Shown here one piece after another: positions 1 to 64,000 of a stretch of 64,000 bases of DNA. A program made the position numbers and the translations under genes. Source of the DNA: Roseovarius faecimaris (GTDB lineage Bacteria; Pseudomonadota; Alphaproteobacteria; Rhodobacterales; Rhodobacteraceae); assembly GCF_009762325.1 (NCBI RefSeq), contig NZ_CP034348.1, positions 440,501-504,500 of the forward strand, given 5' to 3'. Positions within the stretch are counted from its first letter, which is position 1, and each line of letters starts with the position of its first letter. The notes below the pieces were generated by a model that did no database searches, had not been told where the DNA came from, and saw only the letters and a program-made list of their open reading frames with translations.

Positions 1-146
1 CGCGCCTCGGTCCACGGCTCGAGGTCAAGGCGTGCAAGAGCTGACAAGACCGTCACGGCTGCACCGGTTCGGTCCTCCCCCAATTCCGCGAAGAGGAAGG
101 CATCGTAGTCACTGCCATCTGGGTGAAGGACGTCTGAGGCGGACAT
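1..146 (-). CDS. Hypothetical protein, N-terminal part only
   Basis: Runs off the left edge of the window. The ATG at 146-144 follows a good ribosome binding site (GAAAGGAAA), and 48 codons are open before the edge. The protein begins MSASDVLHPDGSDYDAFLFA and continues with a segment about an alanine-rich 'LSALARLDLEPW' stretch. It resembles short hypothetical proteins of alphaproteobacterial plasmids and accessory regions, but I cannot assign a function. It is divergent from the cluster that starts at 383. Confidence 0.6.
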   Translation of the reverse strand, partial: MSASDVLHPDGSDYDAFLFAELGEDRTGAAVTVLSALARLDLEPWTEA

Positions 147-382
147 GGGTTTCCTTTCGGCGTTAGATTGAGGCGAAGACTTGCACGGAGGTGTCTGAAG
201 CCGCGAAACGGCTTTACCTCTTACCCTGACAGTAAAGAACCGGACGGGGGCTAACCTCGATCAGCTTCATCCCGCGCGGGTTCGGATAGTGTGCACTCAA
301 TTGCCTTGCCTTGGCGTTCTTTTCGACGTTCGCCACGACGGCGACGGCGGAAAGTCCAGCATCTTTTCAATGGAGACCCGGG

Positions 383-697
383 ATGTTCATGCGTTCGACC
401 AGATCGATGGTGACGTTATCAAATGACTTCACAATTGGCGAAAGCCAGCAGGAGCTTCCGGCCGGAACGTATGAAATCGTTGTTGAGGAAGAACTAATAC
501 AAGGCCTCAGCTTCGAGGCTTACCGGCGCACCGCGACTTACCTGATGGTCCGGGGACGCGGCAGCAATGCGGGTCAAACGACGATGCAAATGACCACAAA
601 CGAGGAACTCGAACATGCGATGGCATGTGATCGAGCCCTCTCCGAAACCACCAATGACAGCGAAGCGGCGCTTTCCCCGCAAAAGGACACGACATGA
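383..697 (+). CDS. Small hypothetical protein, paralogue of the gene at 4659
   Basis: A 104-residue protein. I chose the ATG at 383 because GGAG lies 7 bases upstream; a longer frame from TTG at 311 has no such site. No signal peptide is evident. Residues about 12-80 carry the motif ELPAGTYEIVVEEE followed by alternating hydrophobic residues, and this block aligns by eye with the protein at 4659-5180, which has TLPAGEYDIETEL at the same place. The two proteins therefore look like distant paralogues at the two ends of one cluster. The stop overlaps the next start (ATGA), which suggests translational coupling. Function unknown. Confidence 0.7.
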   Translation: MFMRSTRSMVTLSNDFTIGESQQELPAGTYEIVVEEELIQGLSFEAYRRTATYLMVRGRGSNAGQTTMQMTTNEELEHAMACDRALSETTNDSEAALSPQKDTT

Positions 698-1047
698 CAA
701 CACCTGAATGGCTGAAACCCGGCATCTACGGCGCGCTTCTTGGCGCGGCGTTTGTCGGCATCGTTGGATTTTCCTGGGGCGGCTGGATGACCGGTGGCGG
801 CGCAGAGGAGATGGCCAACAAGATGGCGAAAGAGGAAGTGATCGCGGCGCTTGTGCCCTTGTGCCTCGATATGTCCCGCACCGACAATGAACGCGTTGCA
901 AAACTGGCTACGATCCGCGAGGCATCGTCATTCAAGCGGCGTGAAGCTGTTATGGAAACCGGCTGGGTGACGATGCCCGGAACAGATGGCCCGAACCGCG
1001 ATCTGGCACAGGCATGCATCGAAGGTCTCGACCTTGATGCATCGTAA
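694..1047 (+). CDS. Small single-pass membrane protein, unknown function
   Basis: A 117-residue protein. Residues about 10-33 form one hydrophobic, glycine-rich segment (YGALLGAAFVGIVGFSWGGW). The rest is soluble, with two cysteines about 20 and 100 residues from the start of that domain. Its ATG overlaps the stop of the upstream gene and its end overlaps the next gene by 11 bases, so it sits inside one tightly packed operon. It resembles short conserved hypothetical proteins of Rhodobacterales and Rhizobiales. No catalytic motif was recognised. Confidence 0.7.
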   Translation: MTTPEWLKPGIYGALLGAAFVGIVGFSWGGWMTGGGAEEMANKMAKEEVIAALVPLCLDMSRTDNERVAKLATIREASSFKRREAVMETGWVTMPGTDGPNRDLAQACIEGLDLDAS

Positions 1048-1870
1048 TGACCTAAAACTGTCGCCTGTTTCGTCCAAGAGCGCCTTAGGCGTGCTCGCCA
1101 CGGTGTTTTTCACGGAATTCCTTGCGCTCGCCTTTGTCGCGTTCATCGCGATCGGATCGCCGTCTTTCGCCCAATCTCAATCGGCCCCGATGCCCGCGAA
1201 TGCGCGGCCCAAAAGCTATGGCGAGGGATGGGAGTGTGATCGTGGATACCGGCGTGACGGCGATGCGTGTCTTGCCATCATCGTTCCGGAGAACGCCTAT
1301 GCCACCAACCGGACCTATGGCAAGGGCTGGGAGTGTCTGCACGGATTTCAGGAGGTCGATGACGCGGCTTGTTTTGAGGTCGTCGTTCCCGAAGGCGGCT
1401 ATCTCGACCCGTCGGGACAAAGATGGAGCTGCCTTCGTGGCTACATGAAGGTCGACGACATTTGCATCGAAGTCGTTGTGCCGGACAATGCGTATCTGTC
1501 GGCTGACTCTTATGGCGCCGCTTGGCTTTGCAACCGTGGCTACCAGATCGAAGGCGACACATGCGTCGCAATCGCGGTCCCGGAGAACGCCTTTCTGAAT
1601 GGCTCCGGATACGGGCAGCCCTGGACATGTGAGCGGGGCTACTTCGAACGCGATGACACCTGCGAGGCTGTTGTCGTCCCGGAGAATGCTTATTTCGACG
1701 ATGCAAGCTATGGCCCAGGCTGGAAGTGTAATCGCGGCTTTGCAGAGTCCGACGGCGGCTGCACAGAGATCGACCTCCCCGAAAATGCGCATCTCAACCG
1801 ATCGGGAAACGGGTGGGAGTGCCATAGGAATTTTCAGCGCTCGCGAGGGCGTTGCGTCCTGAACGACTAG
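1037..1870 (+). CDS. Secreted or anchored protein with seven Cys-rich tandem repeats
   Basis: A 277-residue protein with the start placed at ATG 1037, which overlaps the upstream stop; an ATG-frame extension to 986 is less likely. Residues about 15-45 are hydrophobic and end in SPSFAQ, fitting a signal peptide or anchor. The rest is seven copies of a unit of about 35 residues with the pattern G-x-x-W-x-C-x-R-G-[YF]-x(4-6)-C-x(3)-[IV]-P-E-N-A-[YF]. Each unit has two cysteines, so one disulphide per repeat in the periplasm is likely. The last unit is degenerate (WECHRNF). Partner or substrate unknown; it may be a binding scaffold for other products of the cluster. Confidence 0.75.
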   Translation: MHRNDLKLSPVSSKSALGVLATVFFTEFLALAFVAFIAIGSPSFAQSQSAPMPANARPKSYGEGWECDRGYRRDGDACLAIIVPENAYATNRTYGKGWECLHGFQEVDDAACFEVVVPEGGYLDPSGQRWSCLRGYMKVDDICIEVVVPDNAYLSADSYGAAWLCNRGYQIEGDTCVAIAVPENAFLNGSGYGQPWTCERGYFERDDTCEAVVVPENAYFDDASYGPGWKCNRGFAESDGGCTEIDLPENAHLNRSGNGWECHRNFQRSRGRCVLND

Positions 1871-1959
1871 CGCTCGCAATCCAAATTGAAACACGGCTCA
1901 CCCGCCCGAATGCTTCATGTGATCGGACCCGGGAAAACCCGCTCGGCAAAGGAATAATC

Positions 1960-3159
1960 ATGGAAACGGACAATGCAGAAAACACGATGACAAGGCTGTC
2001 AAGCATGGGGCCGCAAGCCCCGCTTGACCTGTCCGCTTCCCGTCGATCTCACACCAGCAAAGAAGTAACAAAAGGGGTGCCCACAGCGATTGTCTATTGC
2101 GAGGGGAACTTCGGGCAGATCGACGGGAAAACCGCAAACGGGCTTGTCCGTCACAGCCAAGCCTACCGCATTCTTTCGGTCATAGACAGCAGACTTGAAG
2201 GGCGCGACAGCGGGCAAGTGCTGGACAATGTGAGTAACGGCATCCCCGTCCTTGAAGATATTGAGGCTGCGATTGCGCGTGAAGCAAGTATCCCAGACAC
2301 GTTGATCTATGGGATGGCCCCCTCTAAAGGGAAGATGTCACCGACTGATCGAGAGATCGTGCTGGATGCCATCGCGCTCGGCATGAACATCGTCAGCGGT
2401 CTCCACGAATACCTTGGCGATGATCCCGAGATTTCAAACGCCGCTGATGCGGCCAACGTGACGATCCGAGATATTCGCAAACCCCGACCAAGCAAGGACA
2501 TGCGTCTTTTTGACGGATGCGTGTCCGAGGGGAAGGCAATCCGCATTGCCGTACTCGGAACGGATTGTGCAATTGGCAAGCGGACGACAGCGACCATTCT
2601 GGCCAGGGAACTGAACGCGCGTGGTATCAAGACCGTCCTCGTCGGCACCGGCCAGACGGGATTTATGCAGGGCGCAAAATACGGCATCGCCATGGACGCC
2701 GTGCCACCGCAGTTTTGCTGCGGGGAACTTGAACGCGTGATTGTCGCGGCGTCTCGCGGCGACGAACCCGATGTCATCCTGATCGAAGGACAAGGTGCGC
2801 TCAGCCACCCGGCTTTTTGCACGTCAGCATTCATTCTTCGCGGCGGCCAGCCGCACGGTGTTGTACTTCAACATGCGCCCAAACGCGCTCATCGCTGCGA
2901 CTTTCCCGGCATGCCGATGCCCGGGCCGAGAAGCGAAATCGCCCTCATCGAAGCTTTTGCTGACACTCGGGTGATTGGTATCACACTCAATCACGAGGCG
3001 ATGACGGGCACCGAGGTCGATCGTGCAATCGACAGTCTTTCACGGGATCTTGGCATTCCGGTGACGGACGCGCTGACCCGGCCGGAAGTGCACCTGGGCG
3101 ACATGGTCTTGGCCGCCTTTCCGCAGTTGCGGCCCGCACCTCTCGCGGCCGCGGAATGA
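1960..3159 (+). CDS. DUF1611 family protein (DgcN-like)
   Basis: A 399-residue protein. The start at ATG 1960 has AAAGGA 8 bases upstream. Residues about 40-170 form a Rossmann-like N-terminal region, and residues 200-210 (GTDCAIGKRTT) are a P-loop-like motif opening the C-terminal DUF1611 domain, which also has EGQGAL and HAPKR motifs. Some DUF1611 proteins (DgcN) act with a partner epimerase in D-glutamate breakdown by N-acylation. Here the partner gene, overlapping by ATGA, encodes a PLP racemase rather than the usual DgcA. A D-amino acid related role is therefore plausible but not shown. Confidence 0.8.
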   Translation: METDNAENTMTRLSSMGPQAPLDLSASRRSHTSKEVTKGVPTAIVYCEGNFGQIDGKTANGLVRHSQAYRILSVIDSRLEGRDSGQVLDNVSNGIPVLEDIEAAIAREASIPDTLIYGMAPSKGKMSPTDREIVLDAIALGMNIVSGLHEYLGDDPEISNAADAANVTIRDIRKPRPSKDMRLFDGCVSEGKAIRIAVLGTDCAIGKRTTATILARELNARGIKTVLVGTGQTGFMQGAKYGIAMDAVPPQFCCGELERVIVAASRGDEPDVILIEGQGALSHPAFCTSAFILRGGQPHGVVLQHAPKRAHRCDFPGMPMPGPRSEIALIEAFADTRVIGITLNHEAMTGTEVDRAIDSLSRDLGIPVTDALTRPEVHLGDMVLAAFPQLRPAPLAAAE

Positions 3160-4277
3160 CCTCGCCGCGAGTGGAAATTGATCTGGGCAAGATCCAGGCT
3201 AACGCGCGATGTCTCGTCCGCCGCCTTGGCGACCGTGGAATCTCGGTCACCGGCGTGACCAAGGCCGTCTGCGGGCATCCTGACGTGGCCGAGGCGATGC
3301 TGGACGGTGGCGTTGTCGGTCTGGCCGACGCCCGCATCGCAAACCTCTTTCGGATGCGGACCGCGGGGATCAATTACCCAATTTCGATGATCCGCGCGCC
3401 GCTGCTGAGCGAGATGAAAGACGTCATCCAGCATTGTGACGCGAGCTACAACACTGAGATCGACACGATCCTGAAGCTTGGCGCAGCCGCAAAGAAACTG
3501 GGTACCTCGCACAATCTAATACTGATGATCGAAACGGGGGATATGCGCGAAGGCATTTTACAAGAGAACCTTAATAACTTCGTCACTCGGGTTATCGCCA
3601 CACCCGGTGTTGCACTCAAAGGCATTGCTGCAAATTTCGCCTGCATGGGCAACGTGGTACCGACAGGCCGCGACATGGCCATGCTCTCGCGACTGGCAAC
3701 TCAGGTCAAAGGTGCCTGCGGACCTTTGGTAGAGCTTGTGTCAGGCGGCGGCTCGGCCAATTTGCCATGGGCACTAGGCGAAGGTTCGACCGGGCGGGTC
3801 AACAACCTGCGACTGGGTGAGGCGATCCTGTTGGGCACCGACCCTGTGACAGGGCAACCGATCACTGGACTTCATACGGACGCGTTTACCCTGTTTGCCG
3901 AGGTGATCGAAACAAGGGTCAAACCGAGCGCAAGACCACATGCGTCAATTGCTCCGGAGCTTGGGATGCTCAAATTGGTTCAGAGTGATGCCTACAGAAC
4001 GCGTATTATACTTGCTGTCGGACAGCAGGACACCGACGCTAGCGGTCTTACATTTCCTCCAGGAATTGCATTTATCGGCGCGACCAGCGATCACACCGTT
4101 ATCGGCACATCCAATTCCACCATGTCCGTCGGCTCCGAGATGAAAATGGGCATGAACTATGGCGCCCTCACGCGGGCGATGAGCGCCCCAGATGTCGCAA
4201 AGATTGTTCATTGCAAGAAAATGATGAGGGGAAGTTCCCGAAATCGAGAGTCCCACTCTGTCTTGACACTAGTTTGA
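3156..4277 (+). CDS. Alanine/ornithine racemase family PLP enzyme
   Basis: A 373-residue protein with the alanine racemase N-terminal barrel. K36 in GVTKAVCG is the expected PLP lysine. The N-terminus VEIDLGKIQANARCLV and the block VSGGGSANLP, which would bind the PLP phosphate, fit the ornithine racemase (Orr/YhfX-like) group better than Alr. Length is typical. The start overlaps the stop of the DUF1611 gene (ATGA), so the two are probably made together. Substrate is not evident from sequence: ornithine, another basic amino acid or a modified glutamate are all possible. The last 15 residues are atypical and may be a poorly conserved tail. Confidence 0.8.
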   Translation: MTSPRVEIDLGKIQANARCLVRRLGDRGISVTGVTKAVCGHPDVAEAMLDGGVVGLADARIANLFRMRTAGINYPISMIRAPLLSEMKDVIQHCDASYNTEIDTILKLGAAAKKLGTSHNLILMIETGDMREGILQENLNNFVTRVIATPGVALKGIAANFACMGNVVPTGRDMAMLSRLATQVKGACGPLVELVSGGGSANLPWALGEGSTGRVNNLRLGEAILLGTDPVTGQPITGLHTDAFTLFAEVIETRVKPSARPHASIAPELGMLKLVQSDAYRTRIILAVGQQDTDASGLTFPPGIAFIGATSDHTVIGTSNSTMSVGSEMKMGMNYGALTRAMSAPDVAKIVHCKKMMRGSSRNRESHSVLTLV

Positions 4278-4441
4278 CCTCCAAAAGATCGACCCGGAGC
4301 CTTTGAACGTCATATCTCGCCAACTTGTTTTACACCGCGCCATAGTAAAACGACCGGTCAATACACATATAAAAATAAGCCGCATTCAAGATTTCGAGCC
4401 TGTTCGGGGCCCGGGAATTCCTGCGGAGAATCCCAGAAAGG

Positions 4442-4588
4442 ATGAAGAACATGTCTTTCAAAGACCTGACGACCAGAGCTGCTGCCGCACTGAAATCCAA
4501 ACCTGCGGAACCGTCGAAAAAAGAACCGGCAATCAAGGCGCCGGACACTGCCGCGAAACCGGGTTCTCCGGGTCCGAAAAAAACCTGA
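4442..4588 (+). CDS. Small basic, Lys/Pro/Ala-rich peptide
   Basis: A 48-codon frame (45 codons if the second ATG at 4451 is used) with AAAGGA just upstream. The peptide starts MKNMSFKDLTTRAAAALKSK and continues with a tail rich in lysine, proline and alanine that ends GPKKT. The first 17 residues could form a short amphipathic helix; the tail looks disordered. There is no hydrophobic leader. It lies in a gap of 380 bases between two real genes and is preceded by an AT-rich stretch (about 4325-4380) suitable for a promoter. The abundant lysines next to a transglutaminase-like gene are notable, but no modification is shown. Confidence 0.6.
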   Translation: MKNMSFKDLTTRAAAALKSKPAEPSKKEPAIKAPDTAAKPGSPGPKKT

Positions 4589-4658
4589 AGCAGGCACCCG
4601 AAGAGGCTGTTTTTGCTCAATGTCGTGAAAAACTGCTCAATTGAAAGGATCAAACGCA

Positions 4659-5180
4659 ATGGACGACCAAACAGCCAAGACCGTCGCGGTTTTTGACCGG
4701 CCTTTCAAACTTCCCGGCTTCGACGAAACGCTTCCCGCCGGTGAGTATGATATAGAGACAGAACTCGCCTCACCACCTGATCACAAGGACCCTCAAGCCT
4801 GGAAGGCCTCTGTCGTGGTCCATCTGCATCCACGCCTGTCCCATCCGGGATTGACGCGAAGCCTTTCTGTGTCTCTGGTCGATCTCGACCATGCCCGCGC
4901 GAAAGACAAAAAGTCCGGCAAGGACCTCTCACAGGTCTTTCTCGAAGAGATGCTGGCCGATCCGATGGTGCAACTCGTCATGCAGGCAGACGGGGTGTCC
5001 GAGGCGCAATTGCGCCATCTCTACTCGGGAACCCGGACGACAAAGACAGACAAGGATGTCCTCGATACCAAGACTGAAACCGGAACCGAACAGAAGCGGT
5101 TGCCGGACCGTTCGAAAATTCATGACGCCGAAAACGAAGGGATGCCATGCCGACCGCGCATGTCATCCGTTTCCGATTGA
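4659..5180 (+). CDS. Hypothetical protein, paralogue of the gene at 383
   Basis: A 173-residue protein. The start is ATG 4659 with AAAGGA 10 bases upstream; the frame also opens at TTG 4641. Residues about 8-95 match the small protein at 383-697 around the motif TLPAGEYDIETE. A second region (FLEEMLADPMVQLVMQADGV, near residues 100-120) is helical and may be a separate domain. The C-terminus is rich in Lys, Thr and Asp and looks disordered. No transmembrane segment. Function unknown. Confidence 0.7.
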   Translation: MDDQTAKTVAVFDRPFKLPGFDETLPAGEYDIETELASPPDHKDPQAWKASVVVHLHPRLSHPGLTRSLSVSLVDLDHARAKDKKSGKDLSQVFLEEMLADPMVQLVMQADGVSEAQLRHLYSGTRTTKTDKDVLDTKTETGTEQKRLPDRSKIHDAENEGMPCRPRMSSVSD

Positions 5181-5224
5181 CCTTGAAAGCGTAATTTCAG
5201 GGGCCAAATGAACGCGAGGATCTG

Positions 5225-5443
5225 ATGCGATCAAAAGTCGAAGACACCCTGATGGATCGCCCCATCCGCGCGGTCGGCGATGTGCCGAAGCTGCGATTTT
5301 GCTTGCGTTGTGATGCTTCGTTCTGGAGCGAAGGCTTCGGCCAGCGCATCTGTGCAAGAGGCAAAGGTACGACAGCATGGCGCGCGGCAGTGCCCGAAGG
5401 CGTCAGCAAAGGTCGCTCTCGCTCCGGCGGTCGGTCGACTTAG
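5225..5443 (+). CDS. Small protein with a degenerate zinc ribbon
   Basis: A 72-residue frame with GAGG 6 bases before the ATG. Residues about 25-50 read CLRCDASFWSEGFGQRICAR and then GKG, as in small zinc-ribbon proteins, where two Cys-x-x-Cys knuckles bind zinc. Here the second knuckle is C-A-R-G, so the fourth ligand is missing and zinc binding may be lost or weakened. The gene ends 9 bases before the transglutaminase start. Either a real divergent protein or a decaying one. Confidence 0.5.
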   Translation: MRSKVEDTLMDRPIRAVGDVPKLRFCLRCDASFWSEGFGQRICARGKGTTAWRAAVPEGVSKGRSRSGGRST

Positions 5444-5452
5444 GTCTGCTGC

Positions 5453-6319
5453 ATGCCGACGATCACGATCGCACACACGACCACCTATCGTTATCGCGCC
5501 GCCGTGGTCCTTGGACCGCACAGGCTGATGTTGCGTCCTCGTGAAACGCGGGACCTCGCATTGACGGCTTTCGATCTTGAAATCACGCCGAAGGCCCGCA
5601 TCGACTGGTCCCACGATGTCGCCGGAAACGCTATTGCCATCGCCAACTTTGATGTCACGACGGATGGGCTTTCGATCCGGTCCCACACGACCGCTGTCCT
5701 CACCGCGCCCGACTGGCCTGTCTTCCCGATTGCGGCCTCTGCGACGTCCTACCCGTTCCTTTACTCCACCGAAGACTGGACAGATCTCGGGGCGCTTTCT
5801 GCGCCACAATACCAAGACCACGAAGGGCGCTTGTCAAACTGGGTCGAACAATTCGTGATGCGCAGGCCAACGGATACGCTGTCGCTTTTAAAGGACATCA
5901 GCAATGGCATCACAGCTCAAATCGCATATGAGATCCGCGAGAGCGAAGGCACGCAAGGACCACTCGAAACCATCGACCGGGGCTACGGTTCGTGTCGCGA
6001 CTTTGCGGTCCTCTTTGCCGAGGCTATCCGAACGCTGGGATTCGGGGCTCGTCTGGTGTCCGGCTACCTCTACGACCCCAGTGATGATCGACGCGGATCT
6101 GCTGGCTCGGGTTCTACGCATGCATGGGTCGAAGTCTTCGTTCCCGGGGCCGGTTGGATCCCGTTCGACCCAACGAACAGGTCAGTAGGGTCGGCCAACC
6201 TGATCCCGGTGGCCGTTGCGCGGAACATATCACAGGTCGCTCCGGTAACCGGCAGCTTCCAGGGAGAAGGTAACGATCTGCTCTCGATGGAGGTGGTTGT
6301 GCGTGTTGAGGATCAGTGA
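5453..6319 (+). CDS. Transglutaminase-like cysteine protease family protein
   Basis: A 288-residue protein. An N-terminal beta-rich domain (about 1-85, 'bacterial transglutaminase-like N-terminal') is followed by a transglutaminase-like core. The triad is complete: C181 in [10 protein letters not shown]223 in STHAWVEVF and D239 in PFDPTN. There is no signal peptide, so it is probably cytoplasmic. Most bacterial members are thought to be peptidases or amidases rather than cross-linking enzymes. It closes the accessory cluster that also holds a DUF1611 protein and a racemase, so an action on amide bonds to glutamate or lysine is a reasonable guess only. Confidence 0.85.
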
Positions 6320-6735
6320 TTACGCTGGTAAGAACTGGACATCCATTCGCCGACTATCATGCGGCGTTCGGACGGTTTGTCCGGGTGCCATTTTTGGTAG
6401 GGCAAAAGACCGCTTCGGCGAAAATGGCTGCAACGCGGCGAAACGTATGTCGCAGATGCGAGCGGTTTCTGCGTCAGCGAAAGCTGCAAGAGAATAAGTC
6501 CGCTTTGTCCGCGACTTTCTCGTTCGTTTGCGGCGTAGCGAACGGTCGCGTCTCCCAGACTCGCCGTTCGTGGATCGTGCCGCGAAGGTGCAGGCCGAGC
6601 CCAAAGCCGACCTTAAAGTGAAGGGCAAGTTTGCGGCAGATCGATGCGCGGAACGTCAAGTTGACCATTCTCTTCTTCTAGAGATGGAGCGAATCGCGCA
6701 TGATCCGACACAGCCCCTCGCTGCGCGGATCACGG
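6320..6735 (+). other. Gap before the first insertion sequence
   Basis: No gene can be supported. A frame opening at 6528 contains a stretch (LLLEMERIAHDPTQPLAARI) that looks like natural protein and runs into the left end of the insertion sequence. It may be the remains of a gene cut by the insertion or by a later deletion. No matching continuation was found on the far side of the element. Confidence 0.4.
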
Positions 6736-6761
6736 TGATCTGCTCCCCTTGGAGTCCGCGT

Positions 6762-7583
6762 TTATAAGTTAGCTCTGTTCAGGGTTTGGTCCTCTCTTGA
6801 CCGCTGGTGATACTCCCACGGAGTGAGCCCGTCGAGGCTCGAGTGTGGTCGGTGATGATTGTAGTCTTTGCGCCATGCCGCAATCATGCGGCAGGCATGG
6901 CGCAAAGACGGGAACAGGTGTTCGTTGAGGCATTCTTCACGCATCCGCCCGTTGAAGCTTTCGACCAGGCCGTTTTGCATTGGCTTGCCGGGTGCGATGT
7001 AATGCCAATCGACTTTGCGGTCTTCCTGCCATTTCAGTATGGCGTTCGACGTGAGTTCGGTCCCGTTGTCGCTGACCACAAGGCAAGGGTGACCGCGCAG
7101 CTCTGCGATCCGATCCAGCTCACGGGCGACACGCGTACCGCCGATGGATGTGTCCACCACGGCGGCCAAGCATTCCCGGCTGAAGTCATCGATGACGTTC
7201 AACACGCGGAACCGTCGCCCATCCTCAAGTGCGTCCGACATGAAGTCGAGCGACCAACGTTGGTTTGGGCCTTGGGGGATCGCCATGGGCGTCCTGGTGC
7301 CCACTGCGCGCTTGCGTCCGCCCCGTTTACGAACAGTTAACCCTTCTTCGCGGTAGAGCCGGTACAGTTTCTTCCAGTTCACCTCCCAGCCTTCACGCTT
7401 CAGCAGGATATGTAGGCGGCGATATCCGAACCGACGCCGCTCAGAGGCCAGTTCTTTCATCCTTGTGCGCAACACGGTGTCCGCCGGACGCTTCGACGTC
7501 CGGCGATATACACGTGGATCGATCCCGGCCAACGCACAGGCGCGCCTCTGATTGTAACCCTTAGTCTTCATCGCCCAGTCCAC
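6762..7583 (-). CDS. IS3-family transposase OrfB (DDE integrase core)
   Basis: Supplies the catalytic part of the transposase: an N-terminal HTH_21-like region, then an RNase H-like rve core. The acidic triad is visible in [17 protein letters not shown] and [10 protein letters not shown]. The frame opens at GTG 7583 but is normally reached by -1 frameshifting from orfA at 7613-7619. Length (273 residues) is full. It appears intact, so the element may still be active. Confidence 0.9.
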
Positions 7584-7606
7584 AGCATTCCTCCTCGAAC
7601 CGGGCC

Positions 7607-7873
7607 TCAGAAGTTTTTTCCGAGCATCTCTTTCAGCGTCGCCACATCCATCATCTGCTTGGCCAGCATCTTTTTCAGCTTGGCATTCTCACTTTCCAGC
7701 GTCTTCAAACGCCGCGCATCGGACACTTCCATGCCGCCATACTTCGACCGCCATTTGTAGAAAGTCGCATCGCTGATCCCATGCCTGCGGCACAGCTCCT
7801 TCGCACCAAGACCGGCCTGATGCTCCTTCAGAATGCCAATGATCTGCTCTTCGCTGAAACGGCTTCTCTTCAT
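7607..7873 (-). CDS. IS3-family transposase OrfA (DNA-binding)
   Basis: An 88-residue protein with a helix-turn-helix of the HTH_8/IS3 type ([20 protein letters not shown]) and a C-terminal leucine-zipper-like region ([15 protein letters not shown]). The sequence type fits the IS407 group. It binds the terminal repeats and is the N-terminal half of the OrfAB fusion transposase. Confidence 0.9.
7613..7619 (-). other. Programmed -1 frameshift heptamer A AAA AAC
   Basis: At the end of orfA the codons are GGA AAA AAC TTC TGA. The heptamer A-AAA-AAC is a classic -1 slippery sequence. Slipping back one base continues in the orfB frame (AAA CTT CTG AGG) with no stop before the OrfB core. Confidence 0.75.
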
Positions 7874-7922
7874 CGTCTGTCTCCTCAGTTGGAGAACAGG
7901 TTAACCAAAATTCGAGGACTTT

Positions 7923-8384
7923 TCAGGGGAGCAGGTCACCTGCAACCTCTCCGTTTGTCAGACGCAGGACAGTTATATCGAAGCGTTTAGCATCGGCGTC
8001 CTTCAAGGCATCCCTTCGTTTTTGAATCCCCGTTAGATGAACCGATCCATCTATCTCGACCGCCAACCGAATTTCTGGAAAGTAGAAGTCTACGATCCAC
8101 TTCCCGCTTATAATGTGTTCTCTTACGAACTTTCCGCGCAGCACACCGTTGTTCAGTTCATTTAGAAATCGAAGAAATTCTCTCTCCGCCGGCGTCGGGT
8201 TGGCGCGCCGATAGTCGGCATATTTCTCTATGTGACTGCGTTGAAAAACATGGTCGTGGAAGTTCTTTTCACCGATGACGTATACTCGCCGACCAGTTTG
8301 CGCTGCCGGAAGTTTTTTGACCTTCTTTGTGCCCTTGGCGAAGGTCTGCTTTCCTTCGCGTCGCGCGAACCATGCCTCCTGGAG
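7923..8384 (-). pseudogene. DUF559-domain nuclease fragment, truncated at both ends
   Basis: An open minus-strand frame fills the space between the two insertion sequences, with no stop from about 8384 to 7923. It holds a DUF559 (Vsr/restriction-endonuclease-like) domain: TPAEREFLRFL, then KWIVDFYFPEIRLAVEIDG with the following His, and VLRLTNGEV at the end. The 5' end is cut at the left end of the second element, and the last residues and stop (GDLLP-stop) are supplied by the end of the first element. No start codon in good context remains except an internal GTG at 8144. Probably a dead fragment of a larger protein. Confidence 0.7.
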
Positions 8385-8445
8385 TAGCCCCCTGAAAGTG
8401 GTCCACCAACTGGGATAGATTATCCCGCAAATTGGAGGATCAGCG

Positions 8446-8724
8446 ATGGCTGGAAAACGAGAGAAGCCCGAAGAGATTGTTTCGAAGCTTCGACAGGTTG
8501 AAGTTCTGCAGGGGCAAGGCGCGACGATTGTCGAGGCAGTGCGCCAAATCGGCGTGACGCAACAGACGTTCTATCGATGGCGAAAGCTCTATGGCGGGAT
8601 GCAGCGGTCTCAGCTTGCCCGTCTGAAAGAGCTGGAGAAAGAGAACCAAAGGCTGCGTCGAGCGGTGTCCGATTTGACCTTGGATAAGCTCATCCTGACG
8701 GAAGCCGCAAAGGGAAACTTCTGA
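8446..8724 (+). CDS. IS3-family transposase OrfA
   Basis: A 92-residue DNA-binding protein: helix-turn-helix (KPEEIVSKLRQVEVLQGQG, TQQTFYRWRKLYGG) plus a C-terminal coiled coil (LKELEKENQRLRRAVSDL). Start ATG 8446 has GGAGGA upstream. It ends at the slippery site 8712-8718 and is extended into OrfB by frameshifting. Confidence 0.9.
   Translation: MAGKREKPEEIVSKLRQVEVLQGQGATIVEAVRQIGVTQQTFYRWRKLYGGMQRSQLARLKELEKENQRLRRAVSDLTLDKLILTEAAKGNF
8712..8718 (+). other. Programmed -1 frameshift heptamer G GGA AAC
   Basis: The end of orfA reads GCA AAG GGA AAC TTC TGA. G-GGA-AAC is a -1 slippery heptamer. After the slip, translation continues GGG AAA CTT CTG AGC and runs into the OrfB core with the usual LLSPSRRRKCVDHV linker of this IS group. 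Confidence 0.75.
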
Positions 8725-8756
8725 GCCCTTCGCGTCGCCGGAAATGCGTCGACCAT

Positions 8757-9572
8757 GTGCGGCAGGAGCTTGGCGTGTCTGAACGCCGCGCCTGCCGCGC
8801 ACTTGGGCAGCATCGATCGACGCAGCGCAAGGTCCCCCAAGGCCGTGCTGATGAAGCGCGATTGACCGACGACATCATTGAGCTGGCCGACCAGTACGGG
8901 CGCTATGGGTATCGCATGGTCACTGGTTTGCTGAACAACGCTGGGTGGTGTGTGAATCATAAGCGGGTTGAACGGATATGGCGGCGTGAAGGGCTGAAGG
9001 TTCCACAGAAACAGAAGAAGAAAGGGCGGCTTTGGCTGAACGACGGATCATGCGTGCGTCTCAGGCCCGAACGACCGAACCACGTTTGGTCCTATGACTT
9101 CGTGCAGGATCGAACCGCTGATGGGCGCGTCTATCGAACGCTCAACATCATCGACGAATACACCAGGGAGGCGCTGATGATCCGCGTCGATCGCAAACTC
9201 AACTCAACCGATGTGCTGGATGCACTGACCGACCTGTTCATCCTGCGTGGCCCGCCGGAGTGGATAAGATCCGACAACGGACCAGAATTTATCGCTCAGA
9301 AGGTGCGAGACTGGATCGCCGCCGTCGGAGCAAAAACGGCCTACATCGAACCAGGGTCGCCTTGGGAGAATGGATATTGCGAAAGCTTCAACGCCCGTTT
9401 CCGCGACGAGCTACTCAACGGCGAAATCTTCTATACCTTACGCGAGGCTCAAATCCTGATCGAGCAATGGCGCGTCCACTACAGCACGGTCAGACCCCAC
9501 AGCGCATTGGGTTACCGCCCACCCGCGCCCAAAAGCATCGTTCCAATGGACCAGAGGCCCACGATGCACTAA
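8757..9572 (+). CDS. IS3-family transposase OrfB (DDE integrase core)
   Basis: A 271-residue catalytic part: HTH_21 region (YGRYGYRMVTGLLNNAGW) then an rve core with the acidic triad in SYDFVQD, RSDNGPEFIA and ESFNARFRDE. Complete. The frame is open upstream to the slippery site, so the functional protein is the OrfAB fusion. Confidence 0.9.
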   Translation: MRQELGVSERRACRALGQHRSTQRKVPQGRADEARLTDDIIELADQYGRYGYRMVTGLLNNAGWCVNHKRVERIWRREGLKVPQKQKKKGRLWLNDGSCVRLRPERPNHVWSYDFVQDRTADGRVYRTLNIIDEYTREALMIRVDRKLNSTDVLDALTDLFILRGPPEWIRSDNGPEFIAQKVRDWIAAVGAKTAYIEPGSPWENGYCESFNARFRDELLNGEIFYTLREAQILIEQWRVHYSTVRPHSALGYRPPAPKSIVPMDQRPTMH

Positions 9573-9603
9573 CAATTAAACCGGACCACCCGAAGGGGGC
9601 ACG

Positions 9604-10134
9604 CCACGCTCGGGATTACCCGAGGTTGATCTGAAGTTCGAGCTTGCCGAACTTGTCATGATAGATCCCCCAGAAGTTCTGGGTGATATCGGAATAACGG
9701 TCATGGACGGCGCGTATTTCTCGACCATGCCCTATCCGCCCCAAGGTTGCTATTCGCTCAGCCATGTGCGCTACACGCCCCAGATCCGCTGGCAATCCAG
9801 TGAGTATCCGGTCTCACCCTACGAAGTGCTCGAGCGCGCACAACGGCCGTCCTATGCACGCCAGATGATAGCAGATTCCCAGCGCTACTTGCCTTGCATG
9901 GCGCAAAGCGTAGAGCGCGGTTCGATCTTCGAGGCGAAAGCAATTCCTACAGCCTCAAAAATCAGTGATTCTCGTCCGATCATATTTCACAAGGGACATT
10001 CCGACAGCCGGGTCACCACCGTTCTGGGCGGGAAAATCGACAATATCTATGACCTGTTCAGCGCAATTCGGGAAAACCTTCCGGAGTGTGCGGCGGCTCA
10101 TGGCCGACTGGTCGTCGGGCGGCAGGCTGTATGA
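9604..10134 (+). pseudogene. FAD-dependent oxidoreductase, C-terminal remnant
   Basis: The frame is open right from the end of the insertion sequence (RSGLPEVDLKFELAELVMID) and codes for the C-terminal 170 or so residues of a DAO-type FAD-dependent oxidoreductase (IGITVMDGAYFSTMPYPPQG, SLSHVRYTPQIRW). The N-terminal GxGxxG dinucleotide fold is missing, so it should be inactive. The ATG at 9658 is only an internal methionine. Its stop overlaps the gtrA start (ATGA), showing that it once headed an oxidoreductase-GtrA-glycosyltransferase operon. Transcription of the rest may now depend on the insertion sequence. Confidence 0.75.
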
Positions 10135-10547
10135 GCGGGCTTGGCCAGTACACGCTTTTTTTCTTCGTCAGCCTAATGGGCTTGTGCATTGATGTCGCGA
10201 TAGCTTGGCTTGTTCACACGATGGCCGGGGTCGCCCTTCCGCTTGCGGCGCTGATCGGTTTCAGCGTGGCCGCGGCCTTCAATTATGTGCAGCACGCGCG
10301 CTGGACCTTTTCTGGATCGCGCCGGAGCCTTCGGGGATTCACGGCCTACCTGGCGCTGCAGACGGTGGCGGCCGGTCTGCGTATCGCGCTGGTGGCATGG
10401 TTCGAATTGGTGCCCGCGCTGGCACCATATCCGCTGATCACTCTAATCGCAGCAACCGCAGTGACGTTCCTTGTCAATTTCGCGCTGTCGCTCACCCTGA
10501 TCTTCCGTCCCGCTCGGAATGAAGTGACTGAACAGGATAACGAATGA
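10131..10547 (+). CDS. GtrA family membrane protein
   Basis: A 138-residue protein with four hydrophobic segments, typical of GtrA (LGQYTLFFFVSLMGLCIDVA at the start; the conserved NYVQHARWTF between segments 2 and 3). GtrA proteins are thought to flip polyprenyl-linked sugars across the inner membrane. ATG 10131 overlaps the upstream stop, and the gene's own end overlaps the glycosyltransferase gene (ATGA). The pair is a common arrangement for decorating a surface glycan. Confidence 0.85.
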   Translation: MSGLGQYTLFFFVSLMGLCIDVAIAWLVHTMAGVALPLAALIGFSVAAAFNYVQHARWTFSGSRRSLRGFTAYLALQTVAAGLRIALVAWFELVPALAPYPLITLIAATAVTFLVNFALSLTLIFRPARNEVTEQDNE

Positions 10548-11356
10548 GTTCTACCTCAAACACACCGCCTTCGGATAGCAGACGGGACTGGCAATTACCG
10601 GCGCACGAAATCACTGTCTTTGGGCCCAAGCAGGCAGATTACGCGCTCGTGATCCCAGTCATCAATGAGGGAGAAAAGATTCGCAACCAACTGCGCGAGT
10701 TCGAGGCGGTCCAGCCACCGGTGGATCTGGTAGTCGCGGATGGCGGATCGACCGACGGGTCGCTCAACGATGGTATTCTGGATCAGGTCGGCGCGCGTGC
10801 GTTGCTGACCAAGACGGGGTCGGGCAAACTGAGCGCCCAATTGCGCATGGCTTATGCATGGTGTCTTGACGAGGGCTATTCCGGAATCGTCACGATGGAC
10901 GGAAATGGCAAGGACCGGGTCGACCAAGTGCATCGCTTCGTGACCGCCCTGAAAGATGGCGCAGATTACGCGCAAGGTTCACGTTACGCCACCGGCGGTC
11001 GGGCAATGAACACGCCGCTGGACCGGGAATTGGGAAACCGGTTCGTGCATGCGCCAATTCTCAGCCTTGCTGGCGGTAAGCGGCTGACCGACACGACCAA
11101 CGGCTTTCGGGCCTATTCGTGGTGCTTCTTGCTTGACCCGAAAGTGGCACCATTTCGTGAGGTCTTTTCCAATTATGAATTGCTGTTCTATTTGACCAAA
11201 CGTGCCGGTCAGCTTGGCTACGCCGTCACGGAGGTTCCAGTGGACCGCAGCTATCCGGATGCCGGACCGACTCCGACAAAGATATCCGGCTTCAGGGCAC
11301 GCTGGACGATCCTGTGCCAGACCCTGGCCGCCGCTTGCGGCCGTTACGACCCCTAA
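10544..11356 (+). CDS. Glycosyltransferase family 2
   Basis: A 270-residue GT-A fold enzyme: VIPVINEGEKI, the nucleotide-binding VVADGGSTDGS and a DxD-like MDGNGKDRVDQ. There is no membrane segment, unlike many GT2 partners of GtrA. It probably moves a sugar from a nucleotide donor onto a polyprenyl phosphate or a surface glycan. Translationally coupled to gtrA. The operon's first gene is broken. Confidence 0.8.
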   Translation: MSSTSNTPPSDSRRDWQLPAHEITVFGPKQADYALVIPVINEGEKIRNQLREFEAVQPPVDLVVADGGSTDGSLNDGILDQVGARALLTKTGSGKLSAQLRMAYAWCLDEGYSGIVTMDGNGKDRVDQVHRFVTALKDGADYAQGSRYATGGRAMNTPLDRELGNRFVHAPILSLAGGKRLTDTTNGFRAYSWCFLLDPKVAPFREVFSNYELLFYLTKRAGQLGYAVTEVPVDRSYPDAGPTPTKISGFRARWTILCQTLAAACGRYDP

Positions 11357-11843
11357 CACTGCGTACAGGTCATTGCCCGCAAAAAGCAAACGATGAGTAT
11401 GGACGTGACGATCACCATGTTAAAATTCAGGATAACTGGGTCCCTGCCCCTGGGGCCCGAACTCAGTGAATCTCAAAGTGTCTGACCTCAGCACCATTCT
11501 TGAAAGAAATTCTTTCTAGTTCATATGTAAGCAAATGACAGCTTCGTCTGCACAGTGTGAGTGCGTCCTTGGCAGCATTGTGCAGTCGCAGATAATGTCT
11601 CCTGTGACGGACCGCGCTGCAGCATCGGAGACTTGAGTTGGATGTCGGCTCAGGCGCAACGTCTTTGAGTGCATTAAGTTGTTTTGCAACCGGGAAGCGC
11701 AAGTGCAGGCGTAACGGCATGTTGTCGCCGGTTGACCATGAGCAAACGCAGCTCAAACTGGAAAAGGCAGGTGTCCAGGATGCTTGGGGCATCCCACCGA
11801 CCCCACAACGCCGACAGAGCTGTCGCGGGGCCGGGGGAATGGT
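11357..11843. other. Gap between convergent genes
   Basis: Lies between the ends of the glycosyltransferase gene (plus) and matB (minus). Open frames exist on both strands but none has a usable ribosome binding site, recognisable domain or good codon pattern. The base composition is less GC-rich than the neighbours around 11400-11560. I see no clear terminator or element in it. Confidence 0.4.
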
Positions 11844-13361
11844 TTAGGCGGGTGTGAACATGTCTTTGAACTGCTCGCGCAGCTCTTTCTTCTGAACCTT
11901 TCCCATGGTGTTGCGGGGCAGTTCGGGAAGCACGACCAATCGTTGAGGATGTTTGAACCGTGCAAGCGACCCGCTGATGTTCTTCTTGATACTTTCAAGA
12001 TCGAGATCGCCCTGATTGTCGGCAACAAGGACGCCGACCACCGTTTCGCCGAAATCAGGGTGGGGAACGCCGATGACCGCGCTTTCGAGGACACCCGGTT
12101 CATCGTCAAGAAGCAGTTCGATCTCTTTGGGGTAAATGTTGTAGCCGCCCGAGATGATCAGGTCCTTGTTGCGCCCGACGATGTGCAGATAGCCGTCTTC
12201 GTCGACCCGGCCCAGATCGCCCGTGATGAAGAAGCCGTCTTCGCGCAGTTCTTCGGCGGTTTTCTCGGGCATCTGCCAGTAGCCTTTGAAGACATTCGGC
12301 CCGCGCACCTCAATCTCGCCAATCTCGCCCTGCGGCAGCGTCTTGCCGGTTTTGCTATCGGTGATCTTGACCTCGACACCGGGCAGCGGAAACCCGACCG
12401 TTCCTGCCCGGCGCTCGCCATCATAGGGGTTTGAGGTGTTCATGTTGGTCTCGGTCATGCCGTAGCGTTCCAGGATTCGGTGACCGGTGCGGGCCTCAAA
12501 CTGGGTGTGCGTTTCCGCCAGCAACGGTGCGCTTCCCGAAATGAAAAGGCGCATGTGTTGGGCAAGCTCGCGGGTGAACCGCGGATCGTCCAGAAGCCGT
12601 GTGTAGAAGGTGGGAACGCCCATCATCGTGGTGGCCTGTGGCATCAGGTCCAGCATCACATCGAGGTCGAATTTGGGCATGAAGAGCATCTTGCCACCCG
12701 CGAGAAGCGAAATATTCGTCGCCACAAAAAGCCCGTGGGTGTGGAAGATCGGCAGCGCATGCAGCAGGGCGTCCTTGTCCGTGAAACGCCATTCTTTGGT
12801 GAGCGCCTCGCAGTTTGACAAAAGGTTGCCCTGGGTCAGCATTGCGCCCTTGGAGCGCCCTGTTGTCCCGGAAGTATAGAGGAAAGCGGCAAGGTCGTCC
12901 TGGCTGCGGTCGACGGTCTTGAACGACACGGGCATGTCATGCGCGCGGCTCGTAAAGGTGCCGCTGCCGTCGGCATTCATCGTCTCCAACACAGCGCCGC
13001 AGGCTTGGGCGATCGGGGTCAGCGCCTCGAAGCGATTGGAATCGCACAGGATCAATTGGGCACCGCTGTTTTCGGCGAAGTATGAAACTTCATCCGCGGT
13101 GTAGGCGGTGTTCAATGGCAGAAAGACAATGCCTGCCTGAGCGCAAGCGGCGTAGACCGCAAGCGCCTGCGGAGATTTGGCAATCTGCACGGCGACGCGG
13201 TCACCGGGCTTTACCCCGAGTTCCATCAGCAGATTGGCATATTGCGCCGCCATCTGAAGGAATGCGTCGTGGGTGATCACGGTGCCATCAGGCAGTTGCA
13301 GGAATGTGGTGGATTTGCCCTGATGTTGTCCGAAGAGGGTGTCGTAGAGAGGATTTGTCAT
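11844..13361 (-). CDS. matB: Malonyl-CoA synthetase
   Basis: A 505-residue acyl-CoA synthetase of the ANL superfamily. It joins malonate and CoA using ATP. Visible motifs are the P-loop-like LYTSGTTGRSKG, GMTETNMNTSNPYDGERRAG in the region after the A5 motif, GDLGRVDEDGYLHIVGRNKD (hinge) and the C-terminal lysine in NTMGKVQKKE. Length and the neighbouring malonyl-CoA decarboxylase and TRAP genes support MatB over other AMP-forming ligases. It is the last gene of the malonate operon, two bases after matA. Confidence 0.92.
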   Translation of the reverse strand: MTNPLYDTLFGQHQGKSTTFLQLPDGTVITHDAFLQMAAQYANLLMELGVKPGDRVAVQIAKSPQALAVYAACAQAGIVFLPLNTAYTADEVSYFAENSGAQLILCDSNRFEALTPIAQACGAVLETMNADGSGTFTSRAHDMPVSFKTVDRSQDDLAAFLYTSGTTGRSKGAMLTQGNLLSNCEALTKEWRFTDKDALLHALPIFHTHGLFVATNISLLAGGKMLFMPKFDLDVMLDLMPQATTMMGVPTFYTRLLDDPRFTRELAQHMRLFISGSAPLLAETHTQFEARTGHRILERYGMTETNMNTSNPYDGERRAGTVGFPLPGVEVKITDSKTGKTLPQGEIGEIEVRGPNVFKGYWQMPEKTAEELREDGFFITGDLGRVDEDGYLHIVGRNKDLIISGGYNIYPKEIELLLDDEPGVLESAVIGVPHPDFGETVVGVLVADNQGDLDLESIKKNISGSLARFKHPQRLVVLPELPRNTMGKVQKKELREQFKDMFTPA

Positions 13362-13363
13362 CT

Positions 13364-14611
13364 TCAGTCTCCTGCGCTTTTGGCGATCACGGTGGCGCTC
13401 AGGGCCTTTACAGCGTCCGAGGCAACGACGGTTTTTTCACCAACGAATTGTTCGTGGTTTTGGGAAATCTGGGACAGATCGTAAAGGTAATTGACCATCG
13501 TCCCGCCGGATTGCCGTCGGCCATTTTCCGAGATATCCGCATCGGAATGCACGGCATGGACCAATGCGCCGTTTCCAAGGTGAAACCGTGCAACCGGATC
13601 ATAGGGCATTCCGTCAGGTCGCTTGGCGTCCAAAAGGTAATGGGCCGCCAGTGCCCGCGCGTCGGCCGGTGTATCAGCAGTCAAGCCAGCATGGTCCAGC
13701 CAGCGGTTTAATCCGGGAATGGGCGACAGGGTGACGAAGGTGGTCAGCCCCGAAAGTTCTTTGGACAGGTCCGATACGACCTGTTTGATCAGCGAATTGC
13801 CGAAGGAGATTCCGGCCAAACCCGCCTGGCAATTCGAGATCGAATAGAAAACGGCCGTATCGGCGTCATGCGCGTCGATGGGCATGCGGTCATCGGCAAG
13901 CAGATCCTGGATTGAATTCGGAATGCCCTTGGTCAGGGCCACTTCCACAAAGATCAGCGGCTCATCGGCCATGGCCGGATGGAAGAACCCGAAACACCGC
14001 CGGTCTGCCGGTTTCAGACGCCGCCGCAGATCATCCCAGCTGTCGATTGCATGCACAGCCTCATACGCGATGATCTTATCGAGAATGTCCGCGGGACTTT
14101 CCCAGTTGATCGGCCGCAGCACAAGGAAGCCGCGATTGAACCAGGACGAAAAGAGGTGCTTGAGGTCCACATCCAGAGGTTCGAGGTTGGGATTATCCCT
14201 TGTTATCGACAGCAGATCCTTGCGCATGGCCACCAGTTTGCCGGTGGCCCCCGGCACCTGATTGAGACGGCGTGTCAGTTCCTGGCGTTTCGGCTCACAG
14301 GCAGAGGCGAAGGCGCGATAAGTCGCCTTGCTCGGGTTGTCCTTGTAGCTCTGGAGCGTTGCCGTGACATCGTCGGGGTCGATCTCCAGCTCATGGGTCA
14401 TGAACTCGAAGAACGCCTTTTTCTCGGGCTCCGACATCTCCGCGTAACGATCGAGGATGTTGCGGGCCAGAGTGACACCCGAAACCTCGCCGTGGCTCGT
14501 CAACAGGGCCTTGCAAAGCTCCGTCGTCGTTCTGTCGTCAACCTCGGCGGAGAGGGCCTTGCGATACCGCCGCTCGAAGACCGTTGAGAGAAGATCGCCA
14601 AAGTAGCTCAT
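13364..14611 (-). CDS. matA: Malonyl-CoA decarboxylase
   Basis: A 415-residue protein of the MCD family with an N-terminal helical domain (about 1-150) and a GNAT-like catalytic domain. Conserved blocks seen include FFHPAM, SISNCQAGLAGISFGN (catalytic serine region) and a C-terminal YDPVARFHLGNGA with the conserved histidine. It turns malonyl-CoA into acetyl-CoA and CO2, feeding malonate carbon to central metabolism. Overlaps the dctM gene by 4 bases. Confidence 0.93.
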   Translation of the reverse strand: MSYFGDLLSTVFERRYRKALSAEVDDRTTTELCKALLTSHGEVSGVTLARNILDRYAEMSEPEKKAFFEFMTHELEIDPDDVTATLQSYKDNPSKATYRAFASACEPKRQELTRRLNQVPGATGKLVAMRKDLLSITRDNPNLEPLDVDLKHLFSSWFNRGFLVLRPINWESPADILDKIIAYEAVHAIDSWDDLRRRLKPADRRCFGFFHPAMADEPLIFVEVALTKGIPNSIQDLLADDRMPIDAHDADTAVFYSISNCQAGLAGISFGNSLIKQVVSDLSKELSGLTTFVTLSPIPGLNRWLDHAGLTADTPADARALAAHYLLDAKRPDGMPYDPVARFHLGNGALVHAVHSDADISENGRRQSGGTMVNYLYDLSQISQNHEQFVGEKTVVASDAVKALSATVIAKSAGD

Positions 14612-15927
14612 ATCGCCTGTCCCATGATCACATCGGGCAACCAGGTTGCAAGACCCGGGAAGAAGCAGAGCAGGATGATCGCAATCACCATGCAGGCCAC
14701 GAAAGGAAGTGAGCCTTTGAGGATGGTCTTGAGCGAGATATCCGGTGCGATGCCGTTGATCACGTAGAGGTTCAGACCCACCGGTGGCGAGATCAATCCG
14801 ATCTCCATGTTGATCGTCAGAACGACCGCGAACCAGATCGGGTCAAAACCCGCGGCGGTGATGATCGGCAACAATATGGGGGCGGCCATCAGGATCACGG
14901 CAACCGGGGGCAGGAAGAACCCGGCCACCAGCAGGAACAGCATGACAAACCCCATCAGCACCCAGCGGTTCACATCCAGCGTGCCGATCCACTCGGCAAT
15001 CGCCTGGGTAATGAACAGGCTGGAGAGCATGTAGGAAAACACCCCGGCAGCGGCGATGATGAACATGATCATCACGCTTTCCTTGGTACTGTCGCGCAGC
15101 ACCACCCAGAGATCCTTTGGGTTCCACAGCTTGTAGATGATCATCGCGATCAGCAGGCACAGCAGAGTACCCACGGCCGCAGTTTCAGACGGTGTCGCGA
15201 TACCGCCATACATCGCATAGAGAACACCGATGATGATCGCCAGGAACGGCAGAACACGGGGCAGGATCTCGAACTTTTCTTTCCAGGTATAGATACGGGC
15301 GGCCAGCAGCGCTTTGTCGCCCGACTTCCAGGTCGAGTAGAGCGACCAGAGCATGAAGAGCAGAACCAGAAGCAGCCCCGGGATCACACCGGCCAGGAAC
15401 AGACGACCGATGGAGGTTTCCGTGGCGATGCCATAGACAATCATCGTCACCGAGGGCGGGATCAGGATGCCAAGCGTGCCACCGGCGGCGATGGAGCCTG
15501 CGGCGACGCCATCCGGATAGCCGCGTTTGCGCATTTCAGGAATGCCCATTTTGCCAATTGCGGCACAGGTCGCGGGGCTGGAGCCGGACATTGCCGCAAA
15601 GAGCGCACAAGCCCCAAGGTTCGAGATCACAAGCCCACCCGGCACGCGGGTCAGCCAGCGCTCCAGAGCCTCATAGAGATCTGCCCCGGCGCGGGTCGAC
15701 GCGATGGACGAGCCCATGATGATGAACATCGGAATGGCCAAAAGTGCAAAATTGTCGAGCTTGCCGAACAGGATTTCAGGGATCAGTTCCAGAGAGCGCA
15801 ATCCGTCGAACACAAGCAGGAAGCCGGATGAAACGATCAGCAATCCCAGGGCGACTGAGACCCCCGAGAAGAGCACCATGATTGTCGCAATGGCAACTAT
15901 GCCGCCAAGTAGGATCGGGTCCATCAC
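14608..15927 (-). CDS. TRAP transporter large membrane subunit (DctM), probably for malonate
   Basis: A 439-residue protein with about 12 hydrophobic segments and the DctM signature blocks (FIIMGSSIASTRAGADLYEA, SPATCAAIGKMGIPEM, GILIPPSVTMIVYGI). It couples solute uptake to the sodium gradient. Overlaps both the small-subunit gene upstream and matA downstream (ATGA at each), so transport and catabolism are expressed together. Specificity for malonate is inferred from that linkage. Confidence 0.9.
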   Translation of the reverse strand: MMDPILLGGIVAIATIMVLFSGVSVALGLLIVSSGFLLVFDGLRSLELIPEILFGKLDNFALLAIPMFIIMGSSIASTRAGADLYEALERWLTRVPGGLVISNLGACALFAAMSGSSPATCAAIGKMGIPEMRKRGYPDGVAAGSIAAGGTLGILIPPSVTMIVYGIATETSIGRLFLAGVIPGLLLVLLFMLWSLYSTWKSGDKALLAARIYTWKEKFEILPRVLPFLAIIIGVLYAMYGGIATPSETAAVGTLLCLLIAMIIYKLWNPKDLWVVLRDSTKESVMIMFIIAAAGVFSYMLSSLFITQAIAEWIGTLDVNRWVLMGFVMLFLLVAGFFLPPVAVILMAAPILLPIITAAGFDPIWFAVVLTINMEIGLISPPVGLNLYVINGIAPDISLKTILKGSLPFVACMVIAIILLCFFPGLATWLPDVIMGQAI

Positions 15928-16472
15928 ACGTCCTCCAGACCAAAGGGGGTGTCGATTTTGAGAAGGACGGCCACCAGGTCAGCGATCAACTGAAGCAGGA
16001 ACAGCCCGAAGCCAATGGGAATAGACAGATAAGGGATCCACAGCCGCACACCCCAGACCGTGTCGGATTTCCAGTTCCGCTCATAGGTCAGGTGCCAATG
16101 CTCATAGCCGTAGAAAAGCACAACCGATACAATCGCAATCGAGAGCGTCATCGTAAGCAGGTACATGTAAAACCTGGCACGCTTGGGCAGTGATAGCGGG
16201 ATCAGATCAACGTTCACATGACCCCGAAGAAGCTGCACATAGGGCAGTCCGATCAGAGTGGCCCCAATCGCGAGGTAAATAACCGCCTCTGTTTGCCACA
16301 CGGTCGATTGGTTCAGAACGAACCGGACGAAGATCATCTGGCAGGTGATGGCGACAGCGGCGACAATCATGGCGGCCGAGCACCATCCTGCCAGTGTCGA
16401 AAGGGCTGCAATCGTGCGAAGAAACCGATTGTTCCCGGTGCGCGCGGCAACAGCAGAGCTTTGGCCAGCCAT
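15924..16472 (-). CDS. TRAP transporter small membrane subunit (DctQ)
   Basis: A 182-residue protein with four transmembrane segments and the typical DctQ block VWQTEAVIYLAIGATLIGLP. I chose ATG 16472 because GAAGGAAA lies just upstream; the frame extends to 16532 without such support. Works as one complex with the DctM protein encoded next to it. Confidence 0.88.
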   Translation of the reverse strand: MAGQSSAVAARTGNNRFLRTIAALSTLAGWCSAAMIVAAVAITCQMIFVRFVLNQSTVWQTEAVIYLAIGATLIGLPYVQLLRGHVNVDLIPLSLPKRARFYMYLLTMTLSIAIVSVVLFYGYEHWHLTYERNWKSDTVWGVRLWIPYLSIPIGFGLFLLQLIADLVAVLLKIDTPFGLEDV

Positions 16473-16518
16473 GTCAGCTTTCCTTCTGGTAACTAAAGTT
16501 TTTTGCGAAAGATCAGGG

Positions 16519-16545
16519 GGTGGCCGCCACACTCAGGCGACCACC
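16519..16545 (-). terminator. Hairpin between the dctP and dctQ genes
   Basis: GGTGGTCGCC and GGCGGCCACC (minus-strand sense) pair around a 7-base loop, giving a 10-base stem with one wobble pair. There is no U-run after it. Such stems after a solute-binding-protein gene usually protect the upstream mRNA and lower expression of the membrane subunits, which would fit the need for excess binding protein. Confidence 0.55.
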
Positions 16546-16555
16546 TGGCGAAAGG

Positions 16556-17545
16556 TCACTCGACGGCGAGTGCCATATCGAGAAGCTTTTGCCCGTCGGG
16601 AACGTCTTCGACGAATTGCTTGTAAGAGGTTTCCTTCGCCAGCGCACGCCATGCGTCGAAATCTTCTGCTGACATCTGAGCGATCTCAACGCCCGCTTCC
16701 TTGAAGACCTCCACGGACGCGGCATCCTGTTTCTTGGCTTCTTCAAGATAGTAGGCTTCCGCCTTTTCCGCCGCGGCGAGAAGCGCGGTCTGCTGCTCTT
16801 CCGTCAGCCCTTCGAAGGTCGATTTGTTCATCAAAAGCGGCTGATACATGAACCACAGGGCCACATCCTCGGTCGCCGGTGTGTAGCATGCCACTTGTTC
16901 GTAAATCCGGTAAGACACGAACGAAGACGACGACGTGTTGGCGGCGTTCAGAATGCCCGTTTGCATGGCGTTGTAGATTTCCGAGGACGCCATCGATGTG
17001 ATCGACGCACCGGCGCCAGCCAGCATTTGTTCGAATGCCTTGCCTGCCGCGCGGGTCTGAAGGCCTTCAATATCGGCAGGTTTGGTAATGCATTTGTCTT
17101 TGCCGACAAAGCCACCGGCGAGATAGCCGTGCACCAGGACCATGACATCGTCCTCAGCCATCTTCTCTTCGAGCGCTTGCATATAGGGAGAGTTGCTCAA
17201 CCGCGCCGCGTGATCGTGGTTTTTCACAAGGCCCGGCATCAGCGTCAGATTGAACGCGGGCTGCTGGCCGCCGGCATAGCTGAGCGGAAGAACGGTCATG
17301 TCAAGCTGGCCGCGGCTGAGCGGACGGTACTGCTCGCGCGGTTTGAAGAGGGACTTGGAGCCAAAAATCTTGATCTCGAGGTCAACACCAGCCGCGGCCA
17401 CTTCGTCGGCAACGATCTGTGCGACCTGGTGGCGGATATCCTTGTTTGACCACTGGTGCGACAGGCGCAGCTCCGTTGCATTCGCGACGGTGGCAAGCCC
17501 CATCGCTGCGACCATGGCCACGGTCGTTAGGATTTTCGTTTTCAT
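16556..17545 (-). CDS. TRAP transporter solute-binding protein (DctP), probably for malonate
   Basis: A 329-residue periplasmic protein. The start at ATG 17545 is set by AAAGGGAGGAACCT just before it. Residues 1-22 are a signal peptide ending in VANATE. Typical DctP blocks are LRLSHQWSNKDIRHQVA, GKAFEQMLAGAGAS and a late FEGLTEEQQTALLAAAEKAE. It hands the ligand to the DctQM pair. It is the first gene of the operon, transcribed divergently from the regulator at 17686. Confidence 0.9.
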   Translation of the reverse strand: MKTKILTTVAMVAAMGLATVANATELRLSHQWSNKDIRHQVAQIVADEVAAAGVDLEIKIFGSKSLFKPREQYRPLSRGQLDMTVLPLSYAGGQQPAFNLTLMPGLVKNHDHAARLSNSPYMQALEEKMAEDDVMVLVHGYLAGGFVGKDKCITKPADIEGLQTRAAGKAFEQMLAGAGASITSMASSEIYNAMQTGILNAANTSSSSFVSYRIYEQVACYTPATEDVALWFMYQPLLMNKSTFEGLTEEQQTALLAAAEKAEAYYLEEAKKQDAASVEVFKEAGVEIAQMSAEDFDAWRALAKETSYKQFVEDVPDGQKLLDMALAVE

Positions 17546-17626
17546 AGGTTCCTCCCTTTGATGATTCGGCACAGATGTGTCGAAAAGATGGGGCACCATC
17601 GCGCATGATGTATTTTGCGTCAAGTT

Positions 17627-17640
17627 TTTTGTATACAAGA
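17627..17640 (-). promoter_or_regulatory. Candidate MatR operator
   Basis: Read on the minus strand: TCTTGTATACAAAA, with a perfect inner palindrome TTGTATACAA. From memory, MatR of Rhizobium leguminosarum binds TCTTGTA/TACACGA, which shares the first half-site and most of the second. It lies between the divergent dctP and matR genes, and a TTGACG (-35-like) follows at 17623-17618 on the minus strand. Confidence 0.7.
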
Positions 17641-17685
17641 TGAATGATCTTGCGTTCATTTGGTGGACTGTGGTATGTGATCGGC

Positions 17686-18333
17686 ATGAGCCTGAAACGT
17701 GCAGATCAAATTGCCGATGCCCTGGAGCATCTTGTCTTCGCTGGAGAATTCAGCGATGGCGAACGTCTTGATGAGATCAGGTTGGCTGATCATTTCAACG
17801 TTTCGCGCACGCCCATCCGGGAAGCTCTTCAACGTTTGGTATTGTCCGGCATGGCCGAGCAGATCCCCCGGCGGGGAGTGTTCGTTCGGCAACCCGGTCC
17901 TGTTGAACTTCTGGAAATGTTCGAAACCATGGCAGAGCTTGAAGCCGCCTGCGGACGTTTTGCAGCAGCACGAATGACGGATGAGGGCCTGGAGCGGCTG
18001 GTTCGCGCCAATGAGGGCTGCAAGACGGCCATCGAACACGAAGACACAGACGGCTATTATGCGGAAAACGAGGTGTTCCATCAGGAAATCTATCGCGGGT
18101 CCGCGAATTCCTTCCTGCAAAACGAGGCCACCCGCCTGCAAAACCGGCTGAAACCCTACCGCCGTGTTCAACTGAGGTTTCGTGGGCGCATGTCGCAATC
18201 ACTCGACGAGCACAGCGCCATCATTGACGCGATCAAGGCAGGAGACAGCGAACTCGCTGCCAGCACCCTTCGTAGCCATGTCACGGTACAGGGCGAGAAG
18301 TTTCAGCAGTTGATGGCGGGCTTGAAGCAGTAG
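17686..18333 (+). CDS. matR: GntR-family (FCD type) regulator of malonate genes
   Basis: A 215-residue protein. A winged-helix domain at about 5-70 (IRLADHFNVSRTPIREALQR) is followed by an all-helical FCD ligand-binding domain with metal-site histidines (EVFHQEIY, SLDEHSAII, LRSHV). I prefer ATG 17686 because homologues begin at this point; an upstream in-frame start at 17644 has no better site. Divergent from the TRAP-matA-matB operon. It probably senses malonate or malonyl-CoA and releases the operator at 17627-17640. Confidence 0.85.
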   Translation: MSLKRADQIADALEHLVFAGEFSDGERLDEIRLADHFNVSRTPIREALQRLVLSGMAEQIPRRGVFVRQPGPVELLEMFETMAELEAACGRFAAARMTDEGLERLVRANEGCKTAIEHEDTDGYYAENEVFHQEIYRGSANSFLQNEATRLQNRLKPYRRVQLRFRGRMSQSLDEHSAIIDAIKAGDSELAASTLRSHVTVQGEKFQQLMAGLKQ

Positions 18334-18438
18334 ATTGAGCTGAGAAACAACGCCCCGTCCCGGCCCCGTAGCGAGGATCGAAGAGGCGTCCTGATCAAAT
18401 ACCTTCTGCACAACCGGCATTTGTCATCTTGAAGGTAG

Positions 18439-18522
18439 GGCGGCAGGCCAAAAAATCCGGGCATCGCAACGCCTTAAAGGTGCAATTCCCGGTGAAAATC
18501 TTGTTGTAAAGGCCATGCCGCC
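18439..18522 (+). ncRNA. Possible structured RNA upstream of the histidine kinase
   Basis: Nested complementary arms: GGCGGCA-GGCC at 18439-18449 pairs with GGCC-a-TGCCGCC at 18511-18522; inside it CCGGG (18457-18461) pairs with CCCGG (18488-18492); inside that CGCC and GGTG can pair around TTAAA. The unpaired joints are A-rich. This ordered, multi-stem fold about 95 bases before a start codon could be a leader element or small RNA. It does not match a riboswitch class that I know. The strand is uncertain. Confidence 0.4.
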
Positions 18523-18615
18523 GCAATTTCATCCGAAATGAGGCGTATTCCCACCATATCTCTGTGTGAGTGTTAACCAAGCAGTTCGTAACACAGGCAT
18601 TGTGCGGTTCGGATC

Positions 18616-19989
18616 ATGGCAATTCTTGATGTTTTTCTTCCAGCCGCGTCGGGTCGCGAACCCGATGACAGGCTGCTTCAGAATCTCAAGGACTACACGT
18701 CGATTTCGTTTGCCTTGATTTGGCAGCGCCAGGCAATTTTTATTGCCGCCTCGTTGCTGACCGCCTTCTACTTCGATGCTGCGAATGCCGCTGTTTTCTA
18801 CTGCACGATCGTGTTCTGCGAAATTCAGGACATCGTGATCGCACGGCGCGTCAAACGGCTTGAGCCGCACGAGCATGAGGCGATCCGAACCAACTTCATA
18901 TGGATCATGCTCAACACGATGCTGAGCTCGGGCGCAATTTGCCTTTATGCGGTATCGGTTGCCCTGAAACAGGACACAGGCGGGCATTTTACGCCGCTCT
19001 TCTTCCTGTTTGCTGCCGCTCTCTTTGCGGCGATGAACAACCACCAACTGGTTAAGGTTCTGACACTCCGTCTTGCGATGTACGGGATATCCTTCCTGTT
19101 TATCGTGTGTTTCGATATCTGGGTGACACGGCCGAGCCTTGAGTCAGAGCTGTGGCTGCAATTCTTCACGATTGTCTTCGTGATGTACTTCCTGATCGAC
19201 TGCTCGATTGTCTATCTCAAACTCTATCGCAAGAACCTGGCGCAGCTCGAAGCCTTGCGGCAGGAGCACGAGCTTACCAAGGCGGCCTATGTCGCCAAGA
19301 CGCAGTTTATCTCGACGGTCAGCCATGAGCTGCGTACGCCGCTCACCTCGATCAAGGGCTCGCTGGATCTGATCAATTGCGGTGCCTTGGGAGAGGTGCC
19401 GGAGAAGATGAAAACCGTGGTGGACATCGCCACCAAGAACAGCGAACGGCTTTCGAACCTGATCGACGACGTGCTGGATGTACAGAAGATCGAAGCGGGC
19501 GAGATGTCATATAGCTTCAAGATACTGGACGTACGCGATTTGGTAGAAGACGCTGTGGCCAGCAATGAGGGCTATGCCGCCAGGTATAACGTGACCCTGG
19601 AATACGATCCGCTGGGAGAGGCGCCGCTTCTGATCGAAGGCGACGAAAAACGCCTGATGCAGGTGATGTCCAACATGATCTCAAACGCCGCGAAGTTTTC
19701 GCATGAAGGTGGAACGGTCACCGTCGGATGCCGACAGCAGAATGGCAAGATCCGTATCTTCGTACAGGATCGCGGTTATGGCATTCCCGCAGGCTGCGAG
19801 GACAAGGTATTCGATCGGTTCAGTCAGGTGGATTCGTCCGACCGCAGATCGGTCTCGGGAAGCGGCCTGGGCATGAACATCTCCAAAGAGATCGTCGATC
19901 ACCACAAGGGCAACATCGCCTATGACAGCACGCTTGGCGAAGGGACCACTTTCTATGTCGAGTTTCCCGAGGTGCTGAAGTTCAACTGA
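18616..19989 (+). CDS. Membrane sensor histidine kinase
   Basis: A 457-residue protein. Residues about 35-205 contain roughly five or six hydrophobic segments with almost no periplasmic domain, so it probably senses a ligand in the membrane. A short coiled coil leads to HisKA with H237 in STVSHELRTPL, then an HATPase_c domain with N-box (MSNMISNAAKF), DRGYGIP, and GSGLGMNISKEI. It is a full kinase without a receiver. The response regulator at 21633 is the nearest likely partner, separated only by the P450 gene on the other strand. Confidence 0.9.
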   Translation: MAILDVFLPAASGREPDDRLLQNLKDYTSISFALIWQRQAIFIAASLLTAFYFDAANAAVFYCTIVFCEIQDIVIARRVKRLEPHEHEAIRTNFIWIMLNTMLSSGAICLYAVSVALKQDTGGHFTPLFFLFAAALFAAMNNHQLVKVLTLRLAMYGISFLFIVCFDIWVTRPSLESELWLQFFTIVFVMYFLIDCSIVYLKLYRKNLAQLEALRQEHELTKAAYVAKTQFISTVSHELRTPLTSIKGSLDLINCGALGEVPEKMKTVVDIATKNSERLSNLIDDVLDVQKIEAGEMSYSFKILDVRDLVEDAVASNEGYAARYNVTLEYDPLGEAPLLIEGDEKRLMQVMSNMISNAAKFSHEGGTVTVGCRQQNGKIRIFVQDRGYGIPAGCEDKVFDRFSQVDSSDRRSVSGSGLGMNISKEIVDHHKGNIAYDSTLGEGTTFYVEFPEVLKFN

Positions 19990-19998
19990 GGTCGGCCT

Positions 19999-21342
19999 TC
20001 AGAGGGGTTTCGCGTTCAGAATCATCGGACCTTCGGGGCGCATCGTGAAGGTGAGCACCGGCCGCGGGATCGGGATATCGGACAGCGAAAACGCGATGTT
20101 GCGCAGCACACTGGCCATGAGAACCATGATTTCCGTTTCCGCATATTGCGCGCCAATACAGACCCTGGGGCCATCGCCGAACGGAATGAACTGGCCACGC
20201 GGATAGGTCGTGTTGAGAAAACGGTCGGCCTTGTAGGCATCTGGCGCATCCCAAAGCTGATCGTTGCGATGAAGCGAATAGACCGGGAAAAAGAGCGCAT
20301 CGCCCTTCTTGAAGGTGATGCCCTTGATGGTCAGGGTCTCAGCGGCGTCGCGTGCAAAGAACGCGGCAGAAGGATAAAGCCGCAGGGTCTCACGGATATG
20401 AGCGCGCAGGAGCTTCATCTCCTGAACATTTTCGAAGGTGATCGGATCGGTTGGATTGATCGACCGGATCTCGTCCCGAATAGCGCCCTGCACATCGGGG
20501 TTCAGCGCGAGCAGATAATAGCCCCAGGCCAGCGCATTGGCGGATGTTTCATGCCCTGCGACCACAAAGGTGAGCAGGTTGTCGACCGTCGTTTCGATAT
20601 CCTCGAAATCCTCTTGAAGCGCCGCGATCATGAGATCGAGGAAATCCAGCGGGATGGGCCTGTTTTCCGCACGGCGGTTCTCGATCACTTGCCGGGCCAG
20701 CTTGCGCATATCCGTGACCGGGCGCTTGCTTTCAAGCCATTTCCTGCGCGGGATCCATTTGGGCAGCTGCATCAGATCGAAGAGTGAAATCGAGGAAATA
20801 TATTCGAAATAGTTCTTGAGGCCTGCACGGATTTCCGCGGCGGACACCTCCTCGTTCCCCGAAAAGATCACGCGTGAAATATTGGTGAGCGTCGAGGCAG
20901 GTGCCATCTGGGTGACATCGACATGCCCCTCACCCTGTGCCAGTGACGCCGCCACCTCAAGGCCGGTTTCAGCGAAATGCTGGGCCAGCATGGGCAGGTT
21001 CCGGGCGGCAAAAAGAGGAGAGTACCGCTTGCGCTGTTGCTTCCACTTCTCGCCCTCGGACAGGATCAGCCCATTCCCGACGGCCGAGCCGATGATGTCT
21101 TTGGTGAACTTCGCCTTTGGAAACGACCGTCCCGCTCCGACAAGGAGCTCGGTGATGATCGCGGGGTCGCAAAGATAGTGAATATTGAGCGGGCCACGCA
21201 GATAGGTTTGGTGAAGGGTCTCGGCCGGAATGACCTCAAGCATGTTGCGGCCGGCGAGCCGCGCAAATTCCAGCAAGCCGACAGGTTCTGTCGCCAGCTT
21301 TGCCGCAATTGGCGCTGCATCGCTGGATAACGTTTGGTTCAT
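19999..21342 (-). CDS. Cytochrome P450
   Basis: A 447-residue haem monooxygenase. The start at ATG 21342 fits the normal length; the frame runs on to 21489. Motifs: I-helix AGHETSA, ExxR in ETLR, and the haem loop FIPFGDGPRVCIG with C395 as the iron ligand. The N-terminus has no membrane anchor, so it is soluble. The sequence type resembles bacterial CYP4/CYP102-like fatty-acid hydroxylases rather than the terpene or steroid groups. No ferredoxin partner gene is adjacent. It ends 9 bases from the end of the convergent histidine kinase gene. Confidence 0.9.
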   Translation of the reverse strand: MNQTLSSDAAPIAAKLATEPVGLLEFARLAGRNMLEVIPAETLHQTYLRGPLNIHYLCDPAIITELLVGAGRSFPKAKFTKDIIGSAVGNGLILSEGEKWKQQRKRYSPLFAARNLPMLAQHFAETGLEVAASLAQGEGHVDVTQMAPASTLTNISRVIFSGNEEVSAAEIRAGLKNYFEYISSISLFDLMQLPKWIPRRKWLESKRPVTDMRKLARQVIENRRAENRPIPLDFLDLMIAALQEDFEDIETTVDNLLTFVVAGHETSANALAWGYYLLALNPDVQGAIRDEIRSINPTDPITFENVQEMKLLRAHIRETLRLYPSAAFFARDAAETLTIKGITFKKGDALFFPVYSLHRNDQLWDAPDAYKADRFLNTTYPRGQFIPFGDGPRVCIGAQYAETEIMVLMASVLRNIAFSLSDIPIPRPVLTFTMRPEGPMILNAKPL

Positions 21343-21515
21343 CGCCCGGGGCCTCAGTTGAATTCTGAAACAAGATGCGCCTCGTGGCTCGGTCATGCTT
21401 GAGCGCGGCACGGCACGCCTGACAAAGCCCGGAGTCACAGGGGAACTCGTTAATCGTAATCCAAATCGAGTCTGGAGAGCCGCGGTCACGTTTCCCCAAA
21501 GTCATAGTTAGTAGA

Positions 21516-21534
21516 CGCCGCCAAAGAAGCGGCG
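21516..21534 (-). terminator. Small hairpin between the response regulator and P450 genes
   Basis: CGCCGC and GCGGCG pair around a 7-base loop. It lies after the response regulator gene and before the P450 gene in the minus sense. There is no U-run, so it is a weak terminator candidate at most. Confidence 0.3.
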
Positions 21535-21632
21535 CAATTGAGTGGTGATAAAAAGGTTAACGACCTGCGACCACTAGAGCAAGACCAGCAGGACGACAGA
21601 TCAAAGATATTGCTGGGACGACCCGGTAGGGC

Positions 21633-22778
21633 TCACCGGTGCATCATGAAGTTCTCTTCGCCATAAAGCTCGTTCAGCACCGTTTCATAGATGCTTCTCT
21701 GATCCTTTGCATGCGCGGATTGCGCCGCGTTCAGCTCATAGGCTTCGGCGTTCTGTTCGGCCTTGCACAGCTCATTCTCAAGCTGCTGAACTGCAGTGAC
21801 CGCTTTCTGGACCGCATTTGCGGCTCCGGTGCGGGACAGCACACGCAGGCCCACAGGATTGCCGACGAGAACTTCGATCCGGTCATCGCTGATATGCTGA
21901 CGGATCTGCGCCCCCAGATATTCACCGAGATTGTTCGAACTGACGATGAAATCCGAAACCTTCCGTCCGTGGATGATCAACAGGAAAACACCGCCTCCCC
22001 GATAGGAGAAGACGCAATCGAGATCGCTGATCGCGCTTTGGATACCGTGAGCCATTTCCCGGATCACTGAGCGAAAACCGGAACAGCCGGCCAGATCGTA
22101 GAACAGCTTGGCGTCATGCAGCATGATCGAAATCGCCTGCGAGCTGAACAGCTTGCGTCGCGCCAGTTGTGCAACGTAGTTGTCAAACTCGATATAGCGC
22201 AGCGACTGCTTCACACCTTCCAGCGAGAGCGGATCCTCGAAATTGAACTCGCGTTCCTGCGCCCAGCCACGATCGGGGCCAAGGCGGTGCTGTTCTTTCA
22301 CTTCGGCCTTGCGGCGCGCCTCGACCTGCGCATGAGCGCGCTTGATCCGGCTGCGCAGCTCCAGAAAGTCAAAGGGCTTGTTGACGTAGTCCGACGCGCC
22401 TTCCAGGAAGGCGTGGTCGATGTATTTGCGGTCACTCATTGCCGTCAGCATCAGGATGGGCGTATCGGCATATTCCGGCAATATACGGATTTGCTTGAGA
22501 AGCTCGATTCCGTCCATTTCCGGCATTTGGATATCAAGCAGGAAACAGTCAAACGGCTTCTCGGAATCCATCACCCATTCAAGAGCGTCGGCTGCCGAAC
22601 TCGCGATTTCCACATTGTAGTTCTCAAGCGTTTCCAGCGCGGTCTTCACCAGCTCGAGAATGCTCAGTTCGTCGTCCACGACAAGGATTCTGAACGCGGT
22701 GCGATCTGCCGCATTCTCCTCGAGTTTCTCCAGAAACCGGTCTTTCTGCTTCACTATATCTTGCATGCCCTTGCCCAT
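21633..22778 (-). CDS. Response regulator with a degenerate GGDEF output domain
   Basis: A 381-residue protein. Receiver domain at about 28-150: acidic pair DD (35-36), phosphoacceptor D82 in FLLDIQMPEMDG, and K134 in NKPFDF. A linker is followed by a GGDEF-like fold at about 195-330, recognisable from ISIMLHDAKLF and the hairpin position, but the signature GGDEF is replaced by YRGGGVF (259-265), so cyclase activity is unlikely. It may bind a nucleotide or a protein. The C-terminus (about 315-375) is a coiled coil. Start is either 22778 or 22766. Same strand as the LuxI-like gene and the P450. Confidence 0.85.
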   Translation of the reverse strand: MGKGMQDIVKQKDRFLEKLEENAADRTAFRILVVDDELSILELVKTALETLENYNVEIASSAADALEWVMDSEKPFDCFLLDIQMPEMDGIELLKQIRILPEYADTPILMLTAMSDRKYIDHAFLEGASDYVNKPFDFLELRSRIKRAHAQVEARRKAEVKEQHRLGPDRGWAQEREFNFEDPLSLEGVKQSLRYIEFDNYVAQLARRKLFSSQAISIMLHDAKLFYDLAGCSGFRSVIREMAHGIQSAISDLDCVFSYRGGGVFLLIIHGRKVSDFIVSSNNLGEYLGAQIRQHISDDRIEVLVGNPVGLRVLSRTGAANAVQKAVTAVQQLENELCKAEQNAEAYELNAAQSAHAKDQRSIYETVLNELYGEENFMMHR

Positions 22779-22959
22779 CCATCGGGAGTTTGGACATCTT
22801 TTATCGCTGATAACTGTGCGGAATTTGAGGCGAAATTAATACGGATTTACAGCGTTTTAGTCGAAATAGGTCTAAATTTTGGCAGTGTTGAAAAAGCGGA
22901 AACAACTTGTTCCGGTTCGCAAACAGCGTCGGTGTGGCTGTCTGAAGCCCCGATAAAGG

Positions 22960-23706
22960 TTAAAGCGTGAAGTTCCGGGCTTCGAAAAGCACCGATTGAC
23001 TGCTCGTGCCATCAATGGAAAACCGTGTGCCGATCGGTGTGGCCGAGACGCCGATCCGCCGTGCCCAGCGAGACCAGATCGCAGGCACCACGCCGAGGAT
23101 ATAGGACCCTCCGTTTTCCACCGCGGTCTGGCTCATCGACCGAAAGAGAAGCGCCTGAACCTTCAGGCGCTCTGTCGCGGGGACGGCATCGGTTATGAAA
23201 AACCGGGTCGCCTCCCAGACGTTGTGCTCCACCGGGGCCGGAAAAAACAGGATATCCGTGGGCAGATCTTCAAGCAGTCCAAGCTGCGCATCGCGCAGCA
23301 TGTAACTGTAAATACCGCATTTTGCAGTGGTTGGCAGCATACGCACGCCGCCCAGGATCTGGCCAAACTGGTGCAGGATGACCCAGCGCGCGAAGGGGGT
23401 GTCGTACTGGTCGAACTCCATCCCGTCGGCCTCGGACACACTCCAGTCAAACTTGTCAATGAAGATGGATTTTCGCGCTTCAAGGTAGCGGGTGAGCAGC
23501 GTACCATGCTCGTGCATGTTGCGAAAGCACAGCGTATCCGTACTGATCCGGTCAACCGTATCAGTTTTTCGGTAATCCAGGTGCGCATTGTTACTAGTTA
23601 CTTTTGGCCTAGGCTCGCTGTTGCGAACGTCGGCAGAAATTTTATGAGCGCGTAACGTTTCGTGGGTACTGGCCTCTGCCTGAAAAGGCAGCCACGTGCG
23701 GTTCAT
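22960..23706 (-). CDS. LuxI-family acyl-homoserine-lactone synthase-like protein
   Basis: A 248-residue frame with a GNAT-like LuxI fold. Family landmarks: FDWSVSEADGMEFDQYDTPF (W, D-x-x-D-x-Y-D core), GGVRMLPTTAKCGIYSYML, and VWEATRFFI. It should make an acyl-homoserine lactone or a related signal from SAM and an acyl donor. LuxI proteins normally begin about 25 residues before the conserved W, which would put the start at the internal ATG 23517; the first 63 codons may be a real N-terminal extension or untranslated. No LuxR-type gene is nearby. Confidence 0.75.
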   Translation of the reverse strand: MNRTWLPFQAEASTHETLRAHKISADVRNSEPRPKVTSNNAHLDYRKTDTVDRISTDTLCFRNMHEHGTLLTRYLEARKSIFIDKFDWSVSEADGMEFDQYDTPFARWVILHQFGQILGGVRMLPTTAKCGIYSYMLRDAQLGLLEDLPTDILFFPAPVEHNVWEATRFFITDAVPATERLKVQALLFRSMSQTAVENGGSYILGVVPAIWSRWARRIGVSATPIGTRFSIDGTSSQSVLFEARNFTL

Positions 23707-23889
23707 ACCTGCTCGCTATGCTATTTGTTACTGCCTTATTCTTGCCATTTTTCGAGGAATCTTGTCCACCTGCGCAATGATCTTTCGCGCAGTTGGTCCC
23801 ATAAATGTGACCAACTGATCCAAAAATGTCGCAACACCGGGAGGGTTGCGCTTAAAATATCGGGATGTAAGCGACTCGGTGTACCGAGA

Positions 23890-24711
23890 TCAGCACGCCT
23901 GGCTGGCTTTTTGTCGTCCGTAGACGGTTTTCCAATGCGCCATCGCCGACGTGACGCTGGAAACAGGAAGGGCCGCCACGATCAGATCGCGCCCGTCCGA
24001 GACCACAAGGGCCTGAACATCGGTCGAGATGGGAAAAGCCGCAAGGTTAGGGCTCGGCCGGTCCAGTTGGCGATGCCCGTTTCTCGCCGCGTGTTCGGCC
24101 CGGATTTTTTGCTCAAGCGCGGTGAGGCATTTGAAAAGCTCCGGGTCCGGGGCATGCGCCACCGGCTCACTGTCGCCGGCGTGGAAGATCCACCCCTGCG
24201 AAACCGGATGCACAGTCTTCAGGAACGCCTTCAGGCGGTTCTTGAAGTAAGGTGTTTCGCTGAACTCGGTCAGATGCCGTGCCGAGCAGGCGTCGCTGCC
24301 GGTCGAGACATTGCTCGCGCGGCCCATCAATCTCAGCACAAGAAGCTCAGATCGGGCGCTGAGCGCCCTGAGTGCCCGCGCATAGGTATTGGCCACGGCT
24401 TCGGGTGTGGCCTCCGTGCCCGCCTCTGTTTCGACCTTTCGGCCTTCGATAACGAGCGAAAGCAGACGGCGATTGGACGCGATCATGGTTGCAACTTTAC
24501 GCTCTCCTGAAAACAGGGCGTAGCGCCGTGGCAGGACGGTTTCATCAATCTCGCGCGCCAGGCCCTCGATCAGGTCCTTGAACCCGGAGGCCGAGAGGCT
24601 GGCCTCGCCAAGGAGCATCTCGTCCGGCAGCGTTAACCGCTCCACCACCGCGCGCAGGCGATGAGCCATCACGCGGTCTTCCGATTTGAGGGCTTTGGAT
24701 GTCCCATGCAT
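23890..24711 (-). CDS. Hypothetical protein, last gene of the kinase-GTPase locus
   Basis: A 273-residue soluble protein, helical in the first half, with no motif I recognise. The N-terminal 160 residues include RRYALFSGERKVATMIASNR and a region that reads like an alpha/beta sensory fold; a second such region follows at about 225-265 (DVQALVVSDGRDLIVAALPV). Its ATG overlaps the stop of the roadblock-like gene by one base (TGATG), so it belongs to the same transcript. It may be a partner or regulator of the GTPases. Confidence 0.6.
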   Translation of the reverse strand: MHGTSKALKSEDRVMAHRLRAVVERLTLPDEMLLGEASLSASGFKDLIEGLAREIDETVLPRRYALFSGERKVATMIASNRRLLSLVIEGRKVETEAGTEATPEAVANTYARALRALSARSELLVLRLMGRASNVSTGSDACSARHLTEFSETPYFKNRLKAFLKTVHPVSQGWIFHAGDSEPVAHAPDPELFKCLTALEQKIRAEHAARNGHRQLDRPSPNLAAFPISTDVQALVVSDGRDLIVAALPVSSVTSAMAHWKTVYGRQKASQAC

Positions 24712-25067
24712 CAGGCCGCCCTCGACATCTCAAGCAAAAGGCGCTGCGCCGCGCGAACGATCAGCGGCACATCTGCGGCGGTGTCGCAGACGCAGCAAAT
24801 CACGTCCGAATCCTGTGTGATCGACCGCACGAAGATGCGCACCTCGTCCGGTGTCGCGACAACAACCAGGTCATTGCCCGCGCAGACAAAGTCGGACAGG
24901 GCAAAGTTGAAGTCCGCCTGATGCAGGATTTCTTCCAGATACTCGTGTTTGTAGGGTTTGGATGCGCTGGTGCGCAGGGCAAGCCCGCTCGACAATTCCC
25001 CAAAAGAGACAAGTGTGCATCCTGGCACACTCTGGCGGAGTTCATCCAAACGATCCGAAAGACTCAT
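24711..25067 (-). CDS. Small roadblock/LC7-like protein
   Basis: A 118-residue protein. The predicted order is helix, strand pair (CTLVSFGELSSGLALRTSAS), long helix, strands (DLVVVATPDEVRIFVRSI, then DVICCVC) and a final helix (VPLIVRAAQRLLLEM), the layout of the roadblock/LC7 (MglB) fold. Roadblock proteins commonly bind small GTPases as activating or scaffold partners. Three GTPase-like genes lie just upstream in the same operon, which fits. The assignment rests on fold pattern, not on a signature motif. Confidence 0.5.
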   Translation of the reverse strand: MSLSDRLDELRQSVPGCTLVSFGELSSGLALRTSASKPYKHEYLEEILHQADFNFALSDFVCAGNDLVVVATPDEVRIFVRSITQDSDVICCVCDTAADVPLIVRAAQRLLLEMSRAA

Positions 25068-25092
25068 TCAGCCCTCCTTTGGGGCGTCCCTT

Positions 25093-26025
25093 TCAAGTCA
25101 GGTTAACCAGATCACCCGGCGCCGGGCGCGTGGTGCGTCCCCTCATTTCCGTCAACACGCGCACGCGCTTGGGCACCACGCTGGTGGCCCCATAGTCCGC
25201 AGGGGCTTGCGCGGGTGTTTCAGGCTGCTGCTCAGCCTTGGTATGATCGGCGGTTTCGGACGGTTCCTCCACCGGTGCGGGTTGTATCTCCATAGGCTCG
25301 GCTGACCGGGGCTTGGGGTTGGGGTTCACCAGATATTCAACCAGGATGTCGATGAAATCCGCAGCCCCGCTGGCTGTCCATTTCACCTCATCTTCGCCTG
25401 CGGCGATGGCATCGGTGATCGACAGTGGGAACACATGCCGGAACTGGCCTTCGGTTTCCTTGCGCACGCGCATCAGAACCCGCTCCAGGTCGCGCTCCGA
25501 GCGCAGCTTGTCGACCTGTGTCACAACGAGAATATTGTCACCATTGGTACGCGCGGAAATGTCCTCCCAGGTGGCCGCTTCGGACTGCCGCCAGGCCTGC
25601 GTGGCCTGAGTGCACCAGACAACGCTGTCCACTTCATCCATCACCGACATCCACACATCCGACGACATGTTCGGATCGGAAATACCGGGCATGTCGATCA
25701 GATCACAGATTTCCAGCGTTTCCGAAGGATTGTAGAGCTTGATCATCCTCGTGTCTTCGATCCGCACCTGATCGATGTCCTCGATGTCGATCGGGGTTTC
25801 GGTCCCGTCATGGCCGACGGCGAAAGCCGCGCTCTTGCCGTGGGTGATCCAGACCGGCGGCAGGCGCGTTGCGGTCACCTTGACCGGAACCGGGGCATCG
25901 CCGAGAAGAAGCTTTGACAACGTGCTTTTGCCGGCGCTGAATTCACCGATCAGCGCAAGGCGCGTTTTGTGGGGAGGCAGCCCCATGCTGGCGTTTGCGT
26001 TCTCCAAGGTCGTCTCCTTCGTCAT
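25093..26025 (-). CDS. Dynamin/Era-like P-loop GTPase with acidic tail
   Basis: A 310-residue protein. GTPase domain at about 20-230: G1 GEFSAGKS (27-34), G3 DMPG (111-114) and a G4-like TQVD (169-172), with the strand order of the dynamin superfamily. GEFSAGKST is typical of bacterial dynamin-like proteins. Residues about 235-300 are a Pro/Glu/Ala-rich, probably disordered linker and a basic end (KRVRVLTEMRGRTTRP). No membrane segment. Start overlaps the stop of the larger GTPase gene (ATGA), so the two are probably made in fixed ratio, as are paired bacterial dynamins. Confidence 0.8.
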   Translation of the reverse strand: MTKETTLENANASMGLPPHKTRLALIGEFSAGKSTLSKLLLGDAPVPVKVTATRLPPVWITHGKSAAFAVGHDGTETPIDIEDIDQVRIEDTRMIKLYNPSETLEICDLIDMPGISDPNMSSDVWMSVMDEVDSVVWCTQATQAWRQSEAATWEDISARTNGDNILVVTQVDKLRSERDLERVLMRVRKETEGQFRHVFPLSITDAIAAGEDEVKWTASGAADFIDILVEYLVNPNPKPRSAEPMEIQPAPVEEPSETADHTKAEQQPETPAQAPADYGATSVVPKRVRVLTEMRGRTTRPAPGDLVNLT

Positions 26026-28085
26026 CGGGCGTAGCGGCGCAGGGTGTCGAGCACATCATCCAGGCGCTGACTGTGACGTGCGTGATCGGTTGTGTTGAAC
26101 AGCTCCTGAGCGCCGCTTTTGCGGTGCTGACCTGAAATCAGGTCGTTCAGAATAGCGCCCTGCTCCTGCAGGAAGTGTTCCAGTTCGACACTCAGCGCCT
26201 TGCGGATATCTGCTGTCTGGACGTCCTTCATCTGGGTCATGAAGTCTTCGGTTTCGGCGCTGATCAGCTTGCGGAACTGCTTGGCAAAGGCTTTGTAACC
26301 ACGTGTGCGCCTCCACCACATGCTCCACCATTTGTCATTGAAGTCGAGGGCGATGGTCTGCCCCAGAGCCACCGGAGACGGGATCTGAGGGACATCGGGC
26401 GCGGCAATCTCAATCCCTTCGACCGCCGGTCCGAAGCCCCGATACAAGAGCATCGCCACGTCGCCCAGGGCCTTGTCATAGATGTCTTCGGCGGTTTTGC
26501 GTGCCTTGTTCCCCATCGAGGAATAGGCCGAACGCAACAGGATGCGCAGCCCCGCTGGGTCGTATTCCCAGACATGCTCTTCGCCCCTGTTCTCCAGATG
26601 GCCAAGCAGGGAATGTGTCGCCCGTTCGATGAAAGTGGCATGCGCCCGGTCAGCCCGGTCATGATAATGCGCGAAAAGCTCCGAAAGGCTCTCTTCCAAC
26701 ATACCGAGACTGCTGCGTTGCACTTCGTCAAAGGCGCTGCGGATCTCGTGCATGGAGATGTCCGAGGTGAAGTTGTCGCCCTGAACAATGGCGCTGCGTA
26801 CGGCCTTCTGAGAGGTTGCAATCGCCACGGCGGACGCGGCGATCTTCTTCAGAACCGGTTGCCCGAGGCTTGCGACGGTCTGTTCGGACAAGGCCCGCAT
26901 GAGGCGTGGCAGCCCGGACATTTCCCAGATCAGTTCCTCTGCGGGCTCCTCGATCAGCGTGGAGCCGAGCACAGCCTTGGTCAGCGAGAGCAGCGCATCG
27001 GCGCTTGTCTCGTGCATTCCGTCGATCTCGCCGGTCAGAACCTTGTTTGCCCAGTAGGCGCTGCCAAAAATGATCTCGGCATTTTCCGGGCCGTTATGCG
27101 TCTTCAGCGTTTCGCGAATGCTGGCTTCGATCTCGACCATCTGGCTTTCGGGATTGGAAAGCTCGTCGATACGGTTCACAAAGATGATCACCTCGCGCGA
27201 TTTGAGGTTGGTGATCATGCGGATCAGGGCCATATCGACCGAGGTCAGGGCCTGCGCGGCAGAAAGCACCACCACACAGATGCGGCTGTCGCGGACTGCC
27301 TTGATCGTGACCATCTCGCGCATCATGAAGGTGTCGTTCACCCCCGGCGTGTCGCGGATGCACATCCGATAGGGGACAGTCTGGCAATTCAGGTAGAGCT
27401 CGGCAGAGCGGGTGATATCCGCAAAGCGTCCTTGCTCATCAATGGCCGGGTTTGGCGAGTCGACGTCGAAATCATCGCCCAGACAGATGTAACGCTCCAG
27501 GAGATTTTTGTCGAAATAGCTGTATTCATGCTCCTGACCCATGAGCAGTTCAAAGTGCCGCCCCAGCTTCTTGCGCGATTTTTCACGCATGGCGCTGATC
27601 TGTTCATGGATTTTGGTAAGCTCGCTTTCGGCACCGGCGCGATCTGCCAATTCACCGAGCCGCCCGCCCTTTGTCGTCAGCCGGTCCCACTCGTCTTCGG
27701 TCATGAACTGGAACTTGGCGCCGGTCTCGGCGCGTTCCTCGGCAGGGGTCAGGTGCAAAGAGGTCACCACCGATGTCCAGGGGTTGACGTCCGACGGCAG
27801 CAAATCGGCCCAGCCCGCCATGGCGTTGATCAACGCGGTCTTGCCCGCCTTGACCTGACCGAGCACGGTGACACTCGGCTCGAAGGAGGTCAGCTCCTTT
27901 TGCAGCCTGCGGAGGGATTTGCGCGAGTCTGAACCGGTGATTTGTTCAAGTTGCTTGAGCGCAAGCTCAAGCTCCTGCGCGTCGCTGGCGAAGGCGGCAA
28001 GCGTCTCCATACCCGCCCGGAGGCGGCTCGGGCCCGATGACGAACGGATCTCAGTCGCGGGATCAAACTTCACTTCGACGTTCAT
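26022..28085 (-). CDS. Large dynamin-like GTPase
   Basis: A 687-residue protein. GTPase domain at about 70-400: G1 GQVKAGKT (76-83), G3 DTPG (245-248), G4 NRID (304-307). Flanking helices at 25-70 and 400-560 would form the dynamin neck and trunk. Near residues 586-596 a WWSMWWRRTRGYK stretch, rich in tryptophan and arginine, could be the membrane-binding paddle. This layout fits membrane-remodelling bacterial dynamin-like proteins. Neighbouring kinase, phosphatase and FHA genes suggest control by phosphorylation. Its target membrane is unknown. Confidence 0.85.
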   Translation of the reverse strand: MNVEVKFDPATEIRSSSGPSRLRAGMETLAAFASDAQELELALKQLEQITGSDSRKSLRRLQKELTSFEPSVTVLGQVKAGKTALINAMAGWADLLPSDVNPWTSVVTSLHLTPAEERAETGAKFQFMTEDEWDRLTTKGGRLGELADRAGAESELTKIHEQISAMREKSRKKLGRHFELLMGQEHEYSYFDKNLLERYICLGDDFDVDSPNPAIDEQGRFADITRSAELYLNCQTVPYRMCIRDTPGVNDTFMMREMVTIKAVRDSRICVVVLSAAQALTSVDMALIRMITNLKSREVIIFVNRIDELSNPESQMVEIEASIRETLKTHNGPENAEIIFGSAYWANKVLTGEIDGMHETSADALLSLTKAVLGSTLIEEPAEELIWEMSGLPRLMRALSEQTVASLGQPVLKKIAASAVAIATSQKAVRSAIVQGDNFTSDISMHEIRSAFDEVQRSSLGMLEESLSELFAHYHDRADRAHATFIERATHSLLGHLENRGEEHVWEYDPAGLRILLRSAYSSMGNKARKTAEDIYDKALGDVAMLLYRGFGPAVEGIEIAAPDVPQIPSPVALGQTIALDFNDKWWSMWWRRTRGYKAFAKQFRKLISAETEDFMTQMKDVQTADIRKALSVELEHFLQEQGAILNDLISGQHRKSGAQELFNTTDHARHSQRLDDVLDTLRRYAR

Positions 28086-28227
28086 TCAACACCTGTTTTC
28101 CTTGGCCTACCGGGGCGGCATGCTCCCAACCTCAAACCGTTTACGCACTACAACTTAAGGCAGAAATGGCATCCGATTGTGGTGATAGTTTGGCAGCTGT
28201 GAGGGTAAATCTTGATAGAATCCGAGA

Positions 28228-29511
28228 TCATCCAGCAAGCTTTTGGGACAGCTCTTTGCGCAATTGCAGCATCAGAGTAACCGCATCCAGAGCCGCATCC
28301 TCGCTGCGTTCAAGCTGGAACAGCATGAGCATTTCCTCACCGTCCTGAATATCGTCCTGAACGGCCTGTTGCAGGGGATCGCCCTGCGACGCAGACTGCA
28401 ACAGTTCCGACACGGATTGCATCGCTTCGGAACAATCCGACAACAGCAGGTCCGTGTCGACATCCTCATGCTCATCCATCTCTCTGAGCATGCGCATGGA
28501 ATGCTGCTGAAGCAGGTCCACGGCCTCGGTCAACATTTCGAATGCTTCGGCGTTGCACTCAAACTCGACTGTATCGAAATCGCTTTCCGCCGTACTGCTT
28601 GGCAGGGCAACCAAAGTCGCGGTGGACGGAGGAGTAATCTCTTGTTTTTCCTCTTGAATTTCCGTTGTCGTGTGAGCCGTGTGCGGCATGCGCATCGCCA
28701 GACGATCCATGAAAATCCGGGCCTGATCGTAATCGGCGTTCCGGCCCTGGCGCACCTGACGCGACAGCAGTTCCATCAGTTGTTTGCCGCCACTTGACGC
28801 CCATAGGTCTTCATTCACTCTGTCCGAGCAGGTCTGTGCGGTGATCCCCTGAATGGTCGCCACCGGATAGAGGCCAAGAAATTCCTCCGCCACGATTGGG
28901 TCGAGCCGGTCAATGATATCGCCCAGCATGCCCCGCATCAGCTGCTGATCCGCCATAGTCAGAACGAGAAGACTGTGATCTTTCATATTGTCGGGGACGC
29001 TGGACCAGAGAGCCTGTTCTTCCTCTCCGAAATCCTGGCTGCACCACACGATCACATCCGCCCGATCAACAACGGCGTTCAGTGCCGCGCGTTTCTCAGC
29101 AAGGTCGCCAGTAAGGCCTATTTCGATGAATTCGTTTGAACTCAGCCTCTCGTCAGGTAATTCCTGTCGTATGCGCCGCGCATCCGACGGGCATGTGCAG
29201 TTTTTCAGGATACCCGCAACGGTCGAAACGGAGCCATCTTCGCGCGTGATGATCACCTGTTCGGTTTCGCCATAGGCAAGCTCGATCATCGGCGCGGTGA
29301 CATCATGGCCCAGCGCCGGCCGACCTGACATCATTTCGATCAGCGCGGATTTGCCGGTTCCCTCAAATCCCGTCACCACGACCTGTACCGGCTTCGTGAG
29401 ATGGTCGAGCAGACGTGCGCCCCAGCGGTCATAGGGATGCGGGAGTTGCCCACCATCCAGAACCTGCCCGAGACGGTCGATCACCGGGTCGATTTTCTTC
29501 GCAAAACTCAT
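28228..29511 (-). CDS. GTPase-like P-loop protein, third of the locus
   Basis: A 427-residue protein. Start ATG 29511 has GGAG 8 bases upstream; the frame opens earlier at 29601 inside the PP2C gene. G1 is GFEGTGKS (48-55), a strand then LTMADQ stands at the usual G4 place, but a clear DxxG is missing, so it may bind nucleotide without normal hydrolysis. Residues about 280-427 are acidic and helical (EMDEHEDVDTDLLLSDCSEA, DDIQDGEEMLML). It probably works with the two GTPases encoded downstream. A 142-base gap separates it from the next gene. Confidence 0.7.
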   Translation of the reverse strand: MSFAKKIDPVIDRLGQVLDGGQLPHPYDRWGARLLDHLTKPVQVVVTGFEGTGKSALIEMMSGRPALGHDVTAPMIELAYGETEQVIITREDGSVSTVAGILKNCTCPSDARRIRQELPDERLSSNEFIEIGLTGDLAEKRAALNAVVDRADVIVWCSQDFGEEEQALWSSVPDNMKDHSLLVLTMADQQLMRGMLGDIIDRLDPIVAEEFLGLYPVATIQGITAQTCSDRVNEDLWASSGGKQLMELLSRQVRQGRNADYDQARIFMDRLAMRMPHTAHTTTEIQEEKQEITPPSTATLVALPSSTAESDFDTVEFECNAEAFEMLTEAVDLLQQHSMRMLREMDEHEDVDTDLLLSDCSEAMQSVSELLQSASQGDPLQQAVQDDIQDGEEMLMLFQLERSEDAALDAVTLMLQLRKELSQKLAG

Positions 29512-29527
29512 CGAATTACTCCGGCTA

Positions 29528-30427
29528 TCACTGGACGGCTGTCTTTTTCCTGCGTGTGACCCGCGCGAGAATGGTGATGGTCTCGGTTTTCCCATCGCCA
29601 ATTCTGTTCAGTGTGTGGGTCTCGCTTGGGGGCGTGATCACACCACCTTCGGGTAAGAGCTTGATCACGCAGATCGACAGATTGTCCTGATCAGGATCGT
29701 CGAGTTTCTGGATTTCCTTGGTAAGCGCCGCGCTGATCTGTTCGGCGGTCGATTTTTGCTGAAACCTCAACACGCCTTCGATCTGGGCCTCAGAGATAAA
29801 CTGAATGCCGTCGCTTGCCGCGATGAGAATGTCCCCTTCTTTCAGCTGCATAGGGCTGGAGGGACAGTCAACTTGCGCGATCTCGCCGCCGATCAGGACG
29901 GAGGTCAGGCAGCTCTGATCCGGGTAGTTCTGCGCCTCTTCGCGATCCATGATGCCGGACGCAACGAGATACTCGATCTGCGAACAGAGCGCATGGTTCT
30001 CGTTCAGGCGCGTCAGCCTGCCGTCGCGGAACAGGTAGAGCGGGGAATCCCCCACAGAGACCCAATAGAGCCGATCCTCGATCAGCACCGGAGCGAGCAG
30101 CGTCGACCCCATCCCATGCGATTGCGCGTGTTCATGGGCGTAATGCCCCACGCATTGGTTGGCATGGGCCGCCGCGCCTTTGAGGACGTCTCCGATAGAG
30201 TGTTCGAGCTGTTCGGGATCACTCGATTTCAGCTTCAACTCGCTGAAAACTTCGGTCACGACGATCTTGCTGGCCATGTCGCCGGCCGCATGGCCGCCCA
30301 TCCCGTCGGCCAAGACGACAAATCCGAACGCCTGGCCACTGGGAAAATCCGACGCAAGCGCGTCTTCCTGGCGCTCCCTACGCCCAATATCAATGGACAT
30401 CGCGGTATCGTAGCTGAGATTAGCCAT
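29528..30427 (-). CDS. PP2C-family Ser/Thr protein phosphatase
   Basis: A 299-residue metal-dependent phosphatase. Start ATG 30427 overlaps the FHA gene by 8 bases. Metal-site motifs: RRERQEDA (E21, D22), VVLADGMGGHAAGD (D41), ASDGIQF, and DPDQDNLSICVI. No membrane segment. It most likely reverses the action of the kinase encoded two genes upstream. A short C-terminal tail (about 265-299) rich in Thr and Arg follows the core. Confidence 0.9.
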   Translation of the reverse strand: MANLSYDTAMSIDIGRRERQEDALASDFPSGQAFGFVVLADGMGGHAAGDMASKIVVTEVFSELKLKSSDPEQLEHSIGDVLKGAAAHANQCVGHYAHEHAQSHGMGSTLLAPVLIEDRLYWVSVGDSPLYLFRDGRLTRLNENHALCSQIEYLVASGIMDREEAQNYPDQSCLTSVLIGGEIAQVDCPSSPMQLKEGDILIAASDGIQFISEAQIEGVLRFQQKSTAEQISAALTKEIQKLDDPDQDNLSICVIKLLPEGGVITPPSETHTLNRIGDGKTETITILARVTRRKKTAVQ

Positions 30428-31649
30428 GCGCAGCACGCGCCTGATCCGGGGAGGTATTTTTCTCCCAAGAGAAATCAGGTCCACAGAGCGGCACGAAGCG
30501 CAGAACGGTCTCACCGATGGTGATGTGATCCCCGGCCGACAATTCTTCCGTGCTCAGAATGGGGCGATCGTTGCGACGCACGATGTTGGCCTTGCCGCAA
30601 TGCCCGATGAAGAAGCTTTGCTGGCGCGGATCGTAGGCGATGGAGGCATGCGCCTCGCGCGAAATGCTGTTGTCGCCGAAGTCGAGGCAGACGGTCTGGT
30701 CTTTACCGCGCCCGATATTGCTGACCCCGTTGAAAAGGGAGAAGGCCGAACCGCGCCCTTCGCCTTCCACGACGATCAGCCAGCCCACGGGGAAGCTTAC
30801 GAATGCCGCCGGTTCGGCCTCAGCGCTATTCTTGATCGGGTCGATCTCGTCGCCCATCGACGTATTGAAGCCAAGCAGCCGGGTCTTGACGCGTCCGTGT
30901 CGGCTCATACCGCGGCCCGGTGCGGGTTTGGGCACTTCCACACCCCCGGTTGCCACCTGAGCAGGGTGCGGCTGCACCGGGTCCGGGGTCTCTGCGCGAT
31001 ACTGCGGCGCTTCGGTCGGCCGGGCAGGGGCGGGTTCTGCAATATGCCCTTGCGTTTCAGGAGCCGGGTCCCTCACCGGGTCGGCCGCCGGGGCGTCCTG
31101 TGGCGCCTGCGGGGTTGTGTTGAGCTCCCGGAAGACATTCCGCAAGGATTGTTCAGACTCGCGTTCCTGATCCGGGGTGAGCGCACGCGCTTCAGGGACA
31201 AATGCGCTGAGATCCATTTCCTCGTCATCCTCATCGTCGGTCTCGTCCTCGACGTCGAGAGAGTAGGCTTTCCCCAGCACAAGTTTGCTGGGCCGCTGCG
31301 ATGGCTCGGCATCCGTCGGCGTCGACGGCTGATCCACCTGGACGGGTTCAGAGGTCAGATCGGGTTCAGGCATCTGGTCGAGCTCAGAGTCTTCATCGGA
31401 CTCAGATACTTGATCGGGCTCGACAGCGAAGGGATCGTCCTCATCTGCAAAGAAAGCAGCAAATTCATCGTCAGACTGCGCATCTGCGGGGATGTCGGCG
31501 CTGGCTTCGTCAAAGGATGTGAACGGCTCCTGCGACAGCACCTCGTCTTCCTGGGGTGTGTCCAGCGGCGCGGGCTCTGGCTCGGGCTGGCTGATCGCCC
31601 GTGCCCCCATCTGGCGCTTCTCGCTGATGATATCCCGAATTAACTTCAT
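30420..31649 (-). CDS. FHA-domain protein with long acidic N-terminus
   Basis: A 409-residue protein. Residues about 20-160 are strongly acidic and probably disordered (FAAFFADEDDPFAVEPDQ, ETDDEDDEEMDLS), and a Pro-rich linker follows. The C-terminal 120 residues are an FHA domain: SNIGRGKDQ, LDFGDNSISREAHASIAY (the Arg, Ser and His that hold phosphothreonine) and ADIVRRN-like NIVRRNDRP. It should bind phosphothreonine sites made by the adjacent kinase and so act as an adaptor to the GTPases. 11 bases after the kinase gene. Confidence 0.88.
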   Translation of the reverse strand: MKLIRDIISEKRQMGARAISQPEPEPAPLDTPQEDEVLSQEPFTSFDEASADIPADAQSDDEFAAFFADEDDPFAVEPDQVSESDEDSELDQMPEPDLTSEPVQVDQPSTPTDAEPSQRPSKLVLGKAYSLDVEDETDDEDDEEMDLSAFVPEARALTPDQERESEQSLRNVFRELNTTPQAPQDAPAADPVRDPAPETQGHIAEPAPARPTEAPQYRAETPDPVQPHPAQVATGGVEVPKPAPGRGMSRHGRVKTRLLGFNTSMGDEIDPIKNSAEAEPAAFVSFPVGWLIVVEGEGRGSAFSLFNGVSNIGRGKDQTVCLDFGDNSISREAHASIAYDPRQQSFFIGHCGKANIVRRNDRPILSTEELSAGDHITIGETVLRFVPLCGPDFSWEKNTSPDQARAAHG

Positions 31650-31660
31650 GCTGCTTCCTT

Positions 31661-33058
31661 TCAGTTCTGGGCCATTGCGGCCGAACGTTGTCTCAAACCT
31701 GTGAGTCTATGGAGAACACGGAGAAGGCCCGGCTCCGACTTTTTCTGACTTGCCTCTTCCGAGCCCGGCTTGTTATCCGGTGTCTCGCGCTTATTTGATG
31801 TCCGTTTTGACATTTTGTCTTGTTCTTTCAGCCACTTATCGATGTCATCAATGGGCTGGCCGAAAATATCCACCAGGGGATGCGGCTCTTCTTCGACGAT
31901 CTCTTCCTTGACCATCGCTTTTTTGACATCGCCGGGAAGCCCGGGCTCTACCTTGCTGTTGGTGTCTTCGACCAGCGACGAAATCTTCGCAATCAGATCC
32001 GGCGTCAGTTCAGCTTCGGGATTGGACGCCTGCGCAACGTTCTGCGCGGACTTATTGGCCTCGGCATCCATCTTGGTCGCAATCTTGTCAGCGTCCTGTG
32101 CGTCGAAGGCCATTGCGATGGGCGAAACCACCACATGCGAGCCGGGATTGTCGAGCACTTCGAGCCATTCGCCGACCGTCTGGAAGCGATCCTTCTGCGC
32201 CAGCGACAATGCCTTGTCGATTGCGCTCAGGAAGGATTTGTCGAACGACCAGTTCCCCGCGACCAGCGGCTTGTAGGGGTCTGGGTTCTCTGCGGTCAGG
32301 GCCGCGACACGCTTCTGGCAGTCGGGCGGCGCGAAACCGGTGATCAGGTGATAGAAGGTAGCCCCGACCGAGTAGATATCGCTGGACGGGCGCTGCTTGC
32401 CATCGGTGTAGTAGAATTCGTGCGGGGAATATCCATCCTTCACCGACATGACCGTCGAAAGCGCACGCGTCTGACGGGCGGCTTCTTCACGCGCAGCGCC
32501 GAAGTCGATCAGCGTAAGCTTGTCATTTGCGTCCAGAAGAATGTTGTCCGGAGAAATGTCGCGGTGCAGCATGCCCAGTTCATGAACATGCGCAAGCGCC
32601 GTCAGGGTGTCGCGCAGAAGCTGTTCCACCCGGGCATCGGTCAGGCGGCCGGGATCGATATCCAGCATGCTGAGCAGGTCCATGCCGTCGATATAATCCA
32701 TCGCGATATAGGCCGTGTTGTTCTCCTGGAACACCTGGTGGACCTTCACGATATTCGGGTGGTCGAACTTGGCCATACGCAGGGCTTCGCGCAGAAAATT
32801 GCGAATGACGTTCTGATACTGTTCCTGATAGGCCGGTTTGCGCGGACGGACCTCACCATTGATCCGGCGGCAGACGGAGCTTGGAAAGCATTCCTTGATC
32901 ACGACTTTGCGTTCAAGGCTGTCCTTGGCCAGATAGGTCATGCCGAACCCGCCATCAATCATGTGATGTTCGATGATGTACTGCCCGTACAAAAGGCTGT
33001 GGCCCGGCGCGAGGTCGTCGGTTTCAGCATCGCTCAGATTGGTGGCATTATGGTGCAC
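31661..33058 (-). CDS. Ser/Thr protein kinase, cytoplasmic
   Basis: A 465-residue Hanks-type kinase. Kinase domain about 24-305: glycine loop MIDGGFGMTY, K55 in VVIKECFP, catalytic HRDISPDNILL (D167) and DFGAAR (185-190). The residues after the core are low-complexity and helical, with many Glu and Lys, and there is no membrane segment or extracellular sensor. Probable substrates are the FHA protein, the GTPases and its own tail. A gap of 263 bases upstream provides room for its own promoter. Confidence 0.9.
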   Translation of the reverse strand: MHHNATNLSDAETDDLAPGHSLLYGQYIIEHHMIDGGFGMTYLAKDSLERKVVIKECFPSSVCRRINGEVRPRKPAYQEQYQNVIRNFLREALRMAKFDHPNIVKVHQVFQENNTAYIAMDYIDGMDLLSMLDIDPGRLTDARVEQLLRDTLTALAHVHELGMLHRDISPDNILLDANDKLTLIDFGAAREEAARQTRALSTVMSVKDGYSPHEFYYTDGKQRPSSDIYSVGATFYHLITGFAPPDCQKRVAALTAENPDPYKPLVAGNWSFDKSFLSAIDKALSLAQKDRFQTVGEWLEVLDNPGSHVVVSPIAMAFDAQDADKIATKMDAEANKSAQNVAQASNPEAELTPDLIAKISSLVEDTNSKVEPGLPGDVKKAMVKEEIVEEEPHPLVDIFGQPIDDIDKWLKEQDKMSKRTSNKRETPDNKPGSEEASQKKSEPGLLRVLHRLTGLRQRSAAMAQN

Positions 33059-33180
33059 GAAAGCTTCCCCAAAGGCTCGGTATGAAACAGTAGAAAACGC
33101 GGCACTGGTGAACAGTCGCTTTTAGGTTGCTGGAAGAATGTGCTCAAAACATGGCCAGAATTGTCCAAAGAGTCGGCAAT

Positions 33181-33195
33181 TGTCGAAGATTGACC
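33181..33195 (-). promoter_or_regulatory. Motif shared with the promoter at 34130
   Basis: GGTCAATCTTCGACA on the minus strand, 123 bases upstream of the kinase start. Thirteen of its 15 bases match 34144-34130, upstream of the other promoter of this locus. It may be a binding site for a common regulator. Confidence 0.35.
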
Positions 33196-33321
33196 AATGT
33201 TCGCGTGATGCAAAAGCGACGTGGCCGACAGATGCCAGCCAAGTTGAACAGTCACAAATTGTGCAAGGGAACGGCCCTATCGCCTCCGTCTGAAAGGTGC
33301 CAGGGACCGGGCGGTTTTCTT

Positions 33322-34077
33322 TCAGGCAGCAAGCCGTTCAGGCAGTTTCGGAGCGGCGAAGTCTCTGAGGGTCGTATAGACGAGCAATGTAGCACCGACC
33401 GGCGGGGTATAGATCAGCATCGTGGCCCCGAGCGCATAAATCGTCAGGCGCTTCTGCAGGGAAATCTCGTCTTCTTCCATACCGTCCATCAGGATCTCTT
33501 CGCGGGTCTCCACGATCTCGGGCAGTTTTTCAGCCGCCGGGACAATCGCGGTCTTGGGCAATGTCGCATCGAGCACGATATCGCGGGTCAGCGCGCGCGT
33601 GCGGCGCTGCGGCTGTTCGTCGGTATTGTCGGCTTCCATGAACTTCGTGGCCGTGTCTCCCATTTCGAGAATTTCGGCGACGGTGCAGACGAGGTCCATG
33701 TCGACCGGTTGTGTCGCATCAGCCTGGAATACCGTGTCGAACTGCAGATAGCTTTCCAAGTGGCTGATCAGCACGTCGCGGACAAACTCGCAGGTTTCCC
33801 GCGGAACGAGAATATTGCCGCCTTCCGTGGTATGCCCCACGGCAAAGACAAGCACGCAGTGCTCGCTGTCGCAGCGCGCTGGCAGCCAGCCAAGCAGAAC
33901 GCGCAGGCTGTCACGCTCGATCACGGCGACATTATCGCCCAACCAGGTCGAGCAGCACTTTGTCATACCATACGGCTGGAAGCTGGAGTCGAGATCGCCG
34001 ACGATCGTCCGAAAGAGCGCGGGCGACGGCGCGTTAAATTCGAGGGCCGCAATGGTCCCGTAAAACTGCTTGCTCAT
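33322..34077 (-). CDS. Hypothetical protein with C-terminal membrane segment
   Basis: A 251-residue protein. Start ATG 34077 follows an excellent site (AGGAGGT, 5-base spacing). Residues 1-130 look like an alpha/beta globular domain (FYGTIAALEFNAPSPALFRT, VLVFAVGHTTEGGNILVP). A disordered acidic linker (about 145-200) leads to one hydrophobic segment near the end (LTIYALGATMLIYTPPVGAT) and a short tail. It could anchor the locus products to the inner membrane. It is the first gene of the kinase-GTPase locus. No homologue family is recognised. Confidence 0.7.
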   Translation of the reverse strand: MSKQFYGTIAALEFNAPSPALFRTIVGDLDSSFQPYGMTKCCSTWLGDNVAVIERDSLRVLLGWLPARCDSEHCVLVFAVGHTTEGGNILVPRETCEFVRDVLISHLESYLQFDTVFQADATQPVDMDLVCTVAEILEMGDTATKFMEADNTDEQPQRRTRALTRDIVLDATLPKTAIVPAAEKLPEIVETREEILMDGMEEDEISLQKRLTIYALGATMLIYTPPVGATLLVYTTLRDFAAPKLPERLAA

Positions 34078-34129
34078 TTTTACCTCCTGCACTGCCGATG
34101 ATGCTCAGCCCTAAATGGCCTGCAGAAAA

Positions 34130-34144
34130 TGTCGAAAATTGGCC
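34130..34144 (-). promoter_or_regulatory. Motif shared with the promoter at 33181
   Basis: GGCCAATTTTCGACA on the minus strand, 53 bases upstream of the start of the first gene of the kinase-GTPase locus. Matches 33195-33181 at 13 of 15 bases. Confidence 0.35.
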
Positions 34145-34260
34145 GGAATTGGGTTTGAGGAGTGGCAAAGGCCGGGATAGGCAATCTCTCGCCTATTGCG
34201 TGTGCTGCATTGGTGGGCGATCTGCCTTTGCCTGAATCGCATAGTGTCATGTCCGCACTT

Positions 34261-34284
34261 GATCGCGCTGATGCCAGCGCGATC
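34261..34284 (-). terminator. Perfect hairpin at the end of the FAD oxidoreductase gene
   Basis: GATCGCGCTG and CAGCGCGATC form a perfect 10-base stem around ATGC, starting at the stop codon of the oxidoreductase gene. There is no U-run. A likely terminator or 3' stabiliser separating this operon from the kinase-GTPase locus. Confidence 0.6.
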
Positions 34285-35389
34285 AATCGGCGCTCTGATA
34301 CAGACGTTCAGGGCTCAGCGCGGCCAGTAAACCCGGGGCAAACCCGCTCTCGCCCTGCAAACACAGGTCGCGCGTCAGGGCGGCCAGGGCCGGGGCGGTC
34401 TGGATCCCGTAGCCCCCTTGCCCGGCGAGCCAGAAAAAGCCGGGCGCATCCGGCGCGAAGCCCGCCACCGGGCTGCGATCCGAAACGAAGCTGCGCAAGC
34501 CCGCCCAGCTGTGGGTGGGGCGCACAACGGGAATATCCACCATCTGCTCGAAACGGTACAGGCCTTCGGCCAGAACCATATCGTCCGGCCAGGCGTCCTG
34601 AGGTGCGAGAGGGTCCTCGTCGGCAGGGGAAATCATCAGCGCGGCACCGCTGGGCTTGGCATACCATGTTTCGCTGATTGAGCCGAACAGAGGCCAGGCC
34701 GCCACTTGCACACCGTCTGGCACGGGCATCATCACTGCCGAACGGCGCATCGGTTGCAGCCCGATCGGCCGCACCCCCGCAAGGGAAGCCACCTCGTCGG
34801 CCCAGGCGCCGGCGGCATTGATCACGATGGCCGCGCTATGCGTGTTTTGCGTGGTTTCGACACGCCAGCCCTCTGCCTCGCGCGTGATCGACTGCACCTT
34901 TTCACCGGTCAGCACGGCGCCGCCCCGCGCGCGCAACTGTCGCGCATAGCTTTGCAGCAGCAGATCCACGTCGATATCCTGGGCATCGCGTTCGATGATC
35001 GCGCCCGCGATCCGTTCGGTCCTGAGCACCGGCACCAGCGCCTGCGCCTCGTCCGGCGTCAGGCGTTCGATACCCGTCGTGCCTTCCAGATAGGCGTCAA
35101 GCGTGTCCATCTCTTCGGCTTGCGCGACCAGCAATTCGCCCCGCGGTGACAGAAACGAAACGCCACTGTCCCGGCCTGAAAGAACCGGATAAGCCGCCGC
35201 ATTCAGGGCGCGCAGCGTGGCGTTGCCGTAGTTCAGGATAAAGATCGCCGCCGAACGCCCGGTGGAATGCATGCCGATATGCGGCTCGGCTTCCAAAACG
35301 GTGACGCGGGCCTCCTCGGCCAGAAGGGCCGCGGCACTGATACCCGCCATGCCGCCGCCGATCACGAGGATATCAGGATGCGCGCTCAT
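34283..35389 (-). CDS. DAO-family FAD-dependent oxidoreductase
   Basis: A 368-residue flavoprotein. N-terminal FAD-binding fold DILVIGGGMAGISAAALLA; a second block HSTGRSAAIF and the C-terminal FVSDRSPVAGF, FFWLAGQGGYGIQTAPAL are typical of glycine/D-amino acid oxidases. It oxidises an amine or amino acid, with the substrate not predictable from sequence. Its start overlaps the stop of the amidohydrolase gene (ATGA), so a joint path is likely: the upstream enzyme would free an amino group that this one oxidises. Confidence 0.85.
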   Translation of the reverse strand: MSAHPDILVIGGGMAGISAAALLAEEARVTVLEAEPHIGMHSTGRSAAIFILNYGNATLRALNAAAYPVLSGRDSGVSFLSPRGELLVAQAEEMDTLDAYLEGTTGIERLTPDEAQALVPVLRTERIAGAIIERDAQDIDVDLLLQSYARQLRARGGAVLTGEKVQSITREAEGWRVETTQNTHSAAIVINAAGAWADEVASLAGVRPIGLQPMRRSAVMMPVPDGVQVAAWPLFGSISETWYAKPSGAALMISPADEDPLAPQDAWPDDMVLAEGLYRFEQMVDIPVVRPTHSWAGLRSFVSDRSPVAGFAPDAPGFFWLAGQGGYGIQTAPALAALTRDLCLQGESGFAPGLLAALSPERLYQSAD

Positions 35390-36408
35390 GCGTCCTGAAA
35401 CCCGGTGAGCGTGGCAGTCAGGTTTTCCGAGAGCGCATCGGACAGATAGCCGCCTTCCTGCACAAAAAGCGTCGGCAGTTTCGCACCAGCGATTGCCGCC
35501 CCGATCCGGGCAAAGCCGGGGGTGGTCACGGCAAGACCCTGGAAGGGGTCGTCGATATGCGCGTCGAGCCCAAGCGCCACGACAAGCGCATCGCAGCCAT
35601 AGGCGTGAATGCGGGTAAGAGCCGTCTCAAGGGTTGCGAGAAAGTCGTCGTCACCCGTGCCACGCGCCAGCGGCAGGTTCAGGTTGTAGCCCAGTCCGCG
35701 CCCCTCGCCGCGCTCCTGCGCGTGGCCCCAGAAGAACGGGTAGAACCGCGCAGGGTCGGCATGAATCGAAACAGTGAGCACATCGTCTCGGGCATAGAAC
35801 ATGCCTTGAGTGCCATTGCCGTGATGCACATCCACATCGAGGATCGCCGGTCGTCGGCCAAGGCTGCGCAGGCGTTCTGCGGCGATACCCGCATTGTTGA
35901 GAAAGCAGAACCCCCCGGCAAGATCGGCAAAGGCATGATGGCCCGGCGGACGCGTCAGCACATAGGCCGACTTTCCGTCCCCGGCGATATGATCGGCCCC
36001 GGCAATGGCCGATTGTGCCGACCAATAGGCCGCCTCCCATGTATGCGCGGCGATGGGGCAGGCGGTGTCGGCCTGGTGATACCCGGCCTGACCGACTGCG
36101 GATTTCGGGTAACCGTCGCTGCGTCGCGCGGGGTGGATGTTCGGGATCACCTCCGGCCCGGCCCCGTCGATCCTCTGCCAGCGGGCGTGGATCGTTTGCA
36201 GAAATGCCAGATATTCGGGGGTGTGGACGGCCGCGATGGGGGCAAGCCCCGTCTCATCAGGGTCAGTGATCACGCAGCCGGCCGCCTCGGCCCCGGCCAG
36301 AAGCCGGTTTATCCTCTCGGGCTGTTCGGGATTTGGCTTGATCGCACCATTGGCCATGAAATGCTGTGGATCATGTTTGCGCTGTCGGGTGTCGAAGAAG
36401 GCTTTCAT
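35386..36408 (-). CDS. Histone-deacetylase-like acetylpolyamine amidohydrolase
   Basis: A 340-residue zinc hydrolase of the HDAC superfamily. Start ATG 36408 is set by AGAGGA upstream; the frame runs further but without support. Active-site blocks are complete: RPPGHHAFAD (His pair), NNAGIAAERL, DVDVHHGNGTQ (zinc Asp and His) and the later GLDAHIDDP (zinc Asp). Bacterial members of this type remove acetyl groups from acetylated polyamines. Coupled to the flavoprotein gene, so polyamine or acetylamine breakdown is likely. Confidence 0.88.
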   Translation of the reverse strand: MKAFFDTRQRKHDPQHFMANGAIKPNPEQPERINRLLAGAEAAGCVITDPDETGLAPIAAVHTPEYLAFLQTIHARWQRIDGAGPEVIPNIHPARRSDGYPKSAVGQAGYHQADTACPIAAHTWEAAYWSAQSAIAGADHIAGDGKSAYVLTRPPGHHAFADLAGGFCFLNNAGIAAERLRSLGRRPAILDVDVHHGNGTQGMFYARDDVLTVSIHADPARFYPFFWGHAQERGEGRGLGYNLNLPLARGTGDDDFLATLETALTRIHAYGCDALVVALGLDAHIDDPFQGLAVTTPGFARIGAAIAGAKLPTLFVQEGGYLSDALSENLTATLTGFQDA

Positions 36409-36780
36409 GCGATGTCCTCTGGTTGCGCCGGTCCTTTGCCGAGAGTGGTCCCCCCGGTTTGGCGCATGACCGTGCGGATGCCAAGGGTCCATTTGTCGGG
36501 CGGGTTGACTGCGTTGCCCCTCCGGTGGCCTGTGGCAATCCCCCGCGCTGCGCTCATGCGGGCCAGAATGGTTATGGATCCAGAAAACCATGGCCCATGC
36601 CGCGCAAGGCGCGACCGGCACGCGCAGGCGCTCGGCAAAACGCGTCGTGATCTGCAATGCCGTCACAGCCCTTTTGCCTTCCGGTTGATGCGGGCCTTGG
36701 CCGTTGCCGCAAAACCGCAGCGATGCGACCGGGTGATGACAGACAAAGATTCGGGCTTCCCAAGGGTACATGCCGGATAT
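36409..36780 (-). other. Region upstream of the amidohydrolase gene, possible small coupled gene
   Basis: A minus-strand frame ends at 36405 (TGA) and overlaps the amidohydrolase ATG (ATGA), its tail reading WTLGIRTVMRQTGG and then GTTLGKGPAQPEDIA. Another minus frame carries TRFAERLRVPVAPCAAWAMV just before it. The two could be one gene broken by a frameshift or sequence error, or chance frames. I recognise neither. The right end of this region borders the divergent cobalamin riboswitch. Confidence 0.35.
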
Positions 36781-36784
36781 AGAA

Positions 36785-36985
36785 GCGGTCCTGCTTCGGT
36801 CCGGGTGTCACAGCCCGGTGAAAAGGGAACTATGGTGCGGCTCTCCGACGGGCCAAGGCCATGACTGCCCCCGCAACTGTAAGCGGCGAGCGAAGCCGGA
36901 TTACGTCACTGCCACTGATCAAGAAGTGGTGGGAAGACCCGGCCAAGCTGTGACCCGCAAGTCAGGAGACCTGCCGAGGTGATCA
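36785..36985 (+). promoter_or_regulatory. Cobalamin riboswitch
   Basis: Contains, in order, a cobalamin-class entry stem (CGGTCCTGCTTCGGTCCGGG), GGTGAAAAGGGAA, the CCCCCGCAACTGTAAG core, a GCCACTG hairpin, GGGAAGACC and the B12 box-like GCAAGTCAGGAGACCTGCC near 36958-36975. All are class landmarks with the expected spacing. It precedes the btu operon. On binding adenosylcobalamin it should switch off translation or transcription of btuB and the genes after it. Confidence 0.93.
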
Positions 36986-37120
36986 CCCTGTTCATACGCG
37001 GGGCGCGTTATGGGCAACGGTTCTTCCGTAGTGGTGGCACAACTCACCGTCTACGGGAGCTTTCTGTCTTCCGGTGACATCGCAAAACCAAACGTCCCAT
37101 GCGGGACACCGGAGACCGAT

Positions 37121-38950
37121 ATGACCCACCGTCTCACCACAGCCACGTTGCTGGCCTCTTCCACCATTCTTGGCGGCGCCGCCTTCGCGCAGGAACCGTT
37201 CGATCTTGGCACGCTGGTGCTTTCGGCCAGCCTGAGCCCGGTCGACGCTTCCAGCACCGGCACCTCTGTCGATGTGCTGGAAGGCGACGACGCAGGCGCC
37301 AACGATACGACCGTGCTCGACCGTCTGACGCGCCTGCCGGGTGTATCCTCCACCTCCAATGGCGGGCTTGGTGCGCTGGCCGGGATCAGTATCCGTGGCC
37401 TACCGTCGCGCTATGTCGGCGTGCGGATTGACGGGATTGACGTGCTTGATCCGTCGGGCACGCAAAACCAGTTCAACTTTGGCGGCTTCACCGGCGCGGG
37501 CGTGGGCCGGGTCGAGCTGCTGCGCGGGTCGCAATCGGCGCTTTACGGCTCGGAGGCGATTGGTGGGGTGATCAATATCACCTCCTGGCGTCCCGAAGAG
37601 CTGGGCTTTTCCGGTGTGGCGCAGATCGAGGCGGGCAGCTTCGAGACCTATTCCGGCAGCTTCAGCGTTGGCGCCCGCTCTGAAAACGGATTTGTCGCCC
37701 TCAGCTATGGCCGGGTCGAATCCGAAGGTATATCGGCACAAAGCTTCAACCCCGAAAAGGATGGCTTTGAGCAAAGCACGCTGAACCTGAGCGCCGAATA
37801 TGACGTGAATGACATGCTGACCTTCGGCGGCTCGGTCTACTACCGGACCGGCGATATCGAGTTCGACCGCTCCAGCTTCACCAATGATGCCAGCGGTGAG
37901 ATTTCTTCGGAAGAGCTGGGCGCACGGGTGTACACACGGCTGGTGACCGGCACTATCACCCATGAGCTGAGCTACAGTTATTTCGACATCGACCGGAAAG
38001 ATCCCGGCGGGTTCACCACGCGCTTCCAGGGCGAGCGGCAGACGCTGTCCTATCTCGGCACCGCGGAGCTGAGCGAGATGGTCACGGTCAATTTCGGGGT
38101 GGATTACTCCGAAGAGGATATCAACTCGGGCGTCACTGTGGGTAGCGAAGACAACACCTCGGTTATGGCCGAGCTGCTCTATCGGCCCACCGATCAGATC
38201 GACCTGTCTTTCGCGCTGCGCCACGATGACAACTCCGATTTCGGCGGCGAGACGACCGGCCGGTTCGCGGCGGCGTTCCGGGTCACCGACGAGGTGACGA
38301 TCCGCGCCGCGGCCGGCACGGGATATCGCGCGCCGTCGCTCTATGAACGGTTCAGCGCCTTTGGCGATCCGGCATTGCAGCCGGAAACAAGCCTCAGCTA
38401 CGAACTGGGCGTTGAGAAAACCTATGGCGAGCGCGGGTTTGTCAAAGCCACGCTGTTTCATGCCGAGATCGACGATCTGATTGATTTCGACCCGGCGGCG
38501 GTGGCCTGTGGCAGCGGTTTCGGCTGCTATAACCAGGTGCCGGGCACGACCACGTCGAAGGGGATCGAGCTGTCGGGGGAATATGCCCTTTCACCGATGC
38601 TGACGCTGTTTGGGGCCTACACCTATACCGATGCCAAGACCAACGGTGTGCGCCTGACCCGGACGCCCAAGCATGACGCGGTGATCGGACTGAATGCCGA
38701 TTTCACCGACCGTTTCTCGGGCTATGTGGACGTGCGCCACGTGGCCGATGTCGTTCCCAGCGCCTTTGCGCCGGCGAACAACAAAGTAGGGGATTATACG
38801 CTGGTGGGGGCGGGTCTGTCCTATGATGTGACCGACAGGGCCGAGCTGTACCTGCGGGTCGAAAACCTGTTTGATGAAAGCTATGAGACCGCAGGGGGCT
38901 TCAACCAGCCGGGTCGCGCGGCCTATGTCGGGCTTCGTGCGAATTTCTGA
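37121..38950 (+). CDS. btuB: TonB-dependent cobalamin receptor
   Basis: A 609-residue outer membrane receptor. ATG 37121 follows GGAG 6 bases upstream; the open frame starts at 37010 inside the riboswitch leader. Signal peptide ends at AFAQ (about 24). Plug domain from about 30 (LVLSASLSPVDASSTGTSVD, IRGLPSRYVGVRIDGI, LRGSQSALYGSEAIGGVINI), then a 22-strand barrel ending with the terminal Phe in GLRANF. BtuB is assigned because of the riboswitch and the btuFCD-cbiZ genes that follow. Confidence 0.92.
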   Translation: MTHRLTTATLLASSTILGGAAFAQEPFDLGTLVLSASLSPVDASSTGTSVDVLEGDDAGANDTTVLDRLTRLPGVSSTSNGGLGALAGISIRGLPSRYVGVRIDGIDVLDPSGTQNQFNFGGFTGAGVGRVELLRGSQSALYGSEAIGGVINITSWRPEELGFSGVAQIEAGSFETYSGSFSVGARSENGFVALSYGRVESEGISAQSFNPEKDGFEQSTLNLSAEYDVNDMLTFGGSVYYRTGDIEFDRSSFTNDASGEISSEELGARVYTRLVTGTITHELSYSYFDIDRKDPGGFTTRFQGERQTLSYLGTAELSEMVTVNFGVDYSEEDINSGVTVGSEDNTSVMAELLYRPTDQIDLSFALRHDDNSDFGGETTGRFAAAFRVTDEVTIRAAAGTGYRAPSLYERFSAFGDPALQPETSLSYELGVEKTYGERGFVKATLFHAEIDDLIDFDPAAVACGSGFGCYNQVPGTTTSKGIELSGEYALSPMLTLFGAYTYTDAKTNGVRLTRTPKHDAVIGLNADFTDRFSGYVDVRHVADVVPSAFAPANNKVGDYTLVGAGLSYDVTDRAELYLRVENLFDESYETAGGFNQPGRAAYVGLRANF

Positions 38951-39794
38951 GGCCATATGCCGGGCCGCGCGCGCCCTCGTGGCGGGCGCGGCCGTGGCGC
39001 TTGCGGGCCCGGTTTGGTCCGACGCACCTGAGCGGGTCGTTTCGATCAATCTCTGCACCGATCAGCTTGCCATGTTGCTGGCGGGGCAGGGGCAGTTGCA
39101 TTCGGTCTCGCGCATCGCGTCGGATCGCAATGTATCGCCCATGGCCGACGAGGCCGCGCGCTATCTGACCAATTACGGTCAGGCCGAAGAGGTTTACATG
39201 ATGCAGCCCGATCTGGTGCTGGCCGGGCGCTTCACTCCTGCCGCGACGGTGGAGATGCTCGAAGGCTTGGGTATCGAGGTCGTGATCTTTGACATCACCA
39301 AATCCATCGACGGGGTGCGCGAACAGATCCTCAAGATGGGCGAGGTCCTGCATCGGGAGGAGGCCGCCGCGGCCTTGCTGGCCGAGTTCGACGCGCGGCG
39401 CGCCGTGCTTGAGGAGCAGGGCGGCGCACGGCCGAGCGCGATGCTCTACTACGCCAATGGCTACACCTCGGGCACGGAAACGCTGGCCAATGAGATCCTC
39501 GAACTGGCCGGGTTTTCCAACGCGGCGATTGCCGCAGGCTATAACTGGGGCCAGAAAATGCCACTGGAGGTACTGGCGCTGACAGATCCCGATCTTGTGA
39601 TCACCTCTCAGCCCTATCCGGGCGGGTCGCGGGCCGAGGATGTGATGGCGCATCCGGTGGTGCGGGCGATGAAGGCCGGGCGGGCGAACAGCACGATGGC
39701 CGATAGTGACTGGGTCTGCGGTACGCCTTTCGTGCTGCGCGCGGCGGAAAAACTGGCGGCGCTGCGGCGCGAGATGACAGGGGCCGCGCAATGA
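38925..39794 (+). CDS. btuF: Cobalamin ABC transporter substrate-binding protein
   Basis: A 289-residue periplasmic protein. I put the start at ATG 38925, overlapping btuB by 26 bases, because it gives a normal signal peptide (AARALVAGAAVALAGPVWSD). Fold of the BtuF/FhuD class: ERVVSINLCTDQLAMLLAGQ, an internal helix backbone, and WGQKMPLEVLALTDPDLVIT. It carries B12 from the receptor to the BtuCD transporter. Confidence 0.88.
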   Translation: MSGFVRISEAICRAARALVAGAAVALAGPVWSDAPERVVSINLCTDQLAMLLAGQGQLHSVSRIASDRNVSPMADEAARYLTNYGQAEEVYMMQPDLVLAGRFTPAATVEMLEGLGIEVVIFDITKSIDGVREQILKMGEVLHREEAAAALLAEFDARRAVLEEQGGARPSAMLYYANGYTSGTETLANEILELAGFSNAAIAAGYNWGQKMPLEVLALTDPDLVITSQPYPGGSRAEDVMAHPVVRAMKAGRANSTMADSDWVCGTPFVLRAAEKLAALRREMTGAAQ

Positions 39795-40774
39795 CCCGCT
39801 TGCTGCTCGGGCTGGGCCTGTTGGTTGCGCTGCTCTTTGCGGGCTCGCTGCTTATCGGCCCCGCGCGGATCGGGCTGGGCGAGAGCCTGAGCGCGCTGTT
39901 GCAGGGCGGGGAACATCCCGTTGCTCTGGTCATGCGCGAGGTGCGTCTGCCGCGCGCCCTTCTGGCGGTGATGATTGGCGCCAGCCTTGGCCTTGCGGGG
40001 GCGGCGATGCAGGGCTATCTGCGCAACCCCCTGGCCGAGCCGGGGCTGATCGGGGTCTCGGGATCGGCCGCTTTGGGCGCGGTCCTGGCGATTCAAACCG
40101 GATTCGCCGCCAGTTTCGCCCTTGCCCTGCCCATGACAGCGCTTTTGGGGGCGTTCGGGGGTGTTTTGCTGGTCATGCTGCTGGCCGGGCCCAGGGGCAC
40201 CTCTCTGACGCTCATACTGGCGGGGATCGCGGTTTCGGCGCTGGCGGCCGCTCTTACGTCGCTGGTGCTCAACCTGTCGCCCAACCCGTTTGCCGCCTCC
40301 GAGATCGTGTTCTGGATGATGGGATCGCTTGCCGACCGGTCGATGACCCATGTCTGGCTGGCTCTGCCGTTCATGCTGGTGGGGGTTGGATTGCTTCTGA
40401 GCCTCGGGCGCGGTCTGAACGCGCTGACGCTGGGCGAGGACGCCGCACAGGCGATGGGTGTGGGTCTGCGTGGCCTGCGCTTGCGCCTTGTCATTGGCAC
40501 GGCCTGCGTCGTGGGGGCGGGGACCGCAGTGGCGGGTGCGATCGGCTTTGTCGGTCTGGTGGTGCCGCATGTCCTGCGTCCGCTGGTGGGGGCACAGCCC
40601 TCGCGCCTTCTGTGGAGTTCTGCGCTGGGCGGGGCGGCGATGCTGCTGGCCGCTGACATTGCCGTGCGGATGATCCTGCCGGACCGGGATCTGAAGCTGG
40701 GTGTGCTGACGGCGCTGGTGGGCGCGCCCTTGTTCCTGCACCTGATCCTCAAGCTGAGGAGGGAGCGGATATGA
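39791..40774 (+). CDS. btuC: Cobalamin ABC transporter permease
   Basis: A 327-residue FecCD-family permease with about ten transmembrane segments. Typical blocks: LPRALLAVMIGASLGLAGAA, NPLAEPGLIGVSGSAALGAV, GFVGLVVPHVLRPLVG. ATG overlaps the btuF stop. Works as a dimer with BtuD. No second permease is present, so the transporter is a homodimer in this part. Confidence 0.92.
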   Translation: MTRLLLGLGLLVALLFAGSLLIGPARIGLGESLSALLQGGEHPVALVMREVRLPRALLAVMIGASLGLAGAAMQGYLRNPLAEPGLIGVSGSAALGAVLAIQTGFAASFALALPMTALLGAFGGVLLVMLLAGPRGTSLTLILAGIAVSALAAALTSLVLNLSPNPFAASEIVFWMMGSLADRSMTHVWLALPFMLVGVGLLLSLGRGLNALTLGEDAAQAMGVGLRGLRLRLVIGTACVVGAGTAVAGAIGFVGLVVPHVLRPLVGAQPSRLLWSSALGGAAMLLAADIAVRMILPDRDLKLGVLTALVGAPLFLHLILKLRRERI

Positions 40775-41517
40775 CCGGGCTGACTCTCTCCAACCTGACG
40801 GTGCGTCTGCAGGGCCGGGCGGTTTTCGAAGATGTGAGCCTGCACATCGGCGCGGGCGAATGCGTGGGGCTGATCGGCCCCAATGGCGCGGGCAAGACGA
40901 CGCTCATGCGGGCCGCGCTTGGTCTGTTGCCGCATGAGGGGCACAGCTCGCTCAGTGCGCTTCCTGCATCCGAGCGCGCACGGCAGGCCGCCTGGATGCC
41001 GCAGGCGCGCGAGATTGCCTGGCCTGTGACCGTAGAGACGGTGGTGAGCCTTGGCCGGATGCCGCACCGGGACGGACCGACGCGCGACCGCGAGGCGGTG
41101 GATGCCGCCTTGAGAGAGATGGAGCTGACCGCGATGCGGGACCGTCCAGCGACACAGCTGTCCGGCGGAGAGCAGGCCCGGGTGCTGATCGCCCGCGCCC
41201 TGGCGCAGGATACGCCGCTTCTGATGGCGGACGAGCCGATCGCCGGGCTGGATCCGGCACACCAGATGGCCACAATGGAAACCTTTGAGCGTCTGGCGGG
41301 GCAGGGCAAGTCGGTCCTGGTCTCGCTGCATGACCTGGGGCTTGCCGTGCGCCATTGTACCCGGCTGGTCCTGCTGGGGCAGGGGCGTCTGGTGGCGGAC
41401 GGCCCCCCTCAGGAGGTGCTGACGCCCGCGCGCCTGGCCGAGGTGTTCGGCATTCGCGCCATCTTTGAGCAGACGGAAAACGGGCTGGTCTATCAACCGC
41501 TTGAGGTGATCCGATGA
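40771..41517 (+). CDS. btuD: Cobalamin ABC transporter ATPase
   Basis: A 248-residue ATPase. Walker A GPNGAGKTT, Q-loop, signature LSGGEQARVLIARAL, Walker B LLMADEPIAGLD and switch His in SLHDLGLAVRHC. Overlaps the btuC and cbiZ genes by ATGA at each end. Assigned to cobalamin from operon context. Confidence 0.92.
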   Translation: MTGLTLSNLTVRLQGRAVFEDVSLHIGAGECVGLIGPNGAGKTTLMRAALGLLPHEGHSSLSALPASERARQAAWMPQAREIAWPVTVETVVSLGRMPHRDGPTRDREAVDAALREMELTAMRDRPATQLSGGEQARVLIARALAQDTPLLMADEPIAGLDPAHQMATMETFERLAGQGKSVLVSLHDLGLAVRHCTRLVLLGQGRLVADGPPQEVLTPARLAEVFGIRAIFEQTENGLVYQPLEVIR

Positions 41518-42176
41518 TCCGTCTCACGCTCGAACGGCCCTGGCTTGATGTGGCCTTCGAGACCGAAATGCCGGTGCTGAGCTGGGCCATCAACCGGCCC
41601 GGTTTGGTGCGCGCGCAGCGCATCCTGTGGCGCGAGGTGCGCAATGCCGATCTGCCGGTGGATCTGGATGTGGAGGCGTGGCTGGCCTCTGAGTTGAAGG
41701 CGCGCGGGGCAGGGGACGCAGTGACCTTCCTGACCTCCCGCGATATCCGTGCCTATACCGAGAGCACGGCGACAGTAGAGGACGTGACCGCGCGGGCCAT
41801 CGCGACGGTGGGCTTTTCCAATGCCGAGCGGGTGGGTCACAGGATCGACCGCTCGGGCAAGGATTGGGGGACGGTGAACGTGGCTCTGTGCCTGAGCGAG
41901 GGCCTGACCGAGGCCGCGCGGCTTGAGACGATGAGTATCGTGGTTCAGGCCCGTACAGCGGCTATCGTTGACGCTTCGGTGCGCCTGCCGCCGGGGCTTG
42001 CCACCGGGACGGGCACGGATTGCGCCGCCGTTGCCGCCCCCGAAGGTCAGGCACAATATGCCGGTTTGCACACCGCTATCGGAGAAGCAGTGGGCCGGGC
42101 CGTCTATGACGCGGTATGGGAAGGGGCGCAGGACTGGATCGCAAGCAACCGGACAGGCGATATCGCCAACGGTTGA
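41514..42176 (+). CDS. cbiZ: Adenosylcobinamide amidohydrolase
   Basis: A 220-residue CbiZ. It cuts the amide link in adenosylcobinamide, giving adenosylcobyric acid for salvage, and in photosynthetic relatives can also act on pseudocobalamin. Conserved blocks: DIRAYTE, ATVGFSNAERVG, GTVNVALCLSEGLTEAA, and TGTGTDCAAVA. Fused by overlap to the btu transporter genes, it fits import of incomplete corrinoids. Its end is 6 bases from a convergent gene. Confidence 0.92.
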   Translation: MIRLTLERPWLDVAFETEMPVLSWAINRPGLVRAQRILWREVRNADLPVDLDVEAWLASELKARGAGDAVTFLTSRDIRAYTESTATVEDVTARAIATVGFSNAERVGHRIDRSGKDWGTVNVALCLSEGLTEAARLETMSIVVQARTAAIVDASVRLPPGLATGTGTDCAAVAAPEGQAQYAGLHTAIGEAVGRAVYDAVWEGAQDWIASNRTGDIANG

Positions 42177-42182
42177 GCGGCG

Positions 42183-42704
42183 TCAAACGGGCAGGCGCGG
42201 CGCGCTGCTGTCGCGGGACCAGACCAGAACGGGCGCCCCGCCTTTGCGTTTCATCTGTGCCAGCATATGTTCGGTGCGCATGCCAGGCAGGCTCGAAAAC
42301 GCGTCAAACAGCCGATCCGCGCCTTCGGCGTTGACAGGAATGTAGAGATCAGGCTGCCCCTGTTGCGACAAAGACCAATGCGCCGGGTGGCCAGTCGGGT
42401 CGAGCGTGATCCGGCTGACTTCCGACAGTGCAACCGCGCCCCCCGTGAGCGGGCCGAAATAAGCGATCTGACCTTCTGTCACCTGCACAACGCCGGGCCC
42501 CTGACCCGCGAGGCGGAAGCGGCCTCGCTGCATACCGGCCAGCATCAATCCGATCCCGGCGGCGCTTATCACCCATCCGATCCAGGCGACCGCGCCCTGT
42601 GTTCCAAGCGCCCACCACAGCCCCAGCGCGGTGCATCCCGCTCCCAGCATCGCTTCGCGCCAGCGCTGGAGCCACTGGCGGGCTTCGGGACGAACGAAGC
42701 TCAT
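42183..42704 (-). CDS. Hypothetical membrane protein
   Basis: A 173-residue protein. Residues about 18-58 contain two hydrophobic segments (MLGAGCTALGLWWALGTQGA, VAWIGWVISAAGIGLMLAG). The remainder is soluble and beta-rich (VQVTEGQIAYFGPLTGGAVA). Start overlaps the stop of the next gene upstream (ATGA). Conserved hypothetical in this family of bacteria; function unknown. Confidence 0.7.
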   Translation of the reverse strand: MSFVRPEARQWLQRWREAMLGAGCTALGLWWALGTQGAVAWIGWVISAAGIGLMLAGMQRGRFRLAGQGPGVVQVTEGQIAYFGPLTGGAVALSEVSRITLDPTGHPAHWSLSQQGQPDLYIPVNAEGADRLFDAFSSLPGMRTEHMLAQMKRKGGAPVLVWSRDSSAPRLPV

Positions 42705-43411
42705 GAGCCGTCCCTGTCAAGCGGATGCCAGGGCATGGGCGCCATCTCGGACGATCCGCGCGGGCGTGTGTCGTAAGGGGCGGTGATTGGTTCGAACGCC
42801 ATGTCGGTGAAATCCCGGATCAGGGTCAGCTCCTGTCCGCGCCGCCGCCAGAGCTTGCCGCCCTTGGTATCGTATTTCGAAAGATCCGGATGCTGGCCTG
42901 GTGTCGTTTGATGCGCGCGTAGGGCTTTGGCTTTGCTCAGCCTTACGCACGCGCCCTTGGGCGTGCGCAGCCCGGACGGGCATTCGGCACTCGGTTCGAC
43001 GCGGGACAGTCGGCTCAGCCCGGTGGCCTGGCCGATGATGTCCTTGTCACCGTCCGCCACATATCGGGTGGTGTCGATGAAAACACCCCCACCGCCCCAG
43101 GTATCGCCCTGCGGGAAAAGTGCGAGGGCGGTGAAGTAGGGAGGACGAGAAATAGCGGTATAGCTGCCTTTCGCCTCCGATCCCCAACGCCCGTCGAGAG
43201 CGAAATAAATGAAATGCCGCCCATCCGGGCTGATGTCGCACCGTTCCGCATAGACCTTGTGTTTGAGCCATTGGCCGTCCTCGAACCTGTCGGTGTCGCG
43301 GTCCCACAGGATCATGCGAAAGGTCTTGGATGGACCTTGCCGCAGGATCACGGCCTGGCTGTTCTCTGTCGCGAAGAAGAGATGCAGGCGGCAATAGGGC
43401 TCGGTGTTCAT
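42701..43411 (-). CDS. Hypothetical protein in the rsmE operon
   Basis: A 236-residue soluble protein. Start ATG 43411 overlaps the rsmE stop (ATGA). Sequence has beta-propeller-like repeats (RDTDRFEDGQWLKHKVYAER, CDISPDGRHFIYFAL, WRRRGQELTLIRDF), as in WD/PD40-type folds, but too short for a whole propeller. No signal peptide. Function unknown. Confidence 0.65.
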   Translation of the reverse strand: MNTEPYCRLHLFFATENSQAVILRQGPSKTFRMILWDRDTDRFEDGQWLKHKVYAERCDISPDGRHFIYFALDGRWGSEAKGSYTAISRPPYFTALALFPQGDTWGGGGVFIDTTRYVADGDKDIIGQATGLSRLSRVEPSAECPSGLRTPKGACVRLSKAKALRAHQTTPGQHPDLSKYDTKGGKLWRRRGQELTLIRDFTDMAFEPITAPYDTRPRGSSEMAPMPWHPLDRDGS

Positions 43412-44148
43412 CGCCAGTCTCCCAAGGCCTGCTGCCACATCGTCATGGCCGCCACGGCGGCGGTGTCGGCGCGCAGGATGCGGGGGCCGAGCCGGACGGC
43501 GTGGGCTTGGGGCATTCCCGCGAGGCGGGTGCGCTCGGCTTCGGAAAAACCGCCTTCGGGGCCGATGAGAATGGCCCAGGGTGCACCGGTCGGAGCCGAG
43601 GCGAGGCCGCCTGAGAGGGCGGACGAGCCACCCGCAAGTGCTTCGTCGCAGAACATCAGCTGCCGCTCGCCGGGCCAGGCCGACAGAAACGCGTCGAGCC
43701 TTTGCAATTCGGCCACTTCAGGCACGAAGCTGCCGCCGCATTGCTCGGCGGCCTCGATGGCGTGGGCCTGAAGCCGGTCACGGCGGATACGTTCGGCGTT
43801 GGTAAAATCGGTTTGCACCGGGCAGATGCGCCGCGCGCCCATCTCGGCCGCTTTCTCGACGATGAAATCGGTGCGGGCCTTCTTGATCGGCGCGAATACA
43901 AGCCACAGATCGGGCGGCATGTCCTGCGGGCGGGTCTGCTCATCGGCCCTGAGCAGGCCGCCTCGCTTGCCGGCCTCCACCACGTCCGCCCGCCATTCAC
44001 CGGCCTGGCCGTTGAACAGCAGCACGGCATCCCCCGCGCGCAGTCGCATCACCCCGAAAAGATAATGCGCCTGCTCGCGGGTCAGAGGAACCGATTGCCC
44101 TTCCCCCAGCGGGTGCTCTACATAAAGCCTGATTTTCGCAACTGCCAT
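43408..44148 (-). CDS. rsmE: 16S rRNA (uracil(1498)-N(3))-methyltransferase
   Basis: A 246-residue SPOUT methyltransferase. N-terminal PUA-like domain and a C-terminal knotted SAM fold: WAILIGPEGGFSEAERTRL and RLGPRILRADTAAVAAM. It methylates U1498 of 16S rRNA in the assembled small subunit. Starts only 11 bases from the divergent ubiA gene. Confidence 0.92.
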   Translation of the reverse strand: MAVAKIRLYVEHPLGEGQSVPLTREQAHYLFGVMRLRAGDAVLLFNGQAGEWRADVVEAGKRGGLLRADEQTRPQDMPPDLWLVFAPIKKARTDFIVEKAAEMGARRICPVQTDFTNAERIRRDRLQAHAIEAAEQCGGSFVPEVAELQRLDAFLSAWPGERQLMFCDEALAGGSSALSGGLASAPTGAPWAILIGPEGGFSEAERTRLAGMPQAHAVRLGPRILRADTAAVAAMTMWQQALGDWR

Positions 44149-44159
44149 GGGGCCAGTTT

Positions 44160-45128
44160 ATGACCGACGCAGAGCAGACGCCAGAGGCCACAGCGGGCCG
44201 GGTTGCCGATGCGCCCCCGGACAATTGGGTGGACCGTTACGCCCCTGTCGCAACACGCCCCTATCTGCGGCTGAGCCGCGCCGACCGGCCTATCGGCACC
44301 TGGCTGTTGCTTCTGCCCTGCTGGTGGGGGCTGTTGCTGGCGATGCTGCATACCGGGCGGGCAGGCTGGCACGACCTTTGGATTTTCGTCGGCTGCGCCA
44401 TCGGGGCGTTCCTGATGCGCGGAGCGGGGTGCACCTGGAACGACTACACTGACCGGCATATCGACGGACAGGTGGCGCGCACCGCGTCGCGGCCCATTCC
44501 TTCGGGGCAGGTGAGCGCAAAAATGGCGCTTGTCTGGATGGTGGGTCAGGCGCTTGTGGCCTTCGGGATCCTGCTGACGTTCAACTGGGCTGCGATCGGG
44601 TTGGGGGTTCTGTCGCTGGTCCCGGTCTGCGTCTATCCCTTTGCCAAGCGGTTTACCTGGTGGCCGCAGGTCTTTCTCGGGCTGGCCTTCAACTGGGGCG
44701 CGCTGTTTGCCTGGACGGCGCATACCGGCAGTCTTGGCTGGCCTGCTGTATTCCTCTACCTCGCGGGGATTGCCTGGACGCTGTTTTATGACACGATTTA
44801 TGCCCATCAGGACGCGGAAGATGACGCGTTGATCGGGGTGAAATCCACAGCGCTCCTGTTTGGCAGTGATACGGCGCGCTGGCTGCGCCGGTTCCTGGTG
44901 GTGACGGTTTTGCTGATGGCTGTCGCGGTGATCCTTGCCGGCAAGGGCGGGCACCCTTTCGCCGTTCTGCTGGCCCTGCTTGGTCCCTGGGCGCTTGGGG
45001 CGCATCTGATGTGGCAGCTCGCGCGGCTCGATACCGAGAACATGCCCTTGCTCATAAGGCTCTTTCGTTCCAATCGCGACGCGGGCCTGCTGCCCCTGCC
45101 ATTTTTCGCCATCGCGATGTTGCTGTGA
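44160..45128 (+). CDS. ubiA: 4-hydroxybenzoate polyprenyltransferase
   Basis: A 322-residue membrane prenyltransferase of ubiquinone synthesis. About eight transmembrane segments and both Asp-rich motifs: NDYTDRHIDGQVARTASRP and YDTIYAHQDAEDD. RLSRADRPIGTWLLLLPCWW is the family start block. Residues 1-35 are a cytoplasmic extension. It joins a polyprenyl chain to 4-hydroxybenzoate. Confidence 0.93.
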   Translation: MTDAEQTPEATAGRVADAPPDNWVDRYAPVATRPYLRLSRADRPIGTWLLLLPCWWGLLLAMLHTGRAGWHDLWIFVGCAIGAFLMRGAGCTWNDYTDRHIDGQVARTASRPIPSGQVSAKMALVWMVGQALVAFGILLTFNWAAIGLGVLSLVPVCVYPFAKRFTWWPQVFLGLAFNWGALFAWTAHTGSLGWPAVFLYLAGIAWTLFYDTIYAHQDAEDDALIGVKSTALLFGSDTARWLRRFLVVTVLLMAVAVILAGKGGHPFAVLLALLGPWALGAHLMWQLARLDTENMPLLIRLFRSNRDAGLLPLPFFAIAMLL

Positions 45129-45166
45129 TTGCACTCATGAGCGCCACGGCCTAAACAGGTCGTCGG

Positions 45167-47119
45167 GTGCAACAAACCGCGATCCAGCTTATGCGTTTAT
45201 CTTCGATTTTTGCCATCGCTGCCGCCTTCTTTGGCGCTGCGGTGCTGTGTCTGGTTGCGGCACAATTCTCGGTCACGGTGATTGAGGATACCTCCCGTCA
45301 GGGTGTGCGGGACAAGCTCGATGCCGAGGGCCTGCCCTGGGCCGAGGTGGATGCCGACGGGCTGCAGGTTTTTCTTGCGGGCACCGCGCCCACCGAGGCC
45401 ACCCGCTTCAAGGCGCTTTCCGTTGCCGGGACGGTGGTGGATGCGGCCAGGCTGATTGACCAGATGCTGGTGGAAGACAGCGCGCAAATCGCGCCGCCAC
45501 GGTTTTCGGTGGAAATCCTGCGCAATGATAGTGGTGTGTCCCTGATCGGCCTCGTGCCCGTCAGCACGGACCGCGATGCGCTTGTGGCCGATATTCGCAA
45601 GGCATCGGGCGACGGGCAGGTGTCGGACCTTCTTGAAGTGGCAGATTATCCGCATTCCGACACCTGGGAAGATGCGCTGCGTTATGCGGTGAAGTCTCTC
45701 AAGAATCTGCCGCGCAGCAAAATCTCGGTCGATGCCGAGCGGGTTGAGATCACCGCGATGACGGACAGCCCCGAGGAAAAACGTGCCCGCGAGATCGAGC
45801 TGGCGCGGTCCGTTCCCGAAAATCTGCGCCTGGCGCTGAACATCTCGGCGCCGCGCCCGGTGATCACGCCTTTCACGCTGCGGTATGTCTACGAGAATGA
45901 TCTGGGTCGATTCGATGCCTGCGCCGTGGACACCGAAGAGGCACGGGCGATGATCATGTCCGCCGCCTCGGGGGCCGGGCTGATCGAGCGGCCCGAATGT
46001 GTTATCGGCTTGGGTGTTCCCTCACCCAAATGGGGCCAGGCGGTGTCCCTCGCGATAAAAGCTCTCGGTGATCTGGGCGGCGGCAGTGTGACGTTTTCAG
46101 ATGCCGACATTTCGCTCGAGGCTCTGCAAGGCACCGATCAAGGTGCATTCGACAGCGTCGTCGGACAGCTTGAAAACGCGCTTCCGGATGTCTTCGCCCT
46201 GCACGCGGTCCTGCCGCCGCCCCCTGACAATTCGGCCCCCGAAGTGCCTGAATTCGTTGCCACGCTTTCGCCCGAAGGTCTGGTACAGATCCGTGGCCGC
46301 GTGGGCAGCGATGTGATGCGTGAAACCGCCGACAGCTTTGCCAAGGCGCGGTTCAGCTCAAGCGCGGTGCATACCACGGCGCGGGTGGTAGACGGTTTGC
46401 CCGAGGATTGGCCGCTACGGGTGCTCGCCGGGCTGGAGGCGTTGTCATACCTGTCCAACGGGGCGGTGACTGTCACCCCCGACGAGCTGCGCGTGACCGG
46501 CAGTACCGGGCGGCGCGATGCCGGCTCGATGATCGCGGGGATCCTCTCTGATCAACTGGGCGAAGGCGAGCGATACGATATTGACGTGACCTATCAAAAA
46601 GAGCTCGATCCGGTGCTTGGCATTCCGACGCCGGACGAGTGCGAGGAGATGCTTGCCGAAGTGCAGCGCGGCCGCAAGATCACCTTCGAACCTGGGTCCG
46701 CCACGATCGATGCCAACGGGGCGGCCATTATGGATGATATCGCGGCGATCCTCAAAAGATGTGGCGAGCTGCGCATGGAGATCGGCGGCCATACCGACAG
46801 CCAGGGGCGCGAGATCATGAATGAACAACTCAGCCTTGATCGTGCCCGGTCTGTGCTGGATGAGTTGCGCGCCCGCCGCGTGCTGACCTCACGCATTACT
46901 GCCAAGGGATATGGGGAAAGTCAGCCGATTGCCAATAACGGCACCGAAGAGGGCCGCGAGGCCAATCGCCGGATTGAATTCAAGCTGATCCGTCCGAAGC
47001 CGGTCACCGAAGAAGAAACAACGCTTGAAAGCCTGGCCCAACCCGTAGAAGAAGAGGAAGAAGGCAGTGCCGTGGTTGTGACGCAGACGGAAGAAGACAG
47101 CACCGATGAACAGAACTGA
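45167..47119 (+). CDS. OmpA-family protein with BON-like repeats
   Basis: A 650-residue protein. Start GTG 45167 has AGG 8 bases upstream; ATG 45191 is the alternative. One N-terminal hydrophobic segment (SSIFAIAAAFFGAAVLCLVA) is a signal anchor. Residues about 40-250 have repeated BON-like units (DADGLQVFLAGTAPTEATRF and a similar one after it). The C-terminal 130 residues are an OmpA peptidoglycan-binding domain: IGGHTDSQGREIMNEQLSLD, GYGESQPIANNGTEEGREAN. A Glu-rich tail follows. It likely links the envelope to peptidoglycan. Next gene overlaps by 14 bases. Confidence 0.85.
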   Translation: MQQTAIQLMRLSSIFAIAAAFFGAAVLCLVAAQFSVTVIEDTSRQGVRDKLDAEGLPWAEVDADGLQVFLAGTAPTEATRFKALSVAGTVVDAARLIDQMLVEDSAQIAPPRFSVEILRNDSGVSLIGLVPVSTDRDALVADIRKASGDGQVSDLLEVADYPHSDTWEDALRYAVKSLKNLPRSKISVDAERVEITAMTDSPEEKRAREIELARSVPENLRLALNISAPRPVITPFTLRYVYENDLGRFDACAVDTEEARAMIMSAASGAGLIERPECVIGLGVPSPKWGQAVSLAIKALGDLGGGSVTFSDADISLEALQGTDQGAFDSVVGQLENALPDVFALHAVLPPPPDNSAPEVPEFVATLSPEGLVQIRGRVGSDVMRETADSFAKARFSSSAVHTTARVVDGLPEDWPLRVLAGLEALSYLSNGAVTVTPDELRVTGSTGRRDAGSMIAGILSDQLGEGERYDIDVTYQKELDPVLGIPTPDECEEMLAEVQRGRKITFEPGSATIDANGAAIMDDIAAILKRCGELRMEIGGHTDSQGREIMNEQLSLDRARSVLDELRARRVLTSRITAKGYGESQPIANNGTEEGREANRRIEFKLIRPKPVTEEETTLESLAQPVEEEEEGSAVVVTQTEEDSTDEQN

Positions 47120-47432
47120 GTTTATCATCGCGACGGCCATCGTCCTCTTTGTGGCCTTCTGTCTGGGCTGGTTCGCCAATTGGCTGGTGCATCGTTTCAT
47201 CCGCGTCTCGGGCTCGGATGTGGGCGAGCTGGAGCGCATGGCGCAGGAGCTGCACGAAGCCGAAGAGACCCGTGATCAGGCGATCACCTATCTGCAGCAG
47301 CGGGAGGCGGAGTTGACCAACCAGCTAAGCCAGACTGAGGCCGAGCTGGCCGCCACGATGGAGGGATTGCGCGAGGCCCGGTATGAGGCCGAGCAGATGC
47401 GCTCCGAACTTGAGAATCGCCGCGCCGGGTGA
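47106..47432 (+). CDS. Small membrane-anchored coiled-coil protein
   Basis: A 108-residue protein. Residues 5-30 are one transmembrane helix (FIIATAIVLFVAFCLGWFAN); residues about 40-105 are a long coiled coil rich in Glu, Gln and Arg. It overlaps the OmpA-family gene by 14 bases, so both are probably made together and may form one envelope complex. Function unknown. Confidence 0.75.
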   Translation: MNRTEFIIATAIVLFVAFCLGWFANWLVHRFIRVSGSDVGELERMAQELHEAEETRDQAITYLQQREAELTNQLSQTEAELAATMEGLREARYEAEQMRSELENRRAG

Positions 47433-47438
47433 GCGTGG

Positions 47439-48371
47439 TCATCTGACCGTCAGCCCTGTCGCCTCGGGCGTGCGTGTCCAGTTCTCCAGAACCTCCAGAA
47501 AAACCGAAACCAGCTTGCGTGGATGCCTCATGGCGTGCCCTGCAAGAAGGTGCAGCCCGGGCAATTCCGGCTCCAGCGGGATTGCCACCAGATTATCGCC
47601 ACCATAGCTGATTGCCGTGCGCGGCCGCATCGACAGGACCGCCAGCCCGGCCCCGGCCCCCACAAGGCTGCGCACCATTTCCGTGCTGTCCGCGCGGGCG
47701 GCGATCCGGGGCCTTAGGCCGCGCTGGCGAAACAGGCCTTCCATGTAAGGCCGTGCCAGCGGGCGGTCGAGCTGGATCAGAGGATACTCGGCCACCTGTT
47801 CAAGCCTGGCATGTGTCGCCCCGGTGATCGGATGGCCTTCAGGTGCCAGCACATAAGGCGGCAGATCAAGCAGCGTCTGCACGCTGATCCCCGGGCGCAG
47901 GTCATGCCCGGCAAAGAGGATGACATCGAGCTGACCCGCCAGCAGCGCCTCTTGCGCGCTGTCATTGTCATGTTCATGCAGATCGACATTCAGCTCCGGG
48001 TTCTGAGCCATCAGCGGTCGTAGAAGCGACGGCAGGAAGGCGGGTGCGACGGGCGCGTAATAGCCGATGCGCAACGTGCCGCTCAGGCTGTGGGTCAGTG
48101 CCCTGCCTTCGTCGAGAATGGTGCTGTAGTCGTCCAGCAGGGCGCGAAAGCGCGCCGCCATCTCGCGCCCTTCCACCGTGGCCGCGATCCCACGGGCACG
48201 GGTACGGATCAGCAATGTCGTGCCGAATTCGGCCTCCACCTGATCGAGCGCGGCAGACACAGCCGATGCCGCCACATTCAGGGCATCGGCGGCCTTGCTG
48301 ATCGAGCCATGTTCGACCACGGCGGCAAAGGCCCGAAGGGTCTTGAGCGACAGCCGGAGTGGATGGGACAT
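47439..48371 (-). CDS. LysR-family transcriptional regulator
   Basis: A 310-residue regulator. Start ATG 48371 has AGAGG 8 bases upstream. N-terminal winged helix (LKTLRAFAAVVEHGSISKAA, ASAVSAALDQVEAEFGTTLL), then a periplasmic-binding-protein-like effector domain. Divergent from the fatty-acid hydroxylase gene, which it probably regulates. The effector is unknown. Confidence 0.87.
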   Translation of the reverse strand: MSHPLRLSLKTLRAFAAVVEHGSISKAADALNVAASAVSAALDQVEAEFGTTLLIRTRARGIAATVEGREMAARFRALLDDYSTILDEGRALTHSLSGTLRIGYYAPVAPAFLPSLLRPLMAQNPELNVDLHEHDNDSAQEALLAGQLDVILFAGHDLRPGISVQTLLDLPPYVLAPEGHPITGATHARLEQVAEYPLIQLDRPLARPYMEGLFRQRGLRPRIAARADSTEMVRSLVGAGAGLAVLSMRPRTAISYGGDNLVAIPLEPELPGLHLLAGHAMRHPRKLVSVFLEVLENWTRTPEATGLTVR

Positions 48372-48378
48372 GCGAATA

Positions 48379-48395
48379 CCTCTGAATTTTAGAGG
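48379..48395. promoter_or_regulatory. Inverted repeat covering the lysR ribosome binding site
   Basis: CCTCT-GAATTTT-AGAGG in the divergent region between lysR and the hydroxylase gene. It has the T-N11-A-like symmetry of a LysR box. On the lysR transcript the right arm supplies the ribosome binding site, so it could act as operator, as hairpin, or both. Confidence 0.45.
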
Positions 48396-48474
48396 AATAT
48401 GCAATATAATTTCTGTTTTTCCAAGGAATAGTCCTGTGGCAGGGTTTGACAGGATTCATGAGGAAGATGACCCG

Positions 48475-49464
48475 ATGAGCGATGCCTCGCAGAAATCTCA
48501 GACGATACCTGGCTGGAACCACATCCCGGATGTGCCGATCCAGACCTCTCCGTTTTTCAGCTGGCCGCCGGACCCGGCGCGCATGGGCCGCTGGCTTGCG
48601 GTGCGCTGGCTCAGTTTCACCGAAAACCTGCTGATCCTTTCCGTTGCGCTTGTCACATACAGCTTCTTTCAGCCCGCGCTTGAGACAATGGCGAGCCTGC
48701 ACTGGAGCTGGATCGCTGCCATCTGGGCGCGCAACATCGTGCTGATGAGCCTCGTCGCGGGCGGGCTGCACTGGTATTTCTACATGCGGCGCGGTCAGGG
48801 TGAGCGGCTGAAGTATGACAAACGGGCGCTGATGGTGAAGGGCCGCCAGTTCACCTTTGGCGGACAGGTGCGTGACAATATGTTCTGGACCCTGGCCAGC
48901 GGCGTGACCGTCTGGACCGCGTATGAGGTATTGATGTTCCACCTGATGGCGCGCGGGGCGATCCCTGTGCTCCTCCCGTCGGAGCATCCGGTCTGGTTTG
49001 TCCTCTGGTTCATCCTGACGCCGGTATGGCTGTCGTTTCATTTTTATTGGATCCACCGGATCCTGCACTGGGGTCCGCTTTACCGGTTGGCGCATGCGCT
49101 GCACCATCGCAACGTGAATGTCGGGCCCTGGTCCGGCATGTCGATGCATCCGGTGGAGCATATCGGTTTTCTATCGCCGGTGCTCATTCACCTCATCCTG
49201 CCTGCGCATCCGCTGCATATTCTTTTCATGATGCAACACCTGTGCCTGCGCGCCTCCACCTCTCACACGGGCTATGAGAAGCTCTTGTTCGGCGAACGCG
49301 CCGATCTGGCGTTGGGCACCTTTCATCACCAGATGCACCATCGCTATTTCGAGGTGAATTACGGCAATCTCGAAATGCCCTGGGACAAATGGTTTGGAAC
49401 ATTTCACGATGGCACCGCAGAGGCCCATGAACGCCTGAAAGAACGGCGCGGCAGGGCCGGTTAA
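48475..49464 (+). CDS. Fatty acid hydroxylase / sterol desaturase family protein
   Basis: A 329-residue di-iron membrane enzyme. ATG 48475 follows AGGAAG; out-of-frame ATGs nearby are ignored. Histidine clusters: HFYWIHRILHW, HALHHRN, and HHQMHHRYFEVNYGN, for the two irons. At least four hydrophobic segments precede them. Substrate could be a fatty acid, lipid or hopanoid-like molecule; not decidable from sequence. Paired with the divergent LysR gene. Confidence 0.85.
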   Translation: MSDASQKSQTIPGWNHIPDVPIQTSPFFSWPPDPARMGRWLAVRWLSFTENLLILSVALVTYSFFQPALETMASLHWSWIAAIWARNIVLMSLVAGGLHWYFYMRRGQGERLKYDKRALMVKGRQFTFGGQVRDNMFWTLASGVTVWTAYEVLMFHLMARGAIPVLLPSEHPVWFVLWFILTPVWLSFHFYWIHRILHWGPLYRLAHALHHRNVNVGPWSGMSMHPVEHIGFLSPVLIHLILPAHPLHILFMMQHLCLRASTSHTGYEKLLFGERADLALGTFHHQMHHRYFEVNYGNLEMPWDKWFGTFHDGTAEAHERLKERRGRAG

Positions 49465-51908
49465 CGGCGCGGTTTGGCGCGTAGAGTGGGGTCGGCCTCG
49501 GTCGGGTCCTCGGGCCAGGGGTGTTTGGGATAACGCCCGCGCATGTCCTTGCGCACATCCGCATAAGAGCTGGCCCAGAATCCCGGCAGGTCGAGCGTGG
49601 TCTGCACCGGTCGCCCGGCCGGCGACAGAAGCGTGACGCGCAACGGCGTGCGGCCAACGCAGGGATGTGTTGTCTGGCCGAACATTTCCTGAAGGCGCAA
49701 GGAAATCTCGGGATGCTCGCCCGCATAATCGATCGGGATCTTTCGCCCCAGGGGCGTGGTGAAATGCGCGGGAGCGGCGGCGTCCAGCGCCTGCATCTCC
49801 TCCCAGCTCAGCCGCGCACGCAGGGCGTCGAGCATATCGAAACGCCGCCAGTCCTGCGCCGTCTTGATGTTCGGCAAATAGGGCAGGAGCCACTGCTCAG
49901 CGCTGTCCAGCAAGGCCGCCTCGGACATATCGGGCAATGCCCCGCCCGCGTTGCGCACCAGGGTCACACGGGCGGCGAAGCGGCGCGCGGCGTCTGACCA
50001 GTTGAGACCCAGATCACGCACCCCGTCGAGCATGGCGCGGGCGACATCTTCGCCCGGCGCGTCCTTCCAGATGCGATCGTCCAGCACCAGCGCCCCGAAA
50101 CGCTCCTGTCTGCGGGCTTCCACACGGCGCTCGCGCTTGTCCCAGATACAAAGCTGTGTCCAGGCGATCTGGTCGGCATAAAGCCCGCGCAGCTCGGATT
50201 CGCTCAGGGCGATGGCCTGTCGAATGCGGGCTTCACGGCTGTCTCCATCCAGATCGGTGACCACGATCAGCCGGGTGGCGCAAAGCGGGTCGGCCTCGGG
50301 CAGCATCGCCCCTTTGCCCCCGGACAGAACATAGCGCGGCGCCTCTCCGGGACGGCGCAGTCCAACGCGATCAGGATAGGCCAGCGCGGCCATCTCGGCC
50401 GCACTCATCGCGCCCTTACGTGCGCGCCTCGTCTGTCCGGCAAGGCGGCGGGCCTCATCGCGGATGCGCCCGAGCGCGCCCCGGTTGGCAGGCCAGGGGT
50501 GGCGGTCGGCATAGGCGCGCGGATCCGCCAGCACCCCAAGGCGCAAAGTCAGATCCACCGGCGCGCCACGCGCAAGCGGATCGCGATCCGCCAAAAGGGC
50601 CGCGAGAGGGGCCGCATCCGGTCCGGCGAGGCTCAGCATATGCGCCAGGCGCGGATGTAGCGGCAGGGCGGCCAGTGACCGGCCATGCGCGGTGATCCGG
50701 TTTGTTTCATCAAGCGCACCGAGCATCCGCAGGAGGCTCTGCGCCTCCGCATAACTGCCCGGATTGGGCGGTGTCAGCAACGGCAACGCCTCGGGTGCGG
50801 CACCCCAGAGCGCCAGATCCAGCGCCAGCCCCGCCAGATCCGCCGCTTCAATCTCGGCGGGAGGATGCGCCGCGATAGCCCCCTCGGAAGCCCTTGTCCA
50901 GAGCCGGTAGCAAACGCCTTCGGCCAAGCGCCCAGCCCGGCCCGCGCGCTGGGTGGCCTCGGCCCGTGTCACGGCTTCGGTGACCAGCCGCGACATGCCG
51001 GAGCCGGGGTCGAACCGCGCCCGCCGCGCCTTGCCGCCATCGACCACCACGCGAATGTCCTGAATGGTCAGGGATGTCTCGGCGATCGCCGTGGCGAGCA
51101 CGATCTTGCGCGCGTCGCTGTCGGGTTGGATCGCCGCCCGTTGCTCGGCAAAGGGCATCGCCCCATAGAGCGGGCGCAGGCGGCAGTCGCTTGGCAGGCG
51201 GTCGCGCAGGAGCGCCTCCGTCCGGCGAATCTCGCCTTCGCCCGGAAGGAATACGAGAATGCCGCCTTCGGTCTCAGCCGCCGCGCGGATCACCAGATCG
51301 GCGAGGGCCTGCTCAAAACGGCTGTCCCGGTGCAGTGGACGGTCGAGCCAGCGCATCTCTACCGGGTAACTGCGCCCCTGCGAAGTGACGACCGGGGCCT
51401 GCATCAGTTCGGCGACCGGAGCGGTGTCAAGCGTCGCCGACATGACGAGAAGGCGCAGATCGTCACGCAGCGCCCCGGCGATCTCAAGACACAGCGCGAG
51501 GCCAAGATCAGCATTCAGCGATCGTTCGTGAAACTCGTCGAAGATCACCGCACCAATGCCCGAAAGCTCCGGGTCTGACTGGATCATCCGGGTCAGAATA
51601 CCTTCGGTCACCACCTCGATACGTGTCCCGGGGCCGGTCTTTGCCTCGCCCCGGATGCGATATCCTACCGTGTCGCCCACCGGTTCGCCCAGCGTGTGTG
51701 CCATCCGCTCGGCAGCGGCCCGTGCCGCCAGTCGGCGGGGCTCCAGCATCAGGATGCGCCCGTCCGTCTCATCTGCCTTCAGCATTTCCAAAGGCACGAC
51801 CGTCGTCTTGCCCGCGCCCGGCGGGGCCTGCAGAACCGCACGACCCGCTTGGCGCAGTGTCTCGATCAGGTCCGGGATCACGTCATGGATTGGCAGGGTG
51901 TCCGTCAT
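49461..51908 (-). CDS. hrpB: ATP-dependent RNA helicase HrpB
   Basis: An 815-residue DEAH/RHA helicase. Start ATG 51908 fits homologues; the frame opens at 51968. Motifs: I APPGAGKTT, II IFDEFHERSL, III SATLD, VI QRAGRAGR, then helicase-associated and HrpB C-terminal domains. Roles in RNA metabolism are not settled. It ends on the last bases of the hydroxylase gene in convergent orientation. Confidence 0.92.
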   Translation of the reverse strand: MTDTLPIHDVIPDLIETLRQAGRAVLQAPPGAGKTTVVPLEMLKADETDGRILMLEPRRLAARAAAERMAHTLGEPVGDTVGYRIRGEAKTGPGTRIEVVTEGILTRMIQSDPELSGIGAVIFDEFHERSLNADLGLALCLEIAGALRDDLRLLVMSATLDTAPVAELMQAPVVTSQGRSYPVEMRWLDRPLHRDSRFEQALADLVIRAAAETEGGILVFLPGEGEIRRTEALLRDRLPSDCRLRPLYGAMPFAEQRAAIQPDSDARKIVLATAIAETSLTIQDIRVVVDGGKARRARFDPGSGMSRLVTEAVTRAEATQRAGRAGRLAEGVCYRLWTRASEGAIAAHPPAEIEAADLAGLALDLALWGAAPEALPLLTPPNPGSYAEAQSLLRMLGALDETNRITAHGRSLAALPLHPRLAHMLSLAGPDAAPLAALLADRDPLARGAPVDLTLRLGVLADPRAYADRHPWPANRGALGRIRDEARRLAGQTRRARKGAMSAAEMAALAYPDRVGLRRPGEAPRYVLSGGKGAMLPEADPLCATRLIVVTDLDGDSREARIRQAIALSESELRGLYADQIAWTQLCIWDKRERRVEARRQERFGALVLDDRIWKDAPGEDVARAMLDGVRDLGLNWSDAARRFAARVTLVRNAGGALPDMSEAALLDSAEQWLLPYLPNIKTAQDWRRFDMLDALRARLSWEEMQALDAAAPAHFTTPLGRKIPIDYAGEHPEISLRLQEMFGQTTHPCVGRTPLRVTLLSPAGRPVQTTLDLPGFWASSYADVRKDMRGRYPKHPWPEDPTEADPTLRAKPRR

Positions 51909-52120
51909 GCAAAGCGTTATCGGGCAGGCGCGCGCCTTTGACCAGCCTTGCGTGCCCCCGGCGGCCAATGTCCGAGGCGTCCCGGAACAGGGTGCCTGTT
52001 ACGGAAGTTTGAGATGGCGTATTTGAGGAACGGTGAAAGCAGGGCAGGGGCGCAACGGCTCTGGACATTGGCGGTGTGGCCAAGGCATGTAGGCAGGCGC
52101 AGATCAAAGGACGGGTGGCG

Positions 52121-53104
52121 ATGGATATCGAGCAGCTGAGCGAGCGAATTCTGGCGGGTGAGCGCCGGGCCCTGGCACGGGCGATCACGCTCATCGAAAG
52201 CAGCCGCGCCGACCACCGGGCGCAGGCGGCGGAGCTGCTTGAGCGCCTGAAGGGGGTCGGCCGACACGCCATTCGCATCGGGTTGAGCGGGACGCCCGGG
52301 GTCGGCAAATCCACCTTTATCGAAAGCTTTGGCTCGATGCTGACGGGGCAGGGTCTGCGCGTGGCTGTGCTGGCGGTAGACCCGAGTTCGGCCCGTTCGG
52401 GCGGGTCGATCCTGGGCGACAAGACCCGGATGGACCGGTTGAGCCGAGATCCGAACGCCTTCATTCGGCCCTCTCCGAGCCAGTCGCATCTGGGCGGCGT
52501 TGCCCGGCGCTCGCGCGAGGCGGTGGCCCTGTGCGAAGCTGCGGGATTTGACGTGGTGCTGATCGAAACGGTGGGTGTGGGCCAGTCCGAAACCGTGGTG
52601 GCCGAGATGTCGGACCTCTTCATTCTGCTGCTCGCGCCCGCGGGCGGCGATGAATTGCAGGGGGTCAAGCGCGGCATCATGGAGATGGCCGATATCATCC
52701 TGGTCAACAAGGCGGATGGAGACCTCAAGGCGGCGGCAACGCGGACCTGCGCGGATTATGCCGGCGCGTTGAGGCTGTTGCGCAAGCGGCCGCAGGATCC
52801 CGAAGGTTTCCCCAAGGCGATGACGGTCTCGGCGCTGGAAGAAGACGGCTTGCAGCGGGCCTGGGACGAGATGCAGGCGCTTGTCGGCTGGCGGCGTGAG
52901 GCCGGGTTTTTCGATGGGCGACGCGCAGACCAGGCGCGCTATTGGTTCGAGCAGGAGCTGCGCCAGGCTTTGCTGGCGAAGCTGGAAACACCGGAAGCCA
53001 AGGCCGAAATGGCGCGGCTCGGGGAGGCGGTGGCCAGCGGCGAGGCAACCCCGGCTGTGGCGGCGCGGCAACTCCTGAGTGGGCTGGGTCTCGAAGACGG
53101 GTGA
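52121..53104 (+). CDS. meaB: Methylmalonyl-CoA mutase-associated GTPase MeaB
   Basis: A 327-residue G3E-type GTPase. Start ATG 52121 has AAGGA 10 bases upstream. Motifs: Walker A GTPGVGKST, VDPSSARSGGSILGDKTRM, ETVGVGQSE (base III), NKAD. It protects methylmalonyl-CoA mutase and gates adenosylcobalamin loading. The mutase gene is not in the window. B12-dependent, which fits the btu locus on the other side. Confidence 0.92.
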   Translation: MDIEQLSERILAGERRALARAITLIESSRADHRAQAAELLERLKGVGRHAIRIGLSGTPGVGKSTFIESFGSMLTGQGLRVAVLAVDPSSARSGGSILGDKTRMDRLSRDPNAFIRPSPSQSHLGGVARRSREAVALCEAAGFDVVLIETVGVGQSETVVAEMSDLFILLLAPAGGDELQGVKRGIMEMADIILVNKADGDLKAAATRTCADYAGALRLLRKRPQDPEGFPKAMTVSALEEDGLQRAWDEMQALVGWRREAGFFDGRRADQARYWFEQELRQALLAKLETPEAKAEMARLGEAVASGEATPAVAARQLLSGLGLEDG

Positions 53105-53158
53105 CAGGTTGATCCGGTCGCGCTATCAGAAACGTACTCAGTGACGGAGGGAACACAT

Positions 53159-53191
53159 ATGTTTTACGGGATCTGGCACCCAGCCATCTAA
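53159..53191 (+). CDS. Ten-codon ORF with strong ribosome binding site
   Basis: MFYGIWHPAI-stop, with GGAGG 8 bases before the ATG. The stop codon is followed directly by the stem at 53192-53219. It lies 87 bases before the ABC transporter start. This looks like a leader peptide or an upstream ORF whose translation could control the transporter. It is too short for similarity evidence. Confidence 0.45.
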   Translation: MFYGIWHPAI

Positions 53192-53219
53192 GGCAGCAGG
53201 CCCCGTATGGGCGGCTGTC
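53192..53219 (+). terminator. Hairpin directly after the ten-codon ORF
   Basis: GGCAGC pairs with GCTGTC, and GCCC pairs with GGGC, around loop CGTAT, with a small internal asymmetry. It begins at the base after the stop codon of the short ORF. No U-run follows, so either a meaB terminator or an attenuator-like stem. Confidence 0.5.
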
Positions 53220-53278
53220 TTACACACAGCTCACGCCCTTAATATGTCTCCCAGTTTTCCGCCCGAAAGGCGACCGTC

Positions 53279-55114
<1,836 letters not shown>

Positions 55115-55123
<9 letters not shown>

Positions 55124-55173
55124 GATCACGCACCCTACAAACCTGATCCGTAGGGTGCGTGGTTCCACGCACC
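55115..55173. repeat. Nested palindromic repeat between convergent genes
   Basis: Four arms of one motif: GGTGCGTG (55115-55122), CACGCACCCTAC (55127-55138), GTAGGGTGCGTG (55150-55161) and CACGCACC (55166-55173). The middle pair is a perfect 12-base stem, and each outer arm can also pair with its neighbour (8-base stems with 4-base loops). So alternative folds compete. It probably ends transcription from both sides. GTAGGGTGCGTG units occur as scattered repeats in many bacterial genomes. Confidence 0.7.
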
Positions 55174-55177
55174 TGCG

Positions 55178-57772
55178 TCAGAACCGATCGAGCAGTCGGC
55201 GCAGGTAATTGCGTTCCACTTCAGGGCGCTCGCCTTCGCCCGAACGGCGGCGGATTTCGTCAAGCAACTCGCGCGCGCGGCGATACACATCCTCGCCCTG
55301 CAACAGCTCGTCCTGTGTGCCGACCTGCCCGCCCCGGCCCGGGATACGGCCCAGCGGGTCGGATTGCTGATCACCGAACTGGCCCAGGGCCTGCCCTTGT
55401 CCGCCTTGCGTCTCGTTGTTTTCCGCGAGTGCCTCGCCCAGGTTTCGCATCCCCTCGCGCAGGGCTTCCATCGCCTCGGATTGCCGGTCGATCGCCTCGG
55501 CCATATCATTGCCGCGCAGCGCCTCCTCGGCGCCGTCCATCGCCCGGCCGGCCCGGTCGAGCGCGTCACGCGCCGCCTCTCCGGCTTCCGAGCCGCCGCC
55601 AGGCAGGGAATCGCGTTGGGCATCCAGACGGCGCCGTAAAGCTTCCTGACGATCCGCGAGGCTACCTTCGCTATCTCCGGCCAGCGGGTCGCCGCGCCCG
55701 CCGCGCTGCTGACCTTCGCCTTCCCCTTGCCCGTCGAGCCCTTCATGCTGCTGGCCCTGACCCTGTCCGCCGCTGCGGCCCTGATTGCCCTGGCTTTCTC
55801 CTGCCTGCGCATTGGGATTGAACTGTTCCTGCAGGTCGCGGAAGGCCTGGTCCGACAGCCCCTGCTGATCGCGCAGCGTTTCCGCCAGCCCCTCCATCGC
55901 CTGCTGGCCGGGGCTTTCGCCGCCCTGGCCCTGCTGACCTTCGGTCACGCGCAGGTTTTCCATCATCTCCTGGAACTCTTCCAGCGCCTGCTGGGCCTCG
56001 GCCATGCGACCCTGTTCCATGAGCTCCTGAATGCGGTCCATCATGTCCTGCAGATCCTGACTGTCCATGCGCATCATGTTCTCAGTCAGCTCGCGATTGT
56101 CTGGCTCATCGGTCTCGCGCTGGGCCTGCTGGGATTTCTGCCGCAGGTAATCCTGCGTGGCATCGCGCAGTTCCTGCATCAGCTGGGCGATCTCCTCGTC
56201 GGTGGCTCCTCGCTTGATGGCTTCGCTCAGCCGCTCCTGCGCCTCGCGCATGCGCTCCAGCGCATCGCCGATATCACCGTCTTCCAGCAGCACGGCAAGA
56301 TCCCACAGCGCCTCGGCGATCTCGGCCTGTGTTTCATCTGCCAGGCTGCCATGGCTCACCAGCGTATCCAGCCGCCGCATGATCACCCGCAGCTTGAGAT
56401 AGGCCGTGTCAGACCGGAACAGCCCCGGCTCGGGCGCATGGCTGATGGCGCGCAGCATCTGCACCACCCGCCTGCCGTTGGATTTGGTCCAGAGCAGATC
56501 GCGGCGCTGCTCGATGATCGAGGCCGCCACCGGGTCGAAAAACCTACGGGCGGGCAGTTTCATCGACTCTGGCGCGCTTTGCCCCAACTGTCCGGCATCG
56601 TCGGACACCTCCAGCGTCAGCATCACCGGCAGGTGCGCCCAGGCGTGCTGCGACAGGTTCTCGATGAGCGTTTCAACGAATTCAGACCGGTCGCCCGCCA
56701 CCGGCATCGGCAGGGTCAGCTCGATCGGGTCGCGCGGGTCGGGATCCGCCGAAAGCCCATAGCGACGGTCCACGGCACCCAGATCAAGGGTGAACCGCGC
56801 AGTGCCGCCGGTGACGCCATAGTCATCCTCGGCGCGGAAGGGCTGACTCATCTGACCGTCAAAGGTGGTCTTCATCCCATCGCTGAGGATTTCCGCAGTG
56901 GGGGCAGCGTCAGGCAGGGCTGTGACCTGCCAGCTCTCGCCATTCGGCCCGTCAATGCGCATTTCGCCATCCCGGGTGATGTCAAAGCTCTGATCCGGGT
57001 CCGTGGCCGCACCCACATCTTCGGTCCGGCCCGAGACGGTTTCGGACAGGCTGAGCGCGCCGACCTGACCATAAAAGCGCAGGGTGACGCGACTGCCGAC
57101 AGGCGCTTCGATGGTCCCGTCAAGATCATTGAGATAAAGGCTTGGACGACCGGTATAGGCGGGCGGTTCGATCCAGCCTTCCCAGGTAGCTGTATCGGCA
57201 AGCGCCGCGCCGCTGCCGCCCGGCCCCATCTCGGTCACCGACCCCACGCGCCAGACCGATCCGAACATCAACGCGACCAGCAATCCCAGCAGAGCCACAT
57301 AGCGCAGGCCGAATACGTCCTTGCGCGACAGCTTCAGATCGGGCTCGACCGCGCGCGCCTCGGCGGCTTTGCGTTCCATCCGTGCCAGATGCGCCCGCCA
57401 GAGCGCACGCGATGCGTGGTCCCCCGCGCCGATCACCTGCCGGTCCGATAGCGCGGTAAGCGGATGCCCCGGCAGCGCCGCATCGAGCCGTGCCAGCGCT
57501 TCGGCGCGTCTGGGCCACCGGAACTTCAGCAATCCTTGCCCGGCGAAGACGGCAAACAAAACAACGACCGCCACCAACAGCGCCCAGACGATATCGACCG
57601 GCACCATCTCGTGCAGGCCCAGCATCAGCACCCCGGCGACCGCTGCGCACAACGTCCAGAGCGGCCAGAAGGCATGCACCAGCCGCTCGGCGATCATCCC
57701 GGCCCAGGTCAGGGTCAGCGGAACGCGCAGACGCGTCAGAAGTGGGCCAAGGGATGTGGGCTCGATTGCCAT
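55178..57772 (-). CDS. TIGR02302 / DUF4175 family membrane protein
   Basis: An 864-residue protein. Hydrophobic segments at about 30-75 and about 150-165 anchor it; the middle (about 190-430) is probably periplasmic and beta-rich; the rest (about 430-840) is helical and low-complexity, dominated by Gln, Gly, Glu and Met. Family function is unknown. Starts downstream of a DAP decarboxylase gene, 37 bases away, so may share its transcript. It ends 4 bases from the palindrome. Confidence 0.85.
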   Translation of the reverse strand: MAIEPTSLGPLLTRLRVPLTLTWAGMIAERLVHAFWPLWTLCAAVAGVLMLGLHEMVPVDIVWALLVAVVVLFAVFAGQGLLKFRWPRRAEALARLDAALPGHPLTALSDRQVIGAGDHASRALWRAHLARMERKAAEARAVEPDLKLSRKDVFGLRYVALLGLLVALMFGSVWRVGSVTEMGPGGSGAALADTATWEGWIEPPAYTGRPSLYLNDLDGTIEAPVGSRVTLRFYGQVGALSLSETVSGRTEDVGAATDPDQSFDITRDGEMRIDGPNGESWQVTALPDAAPTAEILSDGMKTTFDGQMSQPFRAEDDYGVTGGTARFTLDLGAVDRRYGLSADPDPRDPIELTLPMPVAGDRSEFVETLIENLSQHAWAHLPVMLTLEVSDDAGQLGQSAPESMKLPARRFFDPVAASIIEQRRDLLWTKSNGRRVVQMLRAISHAPEPGLFRSDTAYLKLRVIMRRLDTLVSHGSLADETQAEIAEALWDLAVLLEDGDIGDALERMREAQERLSEAIKRGATDEEIAQLMQELRDATQDYLRQKSQQAQRETDEPDNRELTENMMRMDSQDLQDMMDRIQELMEQGRMAEAQQALEEFQEMMENLRVTEGQQGQGGESPGQQAMEGLAETLRDQQGLSDQAFRDLQEQFNPNAQAGESQGNQGRSGGQGQGQQHEGLDGQGEGEGQQRGGRGDPLAGDSEGSLADRQEALRRRLDAQRDSLPGGGSEAGEAARDALDRAGRAMDGAEEALRGNDMAEAIDRQSEAMEALREGMRNLGEALAENNETQGGQGQALGQFGDQQSDPLGRIPGRGGQVGTQDELLQGEDVYRRARELLDEIRRRSGEGERPEVERNYLRRLLDRF

Positions 57773-57809
57773 GCACCGTTCCTGTCTGAGGCCCGGTTGG
57801 CGGAACTGC

Positions 57810-59075
57810 CTAGAGCCACGCAGGGATGGTATCGCGATTTATGATCTCGTCAAAGGTCGGACGCGCGCGAATGACGGCAAATTGATGCTCATTCACCAGA
57901 ACCTCGGGGATGAGCGGGCGGGTATTGTACTCGCTCGACATCACGGCGCCATAGGCCCCGGCGCTGCGAAAGGCGACCAGATCGCCCTCGGCCAGCGGCG
58001 GCATCAGGCGCTGCTTGGCAAAAGTGTCGCCCGATTCGCAGACCGGTCCGACGATATCGAAGGGCTGTTGTTCGACACCGGCCGCGGGTTCCATCACCGG
58101 GATGATATCATGATGCGCATCATACATGGCCGGGCGGATCAGATCATTCATCGCACCGTCCAGGATCAGAAAATCACGCCCCTCACCCGACTTCACATAG
58201 ATCACACGGCTGACCATGATGCCCGCGTTTCCGGCCACCAGGCGGCCTGGCTCGATCTCGATCTCACAGCCCAGATGGCCCAGCTCCTCGCGAATGAGCG
58301 CACCATATTCGGTCGGCAGGGGTGGGGCCTCGTTGGACCGGGTATAGGGAATCCCCAGCCCCCCGCCCAGATCGAGACGGCGAATGTCATGCCCTTCGGC
58401 GCGTAGCATTTCCGTCACCTCGGCCACCTTTCGATAGGCCTGGGCGTATGGCTCAAGCTCGGTGATCTGGCTGCCGATATGCACGTCGATGCCGACCACA
58501 TCCAGCCCCGGAAGCGAGGCGGCCAGAGCATAGACCTCTTTGGCGCGGGAGATCGGAATGCCAAACTTGTTTTCCGATTTGCCCGTGGCAATCTTGGCAT
58601 GGGTCTTGGCGTCCACGTCGGGGTTCACGCGGATGGTGATCGGGGCCTTGGTGCCCATCTCGGAGGCCACGGCGCTGAGTGCCGCCATCTCTGGCTCGCT
58701 CTCCACGTTGAACTGGCGGATGCCACCGGCGAGGGCCGCCTGCATTTCCTCGCGGGTCTTGCCCACGCCCGAAAAGACGATCCGGTCGCCCGGCACACCA
58801 GCGGCGCGGGCGCGTGCATATTCCCCGCCCGAAACCACGTCCATGCCCGCACCCAGGGCGGCCAGCGTCTTGAGAATCGCCTGATTGGACGCGGCTTTCA
58901 TCGCGTAGCAAACGAGGTGATCCATGCCCTGAAGGGCCTCGTCAAAGAGCCGGTAATGGCGAGTCAGCGTCGCGGTGGAATAACAATAAAACGGCGTGCC
59001 CACCTCCGCCGCGATCTCGGCGATGGGGACGTCTTCGGCGTGAAGCTGGCCGTCTTTGTAAAGAAAATGATCCAT
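57810..59075 (-). CDS. lysA: Diaminopimelate decarboxylase
   Basis: A 421-residue PLP enzyme that makes L-lysine from meso-diaminopimelate. Landmarks: PLP lysine in CYAMKAASN, HIGSQI, LDLGGGLGIPY (phosphate site), EPGRLVAGNAG, CESGDTFA and SAGAYGAVMSSEYN. Full length. Starts just upstream of the TIGR02302 gene on the same strand. Confidence 0.95.
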   Translation of the reverse strand: MDHFLYKDGQLHAEDVPIAEIAAEVGTPFYCYSTATLTRHYRLFDEALQGMDHLVCYAMKAASNQAILKTLAALGAGMDVVSGGEYARARAAGVPGDRIVFSGVGKTREEMQAALAGGIRQFNVESEPEMAALSAVASEMGTKAPITIRVNPDVDAKTHAKIATGKSENKFGIPISRAKEVYALAASLPGLDVVGIDVHIGSQITELEPYAQAYRKVAEVTEMLRAEGHDIRRLDLGGGLGIPYTRSNEAPPLPTEYGALIREELGHLGCEIEIEPGRLVAGNAGIMVSRVIYVKSGEGRDFLILDGAMNDLIRPAMYDAHHDIIPVMEPAAGVEQQPFDIVGPVCESGDTFAKQRLMPPLAEGDLVAFRSAGAYGAVMSSEYNTRPLIPEVLVNEHQFAVIRARPTFDEIINRDTIPAWL

Positions 59076-59395
59076 GAAACGCCCTTACGGCGAACACCCC
59101 GGAGGATCAATCCCAAATGGCGTCTGTCATCATGAGGGAGAGCGCCCTTGCACAACCGTTCTGATCGGCGTTCCAAAGATTTCGGCATCGGGAGCGAAAC
59201 CATCCCTCAGCATGCCTGTGCTGGCATCCATCCCGCTTGTTGGCAGGTCTCCGTCATCGCTTTGGGTGGGAGGAAATCCAAAGCAGTCAGAAGAGGTGCC
59301 GGAACGCGCGGCTCTTGCGGCCAATCATGACATTCAGCACCGAACCGCCCCCATCCCATCCCAGCTCCGTATTCTGGGCAGGAAATGGCCGAGTG
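59076..59395. other. Gap upstream of lysA
   Basis: No gene supported. A minus frame at 59324-59130 reads as plausible protein at its end (GFAPDAEIFGTPIRTVVQG) but has no ribosome binding site or known match. The lysA promoter should be here. No hairpin stands out. Confidence 0.35.
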
Positions 59396-59701
59396 TCAGC
59401 CGGTTCGCAGACGCAGGAAAAGATAGAGCGGGAGGCCACAGCTGACGCCAATGCAAAACGTTGCAGGAATGGCCAGAAGCCGCAGCCAGTCGCGTTCCCG
59501 CACTGTCTCCCAGATCACCCAGACGGTCAGGGCCACGGCGGCAATGGTCAGATCCCAAACCAGCCCGCTGCTGGCCGGGTTTACATGCCAGGCATCCACC
59601 ATGCCCATCAGGTCAAACCCGTTTGTCCCGAACCATTGCAGGAAGTAATACATCGGATGGATGGCGCCCCAGACCGCCAGTGCCAGAAACAGCCAGCGCA
59701 T
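59396..59701 (-). CDS. DUF2834 family small membrane protein
   Basis: A 101-residue protein with about three hydrophobic segments (RWLFLALAVWGAIHPMYYFL, WDLTIAAVALTVWVIW, PATFCIGVSCGLPLYLFL), the layout of DUF2834. Starts directly after the lipoprotein gene's stop. Function unknown. Confidence 0.75.
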   Translation of the reverse strand: MRWLFLALAVWGAIHPMYYFLQWFGTNGFDLMGMVDAWHVNPASSGLVWDLTIAAVALTVWVIWETVRERDWLRLLAIPATFCIGVSCGLPLYLFLRLRTG

Positions 59702-59878
59702 TCAGAGCCCCAGTGTCAGCGACACATTGCCCGAGCTTGCCGTCACCGAAGTCGCTGTGCTGACATCGCCGCTGCTGTTGATGCCGATTGTGGTGTTCAC
59801 AGTGGGCCGCTCCGGTTCCCCATCAGCGCCGCAAGCGGCCAGAAGGGCCAGGACCGCAAGAGCAGGCAGGTGTTTCAT
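59702..59878 (-). CDS. Small lipoprotein
   Basis: A 58-residue protein. Start ATG 59878 overlaps the argH stop (ATGA). It has a lipobox LLAACGAD at about 11-18, so the cysteine would be lipid-modified. The rest is Thr/Ser-rich ([20 protein letters not shown]). Small lipoproteins after argH are common in this family of bacteria. Function unknown. Confidence 0.65.
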
Positions 59879-61266
59879 CCCAACATCTCCTTCCACCGGG
59901 CGATCTGCGCCCGCACCTGTACGGGGGCCGTGCCGCCATAGCTGGTGCGTGAGGCGACGGAATTCTCGACCCCCAGCACATCAAAGATAGTGCGATCAAT
60001 GCCGTTATGCACCTCTTGCATCTGCTCAAGGGTCAGATCGGGCAAATCACAGCCCTGTTTCTCGGCCAGGGCGACAAGCGTGCCTGTTACGTGATGCGCC
60101 TCGCGGAAGGGTAGGCCAAGCACCCGCACCAGCCAGTCGGCGAGGTCCGTCGCCGTGGAAAAGCCCGAGCCCGCCGCCGCGGCCAAAGCCTCGCGGTTCG
60201 CGGACATGTCGCGCACCATCCCGTCCATCGCCGCCAGCGCCAGCATCAGGTTGTCGGCGGCGTCGAACACCTGTTCCTTGTCTTCCTGCATGTCCTTGGA
60301 ATAGGTCAGAGGCAGCCCCTTCATCACCGTCATCAGCGCCACATTGGCCCCGAAGATACGCCCGATCTTGGCGCGGATCAGTTCGGCGGCGTCCGGGTTC
60401 TTCTTCTGCGGCATGATCGAGGATCCGGTGGAAAACCGGTCGGACAGGGTGACAAAGCGGAACTGGGCCGAGGACCAGATCACCAGCTCTTCGGCAAAAC
60501 GGCTGAGATGCATGGCACAGATGCTGGCTGCGCTGAGAAACTCCAGCGCGAAATCGCGGTCGCTGACCGCATCGAGGCTGTTGGCGGAGGGCCGGTCAAA
60601 GCCCAGCTCTCGCGCGGTCATCTCCCGGTCGATGGGAAAGGACGTGCCCGCCAGTGCCGCAGCCCCCAGGGGGCATTCGTTCATCCGCGCTCGGGCGTCG
60701 CGCACTCGGCTGAGGTCGCGCCCGAACATCTCGACATAGGCCATCATGTGATGCCCCCAGGTAACCGGCTGCGCGGTCTGCAGATGAGTGAAGCCAGGCA
60801 TGACCCAATCGGCGCCGGCCTCGGCCTGCGCCAGAAGGGCCCGCATCAAAGAACGCAACGCGCCCTCGGTCGCATCCAGTTGATCACGCACCCAAAGCTT
60901 GAAGTCGGTGGCCACCTGGTCATTCCGCGACCGGCCCGTATGCAGACGCCCCGCAGGTTCTCCGATCAACTCTTTCAGGCGCGCCTCGACGTTCATGTGG
61001 ATATCTTCCAGCGCCGTGGAAAACGCAAATTCACCGCGTTCGATCTCTGACAAGACCGTGAGGAGGCCTTCCCTCATCGCCTCGGCGTCACTATCACTGA
61101 CAATGCCCGTGGCCGCCAACATGGCGGCATGGGCTCTGGAGCCGACGATGTCCTGCGCCGCCAGCCGCTTGTCAAACCCGATCGAGGCGTTAATTGCCTC
61201 CATGATCGCGTCAGGCCCGGCGGCAAAGCGGCCGCCCCACATCTGGTTCGAGGTTTTGTTGCTCAT
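59875..61266 (-). CDS. argH: Argininosuccinate lyase
   Basis: A 463-residue enzyme that makes arginine and fumarate. Start ATG 61266 ([14 protein letters not shown]) is the family start. The signature [13 protein letters not shown] is complete, with the catalytic serine, plus the HTGRSRND and TGYTHLQ-like [16 protein letters not shown] blocks. Divergent from the TlpA-like gene, which begins 24 bases away. Confidence 0.96.
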
Positions 61267-61290
61267 GGTCCGGCCCTTGAAGGAGGGAAA

Positions 61291-61848
61291 ATGAAAAAGC
61301 TGTCGCTCGTCCTTTATATGGCCCTCGGGCTTTGTGCAAACGCCGCCCTCGCCGATATGTCGGACGTGGCCGCCCTGCGCGAGGGGGACATGAAAAAGCT
61401 GGTGCTTCACGACGCGCCCAAAGCCTCCGGCACCGCCGCCTTCACCGGCGCGGATGGCAGCGAGATGACGCTGGCCGACTATCAGGGCAAGCATATCCTG
61501 CTGAACTTCTGGGCCACATGGTGCGCGCCTTGCCGCAAGGAAATGCCGATGCTGTCCGAATTGCAGGCCGAACTGGGCGGCGACGCGTTCGAGGTGGTGA
61601 CGTTGGCCACGGGCCGAAACGCCCCCCAGGCAATGAAAAAGTTTTTTGACGAGATCGGCGTCGACAACCTGCCACTGCATCGCGACCCCAAACAGCAGGT
61701 CGCCCGCCAGATGGGGGTGTTCGGCCTTCCGGTCACGGTGATCCTGGACCCCGACGGTCAAGAGATCGCGCGGCTCACGGGCGATGCCGACTGGAGCTCG
61801 GACAGCGCCAAGGCCATTCTCGCCGCCCTGATTGGCGGCGAGGGCTAG
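61291..61848 (+). CDS. TlpA/ResA-like periplasmic thioredoxin
   Basis: A 185-residue protein. ATG 61291 follows AAGGAGGG. Signal peptide ends about ALA-D (22). AhpC/TSA-Redoxin type fold with [11 protein letters not shown] and cis-proline in GLPVTV. Such proteins reduce disulphides for cytochrome maturation or copper delivery. Divergent argH neighbour is typical of Rhodobacteraceae. Confidence 0.88.
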
Positions 61849-61865
61849 GGCAGGGTTCAGATCGA

Positions 61866-62081
61866 TCAGCGTGAGCTGTTCTCGGGCGATGTCACATCCG
61901 GCAGGGTCGGCAGGTCTATCAGGTTTTTTGTCGGCGCCTCCGCAGGCCCGACAGGTTCAAGGGCGTCGGCATCTGGCCAGAAGGTCGGCACGTCCGGGAA
62001 TGACGAGACAGCCCAGATCGGGCTGGCGAGTGTGCCGCTGAGGGCGATGATCGCGATGGTGCGGAAAAGTGTGGGGTGCAT
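61866..62081 (-). CDS. Small secreted protein
   Basis: A 71-residue protein. Start ATG 62081 has GGAG 6 bases upstream. Signal peptide ends at PIWAV (about 23). The mature part is short and Pro/Asp-rich. Same strand as the AraC gene that lies upstream, with 102 bases between. Function unknown. Confidence 0.55.
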
Positions 62082-62183
62082 GGGAAACTCCATTTTGGCT
62101 GTGATGTGCCAAAGATGGAGATCAGAGTTCGCCCGCGCGCGCCGATTTCGAAATCAGCCCTTATAGTTCGGAATCAACGCGAT

Positions 62184-63218
62184 TTAAGCAGGAATCGACC
62201 GGTCATCCGATACCATGCGCCGGAAATCGCGCGGTGAGGTGCCGGTCATTGCGCGGAACGCTTTGTTGAAAGGCCCCAGTGACGCAAAGCCCACATCATA
62301 GGCGATCTCCAGTATCGTCTTCTGCGCGTTCTCTGGCGCGCTCAGGGCCGCCTTCGCCGCGGCAATACGGTATCCATTCACGAAGGCCGGGAAATTGCGA
62401 TAGCCCAGATCGCGGTTGATCGCGTGGCGCAGCCGGTGTTCGGGAACACCGAGTTCCTCCGCCATCTCGCCAATGGTCAGCCCTTCGCGGCGCCAGAGCT
62501 CGCCCTGCATGGCGGTATCGATCTGTTCTAAAAGATATGTGTCCACCAGGTCCACCGGCTCGGGGGTGTGGCGTGGGCGCGGGGCGCTCTCTTCTGTCCA
62601 CAGGCTGCCACCGGGGCGCAGCGCCCAATAAGCAAAGACGATTTCAAAGATCAAAAGCGCAAGCGCCATGACTGTCGGTGCCCAAAAGGGCTGATCGTCG
62701 AAGGAATAGACGGTGTAGAAGACGGTCTTGAGCACGCCGAAGGCGCACACGAAGCCGATGAACACCACGCGAAAACTGCGCCGGTTCTCCATCAGGTCGC
62801 CCTTGGCCGAGCGCAAGACCACCAGAAGCAGGGCCAGGAAAAGCACAATGGACAGCACCAGATGCGCTGTGCCGACTCCATTGGGCACAAAGCACAGGGC
62901 GGTGATCACCCCCGCCAGAAGATAAAGCGGGCCGCCCACGTCGCGCCGTTCTTGCCCGTCAAGAAAGATTTCCAGCACGAACCACGTGAGGGCGGGCCAC
63001 ATGAAATGCGAAAGAAAGAGCGCCGGATCGATCGCCTCGGGCGCCCAGGCCGCGCTGATCCCCTGTTCCCTGGTCAGCATCCCCGTCAGAGCCAGGGACA
63101 ACGCACCCAAAGGCAGCGATTTGCGCCGCGTTCGCGCATTCGACACCAGAATGGCGAAGGTCAGAACAGAAATTCCGATCACACCCCCGCGGATCATCAG
63201 GTCAATATCTGCCAGCAT
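62184..63218 (-). CDS. Membrane-tethered AraC-family regulator
   Basis: A 344-residue protein. Start ATG 63218 is set by AGGAG 6 bases upstream. Residues about 8-210 hold about seven hydrophobic segments with little soluble loop. Residues about 245-340 are an AraC DNA-binding domain with two HTHs (MAEELGVPEHRLRHAINRDL, EIAYDVGFASLGPFNKAFRA). A regulator held in the membrane must act on DNA near it, so it probably senses a lipid-soluble or envelope signal. The SLC13 gene is divergent and may be a target. Confidence 0.85.
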   Translation of the reverse strand: MLADIDLMIRGGVIGISVLTFAILVSNARTRRKSLPLGALSLALTGMLTREQGISAAWAPEAIDPALFLSHFMWPALTWFVLEIFLDGQERRDVGGPLYLLAGVITALCFVPNGVGTAHLVLSIVLFLALLLVVLRSAKGDLMENRRSFRVVFIGFVCAFGVLKTVFYTVYSFDDQPFWAPTVMALALLIFEIVFAYWALRPGGSLWTEESAPRPRHTPEPVDLVDTYLLEQIDTAMQGELWRREGLTIGEMAEELGVPEHRLRHAINRDLGYRNFPAFVNGYRIAAAKAALSAPENAQKTILEIAYDVGFASLGPFNKAFRAMTGTSPRDFRRMVSDDRSIPA

Positions 63219-63396
63219 GTCACGCTCCTCTCGCGCGAGAGTATACACGCTTCAAGACGAAACATGTCTGGTCGATTTCTGTGAGATGCTGAAATTTCAA
63301 GGAATCGACGGGTTTTTCAGCCAGAAACCGCTGCAAATTTGACCGCATGCCGTTTTGGCCGCAGAGTGAAACGAAACAGTAAGTCGAGGGGACAGG

Positions 63397-64000
63397 ATGG
63401 AAACCGTGGCCTTCACAACTGAAATGGCCGTCGTGATGGCCGCTCTGGCCTTTACCATCTTTCTCTTTGTCTCTGAAATGATCCGCGTCGATCTCGCCGC
63501 CATCCTGGTGCTCGTGATCATCGGCATCCTGAGCTACGTGCCGGGGCTGGAGAATATGGCGGATGTAAACCACCTGTTTGACGGGTTCGCCTCCAATGCG
63601 GTGATTTCCATTATCGCGGTGATGATCGTGGGGGCGGGGCTCGACAAGACGGGGATCATGAACAAGGTTGCCGCCAAGATCCTCAAATATGGCGGATCGA
63701 CCGAGCCGCGTGTGGTGCCGATCGTGTCGGGCACGGTCGGGTTCATCTCGTCCTTTCTGCAAAACGTGGGGGCGGCGGCGCTGTTTTTACCTGTGGTCAG
63801 CCGCATCTCGGCGCGGACCGGGATCCCGCTGTCGCGCCTGCTCATGCCGATGGGCTTTTGCGCCATCCTGGGGGGTACGATGACGATGGTCGGCTCCTCG
63901 CCGCTTATCCTGCTCAACGATCTGATCGCCAGTGCCAACCGCACCTTGCCCGCCGATCAGCAGATGGAGCCTTTTGGCCTCTTCTCGGTCACCCCTGTCG
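63397..64000 (+). CDS. SLC13/DASS-family transporter, partial
   Basis: Runs off the right edge. ATG 63397 has GAGGGG 6 bases before it. About 200 residues are present with several hydrophobic segments (AVVMAALAFTIFLFVSEM, VVPIVSGTVGFISSFLQNVG) and the conserved SSFLQNVGAAALFLPV and GTMTMVGSSPLILLNDL hairpin blocks with substrate- and sodium-binding motifs. Probably a sodium-coupled carboxylate or sulfate importer. Confidence 0.8.
   Translation, partial: METVAFTTEMAVVMAALAFTIFLFVSEMIRVDLAAILVLVIIGILSYVPGLENMADVNHLFDGFASNAVISIIAVMIVGAGLDKTGIMNKVAAKILKYGGSTEPRVVPIVSGTVGFISSFLQNVGAAALFLPVVSRISARTGIPLSRLLMPMGFCAILGGTMTMVGSSPLILLNDLIASANRTLPADQQMEPFGLFSVTPV

Follow-up and report, generated by a model that had tools for sequence, protein, structure and literature searches.

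A family-restricted gene block joining a putative phosphorylation switch, dynamin-like GTPases and a roadblock-fold protein in Rhodobacteraceae

An eight-gene block combines signalling and dynamin-like proteins

In a 64,000-nucleotide stretch of the Roseovarius faecimaris genome (henceforth the window), we find an eight-gene block (window 33058-23890, minus strand) encoding, in this order, a kinase, an FHA protein, a PP2C-type phosphatase, a degenerate GTPase, a large and a small dynamin-like GTPase (DynL and DynS), a roadblock-fold protein (g8) and the protein g9. Our best explanation, which we regard as evenly poised between right and wrong, is that the block encodes a family-restricted, phospho-gated dynamin system in which DynL and DynS act on the inner membrane by a mechanism that we infer below. 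A fuller version is offered more tentatively and may well fail: the block would be a bacterial parallel to regulated dynamin machinery, by which Rhodobacteraceae remodel membranes in response to a signal. The dynamin pair would be governed by an FHA switch, a phosphatase and a receptor-like kinase, whose control would pass through the degenerate GTPase and a scaffold of roadblock/longin type. To our knowledge, the control of bacterial dynamins in time has largely been an open question to date, and the cluster is a candidate answer contained in one operon, with a phospho-switch at a named residue (Thr256), a degenerate GTPase and a roadblock-fold partner. If true, it would link dynamins with roadblock/longin GTPase regulators, two protein worlds that serve eukaryotic membrane traffic. 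The carriers include culturable marine bacteria, which makes the proposal testable. Among the open-access papers listed, in the portions available, none appears to report dynamin genes clustered with roadblock genes or with the kinase/FHA/PP2C set, and no description was found in any organism of dynamin control through roadblock-fold partners; most subscription papers lay outside the search.

The block is co-inherited within one family

DynL is found in 101 of 394 genomes of the same family. Among the loci L012-L112, the eight genes lie in order on one strand in 66 of 101, a count that orders only matches to the eight profiles, allows intervening ORFs and includes two entries (L017 and L033) that look like one locus. 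All eight are likewise collinear on one strand in 15 of 16 named loci, and the same holds for 50 of the 80 regions that surround DynL matches in same-family genomes. Moreover, g9 is present in 86 of the 101 DynL-positive family genomes and in none of the 293 DynL-negative ones (kinship ignored), and a class-wide sample of 337 genomes gave DynL matches only in the window's own genome and in one other family member. Judged by these comparisons, the block is co-inherited in the Rhodobacteraceae, a family whose members are mainly marine. The preliminary description had made its reading depend on gene order across this family, and that order is kept.

The overlapping junctions described earlier are also borne out: in the window, DynL and DynS overlap by 4 bases and g8 and g9 by 1 base, while the FHA and PP2C genes overlap by 8 bases if the latter starts at the ATG at 30427, or by 95 with the listed GTG at 30514. 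A promoter scan returned 1 site against 4.2 in shuffles, and a terminator scan 15 against 12.1, neither of them informative. Nine same-strand genes had been counted originally, of which eight hold; the ninth (33322-34077) is not a member, having no match in the 101 loci. Of 149 family genomes, 7 contain a match to it, one of them being the genome of the window, and its one clear ortholog (53%) lies ~738 kb from the DynL gene of the genome that carries it. The membrane segment ascribed to its product falls short as well, the best 19-residue hydropathy (1.47) lying below the cut-off of 1.7.

A kinase, an FHA protein and a phosphatase form a candidate phospho-switch

Pfam searches confirm the proposed same-strand trio of g2, a Hanks-type Ser/Thr kinase of 465 residues (31661..33058, minus strand; Pkinase E 2.9e-32), g3, an FHA protein with a long N-terminal region and a C-terminal FHA domain (30420..31649, minus strand; FHA E 1.8e-6), and g4, a PP2C-type phosphatase (29528..30427, minus strand; PP2C_2 E 5.7e-13). 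The HRD and DFG motifs of g2 are at least 90% conserved across 75 aligned sequences. The g2 protein of the window matches kinase families alone in Pfam, with no sensor domain, and has no membrane segment by hydropathy. Some loci carry ORFs that fall into three clusters, with representatives matching PBP_like_2 plus OmpA, PilJ, and SBP_bac_3 (the last below cut-off). Of 74 kinase loci, 11 have such sensor-like ORFs, and the kinase carries a membrane segment in 10 of these 11 compared with 5 of the 63 others (kinship ignored). Periplasmic sensor-like genes appear, then, to occur mostly where the kinase carries a membrane segment. Of the 101 fetched regions, 26 yielded no g2-type kinase, so the dynamins can do without the switch.

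In g3, residues G313, R314, S330, R331, H334 and N355, which we take to be FHA core residues, are invariant across 36 aligned sequences. Beside the FHA domain, residues 253-261 (RVKTRLLGF; 30867..30893, minus strand) form a motif in which R253, T256, G260 and F261 are invariant (36 sequences). Its pattern, R-x-K/R-T-x-x-x-G-F (with Q for K/R in L063), occurs in 77 of 78 FHA-family ORFs, 35 of which had informed the pattern, and in 1 of 10,842 other ORFs. Thr256 is a candidate phosphosite that the earlier reading did not contain. FHA switches of the GarA/OdhI type likewise carry a phosphothreonine a short way N-terminal of the FHA domain; g3, in which this phosphothreonine is a candidate, differs from them as a longer protein and in the motif given above. 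Against NCBIfam models, g3 matches OdhI (E 4e-5) below cut-off, and g4 matches Stp1 (E 9.6e-41) below the curated cut-off.

A threonine phosphorylation pathway is named for type VI secretion (PMC5995506). The pathway comprises the genes PpkA, PppA and Fha. Its Ser/Thr kinase, PP2C and FHA domains are those of the present trio, which might on that account be an outpost of type VI control regulating a secretion system encoded elsewhere. We consider this highly improbable. VipB is present in 15 of 40 DynL carriers compared with 7 of 40 non-carriers (p 0.08, kinship ignored), but it is absent from the remaining 25 sampled carriers, and the window's own genome has no VipB/TssC match, a control genome being positive. 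The nearest VipB to a DynL match on one contig lies ~60 kb away (in G300), and the trio's neighbours here are dynamins. On the absence of VipB from the window's genome and from most sampled carriers, the link to type VI secretion is rejected.

DynL and DynS resemble the partners of a solved dynamin complex

Three P-loop GTPases had been predicted, of which two are confirmed and the third is degenerate. DynL (g6; 26022..28085, minus strand; 687 residues) and DynS (g7; 25093..26025, minus strand; 310 residues, a G domain plus a variable tail) match Dynamin_N with E 5.5e-14 and 6.4e-12, respectively. Among 65 copies of each, DynL retains both the P-loop and DxPG in all 65, and DynS retains them in 65 and 64. 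The best PDB profile matches are chain A of 5owv for DynL (E 8.2e-8) and chain C for DynS (E 4.2e-14), an entry that we take to be the Campylobacter jejuni Cj-DLP1/Cj-DLP2 complex. By these profiles, DynL and DynS are related to that solved pair. Cj-DLP1 and Cj-DLP2 are likewise encoded by adjacent large and small dynamin-like genes and, according to the available part of the report, tether liposomes (PMC6104087); the present locus differs in adding kinase, FHA, PP2C, g5, roadblock and g9 genes, and 5owv chain C has 614 residues against the 310 of DynS. DynS reaches 586 residues in L030, a helical stalk being judged by length alone. Since little lies beyond the G domain in the window, DynS may not touch the membrane itself. 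In DynL, a Trp/Arg-rich segment (residues 584-606; 26268..26336, minus strand) is, from its conservation, a lipid-contact candidate only: W586, W587, W590 and W591 are invariant in 10 close relatives, and among 51 DynL sequences only W586 and W587 reach 90%.

The third protein, g5 (28228..29511, minus strand), is a degenerate GTPase of the dynamin type whose C-terminal segment is conserved; its Dynamin_N match (E 0.0052) is below cut-off. The P-loop pattern is kept by 51 of 65 copies in full clusters, and DxPG by none of those 51. In a small-GTPase tree, rooted at the midpoint, with long branches and with sequences lacking the P-loop pattern dropped beforehand, the g5-type sequences do not make up an exact split by themselves; with L112 added they form one (support 0.87), as do the full-cluster g5 sequences with L029 and L079 (support 0.96). 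Dynamin-only loci contribute one g5-labelled ORF (L102) and second small partners, all of which fall elsewhere. By this tree, g5 groups with small partners that belong to a second dynamin pair.

We know of no kinase, FHA or roadblock genes with the LeoABC dynamins, unlike the present locus. LeoABC, too, is a set of bacterial multi-dynamin genes, as described in the available part of its report (PMC4159319), and in PADLOC both DynL and DynS weakly match LeoA/LeoBC (E 7e-7 to 5e-6). This similarity, the patchy distribution of DynL within the family, 20 plasmid records that match DynL (18 over most of the protein) and the existence of a phage-protective dynamin in Bacillus (PMC8844932, available portion) would fit a kinase-gated dynamin pair that guards or repairs the membrane during phage infection, a reading that we think unlikely. 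PADLOC also matches the kinase to PD-T4-6 and mad6, probably through generic kinase similarity; no partner set accompanied these matches or those to LeoA/LeoBC. Against the defence reading, all 20 plasmid records are typed non-mobilizable, and DynL has no match in 50,697 phage records. At 1e-10, only three PADLOC models, mad3 (4 ORFs), mad8 (2) and a GlgB-type model (1), were matched among 83 flanking ORFs, scanned out of 151 chosen as the longest non-overlapping ORF on each side, some of which may be spurious; among 25 of the 69 Pfam families of flanking ORFs, transporters, enzymes and cell-wall or flagellar proteins predominate. A link to photosynthesis or intracytoplasmic membranes found no support, reaction-centre genes being present in 20 of 40 DynL carriers and 13 of 40 non-carriers (p 0.17, kinship ignored).

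g8 is predicted to adopt a roadblock fold, and g9 may contain a second such domain

The guess that the 118-residue g8 protein (24711..25067, minus strand) is roadblock-like holds at the level of the fold. Its AlphaFold2 model (pLDDT 92.4) matches 3kye by Foldseek (E 1.8e-6, TM 0.77), and all 50 PDB matches listed are roadblock, MglB, p14/MP1, LAMTOR/Ragulator or Rag-containing entries, among them 5x6u and 5x6v, which we assume to belong to that set. We confidently assign g8 a roadblock fold on the predicted model. By sequence, neither the g8 nor the g9 ORF of the window has a Pfam family. With E up to 0.1, 47 g8 members matched eight Pfam families, one member each and none named roadblock; MAPKK1_Int, presumably a fold related to roadblock, was matched at E 0.014. 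Profiles of g8 and g9 searched against PDB sequences had no match below E 0.1, the weak g8 matches being cvnB5 (0.12), DLRR_I (0.37) and Rv3364c (0.45).

The g9 protein (23890..24711, minus strand; 273 residues) is modelled by AlphaFold2 with pLDDT 77.9 and pTM 0.53, its N-terminal part being uncertain. Residues 156-270 match mostly roadblock-type chains, with a best Z of 7.3, where the tool advises caution for values lower than 8, and with phytochrome and designed-protein rows among the matches too. Over the whole protein, Foldseek gives query TM values of 0.14-0.29 and includes unrelated rows, with a bacteriophytochrome at rank 4. The top rows, to Mon1-Ccz1 (E ~3e-4, ~280 columns), were dropped for their low query TM (0.21-0.24) and rmsd of ~14, and only the C-terminal reading was kept: g9 perhaps ends, at ~156-270, in a second roadblock-type domain. 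Pfam matches of g9 members are single and unrelated. An ORF of ~118 residues (c6) from 10 dynamin-only loci, read by eye as a roadblock protein, is not used as evidence; its representative has no Pfam family, no match up to E 0.1 in a PDB profile search and 2.5% probability in comparison with the g8 profile.

GTPases go together with roadblock-fold proteins in Rag-Ragulator and, from the available part of its report, in Myxococcus MglA-MglB (PMC9481161), as they do in the present cluster. Here, however, the GTPases are dynamin-type, g8 lies below Pfam detection, and a small Ras-like GTPase of the MglA/MglB or conservon type is absent, the P-loop proteins matching Dynamin_N and not Ras families in Pfam. 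The likeness raises the prospect of a polarity or surface-sensing complex, in which the dynamin-type GTPases would be switches, like small GTPases with MglB or Ragulator, and not membrane machines. The predicted fold of g8, the partial, weak resemblance of g9 to longin/roadblock complexes and a DynS that is almost a G domain alone all agree with this, as do two genes flanking the core, for an autoinducer-synthase-like protein (22960..23706, minus strand; Autoind_synth E 3.9e-14) and a response regulator (21633..22778, minus strand; Response_reg E 6.3e-29), related ORFs of which occur near 15 and 17 of the 101 loci. We nevertheless give it little credence, given that DynL retains a long C-terminal half with the partly conserved Trp-rich segment and that the best matches of both dynamins are the liposome-tethering pair.

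A model for phospho-gated dynamin activity

The genomic and structural evidence agrees with the switch proposed at the outset, in which phosphorylation acts on a dynamin-type complex that has a roadblock protein as its partner, except that its ninth gene and its intact third GTPase fail. In the phospho-gated dynamin system that we favour, the kinase would sense a signal, periplasmic in the variants with a kinase membrane segment and periplasmic-type genes, and cytoplasmic here. It would phosphorylate Thr256 of the FHA protein, whose FHA domain would bind the phosphothreonine in cis or in trans and so alter the docking of this protein on the GTPase complex; the PP2C would reset the switch. The proteins g8, g9 and the degenerate GTPase may serve as a scaffold for DynS and DynL and adjust the GTPase cycle of both. 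Once released, DynL and DynS would come together on the inner membrane, which they would tether, fuse or reshape, most probably to maintain the envelope under stress.

A conserved eight-gene block in Rhodobacteraceae

The block comprises eight genes on the minus strand, running from position 33058 to 23890 of the window: g2 (Ser/Thr kinase, the first gene), g3 (FHA protein), g4 (PP2C phosphatase), g5 (P-loop protein), g6 (DynL, a large dynamin-like GTPase), g7 (DynS, a small dynamin-like GTPase), g8 (118 residues) and g9 (273 residues, the last gene). DynL and DynS overlap by 4 bases, g8 and g9 by 1 base. The preliminary description had counted a ninth gene, at 33322-34077. This gene was matched in seven of 149 family genomes, including the window's own, and we consider it a neighbour only, since it had no match across our 101 comparison loci (L012-L112) and its sole clear ortholog (53%) lies about 738 kb away from the DynL of its genome.

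A search at E 1e-10 or better found DynL in 101 of 394 family genomes. The loci compared were 80 regions around DynL matches and 16 loci of named records (Roseovarius, Leisingera, Alexandriicola and one unclassified Rhodobacteraceae bacterium), together with five loci on plasmids. With iterative profiles, and with collinearity taken as the order of profile matches only (intervening ORFs being possible), all eight genes were recovered on one strand and in identical order in 66 of the 101 loci, or 65 if L017 and L033, apparently one locus, are counted once. The full block was present in 50 of the 80 regions and in one of the five plasmid loci; of the 16 named loci, 15 carry it and the last runs out at its contig end. 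The expectation that gene order is kept in relatives held for eight genes and failed for the ninth. Of the remaining 35 loci, some have an incomplete block, some a rearranged one (L029, L030, L092, L093 and L095 among them) and some dynamin genes only; a g2-type kinase was not found within the fetched stretch of 26 of the 101 loci.

By profile search, g9 occurs in 86 of the 394 family genomes. Each of these belongs to the 101 that have DynL, and none of the 293 DynL-negative genomes has g9 (Fisher p 1e-71, ignoring relatedness); 84 of 97 g9 places lie at most 6 kb from a DynL match. Among 337 alphaproteobacterial genomes, with three family members among the listed negatives and 315 further negatives unlisted and of kinship not given, the DynL and g9 profiles matched only the window's genome and one other family member. 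We hold it highly probable that the eight genes function together.

The patchy distribution and the plasmid location of some copies would also fit a role of the block in anti-phage defence. We find this improbable, however: all 20 matched plasmid records were typed non-mobilizable, defence-model matches were few among the 83 flanking ORFs scanned, and the flanking Pfam families, among those listed, are mainly transport, metabolic or envelope families.

Two full copies on different contigs were seen in three genomes, G128 (L043, L080), G266 (L041, L073) and G371 (L040, L063), while G253 has DynL and g9 matches on two contigs; these double copies hint at duplication or transfer. DynL of L068 carries one in-frame TGA and g5 of L025 is divided between two ORFs, both possibly broken copies.

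A dynamin pair with a putative roadblock-type partner

The closest solved relatives by profile search are chain A (DynL, E 8.2e-8) and chain C (DynS, E 4.2e-14) of 5owv, which we take to be the Cj-DLP1/Cj-DLP2 structure, consistent with the chain lengths. Cj-DLP1 and Cj-DLP2 are reported to assemble into a liposome-tethering 2:2 tetramer (PMC6104087). DynL retains both the P-loop and DxPG in 65 of 65 copies, and DynS retains them in 65 and 64 of 65, respectively; the Trp-rich segment of DynL is partly conserved.

The P-loop pattern is found in 51 of 65 copies of g5, and DxPG in 0 of those 51. In a tree of small GTPases (108 sequences, 60 chosen loci), full-cluster g5 groups with small proteins encoded 3' of the second DynL in rearranged loci, a split that exists only if L112 is added (support 0.87). 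Some small proteins after that second DynL retain DxPG, and the tree places the second small partners from dynamin-only loci elsewhere. Judged from sequence, g5 is likely what remains, in decayed form, of the small member of a second dynamin pair that has been lost. A distant dynamin trio on Pseudomonas aeruginosa plasmid NZ_CP133095.1 (L032) adjoins a WYL-domain gene, a helicase and an EH-signature gene, surroundings that look like a defence neighbourhood.

The g8 model (mean pLDDT 92.4) begins with a helix and two strands, followed by a second helix, three strands and a final helix, and all 50 PDB matches listed were roadblock, MglB, p14/MP1, LAMTOR/Ragulator or Rag-containing structures (best match E 1.8e-6, TM 0.77), 5x6u and 5x6v presumably being entries of the roadblock/Rag-type group. 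By sequence the roadblock link is weak: window g8 has no Pfam match, and a PDB profile search gave cvnB5 at E 0.12. A roadblock-type reading of g9 (model pLDDT 77.9, pTM 0.53) would be less certain than that of g8. Its residues 156-270 matched mostly roadblock-type chains, at Z of 7.3 or less where the tool's caution level is 8, with phytochrome and designed proteins also among the matches, and whole-length g9 superposed poorly on Mon1-Ccz1. A conserved ORF of about 118 residues (cluster c6) lies near the dynamin genes in L079, L094, L096, L100, L101, L102, L104, L105, L107 and L110; it appears roadblock-like by eye, and profile tests gave no confirmation.

A candidate phospho-switch in g3

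In an alignment of 36 FHA proteins (the window's and those of 35 chosen loci), R253, T256, G260 and F261 are invariant (36/36) in the segment preceding the FHA domain, which reads RVKTRLLGF in the window. The pattern derived from this alignment occurs in 77 of 78 FHA-family ORFs, 35 of which had shaped it, versus one of 10,842 other ORFs at the same loci. A GarA/OdhI-like switch needs a threonine after basic residues, adjoining an FHA domain, beside kinase and phosphatase genes. Similarly, g3 has a candidate threonine preceded by basic residues, an adjacent FHA domain, and kinase and phosphatase genes nearby.

That the kinase/FHA/PP2C trio controls type VI secretion is very unlikely. The sheath gene VipB occurs in 15 of 40 DynL carriers versus seven of 40 non-carriers, an excess that is not clear (p 0.08), but it is absent from the window's genome and from 25 of the 40 carriers.

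From phosphorylation onwards we infer a mechanism whose chances, taken as a whole, we regard as evenly balanced. The g2 kinase and the PP2C phosphatase would set the phosphorylation state of Thr256 in g3, and the FHA domain would bind phospho-Thr256 either in cis or in trans, altering docking on the GTPase complex. In this complex, g5, g8 and g9 would form a scaffold positioning or tuning DynS and DynL, and the membrane work would fall to DynL with its Trp-rich segment. Polarity signalling without membrane remodelling strikes us as a rather unlikely alternative.

There are known examples of dynamin pairs, of kinase/FHA/PP2C trios and of GTPase-roadblock pairs; no description of their union was found among the open-access papers listed. 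We file the block as a variant of the bacterial dynamin pair, not described before as far as we found, with a real chance that it represents a novel type of regulated membrane machinery.

Signal input and flanking genes

Hydropathy shows no membrane segment in the kinase of the window. Secreted-type ORFs of three clusters occur in 11 of 74 kinase loci; their representatives, one per cluster, matched PBP_like_2 plus OmpA, PilJ, and SBP_bac_3 (below its cut-off), while the labels LysM and PstS come from reading the sequences by eye. Because the kinase bears a membrane segment in 10 of these 11 loci versus five of the 63 others, we suggest that, at least in those variants, the kinase is the sensor and the envelope the site of the signal. 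In L047, a second PP2C gene (L047:3265-4224) adjoins two ORFs of the LysM/solute-binding type, about 2.4 kb off the main block.

In the window, an autoinducer-synthase-like gene, a response regulator, a cytochrome P450 and a histidine kinase adjoin the block (18616-23706). Related ORFs lie near the cluster in 15, 17, seven and 13 of the 101 loci, respectively, and the autoinducer-synthase-like, response regulator and histidine kinase genes may be neighbours by descent only.
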